Shown here: positions 1 to 64,000 of the stretch, piece by piece
How the letters are laid out: the number at the start of each line of letters is the position of its first letter
How positions within the stretch are numbered: position 1 is the first letter of the stretch
Source of the DNA: Parietichytrium sp. I65-24A
Taxonomy: Eukaryota > Sar > Bigyra > Thraustochytrida > Thraustochytriidae
DNA: 64,000 nucleotides
Direction: 5' to 3'
Assembly: GCA_012862575.1 (NCBI GenBank)
Contig: BLSF01000024.1
Span: 188,843-252,842 of the forward strand
Position numbers and translations under genes: made by a program
Notes under the pieces: model-generated
Databases searched by the model: none
What the model was told of the DNA's origin: nothing
Seen by the model: the letters and a program-made list of their open reading frames with translations, nothing else

Positions 1-3000
1 GCTTGCCAAATTGAATTGCATTCTCCATTGTTCGCAAGTAATTTGCGTCTGTCAATTTGCACACGGCAAGGTCATTTGGCCCCTCCATGTTTCGCAGCCA
101 TCGATTCGCCTGGCCTTGTGGGTCGATCATGAGCGGCCAACGCCTAGAATTGTCGAGAATAATTGCATTCTCGACGCTGTAGTCATCGATTGGAAGGGCA
201 TTGATCTGCCAAGTGCGAATTTTGACGGGGTCTCCAAGGGTGCGAACGAGATTCATTTCCTCCGGACTTGAGCACGGGATTCCCATCTTGATGGCATCCT
301 CGATCCAGGCTCTGGTGATTTCCCTCCTGTAAGTCACGGTGAATGGGCCGAGATACGCAATCACACCTGAACAGACAAGAACATTTCCGATGAGCTTGTC
401 GAGTAGTTCTGTAAGGCTGCTACGCTCGCTATTCCAGCGCACTTTTTCGCCACCGAGGCCAGAAATTAGCTTTTCTGCGCGGTCAAGCTTTGCTTGGCAA
501 TCATTCACTTGTTTTTCTAGATCGTCCTTGCGTTGCTTGCACTGGTCGAGCTGGCTCGCGAGTCCTGCTACTCGATTCTCCACTTTTGTAAGTTCGGCCT
601 GCTTTTCACGCAAGCCTGCCATAACAGTCTCAAACTCTTTCTCCGCTTCTGCAAGGGCGGCACGTTTGGGAGCCACGACTTTTGCGACGCGGTCGTACTC
701 CACCATCGCGCGTACCCAGCAGCACAAGCCATACGCGGCCCTGGATGCTTTTTTGATTTTTTCCGGATCAAACGCATCATCTTCCACGTATGTGGTCACC
801 TTTTGAATGATCTTTGGATCAATATTGTCCTTGTCGTATTCGATGAGAATGTTCAGTAGACGCGGGTCAGAAAGTAAGGACTTCTTCGCGGGTTCCCAAT
901 AGTCGTTTATCTTCTTGTTTTGGTCCGCAGGGTCCTTGATCTTGATTGGTTTCACGCCAAGCATGATACACATCGCTTCCATCACCAACTTGACGCCATC
1001 TGGAGGACTCTTCATAGACTTGACCTCGGTAATGTCATTTTTGCTCAGAGTATTGAGTGCTGCAAGGGCCGAGTCTAGGATTGGCATGGCCTCGGCAAGG
1101 TCTGCTTCGCATTCGTCCTTGATGCCTTTGGCGTGCGTCGCCTTCTCGTTCGCAAAGGCCTCTTCTTTTTTTACGACCTGCGCGATCTTATCAGCTTCAG
1201 TCTGCTCCTTCTCAACGGCCACCATCATCTCCTCCGTTTGCTTCGTAGTGCGCAAAAGCACGGGCTGCAAATCTTGCAGTTCCTTCTGCATGCCAGACAC
1301 TGCATCCTCTGTGAACTGGAGTTTCTCGAGACCAACATGGTAGCGCTTGCGTGCTTGCTCCACCTCGCTTCGCTTTGCAGTGAGCAGGTTCTTAAAGGTA
1401 CTGATGAGCTCCAAAAAGGAGGTCGGAGTCACGTAGTAGTATCGACGAAGTTCCTGCTCAAACCTCTTGGCATAAGTGACGGTACTGACGTGAAACTTTT
1501 TGCAAAGCTCGACGCAAACCTTTTTCAGTGTCGAAGCATCCGACACGGATGGGTCGGCGGGTGAGGCACTCGATGGCTTGTCTGTCTCTTCTTCCATCTG
1601 CGCCGCTCCATTCTCACCAGATGCCTCTTCCGATTTGACCGGCTCCTCCTTCGGCCGTGAGGTTTTTTCAAAGCTTACGCTATCGAGAAATCTTTCCGCG
1701 ACTGAGGTAAGGGCGTCTTGGGGCCACTCAGAGAACCAGTCAATCACACAGCAATTCACAAGTGAAGGAAACTTGCGCAACCTGTTCCTGAACGAATCCC
1801 CGACTGGACTGAAAGCCAGCACGATGTGCAAATTCATTCGAATTCGGTCAACAACAAAAGCCCACAACATTTCGTTCGTTTCAATGTTCCGCCTCTCTGC
1901 TTTAGCGAACGGGCGGGCAAGCTCGCAGATTTCTGCCTTCTCGTCTGCGGCGAGGAGGTTTGGAACTTCTCCTGAATTCAAAAGACTGTTGATGTCTTCG
2001 ACAAATGACTCGTACTTGATCTGAGGGTCGCTGAGCAAAAACACGGTGGACTGACCTTTTCCGCCTGTCATGGAGATCACTTTTCTGAGATCCGCGTACC
2101 AATCTGGAACACCGTAGGTTTTGCTAAGTTCGATCTGATAGACATCAAACCCGTGCATAAAAGCTGCAAGACGGGTTAGTGACTGGCGACCTGAGCCGCC
2201 CACACCAACGAGCAACCCATGACCTCCAGGGATACAGAGAATTCGATGAATGCGGATAGTGTGCTCCAGAGCATACAAGAACATCACCAGTTCCATTGGC
2301 TTTGGAGAAAGTTGATTGAATTGGCGAAGCTTGTCTTCGCAGAGTGCCTTGACGGCGCTAAGGTCGTGGAACTCGTCGTAGGTTGGAGTCGCGGCTTTGC
2401 CAAACAAAATCCTGCGCGCAGTATTCCAGTTTGCTTCGACACGCTTGAAAGAACTCGCTGAAGACTCGCTTGTGTCCGCTTTATCAGCAAACAGTTCCGC
2501 AAAACTTTTGCCAAAGTGTGTCTTGAGCGCAGGCGCGATCATTTCCCCAATGAGCTTGTTCCTGTCTTCGTCGTCGACAAGACGATCCCCGAACACTCGC
2601 AAACTCTCATGTACCCAAAGCCTCGTCAAAAGGTCTGCGTTATCGATAGGTTCAGGCGTAGAACCGTCCTCTGCTGATGCACAGGCTTCCGAGTCCGGCT
2701 TGATGGTCGCCAAAGTCATTCCCTGAATCACTCTGCTGAAATCCCTCAAATTGAACAGGTAGTGTGACTTTGAAGGTGTTGGAAGTAGCTTGGCAATGCT
2801 GGCCTTGTATAAGTCCAGAGTAGCCAAGACTGCTTTATGTCCAGTCGAAAGCAATCGTTCAGGAGCACTCTGCTTTGTTCCTAGGTACCACTCCATCAAG
2901 TTGCCAAATATCCTGATAAGGGTAGAGTCTTCCGCCTCAGCCACCCCGACGATATGGAAGTGCCTTGCGAATCGCGGAGAAATTGAATTTCTACCTCCGC

Positions 3001-6000
3001 CCGGTGGACCCATTGCACCAACCATTTGACAACCTTCGATGTGCTTGAAAGTAAGGTCTTTCATATCATACCATCCGCCGTACTTCAAGAATTGCCTCAA
3101 AAGTTCCAGCGGAGGCTGAGCGCCATACGTTTCGGGCTTTGGCATGTTGACGTCGTCGAGGAAAACCACAAGCTTCTTCCCTGCGGCTGGCCCAAAGACG
3201 CCTTTCTTCCTACGATCGAGTCTGGAGTCAACGATGCTCTGCACTTGCTGAGTGCTAGTCTGAGCAGAAAATCCAACCATCAAGACACCAAATTTATCTT
3301 GGTCGAGGCTGTGAAGCAAGTGCTGGTTCACATAGGCAGACTTGCCCGTTCCGGTGGGACCAACCAACAAGAACGAGTACTGACTCCTTACGGCGAGGTC
3401 GAGGAGAAATGTGTAACGAGCTGTGTCCTTGGTTGGGACAATTATGGAGTTGAACAGCTCGTTTGGTCCAATGTACGGCTTTGCGTCGACCAAGAGATCC
3501 CATTTCTTCCACATTGTATTTGTGCTGACACCATCTCCCGGGGACACGAAGAAATCGTAGACGAGGCCATCATTTGGGAAAGATTTGGTAATCTGCACAT
3601 TATCGTTCTCCGTGCCACTCTTCGCGAGCTCCTCACGGAGCGCAGCATCAAAATGAAAGCGGCTTTGACCATCCGCGCTACCTCCGATGGTCCAAACTAC
3701 CGAAAACAGAAACAACGACTCCAAGGTCTGTTTGTCGATTGCACTTCCCAGAAAGGAAGAGCGTCGACGGGCTTCCCTCTTTCCAGAGCGACTCATGCGA
3801 CGACTTTTGCTCGTAGATTTTATGCTGTCGTATTTTGAACTGCCTCCGTCGGCGCCATCTGCTTTTGACTTGTTCGACGCCGTGGCGATCCTGGTCAACT
3901 CGTCCTTAATCATAGCTCCAAGCACTTTTGTCAAACTCCGCACAAGCATCATTCCCGTGGTTGGGGTGATCTCCACGACCGACTTCCGAACAATGTCCAG
4001 GGCTGGGTCAACTATTGCTTCAAATAAGAGTCGAAGATGGGCTGCCGCCTCTTCCGGGAGCACAAGAGTTTTGAACCATGAGTCCACAAGTGGTCTCCAA
4101 CCGAGCTTTTCGGGTTGCATGTACACCATTCCGCACCTCGAAACTGTTGCGGGAGACGCAACTGCGAGATCCATTGGCTCAAAGATCATATTCATGTATT
4201 CCGACATGGCGATGATTTCTCCGCTCATCAGGCAAAGCTTTTTATTGTCATCGAGCACCGTGTTGAGATTTTCGATCCAAACTGCATCGACTGGCCCATC
4301 AAAAAGCACCCACTTTCTACGCATGTCAGTTGCTTTAGATGCGTCACGGTATGTTTTTGCCAAAATCCCATCGGACCACTCGTGCGAGACAGGGTCAAAA
4401 CAGCCGTACAGTTGACCCATTCCGACAGCTTTTGGATTCATTTGGTAGACATCCGTAGCAAGCTCATGATCGCCAAGCTTGCACGGCATTTGCTTGCGCT
4501 CCTGAAGCTCCGTGAGTGCTCCTTGCAAAACTTTCCACGACATTGTTTTACCCCCCAAAGGTGGACCCACGATCATTAGGCCATGACGAACAATAAGCAT
4601 CTCGTACAATTGAATAACTTTCTCCAAAAATGAGGGCACGGGCTCGATTTGCAGCTCGCTGATGGTTCCTTTCGCAGCATCCAGAAGATGGGCGTAATCT
4701 GGCGAGGGAACTGTTATTCCAGGGAACAGGTCTGAGATAATTCCTTGGAACAAAGGAATGTCCTCCGAGATAAACTTCGCAAGGTTAACATCGCAGATTG
4801 ATCGCAGAACTATGACGCCTTCGTTCTCATCCGGGAACTGGCGCTTGAGAGCGCCGGCGGCTGTCAAAACGCTGATGACCGCGCGCATTCCATAGTCGTA
4901 GTGGTCTTGCGAGGACAGCTGCTCGCTACACAACTTGTACGTGGTCACGATCTTATTGGCCAAGCTCCGAGAGTCAGAGTATCCATAACTGAAAAGAATG
5001 ATCTCTGCAATCATGCTGTAGTCCGGCACCATCATCGCTACCGTGCGAAAGAGTGCTTTGAGATTGTCGGGAAGCTCGGAACGTCCCGCATACCCGGGAT
5101 TCATTGTGATGAAAACGTTGGCTGTCCACCTCAACTTGATGTGGGTTCCTTCAAAGTCAAAATCGTGTACCCGTGCGGCGATCGCTTGTTGAATACTCGA
5201 AATTTGCTGAGCAATCACGGAAAGCACCTCCAGTTCAATCCGATTAAACTCATCAAAGCAAGCCCAGGCACCGCTCGAAGCCAAACCTTTGAAAAACTTT
5301 GCCATGGCCAAATAGTCTAAGCCATCAGAGCAGTTAAACACAACACACTGGCGAGCGAGAGCCTTGGCTAAATCTTTTGTTGTCTCTGTTTTTCCGGTTC
5401 CCGCAGGACCTTCTGGGGCGCCACCGTATTGAAGGTGCAGCGCACCCATCAGGGTTCGGTAGCACCTATCAGTGAGAGGCGTGATGACAAGCCTTGAGGA
5501 GTTTCCCAGGTACTCGTATCCATACTCCAGTTCAGAGGCAATGATTTTGACGTTCAAGGTGTCCTCCTCCCAGTAGTACCGCAATTGGCTTGTCCAGTCA
5601 AAATCATATTTGGATTGCACTTGGAGGTCGCAAAGTTGTCTTGTGACGTCTCTGGCGTGGACGTCAATTACCGCAAGAGCAGAAAGGGTTGCACGCTCAA
5701 GCTTGGATAAATTGCCTCTCACGAGCTTCACCAAACCGTCAAGCTGAGAACACAGTTTATCTACATACTCTTCCAGACCTTTTGTGCCACGAACGCCAAG
5801 GACCTGCTCCACTTCACGGGTCCAGAAAGTGGAGCCCACGGCGATGACACACTGACCGGGCCAGTTAAGAATCCATCGGTCACGTGGTTTCGATGGGTAG
5901 TCCGCCAGTGCCTGCTTTGTCATCATCTTGACAGTGCGGCACATTTCGTCTTCAAGCTGCAGTAGCCATTTCTCGACCGCTCCCTTGGCTTCTTCAGGAG

Positions 6001-9000
6001 CAATCGTCGAAGTCAGCTTGACGTGTTCCTGCTCAGAGCTGACCATATGGGTGATAATATTTTCTGATCCAGCGCCTTTGAATTTGAGCGCTTTTATACC
6101 TTCGAAACACTTTTTTAAGAAAGGTTGCACTCGTGTCGGATCCTTGGTCTCCGCCAAAATTTCCAAGAGCTCGTCATTCGAGAGGAAAAAGAAGCGGGAA
6201 AAGTATAGCCTCTTGGTTTCCAGGTACAGGGCCAGGCCTTTGTTGATCTCGTCCAAGTCAACGTTGAGTTCCTCGAAGGTTTCCTTCAATTTGTCAATTT
6301 TGGCCACTACAATGCATTTAGGATTCGAGTGAACCGATTGCATCACCTCGCGCCACGTTCTAGCAACCTTCTGAAACTTGCCACCTTCAGTCGGCATTTG
6401 CTTCATGATGTCTTCCGAGCTGAAGATAGGGTCCAGATACATCCAAGTGGCTTGCACTTTCAGCCACGCGTCAATCAAGCCTTGAGTGTACAGCAAAAAT
6501 GTCTCCCAAGACTGCATTTGATTGTCCACAAACTTGCAGAATGGGGAACCTCGCATCGTTTGAGTTTTTACGATATGATCATCGAGCAAAGTTTGCAACT
6601 CCTCAACGTTGGTACCTTGCAAGACATAGGTTCCTGTGTCTCTGTAGGCCTGCGAGGTGTACTCAAGACTTTGCCACTCGGCGGTCATCTTCGCGAGGGC
6701 CTTTTCGATTGACAACTCTTTGGCGGCACCTTCTGAAATTTGTTCCAGTTTCTCCAAATGCTGATGCACATCGAGCTCGATGAGCCTTGTAAGGCTGAGT
6801 TCATCGTCAGGTGACACAGGAAAGCCAAGCTCATCAGACATTTGAGACCAGTGACGCTCTCGCAGTCCATCGTTTGACATTGCTGCAATGAGAGGGAGCT
6901 GTGTTTTGAATTCATCAAGCCTGGCTTTGATACTATCCGCGCATGACGAAGCGGCAGGACTAACTTCTCTGAATGATTCAGTAAGTTTGACAGCTTGCCG
7001 AAACATGTTGGACACCTCGCGCTCGACCTCCTCCGCCTCCAGCGTGAAAATGACCCCATGATTCCACCGGTGGTATTGCTTTTGAAATCGGTCCGCCATT
7101 TTCCACAAAGACTCATAGGGCTCGAGAGCGCTTTCTACGTTCTTGAGCCGTTTGAATTCAGTGTGAACAAGACCCAACCTTTCTTCTTCTTCGTTCAACG
7201 CAAAGGCTCGCTGCTTTGCGGTCTCTATCTGATCCCTGGTGCTTTCCACTGCTCTAAGTTGGCTCTTTGTGTATCGCATGTCTCCCTTCTCTTTCATGTC
7301 CTCCACCATGGTCTCGATGGAGCCCAGTTCTTCATTAAAGGTATCCCGGTCCATCTTAAACTGTGCCTCCAATTTGTCTCGTTCTCTACGCAATTGATTC
7401 TGGGCGTCCTCGACAATGCGGTCGATCTTTCGAACCCAGGAAAATGTGACGCCCATTGGCTTCAAAAGATCCGCTCCAACATGCATCTTGTTTTTCAAGA
7501 GGAAGCCAAGCCTTTCTTCGATAGCAGAAACATCTCGAAGCAAATTCTCAAGCTCGGTCTCCTGAAACTCGAGAACGTACTGCTCGGCTTCAACGAGCTC
7601 CACGGAATCCTCTGGTTTCTTCACCAATACATTTGTCGCAGCTGTGAAAGCCTTGCAAACGATCAAATTACGATGGATGTTCTCCTGGGCGACGTGCTGC
7701 AGAACCATACGCGTGAGGTCTTCAGAGCTTTTGAACAAAACGTCGTTCAGATGTGAGCACTTGATCGTCTGAATCCCAAGCGTCACTTCGTCTTCAGTCT
7801 CGCGCCGCAATTTTTGGCTCAAAGAGTTGTACTGATCTATCTTACCCTGGAGGTTCTTAAGTGGCTGCTCGTTTGCAAGAAAAGTGGCGAGTAACTCTTT
7901 CTCGTTCAGAAGATAGCGGTACACCTCGTAGTCCGCGATGATTTGCTGGCACAACACATCGCTATCGTTGATAATTGCGTTGATTCGTTTTCGAATATTT
8001 GCGATGGCCTCTTCGTTGGTGGAAATGACAGTCACGTAAGCATTCTTTTGGGCAAAAGCTGTACCATACTCGTCCTCGTCCTCCTCGATGTGAGTCAGAT
8101 CTCCAGCTGTAGGTAGCCCGCTTTCACCAGCATCTTTGTTGTCATCGAGAAAACTCAGCGTCATTCCGATTCCTGCGCGCTCAATACGAACAACACGGTT
8201 CATGCATGTGGAGACAAATTCAATGACTCCTTCGACGACTTCCTGCACCTTTGCGCTAGATGTCTCAAAGGAGATGATGTTCTCCTCGGTATCCAAGTCT
8301 TCGCTGATTCGGAGGGAGTTGGTGAAAACGGAGCGCAGACTTTTCGTGACAGGAGTGGAATACGCGGCAGACTCCCCTGTTTCGTCAGCCTTGGCTTCAG
8401 AGATATTGATGCGGGCGAAGAAGCTCTCCAAACTCTGGAGCGACCTCATCACCAAATCACGAATTTGGCGAGCCATGAGTGTTGCTGCGCTTTCAAACAA
8501 TGCCTGCAATGTGGATTGCGAGAGACCAGCAAGTGTAGAGTCTTCCGAACTAGCGTCATCAGAAAAAAACTTGACGGCTGCGGGTTGCCACTGGTGCAAC
8601 AGCTTCTCGCGGACTTGCTTGGCGTGTTCAATCTGAGATTCGGCAAAGTCCTCCAGCTTTTGCGGGCTCCAGCTACTCTTGATGGCATCTTCATTGGTTT
8701 CTGGAACGCTGATGAAGAGGGAGTCTTCAAAGTTTCCCCACAACTCCAGCAGGCGGCCAATCAAAGGGTGCGTGAGATTTAATTTGTGCGAGAGCGAACT
8801 CCGCGCGCTAATAAAAGATGTCCGCCAATAATCTGGTGCGCAAAAGATGGCCCTCTCTGCTCCCCAGCCCCAGTCGAGCGCTTGACATCCGTCTGGAATG
8901 AAGGTGAATCCGAGCCGATCTCGCTCTTCCTTCCTCTTCAGGACATAGTCGACGGTGGCTTTCCTGACCGAACACTTGTAATCTTCTTCGACCTCCACTG

Positions 9001-10816
9001 TAATAGACCTCAAGAGCTCCTGCACGCTCGAAGATTTCGCACCATTCCTCTCGGAGGAAGCTCTGGCCAGCTCCGCCTCGTCTTCCTCCATTATGCACGA
9101 GGCCCCATCATCGTCCGGCCCGTTATCTCCACTCGTACCATCCGCATCCGCATTCGCATCCGCATCCTCGCCCTCTCCTTTTGAGGAGCCCATGGGTAAT
9201 TCCGCAATCTTATCCTGGGTTCCATTTGGAACTGGCAAGAGCTTGGCGACGTTGTGAAGCCAGGCTTGGCGAAAGGGAGCAATTTCTTGTGCGGGAACTC
9301 CGTTGTTGACATACCAAGCGTACCTCTCAATGAGAGCAAGGTGTTCCTCGTGCTCCTTGGACATCTTAGAGGGTGAATCTTCCATGCACCTCTCTATACC
9401 TCCTGGCCCCTCCCGTTTTCTTTGTTTGCTCTGATGAAAACTGTTAGCTTGTTCTAACAGGCTCTTTTGGGCGATGTGATCCAGACCTTTCCCTAGTCGA
9501 CGTTTTCTCTGCCTTTCGTCTCGGAGCTTGGAGTCCATGGCCTCTGCTTTGGCATTATATGGAAGGCGGTGCGGTAACGCTTCGCGAGGGGATTCTCTGG
9601 GCGTGGGAACATGGATATCAACAAGACCGACAACCCCGTCATAAGCCGCGCCACTCCCGGTTGATTTGGAGTTAGGCACTGGCTTAATTTGAATAGAGCT
9701 TGTCTGCGAATTGATAGATAAAGCTTGCGCCTGCGGCGAAAAGTTACTCGCAATAGTATCGGTCAACAGGCCTTCTTCCTGAGTGCCAGAGACGTTGACG
9801 GAAGCCTTCGTGCGCGCATACTGGTTTAATAATTGTGGATATCTCCGCTCCAGCTCAATAGATGTAACGAGTCGCTGAAGGCTCTTATCCCGCTCCATGG
9901 CCAAGAGAGGCACCGATGGACCGTTCCCTTCTTTGCTCTCCAGCACATGTGCGCGAGAATACCTCCTAGCTCTTGATGGAGTAGCATTATCATTGAAGCT
10001 CCCATCTGGGTACCACACAGTTTGAATGTTGGCAAAGACAGCGGAAGAACTCCGTCTCGGTGTTCGGTTCTGTCGGTTTGGAGATTCCCCTTTCCCGCTA
10101 CAAGCTTTGTCGAAAATTGGCGGCCTTGGAATCATGAGGACAGAAGGCGCCATTTTATTCTTCTTTGCCGATATCGTCCCGGACTCGTTGCTACTCCTGG
10201 CAGATAAACAACCGGTCTCCAGAGACGCTCTCGCTTCGATCCCGTCTTCGCTGCGCTCGCGAGCGGAAGATGTGACTGAGCTCTGCTCCCGGATTCGGAA
10301 CTGCAAGCGAACGACTCTCTGATTGGCAATAAGCGAGGCAAAGCCAAGGTCCAATTCTACCGTTTCCCCGGAACTGGCGTCGAATCCAAACCCATGAAAT
10401 ATCGCGTGGCACACAGCTTGCGCCATTTCACCAGCCTCACCGTCGCTGAGATCCGAGTTGTTGTTAAGCCATCTTTTACCGCCTGCCACAAAGTCCAGCC
10501 GCGCCGCTGCCAGCCCTTTCTCAACTGCACCATCGCCATTCACGACTTGGCCCACTTTCTCTTCATCTGCTTTCGCGAGCCCCCAGGTCTCCAGGAACCC
10601 GAACGCGGGCAGAAATGCCGGCAGGATGAGCTGCATTTTGGTGCCTTCTTTGAAGGCCACAAGTCCGGCTTCCGGAACTACGAATGGCACGCTAGCCAGG
10701 AAATTTTGCTGCATCCATGAACGCACGCCACGCCATACTGCGTCTGCTTGGTCCTTGCTCACACCTGCGCATTCTCCGTCTCTCGCCACCCACTTGAACA
10801 TATCTTCCACGTCCAT
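1..10816 (-). CDS. Axonemal inner-arm dynein heavy chain with N-terminal HU-like (CCDC81-type) region; 3' end outside window
   Basis: ATP-driven motor of the ciliary axoneme. The frame is open without a stop from ATG 10814-10816 to the window edge, about 3605 codons with no intron. Visible parts: HU-like pair (residues ~1-75 and ~120-175), disordered basic linker (~230-580), dynein tail and linker (~590-1750), AAA1 P-loop GPAGTGKT (~1802) with Walker B CFDEFNRIELEVLSV, AAA2 P-loop GPPLGGKT (~2084), AAA3 GPTGTGKS (~2487), AAA4 GVGGSGRQS (~2869), stalk coiled coils with the microtubule-binding tip (~3136-3460), and the start of AAA5 (~3478). Signatures such as PIFSSEDIMKQMP and GEVPNLLAADEK resemble the single-headed DNAH3/7/12 group. 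The P-loop of AAA1 normally lies near residue 1350 in that group, so the N-terminus is about 450 residues longer than usual. AAA6 and the C-terminal domain are off-window. No other in-frame ATG lies upstream before a stop near 10955. The dynein call is secure; the subclass and HU assignment are less so. Confidence 0.95.
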   Translation of the reverse strand, partial: MDVEDMFKWVARDGECAGVSKDQADAVWRGVRSWMQQNFLASVPFVVPEAGLVAFKEGTKMQLILPAFLPAFGFLETWGLAKADEEKVGQVVNGDGAVEKGLAAARLDFVAGGKRWLNNNSDLSDGEAGEMAQAVCHAIFHGFGFDASSGETVELDLGFASLIANQRVVRLQFRIREQSSVTSSARERSEDGIEARASLETGCLSARSSNESGTISAKKNKMAPSVLMIPRPPIFDKACSGKGESPNRQNRTPRRSSSAVFANIQTVWYPDGSFNDNATPSRARRYSRAHVLESKEGNGPSVPLLAMERDKSLQRLVTSIELERRYPQLLNQYARTKASVNVSGTQEEGLLTDTIASNFSPQAQALSINSQTSSIQIKPVPNSKSTGSGAAYDGVVGLVDIHVPTPRESPREALPHRLPYNAKAEAMDSKLRDERQRKRRLGKGLDHIAQKSLLEQANSFHQSKQRKREGPGGIERCMEDSPSKMSKEHEEHLALIERYAWYVNNGVPAQEIAPFRQAWLHNVAKLLPVPNGTQDKIAELPMGSSKGEGEDADANADADGTSGDNGPDDDGASCIMEEDEAELARASSERNGAKSSSVQELLRSITVEVEEDYKCSVRKATVDYVLKRKEERDRLGFTFIPDGCQALDWGWGAERAIFCAPDYWRTSFISARSSLSHKLNLTHPLIGRLLELWGNFEDSLFISVPETNEDAIKSSWSPQKLEDFAESQIEHAKQVREKLLHQWQPAAVKFFSDDASSEDSTLAGLSQSTLQALFESAATLMARQIRDLVMRSLQSLESFFARINISEAKADETGESAAYSTPVTKSLRSVFTNSLRISEDLDTEENIISFETSSAKVQEVVEGVIEFVSTCMNRVVRIERAGIGMTLSFLDDNKDAGESGLPTAGDLTHIEEDEDEYGTAFAQKNAYVTVISTNEEAIANIRKRINAIINDSDVLCQQIIADYEVYRYLLNEKELLATFLANEQPLKNLQGKIDQYNSLSQKLRRETEDEVTLGIQTIKCSHLNDVLFKSSEDLTRMVLQHVAQENIHRNLIVCKAFTAATNVLVKKPEDSVELVEAEQYVLEFQETELENLLRDVSAIEERLGFLLKNKMHVGADLLKPMGVTFSWVRKIDRIVEDAQNQLRRERDKLEAQFKMDRDTFNEELGSIETMVEDMKEKGDMRYTKSQLRAVESTRDQIETAKQRAFALNEEEERLGLVHTEFKRLKNVESALEPYESLWKMADRFQKQYHRWNHGVIFTLEAEEVEREVSNMFRQAVKLTESFREVSPAASSCADSIKARLDEFKTQLPLIAAMSNDGLRERHWSQMSDELGFPVSPDDELSLTRLIELDVHQHLEKLEQISEGAAKELSIEKALAKMTAEWQSLEYTSQAYRDTGTYVLQGTNVEELQTLLDDHIVKTQTMRGSPFCKFVDNQMQSWETFLLYTQGLIDAWLKVQATWMYLDPIFSSEDIMKQMPTEGGKFQKVARTWREVMQSVHSNPKCIVVAKIDKLKETFEELNVDLDEINKGLALYLETKRLYFSRFFFLSNDELLEILAETKDPTRVQPFLKKCFEGIKALKFKGAGSENIITHMVSSEQEHVKLTSTIAPEEAKGAVEKWLLQLEDEMCRTVKMMTKQALADYPSKPRDRWILNWPGQCVIAVGSTFWTREVEQVLGVRGTKGLEEYVDKLCSQLDGLVKLVRGNLSKLERATLSALAVIDVHARDVTRQLCDLQVQSKYDFDWTSQLRYYWEEDTLNVKIIASELEYGYEYLGNSSRLVITPLTDRCYRTLMGALHLQYGGAPEGPAGTGKTETTKDLAKALARQCVVFNCSDGLDYLAMAKFFKGLASSGAWACFDEFNRIELEVLSVIAQQISSIQQAIAARVHDFDFEGTHIKLRWTANVFITMNPGYAGRSELPDNLKALFRTVAMMVPDYSMIAEIILFSYGYSDSRSLANKIVTTYKLCSEQLSSQDHYDYGMRAVISVLTAAGALKRQFPDENEGVIVLRSICDVNLAKFISEDIPLFQGIISDLFPGITVPSPDYAHLLDAAKGTISELQIEPVPSFLEKVIQLYEMLIVRHGLMIVGPPLGGKTMSWKVLQGALTELQERKQMPCKLGDHELATDVYQMNPKAVGMGQLYGCFDPVSHEWSDGILAKTYRDASKATDMRRKWVLFDGPVDAVWIENLNTVLDDNKKLCLMSGEIIAMSEYMNMIFEPMDLAVASPATVSRCGMVYMQPEKLGWRPLVDSWFKTLVLPEEAAAHLRLLFEAIVDPALDIVRKSVVEITPTTGMMLVRSLTKVLGAMIKDELTRIATASNKSKADGADGGSSKYDSIKSTSKSRRMSRSGKREARRRSSFLGSAIDKQTLESLFLFSVVWTIGGSADGQSRFHFDAALREELAKSGTENDNVQITKSFPNDGLVYDFFVSPGDGVSTNTMWKKWDLLVDAKPYIGPNELFNSIIVPTKDTARYTFLLDLAVRSQYSFLLVGPTGTGKSAYVNQHLLHSLDQDKFGVLMVGFSAQTSTQQVQSIVDSRLDRRKKGVFGPAAGKKLVVFLDDVNMPKPETYGAQPPLELLRQFLKYGGWYDMKDLTFKHIEGCQMVGAMGPPGGGRNSISPRFARHFHIVGVAEAEDSTLIRIFGNLMEWYLGTKQSAPERLLSTGHKAVLATLDLYKASIAKLLPTPSKSHYLFNLRDFSRVIQGMTLATIKPDSEACASAEDGSTPEPIDNADLLTRLWVHESLRVFGDRLVDDEDRNKLIGEMIAPALKTHFGKSFAELFADKADTSESSASSFKRVEANWNTARRILFGKAATPTYDEFHDLSAVKALCEDKLRQFNQLSPKPMELVMFLYALEHTIRIHRILCIPGGHGLLVGVGGSGRQSLTRLAAFMHGFDVYQIELSKTYGVPDWYADLRKVISMTGGKGQSTVFLLSDPQIKYESFVEDINSLLNSGEVPNLLAADEKAEICELARPFAKAERRNIETNEMLWAFVVDRIRMNLHIVLAFSPVGDSFRNRLRKFPSLVNCCVIDWFSEWPQDALTSVAERFLDSVSFEKTSRPKEEPVKSEEASGENGAAQMEEETDKPSSASPADPSVSDASTLKKVCVELCKKFHVSTVTYAKRFEQELRRYYYVTPTSFLELISTFKNLLTAKRSEVEQARKRYHVGLEKLQFTEDAVSGMQKELQDLQPVLLRTTKQTEEMMVAVEKEQTEADKIAQVVKKEEAFANEKATHAKGIKDECEADLAEAMPILDSALAALNTLSKNDITEVKSMKSPPDGVKLVMEAMCIMLGVKPIKIKDPADQNKKINDYWEPAKKSLLSDPRLLNILIEYDKDNIDPKIIQKVTTYVEDDAFDPEKIKKASRAAYGLCCWVRAMVEYDRVAKVVAPKRAALAEAEKEFETVMAGLREKQAELTKVENRVAGLASQLDQCKQRKDDLEKQVNDCQAKLDRAEKLISGLGGEKVRWNSERSSLTELLDKLIGNVLVCSGVIAYLGPFTVTYRREITRAWIEDAIKMGIPCSSPEEMNLVRTLGDPVKIRTWQINALPIDDYSVENAIILDNSRRWPLMIDPQGQANRWLRNMEGPNDLAVCKLTDANYLRTMENAIQFGK

Positions 10817-11885
10817 TCTCCTGATCCTTTTCCCTTTCCTTTCGTTCTTTCTTTCCACTTTCTTTCGATTCGCCAATTCTCGCCAATACTGGTTTGGTCT
10901 TCGTGCGCTCAAAGACTGACTTACTGACCGACTGACTGACTGGACACGCCTTGCTTCACCTTCGACCTCTGCGCCCCCCCCCCACCTGCGTTACTCTACG
11001 CGCCAGACTATAAGACGCCTATGGGACGCTTTTTTGGGACAGCCCCTGTCCTCGCGGAGGTTTGGAAAGTGTCCTCGCTGGCCGACGTTCCTGTCCCTCT
11101 CTCACATTCTTGTCTTGCTTTGCTGTTGCAGGATCTTAAAGTTTTGCTTATTCATGGCTAAGCTGAGACTGGGGATAGTGGCTGTAGCAGACGATAAGGG
11201 GAGCTAGGAGTTTCTAGTGCGTTGGGAGCACAAACGGTAACTTTTCTGAAGGTGGAATGGGTTCCGCAGTAACGTCCTCTCCGAGGTGCACAGTGCAACG
11301 ATGTGCAACGTGGCTTTGTTGCGTGTTGTATAAGAACGCTCATTGAAATAATCGAGGAAAAGTGGCATTTTAAATTGACTGAATACACAGCTCCCTAATC
11401 GGTCCCCTCGAAAGGTGAAAGAAACCAGGATTCGGAAGACAGTTCCACGATCACACTATCACACTCCCTCCGCTAACCCTCCCGGGAACCCATCTCCCCT
11501 CCCTTTCTACCATAAACCATAACGATAAGAACCCGAGAACCAGGTCGCTGCAACGGACACCTCTTTCGTCACACCCGCAATACCACAATCATACGCCCAA
11601 AAACGCTGGCTCTCACGCGGACCATTTCAATAACACCCACGCCTGCGAAACACACACCGCGCGTACCGGCGTACCGGCGTAACGCCCGCCGGCAGTCCGC
11701 GTCCTCTAAATCAACACCAATCAACACACCAACACACACACACACACAGAGACATATATATACAGGGCTCTTTGAAGGCCGGTCGAAAGCAGTATCTATC
11801 TGAGTTGCAAGCGACAGTGAAAGAAAGACAGAGAGACAGAGAGACAGAGATAGATAGATAGATAGATAGAGAGAGAGAGCACCCA
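10817..11885. promoter_or_regulatory. Divergent intergenic region between dynein and EF-hand-like gene
   Basis: About 1.07 kb separates two start codons that point away from each other, so both promoters must lie here. Contents: a pyrimidine-rich stretch next to the dynein start (purine-rich on its coding strand), a TGAC tetramer array (about 10916-10944), a C9-10 run near 10975, an AC repeat near 11731-11749, and a GA/GATA array running to the EF-hand gene start. No recognisable gene and no clear TATA box. Short frames here are not supported. Confidence 0.5.
11821..11880. repeat. GA / GATA microsatellite in 5' leader
   Basis: GACAGAGA units pass into GATA units and then pure GA, ending five bases before the start codon at 11886. 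It probably lies in the 5' UTR of the downstream gene. Confidence 0.85.
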
Positions 11886-14800
11886 ATGGAGGTGAGCGGC
11901 GCGGAGGCCGCTGCAATTCGATGCGTGTTCGATGCTTACGCTCATGGCCGGGGAGAACGCGCGAGAATGTCAGCCACGGAGCTGGAGCGCATGGTCCGCG
12001 ACTGCGGGCTGCCGTGCAAATTGGTAACGAGGACGATCTTCGAACGCTGCGGCTCGGGGATGGGCATGCGATTCGAAGGGTTCTTGCGAGCACTGGGCGA
12101 ACTCGCCGCTGCGGCGTATTGCGGACTGCCGTTCCATGAGGCTGTGAAAAGGACGCTGACGGAGCATGTATTTGCGCTCGCAAACGGTCCTGGTTGCCTC
12201 ACAACGAGGCCCGTGCGAGACGACAAGTTTGGCGAGGTTTCCACCATCTCCACCATTTCTACTAATTCTAAATACAGTGCGAGGGCTGAAGCTGAAGCTG
12301 ATGCTGTGGTCTCAGCACCATTATCGCCTCGAGAAGAGCCGGCCGAGAAAGCCACCGCGGAAAGTGGAAATAGCTGCCGCTTGGGTCTGGAGGAGCGAGG
12401 TGATGAGAATGAGGATATTCGGTCAGGCGGGGTTGACGAGAATAAAGAAGAACAAGACGTCGATGACAATGACGATGACGAGAAAGGGAAGGAGAGCGCT
12501 CAAGAGGTGGTGGAGTTGGATGGTAAAGTTGAGAATGAGGACGGGGAATGCGAGGCGGCGATTATTATTGATACGGATATGGTCGAAGATGCCGAGAGCG
12601 TCTCCACCACGTCCACATGGACCACCGGAACCAGACACACGGTCTGCACGGCGCATCTACCCTTGGAAGGGTCAGTGGTGGGTGGTCAGCAAGACGAAGA
12701 AAGCTGCCAAAGAGTTCGGCTCGATGAAGAAGCTCTCACGGAGCTCGAGTCGATTTATGATAGTTATGCTAAGCACTGGTGCGTTGGAGAAGGACGAAGT
12801 CGACCGAGGCGCTTGCTTCGCACGAGCTCAGAGCATTACCGGGGAAAGGACTTTAAATACTCCCGTGCGGATTTGTATTCAAAGAAAAGTATTTGTCAAA
12901 GCCGGATCCAAACGGAGAGTCTAATTCGCGTGCCTACAGTGTTCACTTGGAGATCTAAAATGTGCTTTGGAGGGTTTCACTCCTTCGCCAATGACTTTCG
13001 TATTACCTCTTCCGAGGCAACTATCAGGAAGGCTTTTGTAGCTGCGCTCACCTTGACGAGGACCTCAGCGACCCAGAATAGGCAGTCCAGAGAAATTGTC
13101 GACATTTCAGCGCAAGGCGCAGAGGAGCATGAGGCGGCTATTGCGTTGGGCAGTGAAGAGCTCTACCATTTTGAACTTAACTTTTCGCAATTTTTGAGCG
13201 CCGCATGTACGCTAGCCGTGGAGAGGGAGCGCGCCAAAACGAACTTTTCGTCAAGCCGATACATTGCGTTTGGGGATGCCGTTGACGGCCTTTTCAAAAA
13301 CTGCCTGAAAATGTTCGCTTCGTCTCGAAAAGCGCCTTGCAGCACAGTGGAAATATCTTGCTGCTGTGGAGCCCCTGAAAAGCTTGTCCACGTCAATCTT
13401 TCGATGTTTCCGTTCGAATGTCAAACCGAGGAGGTACAGCGCGTCATCGAAGGCGGCATAGAACCTCTCCGAAACGTTTTCGTGTATTACTGCGAACTCT
13501 CCTGCTATGAGGGAAATTCGTCCGTCGTACCGCCATGCCAGGGGGGCAGATGCGGAGCGGCGTCGCCGTTACTTGCGGAGGATAATTTTGTACGTTTCGC
13601 AAAGCAATTCGACCTCTGCCCACTGCTTTTAAGCGAGACGCAGATCCGAGCCCTATTTGGTGCAGTCGCGAGGGAGCCATTGCCGCAATCCTGGGCGCGG
13701 GAGTCAGAAAGCACTCTACATCGCGACAACAGGGAGGTTGGGACTGCCGAGGTTGATCGAAGAGTGTCCTTTCCTCAGTTCCTCGCGCTACTTTGTTATT
13801 GCGCGCTAAAAGGGCTTTCCAAGTATCCTTATGCGTCCACATGCAGCACTTCTCTGGAGAAAGTCCGGCTCTTGTTGCAACGAATGCAGTTGTCCGACAA
13901 GATGAGCGAGTTGTTCCCTAATATGAACGTTTGCTTTGTCGACTTTGCTGGTTCTATGGAGCCCGCGTTGTTAGGAAGCCCTGCAACGCTACCCTCGCCC
14001 CCACGATACGAATCTTGCTTTCCTGATACAGCTGGGCTCGCAAGTCCTCCTCCTCCGCCTCCTCCTGTAGAAGTTGACCATATTATGACACCTCTGCAGG
14101 CTGTGCAAGGGCTGGAGTATATTACACGGCTGTCGGAGAAGTATTCAGGTTCGCTCCGCTCCAGCGGAAGCGAGACCGACGAATTTGCATCTGCTCCGCG
14201 CCGTGCCCGGCCATCCTCGAGCCCAACACCGTATACCGGCTCCAGTTCCCGTAATCGCCACCCAGTGGGAAAGAACATCAGCTCCAACTACCAGCGGGCT
14301 CTTCGAACGCAGCTTCGAAAGGATAGTCCGGCCCCCTCATCCGATGAACCGCTGCGCCCCAGCCAGGTATTAAATCGCCCTTCTTCCAGTCGCTCCCGTC
14401 CCAGCCGAGCCTCGTCCTTCACCGACTCCTGCTCCTCCGACAGGAGCAAAGCCAAGCGTTGCCCAGCGCCGAAAAAGGCCGCCGCGATAACCAAGGGCCC
14501 AGTACGCTCATTCTCCGCGAGCCAAATGCAACTCAGTGGCGCGAAGCAAAGGCACGTGGCGCAAATGCGCGGTTCTCTCTCGCCGGACGTCTCCGTTCCT
14601 AATGTTGTGGACAGCTCAAACTCGCCTCCGCCGATCCCGTGGGCCGCTCGCCCCGTTTCGCACAGCCTTGCATCGGAAAGCCATGTGCACGAGGAGCTGA
14701 AAGAGGGCGAGGATGAGCCGGGGCTCTCTCGAAAGAATGTGGCTGTAATCCCGCCGGACCGGGGCTACGTCTACGGCAATGGCGGCAAGAAGCACAGCGG

Positions 14801-15173
14801 CAATACAGTCGGCAGTGACAGTGGCAATGGCGAGGACATCGACATCGACATCGACATCTTCCACAACCACGACCATGACCATGACCATGACGACAGCGGT
14901 TTCGGCAAAGCTCTGCGCTCCGTGCTCGGGTCGCACTCTCTTTCAGGAGACGCGCACGCAGTCGTGGCCGCTCGCCTGCTGGAGCTCAGTCGCAAGATCC
15001 GCCAAGCCCATGTCCCTTCGCATGCTTCGCATACTTCGCATACTTCGCACCCTTCCCCTGTGACCAGCGCCACCTCCAGCTCCGACGCTGGCTTGGCAGC
15101 CAACGCTTTCGCATATGCCAGTGCCAGTGCCAATCCCAGTCCCAGTCCCAGTGACAAGGCCACTCACTGCTAG
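11886..15173 (+). CDS. EF-hand-like repeat protein with disordered Ser-rich C-terminus
   Basis: Single exon of 1095 residues starting at ATG 11886. I recognise no named orthologue. Several divergent helix-loop-helix units of EF-hand type recur: residues ~8-75 (VFDAYAHG followed by an FEGFLRAL helix), ~285-390 (SIYDSYAK then GGFHSFANDF), and ~525-650 (NVFVYYCELS then FVRFAKQFDL and FPQFLALLCY). Canonical DxDxDG calcium loops are not evident, so calcium binding is doubtful. Between the first two units lies a long acidic segment (~135-280). From ~700 the chain is low complexity: a P run, SRSRPSRASS patches, then ID, HD and SH repeats encoded by simple DNA repeats. The gene is head-to-head with the dynein, which hints at a ciliary role, but this is inference. 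The stretch around 12780-12940 fits the repeat pattern poorly and could hide a small intron. Confidence 0.75.
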   Translation: MEVSGAEAAAIRCVFDAYAHGRGERARMSATELERMVRDCGLPCKLVTRTIFERCGSGMGMRFEGFLRALGELAAAAYCGLPFHEAVKRTLTEHVFALANGPGCLTTRPVRDDKFGEVSTISTISTNSKYSARAEAEADAVVSAPLSPREEPAEKATAESGNSCRLGLEERGDENEDIRSGGVDENKEEQDVDDNDDDEKGKESAQEVVELDGKVENEDGECEAAIIIDTDMVEDAESVSTTSTWTTGTRHTVCTAHLPLEGSVVGGQQDEESCQRVRLDEEALTELESIYDSYAKHWCVGEGRSRPRRLLRTSSEHYRGKDFKYSRADLYSKKSICQSRIQTESLIRVPTVFTWRSKMCFGGFHSFANDFRITSSEATIRKAFVAALTLTRTSATQNRQSREIVDISAQGAEEHEAAIALGSEELYHFELNFSQFLSAACTLAVERERAKTNFSSSRYIAFGDAVDGLFKNCLKMFASSRKAPCSTVEISCCCGAPEKLVHVNLSMFPFECQTEEVQRVIEGGIEPLRNVFVYYCELSCYEGNSSVVPPCQGGRCGAASPLLAEDNFVRFAKQFDLCPLLLSETQIRALFGAVAREPLPQSWARESESTLHRDNREVGTAEVDRRVSFPQFLALLCYCALKGLSKYPYASTCSTSLEKVRLLLQRMQLSDKMSELFPNMNVCFVDFAGSMEPALLGSPATLPSPPRYESCFPDTAGLASPPPPPPPVEVDHIMTPLQAVQGLEYITRLSEKYSGSLRSSGSETDEFASAPRRARPSSSPTPYTGSSSRNRHPVGKNISSNYQRALRTQLRKDSPAPSSDEPLRPSQVLNRPSSSRSRPSRASSFTDSCSSDRSKAKRCPAPKKAAAITKGPVRSFSASQMQLSGAKQRHVAQMRGSLSPDVSVPNVVDSSNSPPPIPWAARPVSHSLASESHVHEELKEGEDEPGLSRKNVAVIPPDRGYVYGNGGKKHSGNTVGSDSGNGEDIDIDIDIFHNHDHDHDHDDSGFGKALRSVLGSHSLSGDAHAVVAARLLELSRKIRQAHVPSHASHTSHTSHPSPVTSATSSSDAGLAANAFAYASASANPSPSPSDKATHC
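14839..14892 (+). repeat. In-frame hexamer repeats encoding ID and HD runs
   Basis: GACATC units followed by CATGAC/CACGAC units translate to repeated Ile-Asp and then His-Asp inside the EF-hand-like protein. A further CATACTTCG array (about 15018-15050) encodes Ser-His-Thr repeats, and CCCAGT units lie near 15132-15152. These look like simple-sequence expansions within a disordered tail. Confidence 0.8.
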
Positions 15174-15519
15174 CGCCACCGCCGACGACTTGTGAGCCCC
15201 TCTCCGCGGCAGTCCTTAACGCCAGCCAGTCTCTCAACAGCTAGAGCCCGTGCCCGTCCCTGCGCCTAAGTCAGCAACGTCTCACCAGCTCGTACGTTGT
15301 GTGTTGCGTGTTGTGTGCCCGTCTCGGACACTCTTGGCCAACCTCACAGGGGCGCGTTCGCCGAACGCAGAGCTAATAATAAGGAAAGAAGGAAGGAACG
15401 AAGGGCCGGAGAGCATTGGCTTTCGAGTTACGAGTTACAAAGCGTGGAGCGAGGTTTGGAGCGGACTGGACAGAGGACAGAGGACAGAGGACAGAGGACA
15501 GAGGACAGAGGACTGGTCC
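15174..15519. other. Short intergenic segment, leader of the small downstream gene
   Basis: No gene is recognised. The segment ends in six copies of GGACAGA (15468-15509) just before the ATG at 15520. A longer frame reaches back to 15250, but only from a GTG, so it is not used. Confidence 0.5.
15468..15509 (+). repeat. GGACAGA tandem repeat, six copies
   Basis: A perfect 7-bp purine-rich array lies ten bases upstream of an ATG. Confidence 0.9.
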
Positions 15520-15849
15520 ATGGCTTCGCGACAGCAACAAGGCCCGGCGGCGGTGGAGCAGGTTCGCAGAAGGCAGGTGGAGCGGTATTACCTGGAGAGG
15601 CTGCAAAAGCACGAGGAGCTGACGGAGACAGCGAGGGTGCTTCGCTCGGCGCTGCACGGCCACGGCGGCGTGGAAGGTGGGCCGCCGGTATTTAAGAGGT
15701 CCACGTTGTCCGGGCCATGGTTCGCCGCTGAGACTGGCAGAGTGCTGCACGGCAAGCTGGACGAGCTCGCAGCAGTTGAGGAGCAGGTTGACGCACTGGC
15801 TGAGGAGCTCGATCGGGGCAATCCGAAACGCGGAGAGAGCAGTGATTGA
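15520..15849 (+). CDS. Small hypothetical coiled-coil protein, 109 aa
   Basis: ATG in good context (CCATGG) opens a 110-codon frame. The product is charged and mostly helical, with two heptad-like helices: residues ~10-45 (EQVRRRQVERYYLERLQKHE) and ~80-102 (KLDELAAVEEQVDALAEELD). Between them lies a short FKRSTLSGPWF stretch that could be a docking motif. I do not recognise the family. Small paired-helix proteins of this size include tubulin cofactors and BLOC subunits, but no signature supports either. The regular composition and the purine-rich leader shared with neighbouring genes argue that it is real. It converges with the capping protein gene, whose stop lies 281 bases away. Confidence 0.5.
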   Translation: MASRQQQGPAAVEQVRRRQVERYYLERLQKHEELTETARVLRSALHGHGGVEGGPPVFKRSTLSGPWFAAETGRVLHGKLDELAAVEEQVDALAEELDRGNPKRGESSD

Positions 15850-16130
15850 GGAAAAAGAGTGATGCGCACTAAACCGACCTTGAGCCTCGTTCTTCCGGTA
15901 GCGAAGGTGGCTAAACCACGACGTGTGACAGTGGGCCAGTGGACCGAGCGGCGTTTTGCGCGCTCTTGTCCTGGATTTGCGGTGTTTGTTTTGTTTGAAA
16001 ATCTAGTGCCAGAGTAAATGAAGTAAGAGGATGCTGATTATAGTTTTCTTGATTCTCGAGCTCGCTTGGTAGCGACAAGATCGACGCAAGAGAGAGTAAA
16101 GTGTTTTTAATGTCGTGTGTTTTGTATTAT
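15850..16130. other. Convergent 3' region
   Basis: The 281 bases lie between two converging stop codons and should hold both 3' UTRs. No other feature is seen. Confidence 0.5.
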
Positions 16131-17246
16131 TTACTTGGTGCCAAAGCTTCGCGCAATCTGCATCTGTGCGCCAGACCAGTCCATCTTTTGCCGTGTGATG
16201 GGCAGCACGCGGCGCATGTCCTTAAAAGTCTCCTTGGACATATTGACGTACATGTCCTCCAGCGAGTTTTGCACGAGACTCTCCTGATCGGACACCACCT
16301 TGCGAATGGCAGTTCCAAGACTCTCAGCATTTCCGAACGAGAAGCCCACGCTCTCGACATTCTTCTCGGTCGTCATCTGCACGTTGCCCTCTTCAAAGTA
16401 ATGCACCTTCATCTTGATCACCCCGTCAACTTGCTTGGACGACAGGTCCACGACGAACTTGGACTGCCATCTTCCACCCCAATAGTTGCGAAGGTTTAGC
16501 TTCTCCCCAGAGATCAGAACGACGAGATCGCTGCCTTTGGTGCACACGTTCACCACCGTGGTGCCTTTAACGTACTGCGCGCTGACGTACTCTAAGAGCT
16601 GCGCCTCCACTGCCTCGCGCTTCTCCTGCATGTCATCGGACGATTCGACCGGAGCAACGTCGTCTACGTCCTCATTGGTGATCTCCTGCTTGATATGATC
16701 CACGCGAACGACCTTGCCGGTCGCGAATTCCATGTAATGCTCCGGGTCGATCTCCGTGGCTTCGTCGCAGATCACATTCCTCTCGTCAACGGACAGCACC
16801 TGGTTGGACTGATTATTGTACCTCCTGAACACCCCTGCGATCGTATCATCCGACAGCACATTCCCCGGGCACAGCACTTTCAAATCTGTCACCACGCAAC
16901 ACAACGCAACAACCGAACAACGCAACAGTCCATCAATCCAACAACGCAAAAAACACAGAAACACAAAAACACATCGCCCGTCAGCTCCCCTCATTCCCAC
17001 GAAAATACACCCCAATCCCACCTCCGCGTCCGCACTCGTGGCACAGCCAAGGCTGTGGCCAACGAAACGAAACGAAACTAAATGAAACGAAACGAAACGA
17101 AACGAAACGAAACGCACGCCAAACAACTCACCTTGCAGGACTTCCTTGATCTCGCCAGGCGGCGAGGCGAGCAGAAACTGCGACGCAATGGCTAGCTTCT
17201 CGTCGTCCGACACGGTCTCCATTCCTTGTTCCGCGAACGCCGCCAT
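16131..17246 (-). CDS. CAPZA: F-actin capping protein subunit alpha (CapZ alpha)
   Basis: Caps actin filament barbed ends as a heterodimer with the beta subunit. Two exons, 17132-17246 and 16131-16885, give 289 residues, close to the usual 286. The intron 16886-17131 is phase 1, with GTGAGT donor and CAG acceptor. It happens to stay open in frame and would insert an artificial VSFRFVSF-type run if read as coding. Family hallmarks are the N-terminal EKLAIASQFLLASPPGE, the NYWGGRWQSKF motif (~residue 170), KVHYFEEGNVQ, and the C-terminal LPITRQKMDW segment leading to the actin-binding tentacle. The start is fixed by the conserved N-terminus. The intron carries an AACGA repeat. Confidence 0.95.
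   Translation of the reverse strand: MAAFAEQGMETVSDDEKLAIASQFLLASPPGEIKEVLQGELFGVRFVSFRFVSFHLVSFRFVGHSLGCATSADAEVGLGCIFVGMRGADGRCVFVFLCFLRCWIDGLLRCSVVALCCVVTDLKVLCPGNVLSDDTIAGVFRRYNNQSNQVLSVDERNVICDEATEIDPEHYMEFATGKVVRVDHIKQEITNEDVDDVAPVESSDDMQEKREAVEAQLLEYVSAQYVKGTTVVNVCTKGSDLVVLISGEKLNLRNYWGGRWQSKFVVDLSSKQVDGVIKMKVHYFEEGNVQMTTEKNVESVGFSFGNAESLGTAIRKVVSDQESLVQNSLEDMYVNMSKETFKDMRRVLPITRQKMDWSGAQMQIARSFGTK
17068..17114. repeat. AACGA pentanucleotide array inside the CapZ alpha intron
   Basis: About nine slightly imperfect AACGA units lie just downstream of the donor site on the coding strand. Confidence 0.85.
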
Positions 17247-18380
17247 GATACTTGCTTCTGCTCCCCTCCTCTCTCTCTCTCTCTCTCTCTGTCCTTCTCT
17301 GTGTGGTACTCTCCTTCTCTCTCTCTCTATCTATCTATCTCTCTCTCTCTCTCTCTCTGTGTACTCGCTCACTCACAGTCACTGTCAGATCTATCCAAAC
17401 TATCCTCACAGTCCTCACTACAACTACTACGACTACTACGACTACTACGACCGAGGGACCTTCCTACGTCCCGCGCTATTCGTATCCTACCCCCTCGTCT
17501 AATCTTCTCATTAGGCGCCGTACCTGATACTGCTATGGGTATGGAGTAGCAGCGCGTAGCAGTGGCGAGCATTTGCTTGGTTGTTATGGTTTATGTGTAG
17601 GGATGGGTAGGGGCGGGGCTGAGAGGACAGGACGGGAGGAGGAAGGGGAGGAGGTTGGGAAGAGAGGGAGGGGAGGGAGGAGAGGAGGGCGGGATGAAGG
17701 AGGCATTTATGCTCGGGCGGAATGGACGAGGCGGGTATGCCCGGGGGGCAGGAGGCGCTGCGCGCTAGTGTCCGCGGAGTCTTGCGGGGTCCTCAGCCGC
17801 GGTAGGAGCGAGGAGGTGGGTGGAAAACGTTGGAGGGGATTAGTGATTGCAGTAGATAGTGTTAGTGGAGGGGTGGGTGAGATGGTGAGATACTTTTTCT
17901 GCACACTTCCGTTAGCACGTGCTATCTATATCTGCTAGATAATGGAGTTTGTGTGCGACATTGACTATAGATGTTTGCTGTGCGCGATGATGCGCGATTG
18001 CTGCTTTGTCAAAACTTTCTGTTGTTCTCCAACCAAATGCCTCTGTTTGTTTGTTTATTTATTTGTTTATTTGATTGCTTATCTGTTTGTTTCTCTGTCA
18101 AGAACCCACGACGATGGCGAACAGTAATCAGAGGAACCGACGTCGTTGTGTGTCCTCGTTTGATCTCGTATAGTTTGTCGCGAAAAGTAGTGGAATGGAA
18201 AGGCAGGGGGCTTTTTTTTGACAAGAGAGAGGCCAGAGGGCCGTGCGCTTACAAAGCCCACGATCGATTTCGTCTGCGAACTGACTGTGAGTGATAGATG
18301 TGTAAAAAATGAGAAAAATTCTAAGCGTTTTCAAGAGAGAAATAATGCCTCGCGAAACGAACGAGTTTACGATGATGCTT
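17247..18380. other. Intergenic region upstream of CapZ alpha and downstream of the pyrophosphatase
   Basis: It holds the CapZ alpha promoter and leader. Two CT runs (about 17271-17290 and 17316-17358) are purine repeats on the coding strand. An ACT array lies near 17415-17452, and a G-rich tract at 17590-17700. A 121-codon frame at 17573-17938 is GR-rich and reads as translated low-complexity DNA, so I do not call it. T-rich TTTG repeats lie near 18045-18100. Confidence 0.5.
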
Positions 18381-20987
18381 CTAGAACTTGGAGGCAGTCT
18401 GATTCACAAAGATTGGTGCAAGGACCATCGCAATATTAGCGATGAGCTTGATGACAACGTGCAGCGCAGGTCCGCACGCATCTTTTGTGGGGTCGCCGAC
18501 GGTGTCTCCAGTGACGGCAGCCTTGTGCGCCTCACTTCCTTTTCCTCCGTGCACGCCAGTTTCTATTAGTTTCTTAGTGTTATCCCACGCGCCTCCAGCG
18601 TTGTTGAGAAAGAGTGCCATCACAATCCCAGTCACGGTGGCGAACATGAGGAAACCTGCGAGTGATTTGGCTCCGAGGAGATTGTCGCCAGTGTACAAGC
18701 CCACGAAGCGGAAGAAGATTCCCACAGCGACAGGCATGACGGTGACCAAAACTCCCGGGAAGGTCATCTTTTGCAAGGCAGCCTTGGACACGACATCCAC
18801 GCAAGTCGCGTACTGTGGTCTTTCGGATCCGTCCATGATACCCGGGCTGTCCCTGAACTGGCGGCGAACCTCCTCTACCACAGACTGAGCGGCTTCACCA
18901 ACTGCGCTCATGGCGCTTGCAGAGAAACGAAAGATCATGGCGCTTCCAAGAAACCCTCCGATAAATACCTCTGGCGTGGCGATGTCAACTACGTCAAACT
19001 CTTGCCCAGTGTATTCGGCGACTTCGTCCATGAAGGCGCGGAAGAGAAGGAAGCAAGCGAGTGCAGCACTGCCAATTCCGTATCCCTTCGTGGTGGCCTT
19101 TGTCGTGTTTCCGACGCTACAATGCGGATTGTAGGAACAAACCGGTGGTTAGTAAAATTTATCCTTTCACAATACCTTCCCCCCCGTTCCAAAACAACTT
19201 CGTCCCAAAACAGAAAACACTTACGCGTCGAGCCTGTCCGTTACATCGCGCACTGACTCGGGCTGGCCACTCATTTCCACAATACCTCCGGCATTATCGC
19301 AAATAGGACCAAAGATATCCATGCTTAGGACATACACTGCAGTGGAGAGCATTCCCATCGTTGCTACAGCAGTGCCAAACAATCCGCCAATAGCGTGTCC
19401 TTGCCTATCTTGCAGCCCGCTCGTCGCTCCCAAGAAATAGGCACTCATGATCGACGCACACATAATCAAGCTCGGGATCATCACACTTTCCATGCCAACC
19501 GCAAGGCCAGCGATAACGTTGGTTGCATGTCCAGCAACGCTCGCATCTGCAATGCTACGTACCGGGCGGTAAATGTAGTCTGTGTAGTACTGGGTGACAA
19601 GCATTTGCAGGTATGCAGAAACCATCCCCACGCATCCGCAAAGAAAAAAGTTGAACCAAGCGCCAGGTGCAGTGGAGGTGTAGAGCATGAAACGAGTAGC
19701 AAAGAAGAATCCTACCAAGGCGCACATCTGGGCCACAAAGTACCCGCGCTTCATAACCTTGAGGGGGTCTTCCATTCCTGAGCCGACCCCACGGCCTTCG
19801 TCGGAAACCGACAGCACTCCGACAGAACTCACAATGAGATCCAGAGCATGCACGAGCAGAGGGAACAGAACATAGCCCTTGGTCTCTCCGGCGGTCATTC
19901 CACAGTTGGAAGCGAGCGCACCAGCAAGAATCATGGTCGAGATGATTTCTGCAGAGATGGATTCGAAGAGATCCGCACCGCGCGCAGAGCAGTCTCCAAC
20001 GTTGTCTCCCACAAGGTCGGCGATCACGGCAGGGTTGCGAGGGTCGTCCTCCGGAATTCCTTGCTCGACCTTACCGACCAAGTCCGCACCGACATCAGCA
20101 GCCTTCGTGAAGATTCCGCCACCAAGCTGGCTGAAGATGGCCACAAAAGAGGCCCCAAAGCCAAAGCCAACCAAAAGAAGAGGGACGCGCGTAAATGGGA
20201 TTGCGCCCGGCTCGCCTTCCACTCCTTCGTAAACGCTGCAAAACACAATGAAGAGCAAAGAAACACCCAGAACCACCAGAGTCACAACGATCAGACCAGC
20301 GGTGAAGCCCGAGCGAAGAGCCAGTTGGATGGTCCCGTAGTAGCTCCTCGTTGCGGAGGCAGACACGCGGACATTGGCGCGCACGGACACCCAGAGGCCG
20401 ATGTATCCAGCGAGTGCAGAGCAGCCGGCTCCGAGCAAGAATGACAACGCGGCAAGAAACGCCAGACCCCCCTGGTTCAAGCTCTCGTGACCTTTTGCTG
20501 GCTTGCGGAACGCATAAACCACGAACAAGAGTCCTGCCATTGGGACCGAGAGCTTGAAGATGGTGCCGTACACGCGGGTAAAGAAGCTGTCGGACCCCTC
20601 GCGGATTGCCACGGAAATGTTTTGCATTTCTTCTGGACCCTCGTCCTGCAAGAGCATCCAGTGAATCATTGCCCAGGCGACGGCCACAGCGCACATGCTA
20701 ATGACTAGGATGGATCCAAGTGCAAATCCCTGAAAGAGCGCAATGAAGACTATGACAAAGGCGGCGAATCCGAGGATCGAGCGAATTGCTCCAGCCTTTG
20801 GAACCATCTCCATGCGGAGCAAGATCCTCATAAACGACTTGCGCGACCGCGATGTGGTCCGTCGGCCAAGATGCGGCGAGCCTCCTGCCGAAAACTGCGC
20901 ATTTGTCGCATTGTTGCGGCTGCTCAGGTTCTTATTCTGCCCGCCGCCGGGCATGAACATCTCGATATCATCCGATGCGCCGTTCAT
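18381..20987 (-). CDS. Membrane-bound proton-translocating pyrophosphatase, K+-independent (type II)
   Basis: Hydrolyses cytosolic pyrophosphate to pump protons into an endomembrane compartment such as Golgi or acidocalcisome. Exons 19225-20987 and 18381-19116 give 832 residues; the intron 19117-19224 is phase 2 with a GTAAGT donor. Sixteen or so hydrophobic segments are spread along the chain. The active-site block VIADLVGDNVGDC lies near residue 327 and EGIPEDDPRNPAVIA just before it. The motif VGNTTKATTKGYGIGSAA begins at 589; Lys at the GNTTKA position marks the K+-independent class (like plant AVP2), where K+-dependent enzymes have Ala. A second conserved block GGKGSEAHKAAVTGDTVGDP is near the C-terminus. 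The N-terminus (~80 residues, MFMPGGGQNK and basic RTTSRSRK) is longer than in plant enzymes and probably cytosolic. Confidence 0.96.
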
Positions 20988-21712
20988 TCTCCCACCTGCT
21001 CCCGCCGCCGGGCAACAATCTCCCTCAGCCCTCAGCCCTTATTCCCCCCCGTCCCAGCAACCAAACCGTCGCTCCTCCTTCTTTCTTCACCTCTTTCACT
21101 CTTCGCTTCCCTCCCTCCCTCGCCAGTCTCTACCTATGCCACAGCGCCCTGCTCTACGCCTTGCGTGCCACTGCCAACCGGAGACTCGCGCTAAGACACT
21201 GCCCGTCCTGCGTCTAAATCTGCTCACTCCGCCGCAACGCAACAAACGCAACAAAAGCAACAAAAGCAACAAACACAACGAGCTGCCTACTCATCCATCT
21301 CACATATCTCATCCATCTCATCCAACTCATCCAACTCTGTCTCCTCATTCGACTCATAGGTAGTAGTTGTCTTGACGTCCGCGTCTACGCCACGAGCTAC
21401 CCTCGCGCCTAACCCTCGCAGTGCGGGGGACTACAATGTCTACAATGACTACAACACAAGATACGAGATTCTTCTACGCCGGAAGATGGTTCTATTGCTA
21501 GGACTCGCTGATAGTTAGGAGAAGAGGTAGTGATAGTTAGCGAGTTGGATATGTGTACAAGTAATGCGGAGTTTAGAAGGTTTAGAGAAGTTAGATTTAG
21601 AGCTTGAGTTTTTAGCTAGGATGGCTCCATCCTGGTCGTCTCTGAAGTCTCTGATCGAAAGCAGAGTTTTGTCTCTCCTCTTGTCGATTTCGCTGTCAGC
21701 TTGACGCGCTTT

Positions 21713-21750
21713 TCAGAATTCAGAATTTCAGAATTCAGAATTCAGAGTTC
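21713..21750. repeat. CAGAATT tandem repeat
   Basis: About five imperfect CAGAATT units with embedded GAATTC sites. Confidence 0.8.
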
Positions 21751-21940
21751 ATAGCCAGAACCCAAATGATTTTTTTTCGGTTTATTCTTTTGTTGTTCTG
21801 GGTGAAAATAGTCAAGTGTCCAGCGTGGCGCAATCTTGACTTGTGGAAAAAAGGAAAAGCCTCTCCTGCGTGGCAGGCTAGTTTCTCTCACTCGCGGCTT
21901 AGTGGGATCTTGAAGAGTATAAGTAGGCCGCTGCTTGCTT

Positions 21941-21966
21941 GCATTTGCTTGCATGCATGCAAATGC
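21941..21966. repeat. Inverted repeat around a palindromic TGCATGCA core
   Basis: GCATTTG at 21941-21947 pairs with CAAATGC at 21960-21966, and the centre TTGCATGCATGCAA is itself palindromic. Confidence 0.75.
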
Positions 21967-22042
21967 ATATTTGCTTGCTTGAATTTTGCACGCACTTGCT
22001 CGTTCGTAATGAACCTGCTTTCAAATCCCGACTGTCTACAAT

Positions 22043-22061
22043 GCGTGAGGCAGCCTCACGC
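22043..22061. repeat. Perfect 8-bp hairpin with 3-base loop
   Basis: GCGTGAGG and CCTCACGC flank CAG. It lies in gene-free DNA and has no run of T after it. Confidence 0.75.
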
Positions 22062-23380
22062 GGACTTGAGACAGCGCAGCCTGAGCTCCAACCGCAAAAC
22101 GGTTTAGCAGTGAATTTGTTGGTTCGAGAGAAGATGTTTGATTGTGCATGTTCATGTTCTGAAATGCATGAAATGTAGAATTTTGCTTTCGTGACTTGGC
22201 GCACTGCTAGTGACACCGTCACCCAAATCGGTACGAGTTGGCACAAGTCAACCAAAGTCACGAGACACACGTCTGCAAGCATCTGTGCAAGCCTTTCACA
22301 TGTTTCGGCCAGTCGATAGCGTCGTGGAGAGCCAGGAATGGAAGGTGATACTTTACACAGCGAAGTGAGTTTTGAAGCAGGCATTGGCACCACTGGCACT
22401 GGGGAAGCGACGTCAGATCGAATGGCTGTCCAAAGCCCCTATCCGCTCATTCCCTGCAAACCGTGACAACTAAGAGTCGGTTTTTGCCCGCGTGGCATCC
22501 CATCCTACCAGCGCCGTCTCCCTTAAGAGTACCTAGCACCCGGTTTGTACGATCAGGGAACATTCTCCAATTCATGAACATTCACTTCAAGGGTGATAGA
22601 ACTGAATACCATTACCTTATAAATGATTAATTTTCCAATAGCAATAATAAGAATCCCCTCCCTACCGGTATCTGTCCATAGTAGCTCTTATTGGAACGAA
22701 GTACTAATGATCTGTCAGAGGAAGCAGGCGGGTTCTTCCTTCCACACGTCACAACCACCCAACCCGCCCACAAATCCGAACCATTGGAACCGGCAGGAAC
22801 ACGAAACAACAACAACAACGCACCAGTCTGGGACCATACTCTTCTTCGGTTCTCCATCCGGTTCCCCGTCCTCGGTGAAACCGACAGAGCCAGCCAAGCA
22901 TCCAATCTGAAGGACCGAAGATCTCAGCTGCTCTTACCAGTAAAGACTAGCGACGCTACCTCCTGTCAGGAAGAGCCAACAGGTGAGGCGGGAAAGGAAG
23001 GAAGTAAGGAAGGTAGATAGGTAAGTGCGGGGATACCACGGTGGGGGGCGCAGCGAGTACAGTCCAACGCGCTGTGGGTGGAACGCTGATTGCCTCTACC
23101 ATACATACATACCTACATACCTACATACACACCCGAAGCCAAAACACACACAAACATACATAAATACGAGCACGGCGGCAGAGCAGCTCGGCTTGCGCTT
23201 GCGTACATTCTCCGGTATACCGCGTTGACGTTAGTTAGTTGTGTATTGTTTGCTGTTGTTTGCTGCGCGGACTGCCGTTTCTGTAACGCTGTGCGTTTGG
23301 GATATTGGGGATATTGGGATATTGGGGATACCGGGTACTTGGTGCGCTGTATCGCACGGGAACGTTTGGGGCTGGAGTGT

Positions 23381-23413
23381 GCTGTGAGCTGTGAGCTGTG
23401 AGCTGTGAGCTGC
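23381..23413 (+). repeat. CTGTGAG / GAGCTGT tandem repeat upstream of COG1
   Basis: Four to five 7-bp units end about ten bases before the COG1 ATG. A GTG inside this array would open the same frame, but the ATG at 23425 is the better start. Confidence 0.8.
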
Positions 23414-23424
23414 GGAGCGTAAGG

Positions 23425-26400
23425 ATGGAAAGCGTGCAATTTCGCGATGTGTCGGACCTGTACCGTCGACTGCCAGTGGATCAGGTATGGCTGGTGCTGG
23501 AAAGCACACGTGAGCAGGTGGATGGAAAGCGCACGGAACTTCGACAATTGATCAGCGATCGGTATCATGATCTTATTGACTCGGCCGATGCTATCATTGG
23601 TATGGATCGCACGGTGGAGGAGTTCAAGCAGCTCGTGTCGCGAGTAGAGGCCGGATCTACTGCTCTTGTTGATGGGCACAGCGCGCTGATAAGCAGTTTG
23701 GGGGAGGCTTCCAGCAGTGCCCAGGTCTCGCCAACAAAGAAGGCAGACGAAGCCAACGACGAGAGCTCCACCTTTGCTCGGGCCGATCTATTGACTTTGG
23801 CAGCTGTGGATATTTGGGAAGCTGTGGACGCCAAAGAGCTGTGGACGGCCTGCGAGATTTATTTGAAGGCGCGCGACGCCTATGAATTCCTTCGAGGAGG
23901 CAGTGCGACGCAGCAACAACGTGTGCCGAACTCGTCTGCTACTGGTGCGAACTTGGATTATGACGCTCTTGACCTGCTTGGAGTAGACCCAAGCACGCTG
24001 GCCTCTCTGATCACTTCAAAGCCAGACGCCAATAGAAAAATCTCGGGCGAAAACGCAGCATCTATTTGGGAGTTTTATCCTTATCTAAAGTCCCACTGGA
24101 TTCAGGTGGAACAGGCGCGGACCAAAATTCTCGACGAAGCGGCTGCGATTCTGCAAAGCGAAGAGATGAACTTGGACGCTACTAGCGGAGCTATTAGAGC
24201 GATGCTGGTGCTCGGCCAGGTCTCGTCCGAGCAAAGCCTCTCACAGCTCTTGAGCGCAAGAGGCGACCTCTTGGTGAAAATTCTGAGCTCGGCTGCCAAC
24301 AGCGAGGACTCCGAGCATACGCTAGACTTGGACGTTATTCCAAAAGCACAAGCTATCCTCATGAACACTATCGCAAATTGTGGGCAACTTTATGGCCCGA
24401 ATTCCGGGAAAATAGGCGAGAACGTGGAGGTGGACAACGAACTTGCCCGACAAGAAATTTCTGACTGGGTTCGAACCCTAGTCCCTACGGTGAACGAGCT
24501 GATTGGCAAAATTCTTGGGCGAATAAAAGATCTGGACGATCTTCGTGGTCTTCAACAAACGGTTTTGGAAAACGAGCGCAACGGCTCTGCGGAAGATGTC
24601 AACGATCTTGACTTTAGCTCTTGGCAATTGTATTACGAAAGTCTGGTGGACCCAGAACTGTGGGAGCCGCACCCGCCTGGTGTTTTCCTTTACAACTTGT
24701 TCTTTGCAGATCCCTTCACAGACCGCGCAGTTGTGCTATTTGAGACTACATTTGAGAAAATTTGCACAAGTTTGAATCGAAATCTCACCTGTGTGCTGGA
24801 AGCGAGCGAGAGGACAAATCAAAATGAGATGACCTCAGCCGAATCTACCTGGCTGACTTCATCGAAAAGTGCCCTGGCGTTGTCTGACGGGGGCAGTTTG
24901 GACGGGAGCGGCGATGAGGACGATGCAGAAAGCGAGGCTGAGCTTGATGGGCTCGAGTTTGACGGCAAGACCTATCTTTTACTGAGCTCGATGATGCTCT
25001 CCGAAGACGCGGTAGATCGCGCGAGGGCAGCTGTATATCTTTTGCAGGACTTTAATGCCGACTTGCACACCCTAAGTTTGACTGTGCGCCAATTCTTAAA
25101 TCGACTGAAAGGCAAGTCGAGCAGTCAGACTTTCATGGACAAGCTTCAGCAGAGTTGTGCAATGGTTCTGAAAACCCTGGGGGAGCAAATTGGCGCAAAG
25201 CTGGACAGCTCTCTTGTCAAGTTCCAAACGAAAGTGTTTGAGGCGATTAAGGGACACTCAGTGCCAGATACCGCCGAGGAAGTAGGCTCTGCGTCCCCCG
25301 CCCCGCCCACACAAGCAGCAGCTGCGGACGAGGGGACGGACAATTTAACTGCTTTCCTCAAGCAATCCTTGTTTGTGTGCCGCATTGCACAAGGAGTTCT
25401 TGCTTCGAGGAGTATCCTGGCGGTGTTTGTTGCCGGCGAGCTGTTGGGGCGCTTCACTAGTAGCTTTGAGTCGATATCGTCAAGATGCGATCAAGTTTTT
25501 GCTGATTCAACTCTCGCCATGAGCAGAGGGGTCCTGGAGTTCTCCCTCCAGGCGCAGGACTGGTCTCATTCACGAGACTGGAAAATGCTCTACGGGGGCT
25601 GGGAGCGTATTTCCATAAATCTCCTGGACGGAGGGAATGACCCATTAGACGACTCGTTCAATGCAGATGGAGACGGCCTGAGTGATGAAGACGGTGACTT
25701 GTCCGATACTGTCGTCTTGCCTGGAGCAGTCTCTTCGGGAGTTGCAATGTTTTCGTTCCTGCTCTCTAAACAGATTCGAGTGCTTGGTGACAGCCGATTT
25801 ATCTCAGCACCTTCCGTTCTTGCGCTTTCAATCTCTCCAGGCGGAGCTGTGAAGTTTGGGACGGCCTCTGGCAAGCTGGTAGGAAGGGGAAGCAAACAGG
25901 GGGCGCAGGAGGAACTCTGGTTGGAGGATTTCCTGCGCGCTGCAGCAGACAATTTTTGCAGGGCCAGCCAAAAGGCAATCTTGCAGCTCGCAGATAAGGG
26001 CTTGGCCTTGGTTCAAGAGCTATACAAGGAACACATCAGCAAGCACGAAAACTCGGCAAACGAGGCCGCCGCACTGCAGACGGTTTTTGACCTCTACTGG
26101 TTCGAGTGGTTGCTGTACGTTCGCGATCGACCCAAGGAGAATGTACTACAGACTCTTATCGACTCGTTGACTGATTCGGAGCACATTGACCCGGTCAATT
26201 GGAGTATCTACGACCAGCTCTTGTTGAATAGGGTGAAAACTTACCGCGAGCGGAACTCGCTCTTATTCGGTCCCACTCTCACGGTCAAGGCGTTTTACGA
26301 ACGCACTGCAAACGCCAAGCCATCCCTGATTCCGATGCCATCGTCATCCGTGGAAGGCGCATCGGCGTTCGACAGCAACAACATGCTTCATCTGGGGTAC

Positions 26401-26679
26401 CTTGGCAACAGTGCTATGGCTCGCATACCTCTGCTGCCAATCCCGACTTCGTTTCGCACATTTCAGCAAAAGAGGGCCATGCAACGTCAGAGATCCAATT
26501 CATCCACACGCACACTGCTGGCGTCCCCGACAGGGCATGCTGCATCCGCGAAGAGCTCGAATGCAAATTCATCTTCAATTCAGGAGGACGCTTCTGCAGC
26601 GCTCAAGGTGATGGGCCAGGTAGGCTCCAACCTATTTTCGCATGCAAGCTCTTGGTTCGGAAAGCCTTCAGAGGACTAA
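23425..26679 (+). CDS. COG1: Conserved oligomeric Golgi complex subunit 1
   Basis: Subunit of the COG tethering complex, which acts in retrograde vesicle traffic within the Golgi. Single exon, 1084 residues (human COG1 is 980). The N-terminus carries the Vps51/COG1 signature: a short VQFRDVSDLYRRLPVDQVW stretch, then KRTELRQLISDRYHDLIDSA and IIGMDRTVEEFKQL (residues ~5-75), forming the coiled coil that joins the complex core. The remainder is helical, typical of CATCHR proteins, with acidic low-complexity inserts (~485-515 and ~745-765). The C-terminal ~90 residues are Ser-rich and end in FSHASSWFGKPSED. The ATG at 23425 has AGG before it and G after it, and the conserved motif follows directly. 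Confidence 0.9.
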   Translation: MESVQFRDVSDLYRRLPVDQVWLVLESTREQVDGKRTELRQLISDRYHDLIDSADAIIGMDRTVEEFKQLVSRVEAGSTALVDGHSALISSLGEASSSAQVSPTKKADEANDESSTFARADLLTLAAVDIWEAVDAKELWTACEIYLKARDAYEFLRGGSATQQQRVPNSSATGANLDYDALDLLGVDPSTLASLITSKPDANRKISGENAASIWEFYPYLKSHWIQVEQARTKILDEAAAILQSEEMNLDATSGAIRAMLVLGQVSSEQSLSQLLSARGDLLVKILSSAANSEDSEHTLDLDVIPKAQAILMNTIANCGQLYGPNSGKIGENVEVDNELARQEISDWVRTLVPTVNELIGKILGRIKDLDDLRGLQQTVLENERNGSAEDVNDLDFSSWQLYYESLVDPELWEPHPPGVFLYNLFFADPFTDRAVVLFETTFEKICTSLNRNLTCVLEASERTNQNEMTSAESTWLTSSKSALALSDGGSLDGSGDEDDAESEAELDGLEFDGKTYLLLSSMMLSEDAVDRARAAVYLLQDFNADLHTLSLTVRQFLNRLKGKSSSQTFMDKLQQSCAMVLKTLGEQIGAKLDSSLVKFQTKVFEAIKGHSVPDTAEEVGSASPAPPTQAAAADEGTDNLTAFLKQSLFVCRIAQGVLASRSILAVFVAGELLGRFTSSFESISSRCDQVFADSTLAMSRGVLEFSLQAQDWSHSRDWKMLYGGWERISINLLDGGNDPLDDSFNADGDGLSDEDGDLSDTVVLPGAVSSGVAMFSFLLSKQIRVLGDSRFISAPSVLALSISPGGAVKFGTASGKLVGRGSKQGAQEELWLEDFLRAAADNFCRASQKAILQLADKGLALVQELYKEHISKHENSANEAAALQTVFDLYWFEWLLYVRDRPKENVLQTLIDSLTDSEHIDPVNWSIYDQLLLNRVKTYRERNSLLFGPTLTVKAFYERTANAKPSLIPMPSSSVEGASAFDSNNMLHLGYLGNSAMARIPLLPIPTSFRTFQQKRAMQRQRSNSSTRTLLASPTGHAASAKSSNANSSSIQEDASAALKVMGQVGSNLFSHASSWFGKPSED

Positions 26680-28041
26680 CCGTCCATCCACTCCTTGTCA
26701 GCCCTGAGCAAAGTTCCTGGATCGCATCGCTACTCTATCATCGTACCGCCCGTGAATACCATTTAGAGCGTTTCCGACATGACATTTTCGTTTGCCCGAT
26801 TGCGTCGGAGTCCGAGTCGAGTCTGCTAGATTCACGCCAACGAATGGATGGGTACTTGCTCCATGTTCGTTGTCAATACAATTTACACAGCTTCTGTCCT
26901 TCTTGTGGGAGAACATCCTTTTTTTTTTTCCCGGACAGAGTCGCGAAAATAACCTCACGCTCCAGCTTCTATCAACTCAATTACCCTCTCGTCGACAGAC
27001 TTGGAGCGCGACGAGAAGAGAGAGTGAATGAAACGAGCTCATTCCGAAAACGTTCCATTCTCAATCTGTTCACTTTTCCTTCCTTCTTTCTCCAACCTCC
27101 TCCCGCGACAATTCCCCAGCCCGTACCAGCGGTGCCAACAAGAATGCTAAGACCCAGCAAGATTCACACCGACTAGCAAAAGGATTAGCACCACTCCCGA
27201 ACGATAGAAGGGAAGCACAACCGCCGCTTCCTATCTTTGGCAACTTTATCACAGTTTCTCAATCAAAATAATTCAGTCTAAGCCTACTGTCGATTTACAG
27301 TTACTTTTTCTTTCTGCAAAAAGCATTTCTCTTCCTCACAGAGGCAGGCGCACGCCTCAGCGTAGAATATGCGAATTCTAAATTCTGCAAAATCCAGCGG
27401 CCGTCTTCTCTCTCCACAGACATTTCTTTCTTTCACTCCCCCCTCACAACCCTGCACTATTACCACTCCTACTCTTACTCCTCTTCCTCCGGCCTATCTC
27501 CCAGTACCGTCGTCCCATTGGCTAGTGGCCAATGACCGGGTAGCGATGACTACCGACTTGTAAGGGTGCATTAGGCGAGGCCGTAAAGAAAAGGAGGGAG
27601 AGGATGGGAGAGGTGAAAAAGTTGAATTTGGATGTGACTGACTGAATGAATGAGTGAATGAATGAGTGAAGGCAGAACCCGATCTGTGTGGGAGAGAAGG
27701 CGAGACGGTCAGTGACGACGACGTTAGGCAACGAACGAGCAGTGTGTGTGTGTGTGTGTGTTGAGCGGTGAGCGGTGAGCGAGCAGTGGCGTGTGGTGGC
27801 ACAGTGCGAGAGTTTGTTTGAGAGTTTGATAGTTTCGGCGTCTGTAGGTTGATTTTTCTACGAAAAGGGGATACTCACGGCCTGGGAGCCGCCTGTCTGG
27901 TCGGTGCTGGCGTGTATGCGAGTGGCAGCATTGAGGTGATTGATTTGTGCTCGTGCTGGTGCACTCTGGCAGGGGATTATTCTTGGGTTTCAACGTGGGG
28001 CTGCGAGTGAGAGAGAGACACAAGTAAAAAGTAAAGTGGAG
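26680..28041. other. Intergenic region between COG1 and the GTPase gene
   Basis: About 1.36 kb between two plus-strand genes. It holds a T9 run near 26920, pyrimidine-rich stretches (27060-27120, 27395-27500), a GAATGAATGAGT array (27643-27670), a GT run (27742-27760) and GAGCGGT units (27763-27785). It ends in a purine-rich leader (28011-28041). No gene recognised. Confidence 0.5.
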
Positions 28042-29545
28042 ATGGCGGTGGCATCGGGGGTGTCCCGCGGGTTCGCGGAGACGATGGACTTCAAAATAGC
28101 ATCGCTGGGAAATGTAGATTCGGGAAAGTCGACGCTGGTAGGGTGCTTGACACGGGGCCTTCTTGATGATGGAAAGGGCAAGGCAAGGTCAGTATGTGCT
28201 CCGACACCAGCATGAGCAGAAGAGGGGCCAGTCGTCTTCGGTAACCACGACCTTGATCGGATATCGCGATGGGGAGCAGGTGTTGCCTTCTACTGAGGGC
28301 CGCCCAGGGAAATCGCAGAACAAGGACATATTTGAGGTTGCGTCCAAGGCCACACAGAGAGTGTGCCTGGTGGATCTGTGTGGGCATCAAAAGTATTTGA
28401 AGTCGTCCATCTACGGGTTGACGGCCATGAACCCTCATTGCGCAATGGTGGTGGTGGGCGCTGAGCGCGGTATTCAGCGCATGACCCGCGAACATGTTGG
28501 CCTCGCGTGCGCTCTTCGTATTCCGTTCTTCTTGGTGCTGACGAAGATCGATATGGCGCCGCCAGATATCTTGAAGGAGTCTCAGCGCAAAATCAAGCGC
28601 CTCCTCCAGCGGGCTGGCCGCAAGGCCTACATGATTCGCCAACCCGAGGACATCGAAGGTGCCATAAAGTGCATGGTGGCAAACCAAACTGCTTTTGCTC
28701 CGGTCTTCGAGGTGTCTTGCGTTACCGGGGACAACCTGGAGAATTTGCGCGAGTTCGTCAAGCAGCTCTGCAACGCAAAAGTACAGCCTGTCTTCACATG
28801 CGACGACGAAGAAAAGGCCGATGAGGAAACCAAAGTCGCGAAAGATGGCGAGAAAATGGCTCGTAAAACTGTCATTACGCCGCTGGAGACGGACTTGAAC
28901 ACTGCTTCGACGGACTCGTATGAAGGACCACTTAACCTTCTCCTTGACGATACGTACAATGTGCCTGGAGTTGGTATTGTGCTGGGCGGAACGGTGAGGA
29001 GCGGCGAGGCACACGTCGGTCAAAAGATTCATGTGGGGCCAAGCAAGAACGGAGAGTTCCGCCAGGTTCAGATTCGCTCCATTTTTCGTCAGTGCGTGCC
29101 TTCGCGCGTTGCATACCCTGGTCAGCACGCTACCTTCGCCGTGAAGTCGATTGGGAAGGCACCACCACTCAAGCGAGAATTGTTCCGCAAAGGGATGATT
29201 GCTGTATCGGATGCCAATGTCGAGCAAGCCAAGCTGCAGACTGTTTGGGAGTTTGAGGCCGATATCAAAGTCCTCCACCACTCAACCACCATTGACCGTG
29301 GCTACTCCCCTTTCATCCATATTGCTGGATCGCGGCAGTCCGCGCGGATCCTCGACATTAGGTCCGAGAAGGGTGAGGAGACTGTTGCAAGGACTGGAAG
29401 TCAGGTACAAGTGCGGTTTCGCTTCCTTCACTCGCCTGAATACATTGAGCCTGGCTGCCCACTGATTTTCCGGGAAGGCGATGCCAAAGGATGCGGCAGA
29501 ATAACCAGGCTTTTTAACGAGAATGGCGAGGAGCAACCTCTGTAA
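28042..29545 (+). CDS. GTPBP1/GTPBP2-like translational GTPase with an apparent one-base frame break
   Basis: Member of the EF-Tu-like GTPases linked to mRNA surveillance and ribosome rescue. G1 is GNVDSGKS (~residue 23), G3 DLCGH, G4 TKID, followed by domain II (GVGIVLGGTVRSG) and domain III (VQVRFRFLHSPEYIEPG). The ATG at 28042 opens a frame up to GKGKAR (codon 28186-28188). The conserved continuation QYVLRHQHEQKRGQSSSV starts at 28190, one base later, in another frame that runs to the stop at 29545. Aligned against the family (GFARQKLFRHKHE in animal GTPBP1) there is no room for an intron, so T28189 looks supernumerary. The cause may be an assembly error, +1 recoding, or a recent mutation. 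If one base is skipped the product is 500 residues, lacking the long N-terminal extension of animal GTPBP1. Confidence 0.85.
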
Positions 29546-30454
29546 ATTTTGGCGCAGCAGTTTATGGCTGTGTTCTCATTCCGGCAGTAAAAACTTGTAC
29601 AAAGAATCGATCCTTCCATCTTTTCCCCCAGCTAATCTATTCATTCTTGTGCCTCACCTCTTGCAGATTTCGTGTTTCGCGGCAGTTGTCTGTTTTCAGA
29701 ATACTGCCAACTTTGTTCGAAATTCGACTGTGAAATCAGGGACCCTTTGACTCTTGGCTGTTTTGATTGACTGTTGTGCGAATTTTTGAAAGGCTAGCGA
29801 TGCCTACGAATGGATATGGAAATATTTCAAAATCGCTCAACCCTAGCCAACCCTGACCCAATCTTCCTCCCCGGATCCCGCCGCACATCCGTCTACACGG
29901 AACCGCTAGTAGCCATTACACCAAAGGCCCAGGATTCGGGTTCTCCAGTACTTCTATCCGCTTCCTAATTTTCATTACTGTAGAATACAACCACCTACCG
30001 CCTTGGCCTTCCATTTCGCGGTCCTACCGCTCCACATAGTCTTCATTAATATCCATTCCTATCGTCGACCATAATCCCGCGAATAACCGCCTGTGTCTAA
30101 CACCCCCTACCTCGCAACTACCACGGGATCCTCCTCGATGCTAGCGAAATCCTTAAGATCTGGGCGTAAGCGGCTCGTCAGATCCGCGGCTGTAGCCTGC
30201 ATCTATCGCGGGGAGTAGGACCCTCGCAGCCCCACCCAGCAACACACAAAGAGAGAGAGAGAGAAACAGAGGACGCGAGAGGGAGAGGGACAGAGGCGAG
30301 GGAGGTGGAAGCGAGCCGGGTCTGCTAAGATCGAACGCGTGGACGCGCGCGCGCAAAGAGACAGGCAGTGGCCCGTGCAGTGACCTCGCGCGCGAATAAG
30401 GGACTCGGGGCGGAGCGGCGCCGGCGGGAAAGACCAAGGCGGACTTTACCGACG

Positions 30455-30485
<31 letters not shown>

Positions 30486-30553
30486 AAAAAAGAAAGAGAG
30501 AAAGAAAGAGAGAGCAGAGAGCAGAGAGCAGAGAGCAGGACGACGCAGGCATC
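29546..30553. other. Intergenic region upstream of ISWI
   Basis: Just over 1 kb between two plus-strand genes. The left part is unremarkable AT-balanced DNA. From about 30250 it becomes purine-rich with GAGA runs and then a GAAA array (about 30459-30510) and AGAGAGC units (30511-30538). No gene recognised. Confidence 0.5.
30459..30538 (+). repeat. GAAA and AGAGAGC arrays in the ISWI leader
   Basis: Purine-only tetramer repeats grade into 7-bp units and stop about 16 bases before the ATG at 30554. Confidence 0.85.
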
Positions 30554-33500
30554 ATGAGCAGCAGCAGCGAGGCAGCGGTGCTGGGGAGCCCGAAGAAGGG
30601 TTCCGCGGAGGCGGAGCAGCTTGCGGAACGCATCGCGGAGGAGGAGGAGTCTGACCGCAGGGAGGCGCGCAAGATGCACGACTCGAAGCTGAAGGAGCTG
30701 CGCGAGGAGCAGAACAAGCGCATGGAATCGAGCCAGGAGAAGTCGGCGAACGCGCGGCTGCAGTTCCTTATCGAGCAGGCGGACGTGTTCGCGAGGTTCA
30801 TGGACGGCGGCGTGGAGTCACTGAAGAAGTCGACCGCGAAGAAGACGCCAAAGAAGCAGAGCGGCACAGGATCCCGAGGGCGCAAGACCGAGGAAGAGGA
30901 GGACGAAGAGCTGATGGCAGACTCGATCAAGCACAAGAGGCTCACGCGGCTGTCCGTGCAGCCCGAGTGCATCAAGTTCGGAACGATGAGGCCGTACCAG
31001 ATTGAGGGGCTCAACTGGATGATCAACCTGTACGAGCAGGGAATCAACGGCATCCTGGCCGATGAGATGGGGTTGGGCAAGACCCTGCAGACCATCTCGC
31101 TCCTGGGGTACCTCAAGAATGACCGTAACGTTAGTGGGCCGCACATCGTCATCGTGCCAAAGTCAGTGCTGGGCAACTGGGAGAGGGAGTTTGCTCGATG
31201 GTGCCCAAGTCTACGCATCCTCAAGGTGCACGGCACTGCGCAGGAGCGCCAGGAGCAGATGAAGGAGGGCCTGCGTCCAGGTGAGTTTGACGTCGTGATC
31301 ACCACCTATGAGGTAATTCGCATCGAGAAGACCCAATTCCTCAAGTACAAGTGGCGCTACATCATTATGGACGAGGCGCACAGCATCAAGAACGAGCAGA
31401 GTCGCCTAGCCAAGACAGTGCGAGAGCTGGACACCGAGTTCCGACTCTTGATTACCGGAACACCGCTCCAGAATAATCTTCGCGAGTTGTGGGCCCTTCT
31501 CAACTTTCTCATTCCGGAGGTGTTCGGGGATGCCGAGCAATTCGAGGACTTTTTCAAAATTGACACCATGCAAGAGCAGAGCGTCGTCTCTAGGCTTCAC
31601 GCTATTTTACGCCCGTTCATGATTCGCCGCCTCAAGACCGATGTGGAAGACTCACTGCCCCCGAAACGTGAGGTGAAGCTTTTCACTGGCATGACCGAGA
31701 TGCAAACATATTACTACAAAAACACCCTCGACAGGAATTTGACTGCGCTCAACCAGCTCGGTGGCCCAGAAAAAAATCGCCTGCTCAACGTTCTCATGCA
31801 GCTGCGTAAGGTTTGCAACCACCCTTACCTCTTCCAGGGTGCAGAGCCCGGGCCACCATACTTTGACGGCCCACACTTGTGGGAGAATTCTGGAAAGATG
31901 ATCTTGCTGGACAAGCTGCTCACCAAGCTCAAGGCGAACGGCGATCGCGTCCTTATCTTTTCGCAGATGACCCGCTTGCTAGATATCCTTGAAGATTACA
32001 TGCGCTTCAAAGGGTACCAGTACTGCCGTATCGACGGTCAAACCAAGAGCGAGGATCGTGACAATTTTATGTCCGAGTTTAACGCTCCAGGATCGAGCAA
32101 GTTTGTTTTTCTGCTCTCCACCCGTGCTGGAGGTCTTGGGATCAATTTGCAGACTGCCAACATTGTTGTGCTGTACGACAGTGACTGGAACCCTCAGGCA
32201 GATTTGCAGGCACAAGATCGTGCGCATCGCATCGGGCAGAAGAAGGAGGTGACCGTGTTCCGCTTCATCACGCAGGGAACCGTGGAGGAGAAAATTGTGG
32301 AGCGCGCAGAGAAGAAATTGTATCTAGACGCTGTTGTCGTGCAGCAAGGCCGACTTCAGGAGACCAACAAGAACTTGAACAAGGAAGAGCTCATGTCCAT
32401 GGTCAAGTTTGGTGCCGAGGCGATCTTCAAGAGTGAGAAGGGCACCATCACGGACGAGGATATTGATCTCATTTTGGAAAAGGGTAAGAAGATCACCGAA
32501 GACACGGCTGCAAAGTTCAAAACGGACGCGCAACACAACTTGCTCAACTTCCGCTTGGACGATGATAATAAGGACACGTTTGACTTTGAGGGAGAAAATT
32601 ACCGTGGTAAAAAGGCAGGCCCTTTTATTGCGCTTCCTCAGCGTTCTCGCAAGAAGAACTATAACGTTAACGAAATCTACAAGGAGGCAATGTCTTCGGC
32701 CAAGGACATGAGCGCCAAGAGCCAGCCACGCGCTCCAAAGGGTATCACAATGCACGACTTTCAGTTTTTCAATAAAGATCGCATCGAGGCGCTCGAGAAG
32801 AAGGAGCATGAGCTTTTGTTGCAGCGCAGGGCTCATTTGCAGAAGATTAAGGAGGCCAAGAGTTTAGAGAAGAAGAACAAGCCGAAGGAAGAAGGCACAG
32901 CTGAAGGTGCGGAGGGCGAGTCCGCGGAGGTAGCAAAAGACGGCGAGGTGCTTGAGTCCGAGAAGCTGGAGGCGGAGTTGGAAAAGCTTGAGCTCAGCGC
33001 TGAGGAGCAGGAAGAGAAGGATAAGCTCATCGCTGAAGGCTTCGGCTCATGGAATCGCCGTGACTTTAGGGCGTACTGGCAAGCTTGCGAGCGTCACGGT
33101 CGAGATGCAAAGGACGACATCATCAATGATGTGGCAGAGGCCACTGGCAAGCCCAAGTCGGAGATTCGCTCGTACCACAACACCTTTTGGAAGCGGTACA
33201 AGGAGCTAAGTGATGGAGAGCGCATCTTGGACAAGATTAAGCGCGGGGAGCAGAAACTCGCGCGCAGGGCCGCCATCACAGAGGCGCTAGACAAGAAGGT
33301 TGCTCGCACAAAGAACCCTTGGCAATCGCTCCAGATTCAGTACGGATCGAATAAGGGCAAGACATTTACCGAGGAGGAGGATCGCTTCTTGGTGTGCATG
33401 ATGCAGCGCCTTGGGTACGGCAACTGGGATCTTCTCAAGCAGGAGGTGCGCAAAGCATGGAACTTTAGGTTCGACTGGTTTCTCAAGTCACGGACGGCCG

Positions 33501-33682
33501 CTGAGCTCCAGCGTCGCTGTGACTCTTTGGTGCGCTTCATCGAGAAGGAGAATGACGAGGAGGCGAAAAAATCTGGCGGAAACAAGCGCAAGAGCGTCGG
33601 CACTCCATCCAACTCCAAGAAGGATGACGACGAGTCCAGCCAGGCCTCTGGCGGCAACAAGCGCAAGAAGGCCAAGAAGTAA
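30554..33682 (+). CDS. ISWI-family chromatin remodelling ATPase
   Basis: Nuclear ATP-dependent nucleosome-sliding enzyme. Single exon, 1042 residues, the usual ISWI length. In order: an acidic and basic N-terminus with an autoinhibitory-type helix ([16 protein letters not shown], ~residues 65-85), SNF2 ATPase lobe 1 ([10 protein letters not shown], motif I [8 protein letters not shown], DEAH in [14 protein letters not shown]), lobe 2 ([18 protein letters not shown], then [20 protein letters not shown] with HRIGQ), a HAND region, SANT (~830-880, [20 protein letters not shown]) and SLIDE (~925-990, [20 protein letters not shown]). The C-terminal tail is basic and probably nuclear-targeting. The first ATG follows the purine leader and gives the conserved architecture. 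Confidence 0.97.
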   Translation: [1042 protein letters not shown]

Positions 33683-34480
33683 AATGAGCTTTGGCTGCTG
33701 CTCGACCCAACCTCAGCTCCATATGCACACGTAACTCTCACCCGCTTACAGACCCGCGTTCGACCACGCGCGCCGATCCCGTCACCTAGAGAACCAAACT
33801 CAACCATTCAACAAAACACATCTTTTTCCCCCCCCCCTATTACCCAAAAGTCTTCCGCATTCTTTCAGCCACGTCCGCCGAGCCAAACCATACACGCGGG
33901 TCCACTCGGAATCACGACAGTTCGACAGTTCGACAGTCTTGGCCTTGAAGGAGAGAGGGAATTGCGGACTAGTTCCGCTGGGATCTTTCGCTCGCTATGA
34001 ACTCAGATATTCGTTCCCTCTTCTTCTTTCTTGTGCAAAAGCAAGCGTCCTGAATCTGTTCATTTGAAACGAGCGCGAGAAAACAAGATTCCATCATCGC
34101 ATTTCGATCGGCAGCGAACAGTAAGCACGTGCAGCCCGCGTCTCTTGTACGTTCATAACAATCCTCTCTCTGTCAAAACATGTTGATCGGTACTCACAGT
34201 ACTGACTGTGAATGCCATTGTGACTGTCGTGCTCCTTATGTGTGCAAGATAAATTTACCATCCACATCCACATCCACATACACATACACATACACATACA
34301 AACACATACACACACATCCATTTATCTATCTATCTATCTATGCTATCAAAATCTACTAGTATCAATCATCTGTCAGCTGCGTCTCTGTGAGTCTCTCCTC
34401 TCACACTGTCGGTGTGTGTGTGTGTCCGCGCAGCCGGGGACGCGTACGTGTCTGTCGCAGAGGAATTCGTCCCATGCGCG
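33683..34480. other. Intergenic region downstream of ISWI
   Basis: About 800 bases between two plus-strand genes. It has a C8-9 run near 33830, CACATC/CACATA repeats (34259-34318), a CTAT array (34322-34340) and a GT run (34412-34424) near the next start. No gene recognised. Confidence 0.5.
34259..34340. repeat. CACATC / CACATA and CTAT microsatellites
   Basis: Hexamer repeats pass into a tetramer array; together they cover about 80 bases in gene-free DNA. Confidence 0.85.
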
Positions 34481-36748
34481 ATGGACTCTCGCAGCTTCTC
34501 GTTCGGCTCGGACGGCTCGGACGGCTCCTCCGAGGACGCTCGCAGCGGCGGGGACCCTCGCGCGCACGATGACTCGGAGCTCTCCCTCGGCGCTGCCGAG
34601 CCCTCCTCCGCGGGACACTCGGGACGCGTGGGACGGGTGGGACGGGTGGGACACGTGGGACGCGCGGACTGGGACGACCGCGCGGGGAGCCGCCGGTCCG
34701 CGAAGGCGGAGGCGGTCCTCGCGGGCGGGCGGCGGTTCGTGGTGCGGTGGGTGGAGGAACGTTCCGCGACCGCGGCGGGGAAGTGGGAGTCGGGCAAGAC
34801 TTTGGTCTCCGTGGGGTCCGCGCGGTCCGTGCGGTCCGCGGACACGGCGGTCTCCGCGGACACAGACGCGGAATGGGACGCGGGAGTCCAGTCGGGACAG
34901 TCGGGGAAGGATAGGCGGTCGTGGAGGAAGTGGCTGCGGACCAAGCTGACCGGCAAGGAGGAGTTGCAGGAGAACTCGGAGGAGAACCGGAACCAGCGCG
35001 GGTTCCATCTGGCGTTCGAGCCCGGGCTGTCGGACGCGCTGAGCTTCTCGGAGGAGATGGTGGCGGGGACGCTGAAGGAAATGCTGGGCCACTGCGAGAG
35101 CAGGCGCGGGTGCGCGGTGGGCGTGGAGAACAAGTGCGAGCGGTTCGGTGTGGTGGTCCCGAAAGGGAGCTTCTTGGTGGCCGCGAATGGAGTGCAAGTG
35201 ACGGCGCTGTCGCTGGCGGAAACGCGCGTGATGGTGGGCATGCTGGCGCTACGAGAGAGTTTTGTGCTGAGCTTTTGCACGGACGAAGAGCGCGTGTTCC
35301 CGCTGCCGCAGCTGGATTTGGGAAACAGTAACAAGATGAACGCGGCGGCGGCCAGGTCGTGCCTGCTGTTTCTGGAGATGCACGCTGTTGGGCAGTGGGA
35401 GGCATACCTGACCAGCTTCGAGGTTGGCGAGCGCAACGCGTTCCTGCTGGCGGATCTGCAGCGCATCGTGCAAAAACTCATCGCAACGTGTGAGATCCGC
35501 GATGACCGACGCGCGTTTGGGCTGGATGCCATCATGTGCGGAAAGGTGGTGTTTCACATCGAATGCGTCGTGTGCCTGCTGTGCACTTGCTTTGCGGAGG
35601 CGCTCTCGAAAGGCGGCCCTCTGATCTCCACAGCTGCGCACGACCTCTACCTCGGCCAGCTCGAAGCTGACAACAGCAGCGAAATCCGCTCCGAGGCAAT
35701 GCGCCAGGCATTTGAGACCGTGTTTAGTCAAGCGCCGGACCCTTATCTACTTTGCAGTATGCTTTGCTTCATCACCCGCCTCTCGTGGCACCGCCGAACG
35801 GACTCTAGCGCCAATAATCTCTCGCTGCACTTTTGCTGCGTGCTCGCTCCGCGGATCATGGAGTCGTCCGATCCCCGATTCCTCTTAGCTCTGGCAGACT
35901 ATTTTTCAGCGTCCCAGCGGAAAACGACAAAACCGGATGCTGCGGCGTGGCATCTCTGTGTGCAACTCATTGACCTCGCCCTTGCAGCGCTTACAGCCTC
36001 TGTTGCCGCGGAGATCTTTTCGAGCCAGCCACCCATTGATCTCTTTCGGGGAATGTCCACGTGGAACATGCGAGCTGAGAAGGGAAAGACCAAGCCGCAA
36101 ACTCTTTCGTTCGCTCACTCCTCCTTTGCGCTCCTCTTTCAGCAAGCTGCTCTGGAGGGCTCCTCGCTTCCTGCTCTGATCCGAGAGGCCAGCAAGTCAG
36201 ACGAAAACAGCCCCACAAACGGCAACAACGAAGCTGTCTACCTCGTTCAGTGCATCGCCTTTCTCATCGGCAACCAGTTCAAAGGATCCCTCATTCCTGC
36301 GCACCTCTACCACGACGTCTTCTTGGCGTGCGCAGCGTATTACGACGACCACACTTCGTTCAATTTTGTTCTCAAAAGACTGCTTGCTTCCGTTGAGGAC
36401 GAGTTGCAATTGCGCGTTCTGTGTCAACTGTGTAAATTGTGTTATACACTGTGTGCCTTTGAGAAGCCGGAAAAACAGCAGTCTTCGAGACTTTGGCTAG
36501 CAAGCCGTCTGGTTCCAACAGTTTTTGCGCCACAAACTCTTGAGCTGGAAAGTGTTCAAACCTTGCAAGCCGACACAATGATCCTTCAGCGAGCTGTACT
36601 TGCCATGATAGAGTACCACTTTTACTTTTTCGGAGATTCAGCAGACGAGAGCTTGAAAATCGAATACGCCACAACAGGCCCCGAGGAGGAGAAGAGCGAG
36701 AAATTGGAGGCCACATTCGACAAACTCCACCAAGAGTTTCAAGCCTAG
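34481..36748 (+). CDS. PDZ-like / RhoGAP-like protein (uncertain)
   Basis: Single exon, 755 residues from ATG 34481 (GCGATGG). The first ~180 residues are low complexity with repeated GRVGRVGRVGHVG and VRSVRSAD runs encoded by tandem DNA repeats. Residues ~205-275 look like a PDZ fold (CAVGVENKCERFGVVVPKGS then FLVAANGVQV). Residues ~290-500 are helical; LLCSMLCFITRLSW followed by NNLSLHFCCVLAPRIM resembles the late helices of a RhoGAP domain (NKMTAxNLAxxFAPNL). A second similar helical unit may sit at ~560-715 (ASRLVPTVFAP). I see no clear arginine finger, so catalytic activity toward Rho GTPases is doubtful. The frame is certainly coding; the family is a tentative assignment. Confidence 0.7.
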   Translation: MDSRSFSFGSDGSDGSSEDARSGGDPRAHDDSELSLGAAEPSSAGHSGRVGRVGRVGHVGRADWDDRAGSRRSAKAEAVLAGGRRFVVRWVEERSATAAGKWESGKTLVSVGSARSVRSADTAVSADTDAEWDAGVQSGQSGKDRRSWRKWLRTKLTGKEELQENSEENRNQRGFHLAFEPGLSDALSFSEEMVAGTLKEMLGHCESRRGCAVGVENKCERFGVVVPKGSFLVAANGVQVTALSLAETRVMVGMLALRESFVLSFCTDEERVFPLPQLDLGNSNKMNAAAARSCLLFLEMHAVGQWEAYLTSFEVGERNAFLLADLQRIVQKLIATCEIRDDRRAFGLDAIMCGKVVFHIECVVCLLCTCFAEALSKGGPLISTAAHDLYLGQLEADNSSEIRSEAMRQAFETVFSQAPDPYLLCSMLCFITRLSWHRRTDSSANNLSLHFCCVLAPRIMESSDPRFLLALADYFSASQRKTTKPDAAAWHLCVQLIDLALAALTASVAAEIFSSQPPIDLFRGMSTWNMRAEKGKTKPQTLSFAHSSFALLFQQAALEGSSLPALIREASKSDENSPTNGNNEAVYLVQCIAFLIGNQFKGSLIPAHLYHDVFLACAAYYDDHTSFNFVLKRLLASVEDELQLRVLCQLCKLCYTLCAFEKPEKQQSSRLWLASRLVPTVFAPQTLELESVQTLQADTMILQRAVLAMIEYHFYFFGDSADESLKIEYATTGPEEEKSEKLEATFDKLHQEFQA
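34622..34668 (+). repeat. GGACGGGTG-type tandem repeat within coding sequence
   Basis: Nine-base units encode Gly-Arg-Val repeats in the N-terminal region of the PDZ/RhoGAP-like protein. Confidence 0.8.
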
Positions 36749-36886
36749 TGCGTTCCCTTTCCACGACGACAGACAACAAACATTCAACGCGTTACATATG
36801 TGCAACGGAGTAAAAGAAATCTCAAACCGTCATCTGCCCAAATGTACATACACTGATTTGCATGGGAATTGGCTTTAGTATGCTCA

Positions 36887-39800
36887 TTAATTTACAAAGT
36901 CTTCCACGGCGATTTCGTCAAGGTCTGCAGCCCTGGACCGCCGCTGATTTGAGGTTGGTTTGGGGTTTGCTTTCGAGGAGTGCTGCTTCACTGAGGACCC
37001 ACGAGAATCTGGAGAATCGCTGCGCTTGCTTTTCCTCCGATTTTGCTTTTTAGCACTCGAGCTCTCGACAGAGCTACGAGTGTGGCTCAAGCTCGTATCC
37101 CCCGAGCGCGGCGACGAAGTTCGTGATCGCTCTGACGATCGCTCCGATCTACTCATCGATGCTTCAGACCTAGCAGACACACTTGGGGAGCGCAAGCTTC
37201 TGCTTTCTGAACGAGCACTTGATCGCGCAGACTCGCTCCGCGATCTGGAGGTTGACCGCGATCTTGAACTCGATCTAGACCTAGATCTCGATCTTGAACT
37301 CGATCTAGACCTAGATCTCGATCTTGAACTCGATCTCAAACGAGAGGATGAACGCCGCGAGCTAGATCCGTCTTCGCTTGAACTTGCGCTCGAACTGGCT
37401 GAAGAGGTGCTTCGAGCGCTGGAACGCTCACTACCAGAAGCCAAGGATCTGTCAGACTCATCAACTTTTCCTCTGCGAGTACGAGAGCGCCCGCGCTCGC
37501 TGCCTTTAGATCCTTCAGATCCTTCGGATCCCTTAGAGCTAGCACGAGAGCTGACGGAGCGTCTGCTCCCAGAAAATGCGCTACTCCTTTCTGACTCTGA
37601 TTCTGACTCTGTCCCCGACCTCGTTTCTGATCCCGATTCTGTTTCTGAGCCAAGCTCGCTTTGACCACTTCTGCTTCTGTTGCTACCCGTTCTCTTCGAG
37701 ACAGGTGTGGCACTGGCTGATCGAGAAAACGAGGATCTAGAACTCTTGGAACCTGGAGAGATTGATAGCGGCCGTGCATCCCCACTTCTAGACTGACTGA
37801 CGATGCTGGCCTTGCGAATCATGACTGGTTGGGCCTGGCGCGGAGCACTGCGGAATCCATCTTTGTCACCGTGTTTTGGCCCTTCGTCTCGGCTTGGCAC
37901 ACTCTCTCTTTCGCTACTAGTATTGACATTGTCGTCATCATCATCATCTTCATCATCGTCTTCGTCTTCATCTTCGTCCTCATCTTCGCCCTCCTCTTCG
38001 TCTAAGACGCGGTTCACCTCGTCTCTAAACCACTCTTTCCACTCGGCGGAATCAAAGTCAAACGATAACGCCGAGCTCACAGCTTCCCTGATTGTGCGGT
38101 ACGTGGCGTCGCTAGAGCTCTCGCGGACGTGATCCTCCAGTTTAGCGCGCACAAACGACACAAATTCGACTGGAGCGAGACTTGGGCCAGGGTAGTTCTC
38201 CAAAACATTCTTATCTTCGTTGTCCTGTTTGTGTAGACTCGACGAACCTTGTTTTGCTTGGAAACGCATCGCGTCATCAGTTGTCCTGGTTTCCTGGTTT
38301 TGTCCAATTGGCTCTCCGATATTGAGGCTGGTATCCTCGTTTTCCGTCTCCGTGTCGTCTGGCTGTACGATTTCTTCTTCTTCGTCGTCATCCTCTTCGC
38401 TTCCATGACTTCCAAGTTTATTGGGCTGCTGAGAGATGGTTGCTTCCGCGCTTTTCTTCTCACGCTTCGAATCTGCCTTATTCTGAGACTCAAGGATGAG
38501 CCACTGGAGTGCATTTTTCCAGTCTCTTGCAAGGTTAACGTCCTCGCACATCAATTCAAACGTATCACGGCCGTCGCGATTGTGGAATTTGAAGACGTGC
38601 TTATTAGACTTTCCTAGGGCATTTTTCGCCCAGCCCGAGAACGATTTTTTGAAGGATCGGTCATTCTCGCCTGCTATGCCATTGGCCAAGTCCTGATCTT
38701 TCGGGTAATCTATTTTTGTGATTGCCCAAATGGGTGTTGCCTTGGCTCGAGGATTCTTTTCGTCGCCTTTAATATAGTGAATTTGCTGTAAATTGTCGCT
38801 CACCCAGATATACCTTGGCTGAAAGCCCCTCACGGAGTTCATCCCGCGCCTCATAAAAACCGCTCCAGACTTCAACAACGCTTCAAACGTTTCGCTCGTT
38901 GATTCTGTCCCACTCGAAAGATCCCGTACTTCGACGTTATGCTGCTGATCTGATGCGTCATGTGAGGGCACAGCTTTTGGAAGACCGGCAGAGTCACTAT
39001 ATTTCAGAGCACTTTCTCCTACTTTTGTTACGCCGCCTGCGTCACCAGCCTCCTCTGCACTTCCTGCTCTCTGCGGCTCGCCCAAGCTCTTCTTGTCCTT
39101 TTGCACAGTCGAAAGCGCACGTTCCGATCGAACTGCTTCTGCTATCTCGACTACTTGTGAGTTATTATTCTTGACCTTGACGGTCTTGGGAACTGGTTTC
39201 TCGATGACACTAGGGTCAGTGGTGTTCGAAGATTCCAATTCCGATGGAGCATCTTTGATATCGATCACTTGTGGAATTTTGTCCGCCGTAAACCTCTTTC
39301 GCGACGACTTTTCGGGGGTGCTCGACGACTTTTCCTCTACGTCTTCCACTTTGTCCGTGCTCAGCGACTCTAGCACCTTCGGAATAGCGCTGCTCTCCCG
39401 CTCTTTGGTGGCATTTTCGGCGACGCTAGATGCAAGCTTCTGATGCGTTTTTCGGAGGACTCCAAGCTCAAAACTGAGCTTGTCGTAGGCCATCTGGAGG
39501 TCTTGTTTGCTAGAGTTGAGTTTTGCAAACTTCTTTTCGTCTTCCTTGAGCTGTTCTTTTAGCGAATCCCGCTGTGACATGATCTGAAACAGCTTTCGCT
39601 GAAGCTCTTCATTTCCTTCATTTGATGCCAAGTGTCTCGAGTGTTGCTGCTCTTGCTCGAAATGTTTGGACATGGACTGCTCGATGCCCTCCAATGTATT
39701 CTCAAGCTGTTCGACTTTTGCTTTGTACTCGTCTCTCTCTGCAGAAACTTGAACCAGTTTTTGTTGCATCATTTTAAGCATCAGATTGTGTTTGTTGTCT

Positions 39801-41395
39801 GTCTCTGCCTGACCTTGTGCCCTTAGAGTGCATAGCTTGGCCATCTGATCTTTGAGCATGGCGCGAAGCTTGCGATCCATAATCTCTGCGTCCTTGTGCT
39901 TGGACAAATACTTTGCGTGTTCAATTTCTGCCTTCTGAACCCTTTCGAGCCCAACCTTGACCTCCGCAGACGCTATCGCAAGTTGCTGTACGAGATCTTT
40001 CTCTTCCTGTTGTAGCGAGCCCATTTGCGCGTGCATATCAACATGTGCGCGATCGTATCCGGCGAGTTGCTGCATCATTGACTCGGTTTCAATGGACATC
40101 CGTGCGGCATTTTCTCTTGCTTCTTGCGCTGACGCTTGCGCTTGTCGGACGCTGGATTTTAGATGTTCGATTTCCTTCTTTGTACTGGTGATATATTCGG
40201 AAGCCTTGGATTCTTCGGAAACCTTATCCAGCATCCGAGCTTTCAACGTGGCATTCACCTCGTCAAGTTGCTGAATATGGGTCCGAAGTTTCACAATGGC
40301 TTTCTCAGCCTGAGTTCGAGATTCCTGAAGTTCTGTTCGTTTCATCGCTAATTCATCCATGGCGCGTTCGCTTTGTTGAATTTTCTTTTTGCTATAGTTG
40401 ACCTTCATCACCAAACCCTCATTCTCTTTCTGTAGCTCTGCTAGTTCTTCATTCAACTCAGCCTGTCGGGACTTGTTTAGTTTCACTGCGCTCTCGAGTA
40501 CGCGAACGCTTGAACATATCTCCTCGCGCTCGGCAATTCGACCTCTTTTCTCCAGGTTGGACTCTTGAACCAGAAGATCTTTATGTCGATTTCGCAGTGA
40601 GTTCCTTCTTGTCACCTCCCGCAAGATCATGTCGAGAGTGATTGCCTCGATCTTGTCGTCTGAGTCATCTCCCCATGCTTGCGGTCTCCGATTTTCGTCT
40701 GAGGCAGGGTCACCAAATCCGTCTCCAAGATCAACGGCGATAATAGATGCATTATTTCTAAGAAAGGTAATGAAGGCATGCTTTGCCCGCATGCCAAGCT
40801 GGTTCTCCCCAAGCCTAAGAACGCGAAGTACGCGATTCTTTTCACATGCCTTTGCTAGACTCTCTGCTCCTTCGTCAAAAATGTAGTTTTTGGACAGGTC
40901 TAACTCTTCAAGTGTACTATTTATGGTGAGAGTGACAGCGAATGACCGAGCTCCTGCATCCCGAATGCTATTCCCGCTTAAATTGAGCTTCTTGAGGCTG
41001 TGGTTCGATCGAAGAGCTTCTGCAATGGCGACTCCACCATCGTGCCAAATATTGTTCTCGCTTAGATCAAGTATCTCCAGATTCTGCCAACTCAACACGC
41101 CGCTCAGTGCCCTTGCTCCACCACAGTCAATTCTATTTCCTGCACAACTCAATACCTTTAGTACGGCCCGTCTCTTGCCTTGACAGAGAGCATTTACCAA
41201 ATTCCTCAGGCTTATGTTCAAGCGCTTCGGCTTGCTCTCGAACAGCAGCGCGCGGTCCAGCGCCAAGTGCGTCAGGTTATCAATGCGAGACACCAGTGAC
41301 ACCAGAGCATGCAACTCGTGGGCCGAGAGCAGCTCTTTCACCCTGATCTTCTCCAGATCGCAAGAGCGACCGTCTCCCGCGGCCGCGCGGTGCAT
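36887..41395 (-). CDS. LRR, coiled-coil, PH-domain protein with Arg/Ser-repeat tail
   Basis: Single exon, 1502 residues from the first ATG at 41395. In order: leucine-rich repeats of the NLRC/RanGAP type (residues ~75-205; NLEILDLSENNIWHDGG and LEELDLSKNYIFDEGA), a long coiled coil (~265-720), a Ser/Thr-rich linker, a PH domain (~838-968; GFQPRYIWVSDNLQQIHY, ending in ARDWKNALQWLIL), an acidic run (~1132-1155), and a tail rich in RS dipeptides (~1245-1480). LRR plus coiled coil plus PH suggests a membrane-associated scaffold, perhaps cortical or cytoskeletal; the RS tail is unusual for such a protein and could be phosphorylated by SR kinases. I know no family with this full arrangement. The frame continues upstream through GCAATC repeats to a TTG, but those residues would be repeat-encoded RL runs, so they are left out. 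Confidence 0.85.
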   Translation of the reverse strand: MHRAAAGDGRSCDLEKIRVKELLSAHELHALVSLVSRIDNLTHLALDRALLFESKPKRLNISLRNLVNALCQGKRRAVLKVLSCAGNRIDCGGARALSGVLSWQNLEILDLSENNIWHDGGVAIAEALRSNHSLKKLNLSGNSIRDAGARSFAVTLTINSTLEELDLSKNYIFDEGAESLAKACEKNRVLRVLRLGENQLGMRAKHAFITFLRNNASIIAVDLGDGFGDPASDENRRPQAWGDDSDDKIEAITLDMILREVTRRNSLRNRHKDLLVQESNLEKRGRIAEREEICSSVRVLESAVKLNKSRQAELNEELAELQKENEGLVMKVNYSKKKIQQSERAMDELAMKRTELQESRTQAEKAIVKLRTHIQQLDEVNATLKARMLDKVSEESKASEYITSTKKEIEHLKSSVRQAQASAQEARENAARMSIETESMMQQLAGYDRAHVDMHAQMGSLQQEEKDLVQQLAIASAEVKVGLERVQKAEIEHAKYLSKHKDAEIMDRKLRAMLKDQMAKLCTLRAQGQAETDNKHNLMLKMMQQKLVQVSAERDEYKAKVEQLENTLEGIEQSMSKHFEQEQQHSRHLASNEGNEELQRKLFQIMSQRDSLKEQLKEDEKKFAKLNSSKQDLQMAYDKLSFELGVLRKTHQKLASSVAENATKERESSAIPKVLESLSTDKVEDVEEKSSSTPEKSSRKRFTADKIPQVIDIKDAPSELESSNTTDPSVIEKPVPKTVKVKNNNSQVVEIAEAVRSERALSTVQKDKKSLGEPQRAGSAEEAGDAGGVTKVGESALKYSDSAGLPKAVPSHDASDQQHNVEVRDLSSGTESTSETFEALLKSGAVFMRRGMNSVRGFQPRYIWVSDNLQQIHYIKGDEKNPRAKATPIWAITKIDYPKDQDLANGIAGENDRSFKKSFSGWAKNALGKSNKHVFKFHNRDGRDTFELMCEDVNLARDWKNALQWLILESQNKADSKREKKSAEATISQQPNKLGSHGSEEDDDEEEEIVQPDDTETENEDTSLNIGEPIGQNQETRTTDDAMRFQAKQGSSSLHKQDNEDKNVLENYPGPSLAPVEFVSFVRAKLEDHVRESSSDATYRTIREAVSSALSFDFDSAEWKEWFRDEVNRVLDEEEGEDEDEDEDEDDDEDDDDDDNVNTSSERESVPSRDEGPKHGDKDGFRSAPRQAQPVMIRKASIVSQSRSGDARPLSISPGSKSSRSSFSRSASATPVSKRTGSNRSRSGQSELGSETESGSETRSGTESESESERSSAFSGSRRSVSSRASSKGSEGSEGSKGSERGRSRTRRGKVDESDRSLASGSERSSARSTSSASSSASSSEDGSSSRRSSSRLRSSSRSRSRSRSSSRSRSRSRSSSRSRSTSRSRSESARSSARSESRSLRSPSVSARSEASMSRSERSSERSRTSSPRSGDTSLSHTRSSVESSSAKKQNRRKSKRSDSPDSRGSSVKQHSSKANPKPTSNQRRSRAADLDEIAVEDFVN
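37260..37337 (-). repeat. 30-bp coding tandem repeat in the RS tail
   Basis: About two and a half copies of a 30-bp unit, each encoding ten residues of alternating Ser and Arg. Confidence 0.85.
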
Positions 41396-43065
41396 CTCGT
41401 CTGCCTCAGCACCTCCAGCCCTGCCTCTGCTCAGTTTCTTTACCGATCGCAATCGCAATCGCAATCGCAATCGCAATTGCAACTGCAATCGCAATCGCAA
41501 AGTGAGGACTGGGCTTGCAATTCGCAAGCCCTTTTATTTCTTCGCAGTCAGTCTGTCTGTCAATTCTACTATGTTTCATTGACCCATTCCCTCAAAGTTA
41601 TCCAATTGGCCCTCCATGTCGAGATCCCCCCCAGAATTCACCTCGCACACCTGCGCCATGGGCCGCCTGCCATACATTCGCCCGCATCCGAGGCAGGTTA
41701 CCGTTACCAGACATCCACATTCCGGGGGCTGCGTGGCTAGCGGACCCCCGGTGACGATAATCGCGCGTGGAATCAAGTAATGAAGGGGGGTATGTGACGT
41801 GGATAAGGTCTAGTATGGTGGAGGTACGGGAGGAATCCACTTTTTGGGAAGATGGACTGAGCGAGTGAGGTCTGCGTGGGAGGCAAATGCGTAGGTAGAC
41901 GTGGAAGCGCAATTAGTTTGGTTGGTCTCTGGAAATCTCTTCCTTGAGTCATTCAAGAATTTATTATCCTGGAAAGAAGACTCGACCTGGGTTATTCAAG
42001 GATTTGCGATCACGAGTCCTGAAAAGAGGTCTCGAGGGCTGTGGCCAGACATGCAAAGCGTACACATTGCGGGCAACCATGTGAAACTTGGAAAGAAACG
42101 CGAGGTTAATGGCAGTACACCCGCTCCAGCTCTTCCGTCTTTGCGAGCCTACCAAGTTTAAATTAATTGAGATGACTGTAAGGTGATGTAAGCAAAGCGT
42201 GCGAGGTGGGTGCTGCAGCACGCCGATCATTGTGGACTAGTGCCCTGCTCTCCTCGGGAGAGTCACAGATTCAAAACTACAAGATGTATGACTGTCCAAC
42301 GTAATCACAAGTGGCAAAATGCGAACATGCGTAAGCCTATGCCAGAACATTCCCAGCGAGGGAAGCCGCAGCATCTATAGAGTCAAGTTACGTCGGCTCT
42401 TTGCCGATGCCAAGTAAAAGAAGAGGACGAGCGTGTTCGACTTGAAGGCGGAGCAGGGCATTGCGCTCGAAGTTCCGACACTCTCAAATCGTTTTCAATT
42501 GAACAGTGTACACTGGCAGGGAGAAGAAATTCCAAGTTCCTGATATATCTCTACATCCTCACGAGCAGCGATAGGGTAAATGGCTACTATCCACGAAGAG
42601 GGACGAGACATGCCAGGGATGGGCAGGCGGTGTCAGCTTCGACTGCTCCTTACTGCAACGGTTAGGCCACAGTGCAAATCCCCACAGCGCACGACACGTG
42701 CCTTTCCTGGAATGCCAGGTCGGCAAATGCTCGCTCGTGGTGTGCGAAAGATCCAAGAAAAATTCCTCTGGACTCAGCTCTATCCGTAGGGCCAGGGCAC
42801 ATGGCCAAACTTTGGATCAGTCGGAAAGCACAGTCACACTGCACGTGGTCTGCCCACGTGGGCTCGATAAGGCAAGAGCCATTCGAATCTCACTTTCAGT
42901 AGATGGCAGCACCAAATGTTCATTGATGATGACGTGACAGATCTGTAGTGGGGGTTCCCTTGATTACATCGGGTTTGGGCGAAACAGCATCAAGCTACAT
43001 GGGCAGCCGGACGCGAGTTCAGTCCCAAAACACAGGCAAGGCACGTTGATGCCCGTGATTCACAT
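41396..43065. other. Divergent intergenic region (LRR-PH / ankyrin)
   Basis: About 1.7 kb. A GCAATC hexamer array (41449-41500) lies next to the LRR-PH start. The rest is unremarkable. Short frames between 41890 and 42940 have no recognisable domain, and I call no gene. Confidence 0.5.
41449..41500. repeat. GCAATC hexamer array
   Basis: Eight or so units, two of them variant (GCAATT, GCAACT), about 55 bases upstream of the LRR-PH start codon. Confidence 0.85.
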
Positions 43066-44088
43066 ATGTGTACATCAAAACCTCGCTTTGAACAGCGCTG
43101 CAGTGGAATGAAAAAGACAGGAAAACGGGGAGGGCCGCTCTCTCCTCTTGGCGCCAGCTCCGAGAGTCGCGACTCCGCAGAGCCATTGGACGAGCGAGAC
43201 GAAGACTCGAACAATGTCGACGCTCGAAAGCGCGCTCCTCGCGCCTCTTCTCCAGTCAAGCGTACCGAACCTGGAAAGCGACGGCGAACGAGCGAGTCGC
43301 TCCCTGAAGAGGCCGATAACAGTATACAAATGCCGCTGCTTTTAGTTTTGGTTCACCAAAACGTGACGGAATCGGTTCAAGACCTGCTCGATAGAGACAA
43401 CAACGCAATTCTCCAAACCGATTCAATCGGTAGAAATGTTCTGCACTTTTGCAATGAGGATACCCCACAGATCCTTCTCACAACCCTTCTCGAGTATGGA
43501 GCCGATGCAAACAAGCAAGACGTCTCCGGGAAGGGACCAGTTCACCAACTTGTTTCTCATCCGTGCCACAACTTCCTTACCCGCAGCCGATTTTTGCAGC
43601 GGCTTGTCACATCAAATGCGGATTTGAACTTGAGAGACAGGAACGGCCAAACTGCGGCACATTACGCTGTAAACAACGACGATATAAGCACCTTAAAGGC
43701 TCTGCACCTGTGTGGCGCGTCGCTCACTGTTGCAGATGCCTACGGTCGAACTCCAATTGACTTGATTCTTGCAAAAGAGGGCCAGGGAATCAAATACGTC
43801 GACTGGCTATTCGACAATAATTTGTTCTCTCCCAACGAGTTGAACGGCATGGGCCAGCGCCCGCTTCACACCGCAGTCACACATTGCCAAAACGACGCGA
43901 GACTTGTGGCGAGACTCATACAGCTCGGAGCGGACCCCACTCTTCGTGACGCCTCGGGGCTGGCTACCCCTTTGGACTTGGTTCGCCTGTTCAACAAGCC
44001 GTGCCTCGTAAACTTTTTCAACGAGCTCGAGGCCAAGTGTACCTTGGCATTGCTCAGCGGGAATTTCGCCAACCCAGCCACTCTATAG
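43066..44088 (+). CDS. Ankyrin-repeat protein
   Basis: Single exon, 340 residues from ATG 43066; an alternative ATG 42 bases downstream (43108) would remove 14 residues. A basic, Ser-rich N-terminus (~1-85, with KRAPRASSPVKR and PGKRRR that could be a nuclear signal) is followed by about six ankyrin repeats (~90-310). Typical turns include IGRNVLHFCNED, LLEYGADANKQDVSGKGPVH, RNGQTAAHYAVNNDD, AYGRTPIDLIL, GQRPLHTAVTH and LIQLGADPTLRDASG. The repeat layout with a basic head resembles nuclear IkB/Bcl-3-like proteins, but ankyrin repeats alone do not define function. No catalytic domain is present. Confidence 0.85.
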   Translation: MCTSKPRFEQRCSGMKKTGKRGGPLSPLGASSESRDSAEPLDERDEDSNNVDARKRAPRASSPVKRTEPGKRRRTSESLPEEADNSIQMPLLLVLVHQNVTESVQDLLDRDNNAILQTDSIGRNVLHFCNEDTPQILLTTLLEYGADANKQDVSGKGPVHQLVSHPCHNFLTRSRFLQRLVTSNADLNLRDRNGQTAAHYAVNNDDISTLKALHLCGASLTVADAYGRTPIDLILAKEGQGIKYVDWLFDNNLFSPNELNGMGQRPLHTAVTHCQNDARLVARLIQLGADPTLRDASGLATPLDLVRLFNKPCLVNFFNELEAKCTLALLSGNFANPATL

Positions 44089-44183
44089 CTCCTGGACCCT
44101 GTACTCATGCTCTCCTTGTAACATAAACACGATTCTCGCTCATCCATTGTCAATTCTCTTTTCCTTTCTCTAGCTCTAAAAGA

Positions 44184-44462
44184 TCAACAAATCGTGACGG
44201 CCCAATCGGACTGTATACTCTCGCGCATGTACTGAGCGTCAGGGAGGGTCCAGGTGTCTCCGTCAAAATCCGTCAAAGATGTAATTCGCACTTCGCTGAG
44301 ATCGGAGAAGCCGCTCTGGGCGCCACCCTGGTCTCCCGACTTGCGCTCTTTTCGTCGCGAACGCATTGTCCGACAAGAGCAAGCACTGTTCTCGAGTACG
44401 CCGCCCATTTCGCACTTTAACTTCACGCTCATTCTCTCAGTGACAACGCAATGAACATACAT
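44184..44462 (-). CDS. Possible small hypothetical protein, 92 aa
   Basis: An ATG-started frame of 93 codons in otherwise gene-free DNA. It has a Cys-containing N-terminal half, a basic stretch (MRSRRKERKSGDQ) and a mixed, protein-like C-terminal half (SEVRITSLTDFDGDTWTLPD). I recognise no family. It could be a small gene reading away from the synthetase, or chance. Its composition is better than that of other intergenic frames here, which is the only support. Confidence 0.25.
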   Translation of the reverse strand: MYVHCVVTERMSVKLKCEMGGVLENSACSCRTMRSRRKERKSGDQGGAQSGFSDLSEVRITSLTDFDGDTWTLPDAQYMRESIQSDWAVTIC

Positions 44463-44704
44463 TCTCTAAAAGTTAAAAACAAAACAAAACGTTCAATTGA
44501 AAGACTGAGAAACACGAAAAAAAGATCCTGCTCCACTAGTCCTGGAATGTACTCTTCTACTGAGTACTGTAGTATGCACAATCAGTCTTCGTTCATAGCA
44601 AGCTCCTTAGCGATCGCTACCCTCACGTACGAAAAGCGCCGCCTTTGGGCATCGATTGCGCATCGCAAAACCCAGGATAGCTCAGAAAGAAGCAGAGAAA
44701 GAAA

Positions 44705-44706
<2 letters not shown>

Positions 44707-44738
<32 letters not shown>
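44707..44738 (+). repeat. GA microsatellite in 5' leader
   Basis: An almost uninterrupted GA run ends about 20 bases upstream of the synthetase ATG. Confidence 0.9.
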
Positions 44739-44739
<1 letters not shown>

Positions 44740-44759
44740 GGAGAGAACAGTGGTGGGAA

Positions 44760-46416
44760 ATGAGGAGTGGCGCGTGGGGAAGCCCGGGGCTGCGGAGGCT
44801 TTTGAGCTCGCAGACAGGTCGAAATGCGGGTCAGACGATGCCAATCGTGGAAAAGATCGCGTCGTTCGGAGACAATTTGGCGGTTGTGAGCAGGGTAAGT
44901 GCTGACGGCCGGATGGCGCGTGACTTTAGGCGAGGTGTCAAGCAAGTTGCTGACAAGCGAGAAGGACGGGAGCTTTCACACGTACGAAGACATCAACAAC
45001 AGGTCGAACGGCATCGCGGCCAGCTTGCAGCGCAAGCAAGGCAAGCCGAATCTTAATGGCGAGCGCGTAGGGATTCTGGCCAGCCCGGGTCATGATTTTG
45101 TCGCTGCGAAATTGGCAGTCTGGAAAGCTGGAGGATGCGCCGTTCCGCTCTGCACAAGCCATCCGAAAGAAGAGACCGAGTATGTCCTCAGTGACTGCGG
45201 GGTCACCACTGTGCTTGCCGACAGCGAGTTCCGCGCGAAAGCGGAAGGGCTCTCTGTCCCTTTCCTGCATGTTGAGGACGAATCTGATGGGTTCTCCGCG
45301 AACCACACTTTCATCGAGGAAACGCCGGCTATGATGATCTACACAAGTGGCACCACAGGGCGTCCAAAGGGCGTGGTGGTGAGACACAGCGCTCTTCACG
45401 CTCAAATCAAAGACCAGATTGAGGCCTGGGAATGGACTAGCGAGGATCGAGTGCTGAATTGTCTTCCACTTCATCACGTTCACGGTATTGTGAACATGAC
45501 TGCAGTACCTCTGTTCAGCGGCGCTTGTGTTGAGTACATGAAGCCTGACAGCAACTTGATTTGGCGTCGGTTTCGTCTTGGGGAAATGGTGGGGAAACTG
45601 ACCTTGTTTATGGCAGTTCCAACAATCTACTCAAAGCTCATTAACGCTTATGAGGTGATGTCCAAGAGCGACCAACAGGACAGCTATAACGCTGCCAAGG
45701 CGTTGAGGCTTATGGTATCTGGATCCGCTCCTCTGCCTACCACTGTAATGCAAAAGTGGAAGGATATCACTGGCCACACTCTCCTAGAGAGATACGGCAT
45801 GAGCGAGTTTGGTATGGGTTTGACCAATCCTCTTCGCCCCGAAGACGAGCGACACCCGGGATACGTCGGAAGGCCTTTCCCCAGCGTCCAAGTGCGCATC
45901 GTGAACGATGAAACCGGAGAAGAAATCAGCAAGGAGTCCGGGGAGTCCGGAGAGCTTCGCGTCAAGGGCCCAGGAGTATTCAAGGAGTACTGGAACCGTC
46001 CAGAGGCAACTGCAAAAGAGTTTGACGGAGATGGCTGGTTCAAGACCGGGGATATTGCTGCGTTTGATGCCGAGAAGAACTCTTATCGCATCCTCGGTCG
46101 TGCAAGCGCCGACATCATCAAAAGCGGAGGGTACAAGATCTCTGCACTCGAAATCGAGCGGGTGTTGCTCGAGCACCCGGCAATCGCAGAAATTGCAGTC
46201 CTAGGAATTCCTGACGAGGAGTACGGCGAAGTTGTTGCCGCAGTCGTCAAAGTGAAGGACTTTTGCGAATTCAATGAGGATGAGGTCAAGACGTTTGGGC
46301 GAGAAAAGCTTGCCAAGTACAAGGTGCCAACAAAATATTTGCAAGTCGACGAGATTCCCAAGAACGCGATGGGAAAAGTTTCCAAAAAACAATTGCGCAG
46401 CGAACTCTTTTCTTGA
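44760..46416 (+). CDS. Acyl-CoA synthetase, ACSF3/AAE13 (malonyl-CoA synthetase) type
   Basis: Activates a short acid, most likely malonate, to its CoA thioester through an acyl-adenylate. Proposed exons 44760-44894 and 44935-46416 give 538 residues. The N-terminus MRSGAWGSPGLRRLLSSQTG is basic and hydroxylated, as in a mitochondrial presequence. AMP-binding core motif YTSGTTGRPKG is at ~180, LLERYGMSEFGMG and GWFKTGDIA follow, and NAMGKVSKKQL carries the C-terminal catalytic Lys (~526). The frame changes between exon 1 and the rest, so an intron is needed. GTAAGT at 44895 and a CGAG acceptor give a 40-base phase-0 intron; the TTTAG at 44925-44929 looks a better acceptor but does not keep frame. 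Substrate assignment rests on overall likeness to ACSF3 and is inferred. Confidence 0.9.
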
Positions 46417-46614
46417 TTGACTGGCAGCATGAACAAGGATGTGAATCTTGACCGTTGTCCCGTTGTGCAGGTGAATATTTAAGAGGGTGTTGCCAACATT
46501 TGGTAGACAGTGAGAACAGCCACACAGGATTCCCCTTCGATCAAAACAGACATTGCTACGGTCCGCAGTTACGTCAGTAGAAAAAGCAAAGAAGAAAACA
46601 ACTGAAGAAGGTTT

Positions 46615-48237
46615 TTACTCCGATTTCGCAGAATAATGTTCATCCATCTTGGAAACGAAAGAGGAGAGGATTTTGGCCGCTTTCATCATGTCCGAAAGAA
46701 GGCAGAATTCGTTCACCGCATGGTAGGCCTCAGACTTGCCGAAACCAGTAATCATCAAATCATACCCGGCCTTCTGCATCGAGTACACAAGAGGCAAGCT
46801 TCCGTTAACTGAATATGGCTTCACCTGGCCGCGAACATTCTTTACTGAGTCGCAAAGAGCAAGAAAAGCTGGGGAGTCAATGTTGCATGCAATGCCTGAC
46901 ATGAGGTCGGCGGCACCATCGTGAGCCCACTTCAGTTCAAGCTTGCCGATAAGGTCTTCTTTTGGAAGCTCGTACCTTGAAACTGGTCCTCGGGTGTCTA
47001 GTTTGGCGAATTTCGTCTCGTTGAGCTCTTTGACGTAGTCGCTCAACCACTCCGCCACCTCAGCGCACGAGTAGAACGGGCTCAGCCTGATGTCGCCGCT
47101 GAGAGTTGCCGAGGTCGGAATTTGATTCAGACCACCAGGAGCGCACTTCATCTGGGTTGGCTTGATGGTGCTTGGCACCTGAAACTTGTAACGGGCTTCT
47201 TCTGGGTGAGCTGGGAATTTCTCGTAAAACGCGGTCTGGATGTCCTTCATGGCTTCGTTCACGAGCTCGATTGGGTTAATAGCCAGATGAGGCAACCCGC
47301 TGTGAAATCGCTTCCCAGTAGCGGTCAGGTGCCACAAGAGTGCTCCAGCAGTTCCCATCTGCGTTTGTGTTTGGAGGTGAGGTTTCCGCAGGTCATCCTC
47401 TCACAAGTTAGCCTCTAACAACCCACATTCAACTTTTTTAATGACAAAAGGGAAAAAAACAAGAAAACTTACGCAGGGCTCAGAGTCACTCGAGTCGATC
47501 CACAAGCATGTTCCGTTCTTCAGAGGCTCCAGGTGTCCGGCCTTCTCGAGGGCGTCAATTCCAGTCAATGGCTTGTCAATGGCCTCCTCGCTGGCAATAA
47601 ATACAGCAACAACGTTGCACTCAAGCTCTGGCTTTTTGATTGCCAATTGCTCGAAGAATAGGGTGACAAGGGCGATGTGTCCGAGGCAGTCTGTGGTTCC
47701 ACGGCCGTAAAGTTTGTCGTCTTCGCGGACAAGTGTGAATGGGTCCCGCTCCCAGGCATCTCCGATGGCAGGGACAACATCCAGGTGAGATCCAATCAGA
47801 CTGATGGTTTTGCTGTCCGCGGACTTGCCTGCATACCGGATGATGACGTTGCTCCTTCCGGGCACGTAATCGTAGGTTTCGATTTTGAGCACGCCTCCAT
47901 TTTCAACGGAATATGGCTCAAGAACCGCCATCACGTGCGCGACGGCAAGGTCCTCCTGTGGGATCATCTCCGGAGGAAAGTTCTGAAGCTTCTCGGCCTC
48001 CGAAATGAGCTTACCCAGGAGATCCAAGTACGCATCTTCGTCGAGCTCGATGCCGAGCTTGTCTTGCGCGTCAGCCACATCGGCAAAGGTGGTGTACATC
48101 TCCTCCAAGTGCTGCTCCACATCTTTCTTCGCCTTCTTCGACGCTCGCTTCGACGCTCTTGCCGAAGCGCTGCCCGAGGTCTTTTCGCTGGTGGCTTGAG
48201 CGGCGCTCGTGCCCTTCTTCTTGAAAAGTTTGAACAT
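46615..48237 (-). CDS. M20-family metallo-deacylase, acetylornithine deacetylase type
   Basis: Probably removes the acetyl group from N-acetylornithine in arginine synthesis; related M20 enzymes hydrolyse other acyl-amino acids. Exons 47473-48237 and 46615-47358 give 502 residues; the phase-0 intron 47359-47472 has GTAAGT and CAG. The joined sequence DSSDSEPC-MGTAGALLWHL matches the family. Metal ligands are in GSHLDVVPA (~149), YGRGTTDCLGH (~178) and ASEEA (~215, with the catalytic Glu), and the dimerisation part contains FHSGLPHLAINPIEL. The C-terminal His ligand is in EAYHAVNEF. An N-terminal Lys/Ser/Ala-rich tract (~1-40) has no clear targeting pattern. The start is the first ATG; an upstream in-frame TTG is disregarded. 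Confidence 0.9.
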
Positions 48238-49515
48238 CTTGACGAGCCTTGCTGCGGCGCTTTTCCCTCTGTCCTCCCTGCTTCTCCAACAACTCCTCTC
48301 TCTCACGCGAGCGCTACACTCGTTCCGGATCTGCGAGCACGTCCGATTGCCTTGCGTAATCCTCAAGCTCCCCCTGACTTACTTACCACTTTTGAGTATT
48401 GGGTATCAGATGGTACTCCAAAGTTGCCACATTTTCAAGACCCCCGAAGCCTCTCAAGCCTGGGCGAACGATCATAATATACTTATCATGATCATCATGA
48501 TGGCGAACGGGCGAACGACTACTAAGTTTACCGCGCACACTGCCAAAACGCACGAAGTTTACAAAGTTTACAAAGTTTACTGCTCTTACTGCTCAAGGCT
48601 TTGGCATAACTTATCGCACCGGCAAGTCCGGCAAGTTGGAGATTGGAGATGCTTGACATAAGCAAACTATGGAAACGAAAGGAGCAGGGGTACTCCGTAC
48701 TAGTACTAGTACCAGCGAAACGAGTGTGGGCGCGAGTGGCGCGACTCATCTGACTCACATCTTTGGGCGACTTGGGCGGCGAATTCTCTGCGCAATCTTT
48801 ACTCTATTTTTTCCATCTTTATAATTTACAAATGAAAATGGTCACGACGGTCACTGGTCGGTAACTTATCTTCTTACCAGTGTCGTTCTGCATGATGCTG
48901 CGAACTTTCTCCGAGCTTTCGAGCTGGCCACTTTATCTAATTTTGGTTCTTATTTCTTTTACCTTTTACCTCTTTTTTTGTGACTTTCTTTCTCGCAGTC
49001 ATTCGCGTTCTCGGCGCCCTCGCTACTACACTTACTTAAACACTGGTACTAGCACTCCACCCTTCCTCTCTCGCCACTTCTCTCCTCGTCTCTTAGCTCT
49101 TCCACTAAAATCTCCTACCCCACCTCGCCCAGGTGTGTACTTGGGCACAAAAATTTGCCGGAGAACAACGACCCATTCCTCGGATTTTTCCGGAACGCTT
49201 ATCCACTCGAGGTGTCCATTTTTCCGTTAAAACATGTTAAAACTGTTAACACGTTTTTCGTTACTAGTAAACACGTCAACACATTTAGTCGAAATGGGTA
49301 GTGCCGGTAATACAGTGCATAGAAATGAGGACGTTCGTTTAGTTAGTTCTTAGTAGCTTGTGTGCTAGGTGAGGTGTGTTGGGGGTGCGCGAGAGCTGTG
49401 CGTCCCCGAGGCCACACGCAGCGCCAGGGAGAAAGTAGGAAGGTAGGAAGGTAGTTAGCTAGGTGCCTAACCAGCGCGTGCGGACCTGGTGCTTGGACTC
49501 GCGGCATTGGCTCTT

Positions 49516-49582
49516 GAACTCTTCGAACTCTTTGAACTGTTGAACTGTTGAACTGTTGAACTCTTTGAACTGTTGAACTGTC
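49516..49582 (+). repeat. GAACTGTT / GAACTCTTT tandem repeat
   Basis: Eight units of 8 or 9 bases, mixing GAACTGTT with GAACTCTTT. Confidence 0.85.
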
Positions 49583-49738
49583 GAAGTGGACGGAGTTGTA
49601 CGCTGCTGTGGTGGTGCGAATGCGCGTTGGCAGCGGCGTGTCAGTGCTTCAGTGTGTCAGTGTGTCAGCATCCATCCGTTGGGGACGAAGAGCGTGCAAG
49701 CGAAAGGGCGCTGCTGTTTGAGTGCGTTGGAGGCGTCT

Positions 49739-49804
49739 GGTGATCATTTGGTGATCATTTGGTGATCATTTGGTGACCATTTGGTGATCATTTGGTGATC
49801 ATTT
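49739..49804 (+). repeat. Six 11-bp repeats with central TGATCA
   Basis: Unit GGTGATCATTT repeats six times, one copy having TGACCA. The array ends 48 bases before the STAND gene ATG. Eleven bases is close to one helical turn, so the TGATCA palindromes lie on nearly the same DNA face. Confidence 0.9.
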
Positions 49805-49852
49805 GGTGCACTCAGTCGTTGGTTCGTTGGGAAAGGGGCAGGGAATAGAGAA

Positions 49853-52800
49853 ATGGCGGTTGCCGACCAGGAGGCGCAGCTGCAAGAGCTACGCGCTGCA
49901 ATTTTTCCGCGGGAAGCCAAGTTTCCATTCGCTCAAGGATTTCCCGGTGCGGATGGCTGGACGGAGAGCAGGGCCGGCGTGGACGAAGTCGTGGAGGCAG
50001 GATTGTTCGGGGCGGCAATCCGGAGTCCGCGGCTTCATGCCCGCGACCAGGAGCTGGTCAAGAGGGTCATCAGGGGAAGACCGACGTCCAAGGGTGACGT
50101 CACCGCGCGGAAAAGGGTAATCCGCTTCTTTGTGAGTTCAACATTCACAGACACCAAGTGGGAGAGAGATGCTTTTATTGCATTTTGCGTACCGTATCTG
50201 CAGCAGCTGTCACGGATGTAAGTTTGTTCGGAAAGACCGGAAGAAGTGTGGTCGTGCATTTCATGCGTTTCGTATTTGTGTACTTAACAATTCGTGCGAC
50301 TTGCTTGCTCAGGCGTAATTTGGAGTTCTGTCTGTCGGAAATGAGGTGGGGTATCAATGACGGGTTAAGCCAGTCGCACCAAACGTCGACTGTTTGTATG
50401 AACGAGTTGCGCCGCTGCGTTGAGGAAAGTGCTGGACTGCAATTCGTCGGTATTCTGGGAAACAAATATGTAAGTCCAGGACCCCCTTCATCATTTTGTT
50501 TTTGTGCGGCAGTGCAGACACTGATTAAGCGGACTATTGTCTGCTTCACTGATCTCGACAGGGCTATCGGCCATTTCCAGCTGAAATTGAGCAGGGCATC
50601 TTTGATAAATTGATGACAGAAGTCCCAAAAAAGGACCTTTTCCAGACCTGGTTTCAATTAGACAAAAATCAGGTGCCGGCCATGTATGTCCTTAAACCGG
50701 TCAAGGAGGTCATTCCCAACTACAATCCAAACGTGTTTAATAAATTCGCCAAGCAGTGGTGGGGGGAGTGTTTCGAGCCTATGCAATCCATGCTCCGCAA
50801 AGCTGCGATCAAGCTGTCAAAGGCTGACAAGAATATTGCGAAAGAAAGTATTCAGTTTATTCAATCTGTTACGGAGGATGAGATGCACCGCGGATTTAAG
50901 GACAAGCACGAGACTCTACTGATCGTGAGAGAGCTCGTGACGGACGCGGGAGACGCTCCTAAAGACCGTCTCTACGCAGATGGTGACGACGAGGACGCAA
51001 GAAACAGATTGGCCGCACTGAAGAAAGAGATGGAAGCGAGCGCGGCTCGAAGTGGTCAAGTGCTCCACTACAAGGTTCCGTGGCGCGAAGGAGGTATCGA
51101 TCCGCGCGAGCATGCAGAGCACGCAGAGTATCTTCGCAACGTCCTCACGGAGTGGACGCGAGTCGCCGAAGAGTCGATCAACTCGGTCAAAACATACGAA
51201 CCTGACCCGTTGTTCGAAGAGGTTCAGGAGCACTGTCGTTTTGCAATTAATAAAGTGCGAGATTTCATCGGTCGCGAGGAACTTGTCTCGCAGGTGAAGA
51301 AGGCCGTTGCGAAGAGCCCCGGAGTTGTAATAAAGGGTCTCTCTGGCTCTGGCAAAACATCACTGCTCTCCAAAGTCGCTTTAACAGAGCTGGACAAGAA
51401 AGGTGCGGTGGTACTACGCTTCCTGGGAACGACCATGGCAAGTAAGACAGCAATAACGCTAGTATCTAGCATCTGCAGCCAGATTTCTCGCATTTACTTG
51501 GACCAAGAGCCACAGGATCTTCCAGACGACTTCCACAAACTGGTTGCATTATTTCACAGCGAGTACCTTCGGCTGCCAAACGCTAACAAACCGTTGTTTC
51601 TTGTGTTGGACTCGCTTGACCAACTCTCTGATGCCGCGAACCTCAGCTGGCTTCCGCGCAAGGATGTCATTCCCCCGAATGTCAAAATTATAGTATCCAC
51701 CCTCCCTTACCTGTACGACACGGTGGCGCAAACCAAGCAATACTCTGAGGTCATCAATGTGGAGCCAATCAATGGGGACGACGTGAAAGCTGTCCTCGAC
51801 CAATGGCTAAAGAGCAAAAAGCGGGCTTTAAATCCTGACCAACGCAATGCGGTATTGGATGTCATCCAGAGAGCAGATTCCCCGACTTATTTGCTATTGA
51901 GAATCCTTTTCAACGAGGCTCTGTTGTGGAAGTCTTTCTCTCCGATTCCAGAGAGCTGGTCGCGTATTCAGAATGTGCCTTCGGCTATTGATTCGTTGTT
52001 TGACCGTATAGAAGCTGAGCACGGGAAAAGTTTCGTCACTGCAGCCCTCTCGCTACTTACTGCAGCTCGTGACGGATTGACTGACAACGAGCTGGAAGAT
52101 TTGCTCTCTTTGAATGACGCGGTTCTCAAGGAGTGCTTTCAGTGGTGGGTGCCTGTAGTAGCTCGCGTTCCCCCTCTCCTGGTCACCCGTCTCCTGGGGT
52201 CCTTGCAGGACTACATTGTGACCGAGAAAAACACTTGGTTTCACCGGCAGTTTAAAGAGGCAGCGGCGAGGCGATACGACTCTACTTCTAGCGTCCAGCA
52301 AATTGCAAATTATTTTGCAGAGACCACAATCGTGGAGCCGTACATGATTCATGAAAAGGGAAGGCACAATGTATGCCTGAGCACCGACCGGCGAATTCAA
52401 GGCCAACCAACCGTTTTCCCGAGCGGCTCTTTCAATGAGCGCAAACTTCGGGAGCTTCCAACGGCTTTGATGAGCACGGGCCGCTACACAGAGTGCTTCC
52501 TGCTTCTGCAAGATCCTCAATTTTGTCGAGGGATGTTTGCTCTGGGACTAGCCCAGGAACTGATCGATCTCATTAGAGACCATCGGTTACCTGAGCCCAG
52601 TTTTCGCAAGTATTACCATAGGGCGTTGACCCAATGCCGTGATGAAGTCGCTCACGACATCAATGTGCTGGAGGAGCAACTTTGGGGGCGCCTCGTACCC
52701 GTGCTGGGACCGGAGAGCGGGTTTATTAAGCTCTTGCAAGAGAGGCGCTCGAAAACGACTGGGCTGCATGCGCGATACAGCAACGTTTTGAATCCCGCCA

Positions 52801-54875
52801 ACTCCCCGCTCGTAACGACGATACGCGGTCACACTGCCGCGGTAGATGCGATTTGCGAGCTGGAGATGGAAGGCAAACGTCTTATGGTCAGTGCAAGCAA
52901 GGACCAGTCAATAAAAGTTTGGAATGTGGACACAGGCTCGCTGGATGGAAACGTGTCGTTCTCGTGCTACGTCACCTCGTTGTGCTTTGCCACCCTTAAA
53001 AACGACACAAAAGTGCTTGCTGTATCTCTTATTGACGGCAGTATTCAGGTCTTGGACTCCGAAAAGTGGCAGACGATCATGACATTGCAAGGCACACACC
53101 AAGGGAATAAGGAGGGGCACAGCGCGTCTGTGAATTCGATTTGCTACGTGCGATGCGAAGGAGAACCGCTCCTTGTCACAGCTTCGAGCGATGCCACTTG
53201 CAAAGTATGGGAGCTCGAGACTGGAAAGCTGCGCCAGACCCTGAAGACGCATTTCGAGCCAGTTAATGCAGTGTGCGCCATCGCTCTTCGCGGCGGCAAA
53301 ACGATGGTATTTTCCGCGTCTGATGATCGAAGCATCGCTTGCTACTCCGTTGAAGATGAATTCAAACAAGAAAATGTTCTTGGGTCTGCCCATGACGGAG
53401 CCATTTACAGTATTGCCGGGGTAACGCTCGATGATGCAAGGCGGGTAATAGTCAGTGGCAGCTTTGACCATTCGGCGAAAATCTGGGACGTGGAAACTTT
53501 CGAGATTCTCGCAACAATTAAGCACTCTGGTTCTGTGTCTGCAGCATGCGGCATCAAACTTATTAGTGGCCGAGGGCTCATCGCTACCGGTTCCGCGAAC
53601 AACGATATCTGCATCTTCGACCCCTTGGCAAACAAAGAGTTGTGCAGACTCAATGGGCACACCAACAGTATCCGCGCGCTGTGCCCCCTTCGGACTTTGG
53701 ACGGAAGGCATTTGCTTGCGTCAGGGTCCTTCGACTGTGACATAAAGTTTTGGGAGGTTGGTACCGAAAGCGACGATCAGTCGGGCGAAGCTGGTAAGGA
53801 TGCAGCGCATGCTCGAGGAGTGTCCGCACTTTGTCAAACGGCGATTCGTGATGGGATGCCGCTGATTGCGTCTGGAAGCGAGGACACGACGCTCAAGGTT
53901 TGGAGTGCTACGACTGGAGCAGCGCACTGCACCTTAAATTGCCACAGTCTGGGGATTAATGTGGTGCAGAGCTTGCTACTCAAGAATGGAGGTCACGTCA
54001 TAATCACTGGAGGCAGGGACGAGTTGGTGGGACTCTATGATCCCGACAAGAGGAGCCACTTCAAGACAATCGAAAACTTTTCGGGGCATCCGCAGGGGTT
54101 GCATTGTATCGCCGGAATGGATTTAGTGGCTTTTGCCAGCGAAAAGGAGGTGGTAATTTACGATGTTGAGAAGCAGAGTAAGGTTGGTACCTTGACAGGA
54201 CACACGGACCAAGTGCGAGCAGTTCACTCGATGAAATTGAGTGATGGCACTCGTGTCATTCTGTCCGGATCTGGGAAAGGGAAGGGCGCCGTAGATTGCT
54301 CTGTGAGGATGTTCAAGCTGGAGACGAAAGAGCAAGTGAAAGTCTTTTCCGGTCACACCGCCAAGGTCAACACGGTGGCCGGGCTGCAGCTGGGCGGAGG
54401 CGTGGACGTTGTCTTTTCGGGGTCCGATGACAAGTCAATTCGCGCCTGGGATCCTCGAACCGGTTCACAAAAGCATGTGATGCAGGGCCATAACCACCCC
54501 GTCGATATCGTTCTGCCACTCCCGCATAGTATGCGCCCGATGCTGGTTTCAGCAGCCAGGACAGACAACGTCAAGGTATGGGATGCCTTGACTTGTACGT
54601 TGCTATTCAACCTGGAGTCTATGGCGACTTTAGAGCCCAGCCAAGCGATTACCATTGTACCATATCAAGAAGGCCGGCACCTCATTGCATGTACTACTAT
54701 CGAGAAAACGGTCGACATCCTGGACCCGACCTCAGGAAAGAGGGTGTGCAGTACAAGTTTCCCTGGTTCGGCCCCAATCTCTGTTTGTCATGCAGGCCCA
54801 GGTGCAGTTGCCGTAGGAACCAGCAACGGGCGCGTGACTGTGTTTGACATAACTATTGCTCACAACAATAAATAA
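49853..54875 (+). CDS. DUF4062-NACHT-WD40 STAND NTPase (NWD1/TEP1-like)
   Basis: Large signal-transduction NTPase. Exons 49853-50217, 50313-50469 and 50562-54875 give 1611 residues; both introns have GTAAGT donors and AG acceptors and restore one frame. Residues ~88-185 are DUF4062 (RFFVSSTFTDTKWERDAF, SEMRWGINDGLSQSHQTSTV, GILGNKYGYRPFP), the module found in NPHP3, TEP1 and NWD proteins. The NACHT NTPase starts with GREELVSQVKKAV; P-loop GLSGSGKTS is at ~433 and Walker B LFLVLDSLDQL at ~518. A helical winged-helix-like part follows (TAARDGLTDNELEDLLSL). From ~925 to the end there are about 15 WD40 blades (RGHTAAVDAIC, GHTNSIRALC, GHTDQVRAVH and others), enough for two propellers. No effector domain is visible. 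The family suggests ligand-triggered oligomerisation; the ligand is unknown. Confidence 0.92.
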
Positions 54876-54916
54876 ACTAGATTTTTCCGGTGCCTCGTTT
54901 ATCGCTTCTATTTTTC
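54876..54916. other. 41-bp tail-to-tail gap
   Basis: The STAND gene and the biotin ligase gene end 41 bases apart on opposite strands, so their 3' UTRs must overlap. Confidence 0.8.
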
Positions 54917-56260
54917 TTACGAGCCGCCTTTGCTCTGGACTTTGCGCGAGATGAGCCCCTTAAAGAAATCCAACCGGTTCCCGTCAGGAAGGAGCTCGAA
55001 GAGGGTGCCGTCATCGCCTGTAGACTTTGCCAAGAGACAGCCGCCAGACTCCACCGAAATCCCTTGAATTATCACCTCTTTCTCGCCCTCCGCCTCTAGC
55101 CGCACAATCTGGCCGGTGTGCATCCACGCCTCTTCATAAGCTGCCTTAATGCTATAGTTGAACCCGCGCGAGGGGTCGTCAAACTCCTCGTGTAGAGCGT
55201 CATACCTCCGTATTATCTCTGCCAGAACTTGCTCACGGGAGACGGAACATTTCCCCAGCGCGTTGAGGCACACGGTGGGTGCGGCATTATTCACATTCAG
55301 TCCAACGCCGATCACGACGCGGCAGTCGTTCCGCCCACGTATCACCGACTGACACAGTATCCCGCCGATCTTGTCCGCCCCGACATAGAGGTCGTTGGGC
55401 CACTTAATCCTCACGTCTACGCTGCTAAACTCGGGAATCCCCCTCACCGCCTGCACCACCGCCAGGCATGCTAGGTACTGCACAAGCGGAAGAGTCCTGC
55501 TTTCGCGCACTGCGGTGCAGAGCGTGAAGAGCAGGCATCCCGGCGGCGACGACCATTCATTATCTCCGCGTCCTCTCCCTGCCGTCTGAGTGTCCGCCAC
55601 GCACAGCGACCCCGCCGGTAGGTTCGGGTTCTCGTACACGAGCTCCTGCGTGGACTTGAGACAGTGCGCAAACACCAGCGGGAAACCGTGCTTGCACTGC
55701 TGCGCCGCAACTCTCCCATTACGCACATTACGCACATCACGCACATCACGAACCCCATCTCCGTCGCCATCTTGGCCAACATCGTCTGACCTTTGTCTGA
55801 ACAAGTACGCAGCGTACTGTGAGGCATCGAACGGCGCATCCCCGCGCGCACCAAACCCTGAGCACTGTCTCTCGCGCCAGAACTCCCGCCGCCCGCTGGC
55901 GCTCCACTCAAAAGAGTTGGAGAAAATCGCCAACTCCTGCGGCGAGCTCACGCTTTCCCGCAGCTTTGCAGCCCACGTTGGCTGCTCCTGCTCCGCCACT
56001 TTCAAATCTTGCGACTCTCGCAACTCTCGCAACTCTTGCGACTGCGAGGACACTTGCAAGTGCGCCATTGCTGCGGGGAGGCTGGATGGCGCTGGCGCAG
56101 ACGAGAGTAAGCCCGCAGTAGAGGTAGCGCTTAAAGTTGGTGATGATGATGATGATGATGATGATGCGGATGCGGATGCTGACGCAGACGAGTGGCGTAA
56201 GATCACGTCAGCGCAGGTGGACAGGGTCCTCGATGAGGTGTCCATGATGGCTCTGCGCAT
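54917..56260 (-). CDS. Biotin-protein ligase (holocarboxylase synthetase)
   Basis: Attaches biotin to carboxylases by way of biotinyl-AMP. Single exon, 447 residues from ATG 56260. The BirA/LplA-like catalytic domain fills residues ~195-380: LVFAHCLKSTQELVYENPN, the biotinyl-AMP loop TAGRGRGDNEWSSPPG (~225-240), KWPNDLYVGADKIGGILCQS (~290) and VVIGVGLNVNN. A small C-terminal SH3-like domain follows (GQIVRLEAEGEKEVIIQGIS). The first ~190 residues precede the catalytic core; they begin with Arg and Ser (MRRAIMDTSSRTLSTCADVI), perhaps an organelle presequence, then Ala/Ser repeats and a VRDVRDVRNVRNGR run encoded by tandem DNA. No DNA-binding wing is seen. An alternative ATG is five codons downstream. 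Confidence 0.93.
   Translation of the reverse strand: MRRAIMDTSSRTLSTCADVILRHSSASASASASSSSSSSSPTLSATSTAGLLSSAPAPSSLPAAMAHLQVSSQSQELRELRESQDLKVAEQEQPTWAAKLRESVSSPQELAIFSNSFEWSASGRREFWRERQCSGFGARGDAPFDASQYAAYLFRQRSDDVGQDGDGDGVRDVRDVRNVRNGRVAAQQCKHGFPLVFAHCLKSTQELVYENPNLPAGSLCVADTQTAGRGRGDNEWSSPPGCLLFTLCTAVRESRTLPLVQYLACLAVVQAVRGIPEFSSVDVRIKWPNDLYVGADKIGGILCQSVIRGRNDCRVVIGVGLNVNNAAPTVCLNALGKCSVSREQVLAEIIRRYDALHEEFDDPSRGFNYSIKAAYEEAWMHTGQIVRLEAEGEKEVIIQGISVESGGCLLAKSTGDDGTLFELLPDGNRLDFFKGLISRKVQSKGGS
56139..56175 (-). repeat. GAT/GCG trinucleotide repeat encoding Ser and Ala runs
   Basis: A plus-strand GATGATGAT array passes into GCGGAT units; on the coding strand it reads as poly-Ser after Ser-Ala repeats in the biotin ligase N-terminus. 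Confidence 0.85.
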
Positions 56261-57170
56261 GTACGCGCTGTGCTGCACTGTGATGGTCTTCACCTTTCTC
56301 CGACTTTTACGCTTCACACTACGTCACACTATATCGTCCTCGCCGGTCTCAGACTGACTTGGTTCTCCTCCCACGCCTAAGATCCCTCTCTACTGGCCTT
56401 TAAGAGAAGCCTCTAAGAGATTAGCGACAGGTACCAGTACCTCTTACAGAGACCTGCTCACTAATCACGCCGTAGGAGTCCTATCACAAAGTGTACTCGC
56501 GTATGTGTAGGACGTGTACACGTTTACTAGTACACTACTCGACGCTCCTATGGGGTTACTCGAGGTGTCACCGTTTTCGTTAGTTAATGTGTTAATATAA
56601 TGCCTGTCAGAGGACTGCTGGTGTTCTTAGTGTTGTCAGTATCATTCCATAGGCAGCTGAGCCTAGCCTTATTCCTGTTTATATAGTAGCAATGGTACGA
56701 TGGCGATAGTCTCTTAGTAAGCTTGCTTGGCTGTGTTGGGAGAAGTAGTGGGAGAAGTAGAGCCTACTACATGTTTAGTGGTGGAAGGCGTGCTTTGTGA
56801 TGTGCTTGGAGAGTTTGGATTGTTTTCTTTCTCTCTTTTTCTTTTTGTTCTTTGCTTTGTTTAGAACATTCATTGAACATTTTCATTCACATTCACATTC
56901 ACATCAATGAAAATGAAAATGAACATTCACAGTCAATCAATGAACATTGACTGTGGTGGTAGTCGCCAGTCCACACGCGGCCATCCGCTGCATCTTCCCT
57001 CCATCTTCCCTCTTGCCAACTTGCCAACTTGCCAACTTGTCATCTTCCACCGTCCGTCTCTCATAACTCCACGGCACACCGCCACACCGCCACACCGCCA
57101 CACCGCCACACCGGAAGTCGCGGGAGCCGCGGAAGTCGCAACATCGGAGGCGTTCGGGTATCTGGGCAGA
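56261..57170. other. Divergent intergenic region (biotin ligase / PSMD9)
   Basis: About 0.9 kb. Repeats include ATTCAC and GAAAAT units in head-to-tail opposition (56880-56930), GCCAACTT units (57014-57037) and CACCGCCA units (57074-57112). No gene recognised; a frame running into PSMD9 from 56907 starts in repeat DNA and is not used. Confidence 0.5.
57074..57112 (+). repeat. CACCGCCA 8-bp tandem repeat
   Basis: Nearly five copies, about 60 bases upstream of the PSMD9 start. Confidence 0.85.
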
Positions 57171-57872
57171 ATGAGCGAGGAATACACGCGCCTGCGCGCG
57201 GAGGTGATGGACTTGGAGAAGGACCTCAAAAAGATCGTGGACGAGGCCGAGATGCTCCTGGAACTGCTGCATCAGCCTGGGCCAAACGGTGCCGAGCCTG
57301 TGGGTCTGGACGGCAAGTTGGTGGACAAGGAAGGGTTTCCTCGCGCGGATGTCGACATCATGCAGATTCGGCAGTACAGGAATAGGCTCGCCATTCTCAA
57401 AACTGACCGCAAGGCGTTGGAAGCTCAGATGGAGACGAAACTGCATCAGTTGCATGAGCTGATCCAGAAGGAGGAGCTCCACAAGGCGGAAAGAGAAGCG
57501 AATGCGCAAAAGCATGCTGCCGCTCCAGAGTCTGATCCGGCTCAGGCGCCTGTGCAGGGAAAAGCAAATCTGGCGGAGGATCTCGTTCCGATTGCGCTCG
57601 TCGATGAAGTGATGGCAGGATCGCCTGCCCAGGAGGCCGGGTTGCAAGTTGGCGACCGCGTTTTGCGATTTGGGAAGGTCAAACGCTTGGCAGGGCCAGG
57701 TCATGCCCCAGTGACGCTCTCGGATATTGGTGGAGAGGCGGCTGAGAACTTTGGCAAGGAGATTGCTGTCAAAGTGTTGCGAATTGATCAAACGCAGATT
57801 GACCTGGTGCTAGTACCGAAGAAATGGGATGGACGTGGCGCGCTCGGATGCCATCTAATGCCCCTCTCCTAA
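57171..57872 (+). CDS. PSMD9: 26S proteasome assembly chaperone PSMD9/Nas2/p27
   Basis: Chaperone that holds the ATPase subunit Rpt5 during assembly of the proteasome base. Single exon, 233 residues (human 223). The N-terminal helical hairpin (residues ~1-105) includes RLRAEVMDLEKDLKKIVDEA and the conserved VDKEGFPRADVDIMQIRQYR with RNRLAILKTDRKALE. A charged linker leads to a PDZ domain (~140-225: PIALVDEVMAGSPAQEAGLQ, VGDRVLRFG). The ATG at 57171 gives the conserved start MSEEYTRL. The C-terminal GALGCHLMPL matches the family ending. Confidence 0.95.
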   Translation: MSEEYTRLRAEVMDLEKDLKKIVDEAEMLLELLHQPGPNGAEPVGLDGKLVDKEGFPRADVDIMQIRQYRNRLAILKTDRKALEAQMETKLHQLHELIQKEELHKAEREANAQKHAAAPESDPAQAPVQGKANLAEDLVPIALVDEVMAGSPAQEAGLQVGDRVLRFGKVKRLAGPGHAPVTLSDIGGEAAENFGKEIAVKVLRIDQTQIDLVLVPKKWDGRGALGCHLMPLS

Positions 57873-58253
57873 AATTTGACCTGTACATTTATTTTTGCTG
57901 CACATCTCCCTTTTAGAATTTGTCACTCCTCCCCTATATAACTCCAGCGCAGCCCATGGCTCCTTGATTAATAGACAGCAAAACAAATAGCTAATTGATT
58001 GACTGTGAGTGACAAAATTTGACTTGCTTTTCTCTTTTCAGATTTAAAAGTGTTTTTTTTCTTTCATCAAGAATGACGACGGGACACGTGAAGGAATGCG
58101 GATTTTTTCTCTTCTCGCCCACTGGAGGTTTCACTTTTCAAACCACTTTTTGTTCATTCGGTTCTCCCGGTGCTTAGATCGAGTGGAGAAAGTGGCGACC
58201 GTGACAGACATTATGTAGACATGAGTGAAACAGCAACAGCAGGAATATGTAGT
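57873..58253. other. Convergent 3' region between PSMD9 and MATE genes
   Basis: The 381 bases lie between two convergent stops and should hold both 3' UTRs. A T8-9 run sits near 58050. Nothing else is seen. Confidence 0.5.
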
Positions 58254-60013
58254 TTAATCCTGGTGACGAACAAAGCGAGGAGATCTCGACCCGACAAATG
58301 GGCTTGGGGAGTGAGCCTGAAGTGAAGAAGCCATAGCCTCTGCAGACGCTCCAGGGGTGACGCGGCCACTGTGTGGGATTGCGACGGCTGGGGCGTGCGA
58401 GCGCTCCTCCTCGAAGAATGGGTCCTCCTCTTCGAGGAGGTGCTCCAGGCGGGCATCGTCGTCGGTTCCCTGCTGCTCCATCTCAGAGCGCTCTTTAGCC
58501 TCGCGGCACATCTGCTCCCAGTCGAGGCGGACAATGTAGCCCCAGAGGATGAAGAGCTTGAAGAGCTCTCCAAGAACCTGGCCCATCCAGATACCTTCAA
58601 CCTGGCGGCCGTTCTTGTAGTATGGCACGACGTAGGCGAACAAGAGAGAGCAAGGGACCTGCACGCACCACATGCCAAAGCTAAGGGTGAACGCAAGGAT
58701 ACGGTTCTGAGCCATGGCTTCGAGCAAGTTGACAGCGCAGAGACCCATGCAAGCAAAGAAGTAGTCGAGAACGAGAGCGTACATCGAGTCCTCAACGACC
58801 TGAATCACATCAGCGTCCTTGGAGTAGAGCTTTGCAATAAAAGTTCTGCCAAGGAATGCGAAGAGACCCACGGCAGAGCAGATGATGATCACAAGCACGA
58901 CAGAGATGCGTGCGACGAGGCGAGCTCCGTGCACGTTTCCATCACCTAGGTAGGCACCAACGCGCACCTGGAGGGCAAGCCCAACACCCCAATACAAAGA
59001 CCAGAGAACTCCCCAGAGAGAAGACAGGATAGCGTGGGCAGCAATGTTTTCTGTGCCGATGGTTCCGGTGCTAAAGCTGATGAGCTGAAGCCCAGAGTTC
59101 TCCAAGACGATACCAACTGCCATTGGGATGACCATTTTGGAGAAACGCTTGACGCGATCCTTCTGCAGAAAGTCCATGGACCAGCCTCCCCAGTATGCCT
59201 TGTGGTATCCCTTGTACACCACGCACCACAAGAGAAACGAGCCAATCTGGAACAACATGGAGAGGAAGGTTGCGAATGGAGATCCTTTCAGACCCCAATG
59301 AAACACGCCATCCTCAGGGACAAAGAGGTAGTTCATGAGGTAGTTGATTCCCACGGTCAACACAGACACAACCATGGCAGGGCGAACAACTGGCGATTCG
59401 AAAAGAAAACGACAGGCAGGTTAGAGAGGAGTCATTTGAACACAAGAAGACAAACACAGAACACAAAACACTTACCTTGCATGGCCTGGAAGAACTGGCG
59501 AATGATCATGTAGAGGACCATAGGCAGCAAAATGAGCATGGACCAGTAGTTGAAAGTCTGGGCGAGTGGCGGGACATCAGGGTCATTTGGGACCATGAGC
59601 TTGACCACTGGTCCGGTGAGGAGGTATCCCACAAGAACTGGGACACAAAGGATTGTGGTGCAGAAAATAGCCAGCTGAAGCCACACACCAGCAAGCTTAA
59701 GGTTTCCAGCTCCGATGGCCTGCGAACAGAGCGAGTTGAGCGCATATCCAGGCGCGAAAATTACGTTTGACAGAAACTGACTCCACGTGCTAGCGAACGA
59801 CGAAGCGGTGAGATAAGTCTTTCCAAGCTGGCCCACGAACGCAGTGTCCGTGTTGATAATCACCAGCCTCGCCAGCGTGGCGATGGCCACAGGCAGACTG
59901 AGCAGCGACAGCGCCTTCATCTCCTCCGAAAACGACAGCTGCGGCTTCTCATTCTCATCTGGGAGCAGCGCTTCGCGCATCTCCGTATTCCGGTCGTTCT
60001 CCTCGCGCTCCAT
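58254..60013 (-). CDS. MATE-family multidrug/toxin efflux transporter
   Basis: Membrane antiporter exporting organic cations or metabolites with H+ or Na+ exchange. Exons 59476-60013 and 58254-59389 give 557 residues; the 86-base intron is phase 1 with GTAAGT, and the joined QAMQVVRPAMVVSVLTVGIN reads as a continuous MATE segment. Twelve hydrophobic helices form two MatE halves (~30-245 and ~255-460). Markers include TDTAFVGQLGKTYLTASSFA in helix 1-2, LCSQAIGAGN, GWSMDFLQKDRVKRF between the halves, and AQNRILAFTLSFGMWCVQVP. The cytosolic C-terminal ~90 residues are acidic (EHLLEEEDPFFEEE) and then Ser/Pro-rich, longer than in plant MATEs. Substrate cannot be told. Confidence 0.93.
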
Positions 60014-62021
60014 CTCCCCTTCTTCCCTCGTCCTCCTGTCCCCTGTCCTCCTGTCCTCCTGACACGCTTCTTCTTCTTCTCCTTCTCCTTGTCCTTCTTC
60101 TCCTTGCTTTGGTTCTGCTTTACAGCATTCACTTGCTCTCCTTTTCTCTGTCTCTCTCTCTCTCTCCTAGTCCCACATTCACTTTGCCTTCTCTCTCTCC
60201 ATCTTCCACCAGATATCACTACCAATCCGACTAACCGCCCTTACCGGCACCATCATCTTCCACAGACTCAGAATTCAGAACAGAATGCAGGATGGATATA
60301 GGATCCACGCGTTGGTAGACGCGGTTAAGAAACGGCCTAAACGGCCGAGTTGGTGCGGCTGAGCGGCCGTAGGAGTGGTGTAGGATGTGTTGGTAGTGGG
60401 TGAGTGAGTGGGAGGGTGGGTGGTGTGGAGGAGGAAAGAGTGTATGGTCACTTAGCGTGCGGCGTAGGAGCAGGGCGATGAGTCGTCCTTTGAGACAATC
60501 TAACTTAGAGCGGACAATCGAAAATTTGTACTAATGGAAGCCCTATAAAGCCCTACCATGATGGCATGACATTTCTCTCTTCTCGTGCATTTACAGTTAT
60601 CAAAAAATAGAAGTCATTGGTTTTGCTGGCAGCGAGTTCTCTTCCTGTCTAACCCAAAACTGATGAGCAACAAACTTCTGAATTCTGTAGTTTTGACAAT
60701 TTTGACAATTTTAGCCTAACTGCAAATGGATGAATGAATGAATGAAAGCAAGCTCTCATCGCAATTTGTGCGGTAAGCCAGCTAGGACAACTAGGACTTT
60801 GACAGTGTGGCTAACTGTAAGTTCCTCACGCGCAAAAGAAGAAGCAATCTGTTTTTTTGTTTCTCGTTTCTTGGTACTAGTACGGAGTAATCAGTACTGT
60901 AGTCTGTACACGGTGACGTCCCGGATGCACAAAGTTGAGACGAGTTTTTCAATTTTTGAATGCTGATTTCGATGAATGAAATGCCAGAAATGCCAGGCAG
61001 TTTCTTGTGCCTTGTGAGTGAGCGGCTTGCTGAGTTATCAGTTCAACAAAGTCTTTGTTTTTCGTTTGTTTTTGTTTTTGTTTTGTGACAGACAAAGCAA
61101 GGCGTTTCATCTATTAGTAGAACAAACACCACTGATCGTGGGCGACAGATGCACAGGCTGCAAATCAACACGCAACACGTGCTGACTGATATTGACTGAC
61201 AGCTCTTTCTCATCGCACTGCGCCGATGATCTCCATGAGCAGAGCAGTGCAGTGCAGTGCAGTACAGTGCACACTGACTCTGCGATGCGATGGACAGACC
61301 TGAGACATGGACAGGATCCTGGCAGCACTGCCAGCCACCCAATCGCCGGCTGGATCATGCTGTGCCTGGGCGTAGTGAGAGGAGAAGCAGTGCTCGCAGT
61401 GGGCACGAGATTGGTGTCTACGATTGCACTGACTCCGCATTATTTGGATTGCTTTTTCATTGCCCATTGTGGAGATTGTGAAGAGCCCAGCCCTCCATAA
61501 CCCGGCCCACCAAAGTTGCTGCCGGCATAGCGAGTTTCGCCGTGATTACAGCAATAGTATACCGGTACCGGTACTCACAGTCAGTTCAGCTGCGTTGAAG
61601 TTTGCACGGTGGAGAACTTGTGGAAGCAATGGCGGACACAAGAAGTCCAAAGTCGAAAAATAGAGCTGTTTCTTGAGATCAAAGCTGAGCTTGAGATGGT
61701 TTAACTACTGGTTTTATAGGGGAGGAGCGCCGGGCGATCAGATTCACAGTGGTTCCAGCGGAGGTGAACGGCACTGAGCAGCTGTGACCCCTGCCAAAGC
61801 GGGGATGGTGGATCCAGGCATGGTGAAACAAGTGTAGTACTTCATTAATTTCCAATGTTGACGCTTGGAAACGCAAGACGAAAAGGCTGCCAATAAAAAG
61901 AAAACAATAAAAAGCGGCGTTCGAAGCCAGTCGCATCCTAACGCGGCGCAATGCATCTCCACTTGCGAGAGATACCGTGGCCTTCAGTGGACATGTATTC
62001 GGAGATACTGCGATTGGCCGC
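60014..62021. other. Gene-free region of about 2 kb
   Basis: The MATE side (60014-60170) is pyrimidine-rich on the plus strand with CTTCTTCTT and CT arrays. An inverted CGGCC motif cluster lies near 60340-60370, GAATGAAT units at about 60732-60746, and GTGCA/GTACA units at 61240-61272. Small overlapping frames at 61190-61500 have no domain. I see no gene. Confidence 0.45.
61240..61272. repeat. AGTGC pentamer array
   Basis: About six AGTGC-type units in gene-free DNA. Confidence 0.75.
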
Positions 62022-63296
62022 TCAGAACCCAGTTCGTCGCATCACGCCTGGGGGGCCAGCTGAAACGCCGGGAGGTGCACTCTTCTGTACCCCAGGAGGA
62101 CCGCTCGCAGGACTGCTGCTCATTGTCTGCGGGACCCCAAATACCGGCTGAGGGGCATTATCCGAGTAGTATCCGGTCCCGTTGTTGGCTGTTTTGAATG
62201 CGTACCCAGGTCGAGCTCCCTGAAACGAGCTTGAAGCCACAAATGGCTGCGTTGCTGGATTGAAATGTGAAACCGGCTGGGTTATAGGCTGTTGCATGTG
62301 CATGGTCGAGCTGCTACCCAGAGACCCCTGCGCCTGAGATACAGCCGGCACCTGAGGCTGCCATGTAGTTGCAGGTTGCTGCTGTGCTTGAGGGGGCATA
62401 GGTGTGGCTGGAGGGGGGGTTCGCAGACTCATGCCAGAGAATCCAGGCAAAACATCATCCGCCTTAGCGAAATTGCTCGATAGCCCTTGTGACACGCTCA
62501 CGTGGTCGGATCCCCAGTGATGGGCCTGGCCGGATTGCATGTGGCTTTGTGCTGGAACAACGACTTGACGGCTCACCTTGCCAACTTTCCCGTTAAACCG
62601 AACTTCTACATATTCCCCATACGGGGCCTCGAGTCCCATGGCGAGGTCACCTCGGACCAATTCAACGACAGCGTCGCAAGGTACGGAGATGATGTCGTGA
62701 TCCTTGAATTGCGGCTCGCCCTCATCGATGACGTGCGGTTGCACCAAGCGCAAGAACGTCGCGGTTGAACTGCGGGCCCCTGAAGAAGTCGTAGACGAGT
62801 ATGTATGAGCCAAGCCCTTCACTGCAGGGGCCTGGCTCATCACCGGGTCCGCTGGCGTTGTTGCTTGCTGGCTCTGGGATCGCTGGCCGACAGCCGCAGG
62901 GTTTTCAGGAAGCACGTCATATCTTTCCAGTTCGTCATTAATCGCATGGAGCATGGTAGCCTCCGCGCAGTAAACATGACATTTCGGCTCTGGAATGTCG
63001 CCTGAACTCAAGTGTCCCACGTTCACCTCAATCCTCGACCCATCCGAGCCGATGTTCCTGGCCAACGGGCTCCCGCAATCTCCACAAAAGATCTTTCCAT
63101 CACCGGTGCGCCGGATCTTATTCCGTGGGTCCACCATCTTCACAACAGCTGAGGGCATGAGCACCATCACCATGAAAGGGCATCCCGTCCATTTCCGGAG
63201 ATCGCTCGAGTGATTATACGTTGTGAGCCCTTTCTTCACGTGATCCACGTTCAACTCCACTGCGCCACACAAGCAACTCCCCGAGCTGCGTGTCAT
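62022..63296 (-). CDS. GFA/CENP-V-fold protein with SH3-like segment and Pro/Gln-rich tail
   Basis: Single exon, 424 residues from ATG 63296. Residues ~1-120 fit the GFA (glutathione-dependent formaldehyde-activating, CENP-V) fold: SGSCLCGAVELNV, KWTGCPFMVMVLMP, and FCGDCGSPLARN for the structural zinc site. The central HCxxC ligand segment, usually just before RxxTGSPF, is replaced by TTYNHSSDLRKWTG, so the second zinc site is incomplete and catalysis is doubtful. Residues ~175-245 (VISVPCDAVVELVRGD-like, then VEVRFNGKVGKVSRQVVV) look like an SH3-type beta barrel. The last ~170 residues are Pro, Gln and Ser rich with PPGV repeats. The combination is unfamiliar to me; a scaffold or condensate-prone role is only a guess. 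Confidence 0.75.
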   Translation of the reverse strand: MTRSSGSCLCGAVELNVDHVKKGLTTYNHSSDLRKWTGCPFMVMVLMPSAVVKMVDPRNKIRRTGDGKIFCGDCGSPLARNIGSDGSRIEVNVGHLSSGDIPEPKCHVYCAEATMLHAINDELERYDVLPENPAAVGQRSQSQQATTPADPVMSQAPAVKGLAHTYSSTTSSGARSSTATFLRLVQPHVIDEGEPQFKDHDIISVPCDAVVELVRGDLAMGLEAPYGEYVEVRFNGKVGKVSRQVVVPAQSHMQSGQAHHWGSDHVSVSQGLSSNFAKADDVLPGFSGMSLRTPPPATPMPPQAQQQPATTWQPQVPAVSQAQGSLGSSSTMHMQQPITQPVSHFNPATQPFVASSSFQGARPGYAFKTANNGTGYYSDNAPQPVFGVPQTMSSSPASGPPGVQKSAPPGVSAGPPGVMRRTGF

Positions 63297-64000
63297 CCTC
63301 CAGCAACTGCAAGCCCTTCGTTTACTGCAAGCTCGTCAGGCCCACGTGAGGCTCCTTCAGGTTTCCGTAACTGTTCACAACGATCTCCCCGTTTGGCTGC
63401 CTTCCAAGCCTCTCAAGTCGGTGGTGAGGGTGCCCCCAACGCAGTATTCCTGCGTCGAGCTCTTCGCCACAGCTCCGATCGATTTCGCTCGAGCCTCAGA
63501 GTTGAAGATGTCTTTCGCCGTCTCGTCGATTCACAGTCGGCCCTGATTCATGAAAAGATTTTGCCTGGACGTTTTCGTGGGTTTGGTATGGTTTGGTCCT
63601 CCTTCTTTTTCTCCTCCCACCTACCTATACCACCTACCCACCCCTCGCCACAGGGATTCCTACGGTGATGAGTACTAGTGCGAGTCACTTTTCGAGTTGA
63701 ATGATTTGCATGATCGACCGATATCGACCGCCTCTGGAACGTGTAGAATGCAGAACTCAGAAGAGACTCTTTTGCGCAGTGCTTTGCTCAGGTTATTTGC
63801 TCATTTTGGGAAGAAGAGGGGAAGGGAAGATGAACGAATGGGTAGTTATGGACATGGTTGTACAAAATGTATATTTCAAGGGCATTCAGAGCTGAACTAG
63901 CGCAGAGCGACTCGACTGGGATGTGCGCATGCGCTGGATCTCCAAATTGATCCCAATAAAATACCGATGAAAGTAATCGAGGTTTCTGCGCACCTGCTCC
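63297..64000. other. Right-edge region without a supported gene
   Basis: The region lies upstream of the GFA-fold gene and should hold its promoter. Short frames on both strands (63346-63546 plus, 63697-63900 plus) lack recognisable domains. A gene continuing beyond the window cannot be excluded. Confidence 0.4.

Follow-up and report, generated by a model that had tools for sequence, protein, structure and literature searches.

The window, a stretch of 64,000 nucleotides from the thraustochytrid Parietichytrium sp. I65-24A, contains a dynein heavy chain whose reading frame opens with what sequence comparison and a structural model support as a CCDC81-type tandem HU domain, here called the head. 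We consider it roughly 60% probable that the product is a single-headed inner-arm axonemal dynein of the DNAH3/7/12 group, in which this N-terminal tandem HU, observed both as domains and as a modelled fold, is followed by a probably mostly disordered linker and would act as a protein-binding docking module. Judging from the sequences, the fusion looks real and old, and similar fusions are present in some relatives.

A single frame from the head to the motor

The dynein frame lies on the minus strand. Its first ATG is at position 10816, an in-frame stop is present upstream, and from the ATG the frame stays open to the window's edge at base 1; followed into the neighbouring part of contig C24, it ends after 4,665 residues. 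The original prediction, that the dynein frame runs without a stop into an N-terminal extension, is thus borne out, also by the in-frame codon usage, and the motifs it named lie where it had placed them (VWRGVRSWM at residues 27-35, LILPAF at 63-68, ETVELDLGFASL at 151-162, RVVRLQF at 167-173 and RPPIF at 231-235). Scored with codon preferences learned from the motor, this frame has +0.21 bits per codon in the head (residues 1-175), +0.05 in the linker (176-590) and +0.25 in the tail (591-1223); the score is negative in the other five frames for head, linker and tail alike, and in all six frames of the 964 bases upstream of the ATG. DHC_N2 is present at at least 20 distinct places in this genome, the window's included, and since 18 of 20 such places (22 match rows) have open frames of more than 4,000 residues, long open frames are usual for its dyneins.

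One may also consider that head and motor are two genes that share a frame by chance, or that an intron interrupts the linker, so that the HU domains would belong to a protein of their own. The linker does have the lowest coding score, and a relative from Hondaea (P0005, see below) suggests that wrong gene merges occur in such records. Nevertheless, this explanation is very improbable, since the 590 codons of head plus linker are stop-free in frame whereas the other five frames hold 11-27 stops each, no GTRAGT donor is found in head or linker (searched as this strict pattern, not as weaker donor patterns), the order head-linker-tail is repeated in nine separate records, and a motif within the linker (residues 326-366) is conserved as protein. 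We dropped separate genes on account of the open frame, the repeated order and the conserved motif.

The Pfam scan, which covered residues 1-3605, detected DHC_N2, AAA1-AAA4, the stalk and the start of AAA5, with no match to DHC_N1 at E <= 5 over the same residues. This is the domain content of a single-headed inner-arm dynein of the DNAH3/7/12 group, and DNAH7, DNAH3 and DNAH12 have it in common with the window dynein. On the minus strand, DHC_N2 (the motor linker, residues 1224-1636, E 2.9e-136) occupies positions 5909-7147, AAA1 (AAA_6, residues 1765-2091, with the P-loop GPAGTGKT at 1803) positions 4544-5524, and the stalk with the microtubule-binding region (MT, residues 3158-3505, E 2.8e-42) positions 302-1345. 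Positions 1-217 hold the start of AAA_9, found by Pfam, and the gene runs on beyond the window in contig C24 to residue 4665; the last 1,060 residues (3606-4665) were covered by translation only and are taken as an ordinary dynein C-terminus. The motor has three P-loop motifs: GPAGTGKT, GPPLGGKT and GPTGTGKS. Its top PDB match is the DNAH7 chain 8j07_g2 (2594 bits), from an entry that we take to be human, followed by DNAH7 of 9fqr, two Chlamydomonas chains of 8glv, and then DNAH3 and DNAH12 chains. The closest species-labelled record among the matches listed, 61% identical across residues 600-3605, is from the labyrinthulomycete Hondaea fermentalgiana. In a tree of 53 rows the window dynein falls with animal DNAH7/DNAH3 records in a 38-row group (support 99) that contains two of its own paralogs, L011 and L020, the other 15 lying outside. 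As a side observation, 9fqr_Xx, 9fqr_Hl and 9fqr_I3 align with dynein heavy chains along more than 1,000 residues and yet are named malate dehydrogenase 1B, radial spoke head 9 homolog and CFAP57; these molecule names look swapped, either in the entry itself or in the copy searched.

The figure of about 590 extra residues given in the original prediction proved too high. In blastp comparisons with the 120 listed relatives, the tail alignable with DNAH7 begins at about residue 597 (positions 7148-9046, minus strand), and the animal DNAH7 records that align from there typically have about 180 residues ahead of it. The linker proper (residues 176-590; positions 9047-10291, minus strand) is rich in Ser, Ala, Glu and Arg, contains the RPPIF motif and, judging from composition only, is probably mostly disordered. 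Within it lies a conserved tail-tip motif (residues 326-366; positions 9719-9841, minus strand), YPQLLNQYARTK ... TDTIASNFSPQAQAL, with the pattern PPLL..Y.RT..A ... SD.IG..YSP.A, which is shared by headed relatives and by headless DNAH3/7 records of fungi and holozoans. A loose form of the pattern occurs in 15 of the 121 sequences scanned, a count that misses P0011 and P0013 by the wording of the pattern and P0005 because only the first 1,100 residues were scanned. A profile of 12 sequences (alignment A3: 11 chosen from these 15 rows, plus P0011) matches, among PDB chains, DNAH3 chain 8j07_g3 at chain residues 67-126 (E 5.6e-12), a 9fqr chain labelled "putative malate dehydrogenase 1B" (E 5.8e-12) and Chlamydomonas chain 8glv_Kg (E 4.2e-4), the next row being unrelated (E 0.49); the window's linker region as a single sequence has no match in the PDB. 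The motif thus appears to be a second, older tail-tip element inside the linker. Since it is common to DNAH3, part of the supposed extra sequence is old dynein tail, and we estimate from the alignments that the portion special to the headed form is about the first 250 residues.

Elsewhere in the window, the dynein is adjoined by a frame of 1,095 residues with no Pfam match at E <= 1e-5 (11886-15170, plus strand), and there are a leucine-rich repeat protein of 1,546 residues (36887-41527, minus strand) and a WD40 protein of 1,421 residues with an NWD1-like winged helix (50610-54872, plus strand).

Identification of the tandem HU head

The structural model of the head has two consecutive HU folds, each made of two helices and three strands, as the structure prediction proposed as a check was expected to give. 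HU1 comprises residues 1-80 (positions 10577-10816, minus strand; helices 3-12, 21-40 and 72-78, strands 45-47, 51-57 and 64-70), and HU2, placed by the model and a Pfam match, residues 106-175 (positions 10292-10501, minus strand; helices 109-117 and 125-147, strands 153-156, 160-165 and 168-173). The Pfam match is weak: PF18289 (HU-CCDC81_euk_2) aligns with residues 136-173 at E 0.02 when a piece of 250 residues is scanned and at E 0.012 with a piece of 185 residues, the scores of 15.3-16.0 bits being below the gathering cut-off of 26.1, and the scan reported no match of PF14908 (HU-CCDC81_euk_1) on the window head. Moreover, among 14 prokaryote control genomes, PF18289 has sub-threshold matches in seven (none above cut-off) and PF14908 has matches in six (one above cut-off). 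Because such weak matches also occur in these controls, we relied on the fold and on independent profiles.

To avoid circularity the window was left out of the scoring profiles, and 200 shuffles of its head served as the control. A profile of the heads of five other dyneins (P0007 and P0010-P0013) scores the window head at 25.2 bits against 1.8 for the best shuffle; when the two CCDC81-type proteins of the same genome are added to those five, the score is 31.0 against 5.1, and a profile of the four closest heads (P0003-P0006) gives 95.7 against 9.5. A profile of the two CCDC81-type proteins alone does not detect the head (4.4 bits; best shuffle 5.3). Alignment A1, which comprises ten heads with the window's included, matches these two proteins in a profile-profile comparison with 98.3% probability over 138 columns; a further profile ("allh") has the window head and both proteins among its own members, so that its matching them is no test. 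The profile search against the HU-CCDC81 families, suggested together with the original prediction, therefore has a divided outcome, since the window head by itself stays below the cut-off and the window-free profile separates it clearly from its shuffles. Chance likeness to the CCDC81-type HU was dropped, as the scores are well above those of the shuffles. Taken together, the profiles, the structure comparison and the related proteins uphold the two-HU layout of the CCDC81 type that had been proposed for the first ~175 residues.

The related heads vary in how well Pfam recognises them. Scanned singly at E <= 1, PF18289 is found in nine of the ten and PF14908 in seven (best E 1.9e-9 and 1.5e-15, respectively). 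Six of the ten were rescanned, among which P0011 and P0012 pass the cut-offs of both HU domains, whereas the window head passes neither; P0010, P0004 and P0006 match below the cut-offs. P0003, whose record begins within HU1, has no Pfam match at E <= 0.1. The window head is 15-35% identical to the other nine. This divergence, the sub-threshold Pfam score and the lack of a match in P0003 are what one would expect if the head were a decayed leftover, with a fold that persists in this lineage and a binding surface that has been lost. We consider such decay improbable, since P48, G51, P66, G144 and G160 are nearly invariant and F173 is invariant in the ten heads, and since codon usage remains in frame.

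Distribution and history of headed dyneins

Relatives were gathered by a search with residues 600-3605, and 120 of the 2,188 scored were listed. Head profiles found the head in nine of these best 120 (P0003-P0007 and P0010-P0013), all within the eleven best-ranked relatives, and found none in the other 111. The search for the same fusion in relatives, which had been put forward as a check, was thus successful. In the headed records head, linker and tail follow in the same order as in the window dynein; P0007 retains HU2 alone, at its extreme N-terminus, and in P0005 (Hondaea) the head begins near residue 760. This last record is a single model of 5,305 residues with a mannosidase and a rhodanese-type sequence ahead of the dynein, and in all likelihood these genes were merged in error. 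Going by how their records are named, we take P0011 ("tig00000555_g2144.t1") to be from Cyanophora paradoxa and P0012 ("Rmarinus@m.2764") from Rhodelphis marinus; in precomputed Pfam labels, P0011 carries PF14908 and P0012 carries both HU-CCDC81 families. Searches with the N-terminal part alone yielded little: with window residues 1-590 as query against a set of 5.8 billion proteins, 2,373 candidates were scored and none reached E <= 10, residues 1-480 of P0010 recovered only P0010 itself and P0013, and a scan of viral contigs gave no relative.

Within the genome, a search with the window head finds only itself, and at the other 19 DHC_N2 places no head is found within ~6.5 kb of 5' sequence (three profiles, E < 0.1; one row has E 0.67). 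Matches of the two HU-CCDC81 families at E <= 1 are otherwise confined to two loci. One, on contig C9 (L001:484-2001, minus strand), encodes a CCDC81-type protein of 505 residues with an HU pair above the Pfam cut-off of either family; this protein also has a Bac_DNA_binding match (3.7e-6). The other, on contig C51 (L048:573-4706, plus strand), encodes 1,377 residues in which a CCDC81-type HU pair is followed by three calcyphosin-like EF-hand units, this EF part matching the doublet proteins RIB57, RIB22 and CFAP161A and the kinetoplastid DMIPs; it is another HU-pair fusion in the genome that has the headed dynein.

Two trees bear on the history of the fusion, a quick one (the 53 rows above: the window, 35 of the 120 listed relatives and 17 own paralogs) and a careful one of 40 rows, from which 12 own paralogs and P0015 were removed. 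The changes needed to explain gain and loss of the head are two in the former and three in the latter. In the careful tree P0008 and P0009, both short models, fall together with eight headed sequences in one supported group (100/99), to which the window belongs, and P0011 and P0012 stand beside headless opisthokonts (91/80, which is not firm). Forcing all headed rows and P0008/P0009 together (12 rows) makes the tree worse by 30.87 log units (p-AU 0.036); as the group was chosen after an earlier tree, P0008 and P0009 are perhaps truncated models and long branches are present, this is at most a hint from the sequences, and a mild one, against a single headed clade.

With few lineages sampled, one old gain of the head followed by later losses is the simplest account, two gains being the alternative. 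Accordingly, the head may have been ancestral to one inner-arm dynein, predating the split between the window's lineage, P0011/P0012 and the opisthokonts, and have been lost in opisthokonts; at its tail tip that dynein would have had both the HU pair and the PPLL...YSP motif as separate anchors, and DNAH3 would have kept the motif alone. We hold this view tentatively, at somewhat less than even odds, the more so as P0011 and P0012 are assigned to organisms by a reading of record names.

Possible role and relation to known systems

We suggest that the tandem HU would be a docking head that binds protein rather than DNA, and by analogy it could serve the dynein tail as a tethered anchor. Bacterial HU/IHF proteins have long hairpin arms that grasp DNA and a basic charge, whereas the window head has neither. 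That it should bind DNA as they do is hardly credible, since its modelled hairpins are of few residues and its net charge is -8. As the net charge of the ten heads ranges from -8 to +8, this argument carries little weight for the family as a whole where it relies on charge.

The solved chains matched by the head profile are CCDC81 of sea urchin sperm (8snb_1K) and Tetrahymena CCDC81B and IJ34, all in doublet-microtubule structures, and Tetrahymena IJ34 is located in the axoneme as well as in the basal-body core (PMC11961760). By analogy with these chains an axonemal site is likelier for the head than the basal body. IJ34 and CCDC81B are described as microtubule inner proteins. Since they are luminal and dynein tails lie outside the A-tubule, the surface bound by the head cannot be the same site, and a place in the doublet lumen is unlikely for a dynein tail. 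Because named animal and fungal dyneins of the group, among the listed relatives, are without the head, it should not be essential to docking as such.

The head might instead act before or outside the axoneme, in preassembly, in transport (IFT) or as a basal-body or cargo adaptor, rather than in docking to the 96-nm repeat. Burroughs, Kaur, Zhang and Aravind, in a study of the HU/IHF superfamily (Cell Cycle 2017), reportedly proposed that the CCDC81 HU clade may serve centrosome organisation, and also that it may be a cargo adaptor in conjunction with Dynein-VII, which would agree with such a role, as would the presence of IJ34 in the basal-body core. We find it rather unlikely, given that the matching CCDC81-type chains come from doublet microtubules and that, as far as we know, no cargo is carried by a monomeric inner-arm dynein, which is a built-in motor. 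It is only partly understood how the individual single-headed inner-arm dyneins reach their own positions within the 96-nm repeat. If the head is a docking module, a recognisable doublet-microtubule module at the tip of a dynein tail would provide an experimental handle on inner-arm positioning; the second motif, common to DNAH3, would be a candidate anchor and may also bear on human cilia.

The literature searched for CCDC81 or HU together with dynein gave no account of an HU-dynein fusion. Still, the earlier claim that no dynein with this head has been described is probably wrong, in view of the reported link to Dynein-VII and of the Pfam labels on P0011 and P0012. The fusion of CCDC81-type HU with dynein has probably been noticed before, and the window's would be a new, divergent member of a probably known kind, which tempers its value as a discovery.

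As regards better-known dyneins, the head profile matches none among the PDB chains (E <= 1), DNAH7, DNAH3 and DNAH12 included. A precedent for an unrelated N-terminal domain on a dynein motor is the third outer-arm heavy chain (Chlamydomonas alpha, Tetrahymena gamma), whose N-terminal kelch/Ig region serves assembly (PMC12338079); it differs from the window dynein in fold and in dynein class, and it associates with another heavy chain. With regard to the head itself, the nearest systems are CCDC81, CCDC81B and IJ34, the last described as a CCDC81 homolog that stabilises CFAP52 (PMC10105768). These proteins are motor-free, and IJ34 and CCDC81B lie inside the microtubule, whereas the HU pair of the window is divergent and fused to a dynein heavy chain.
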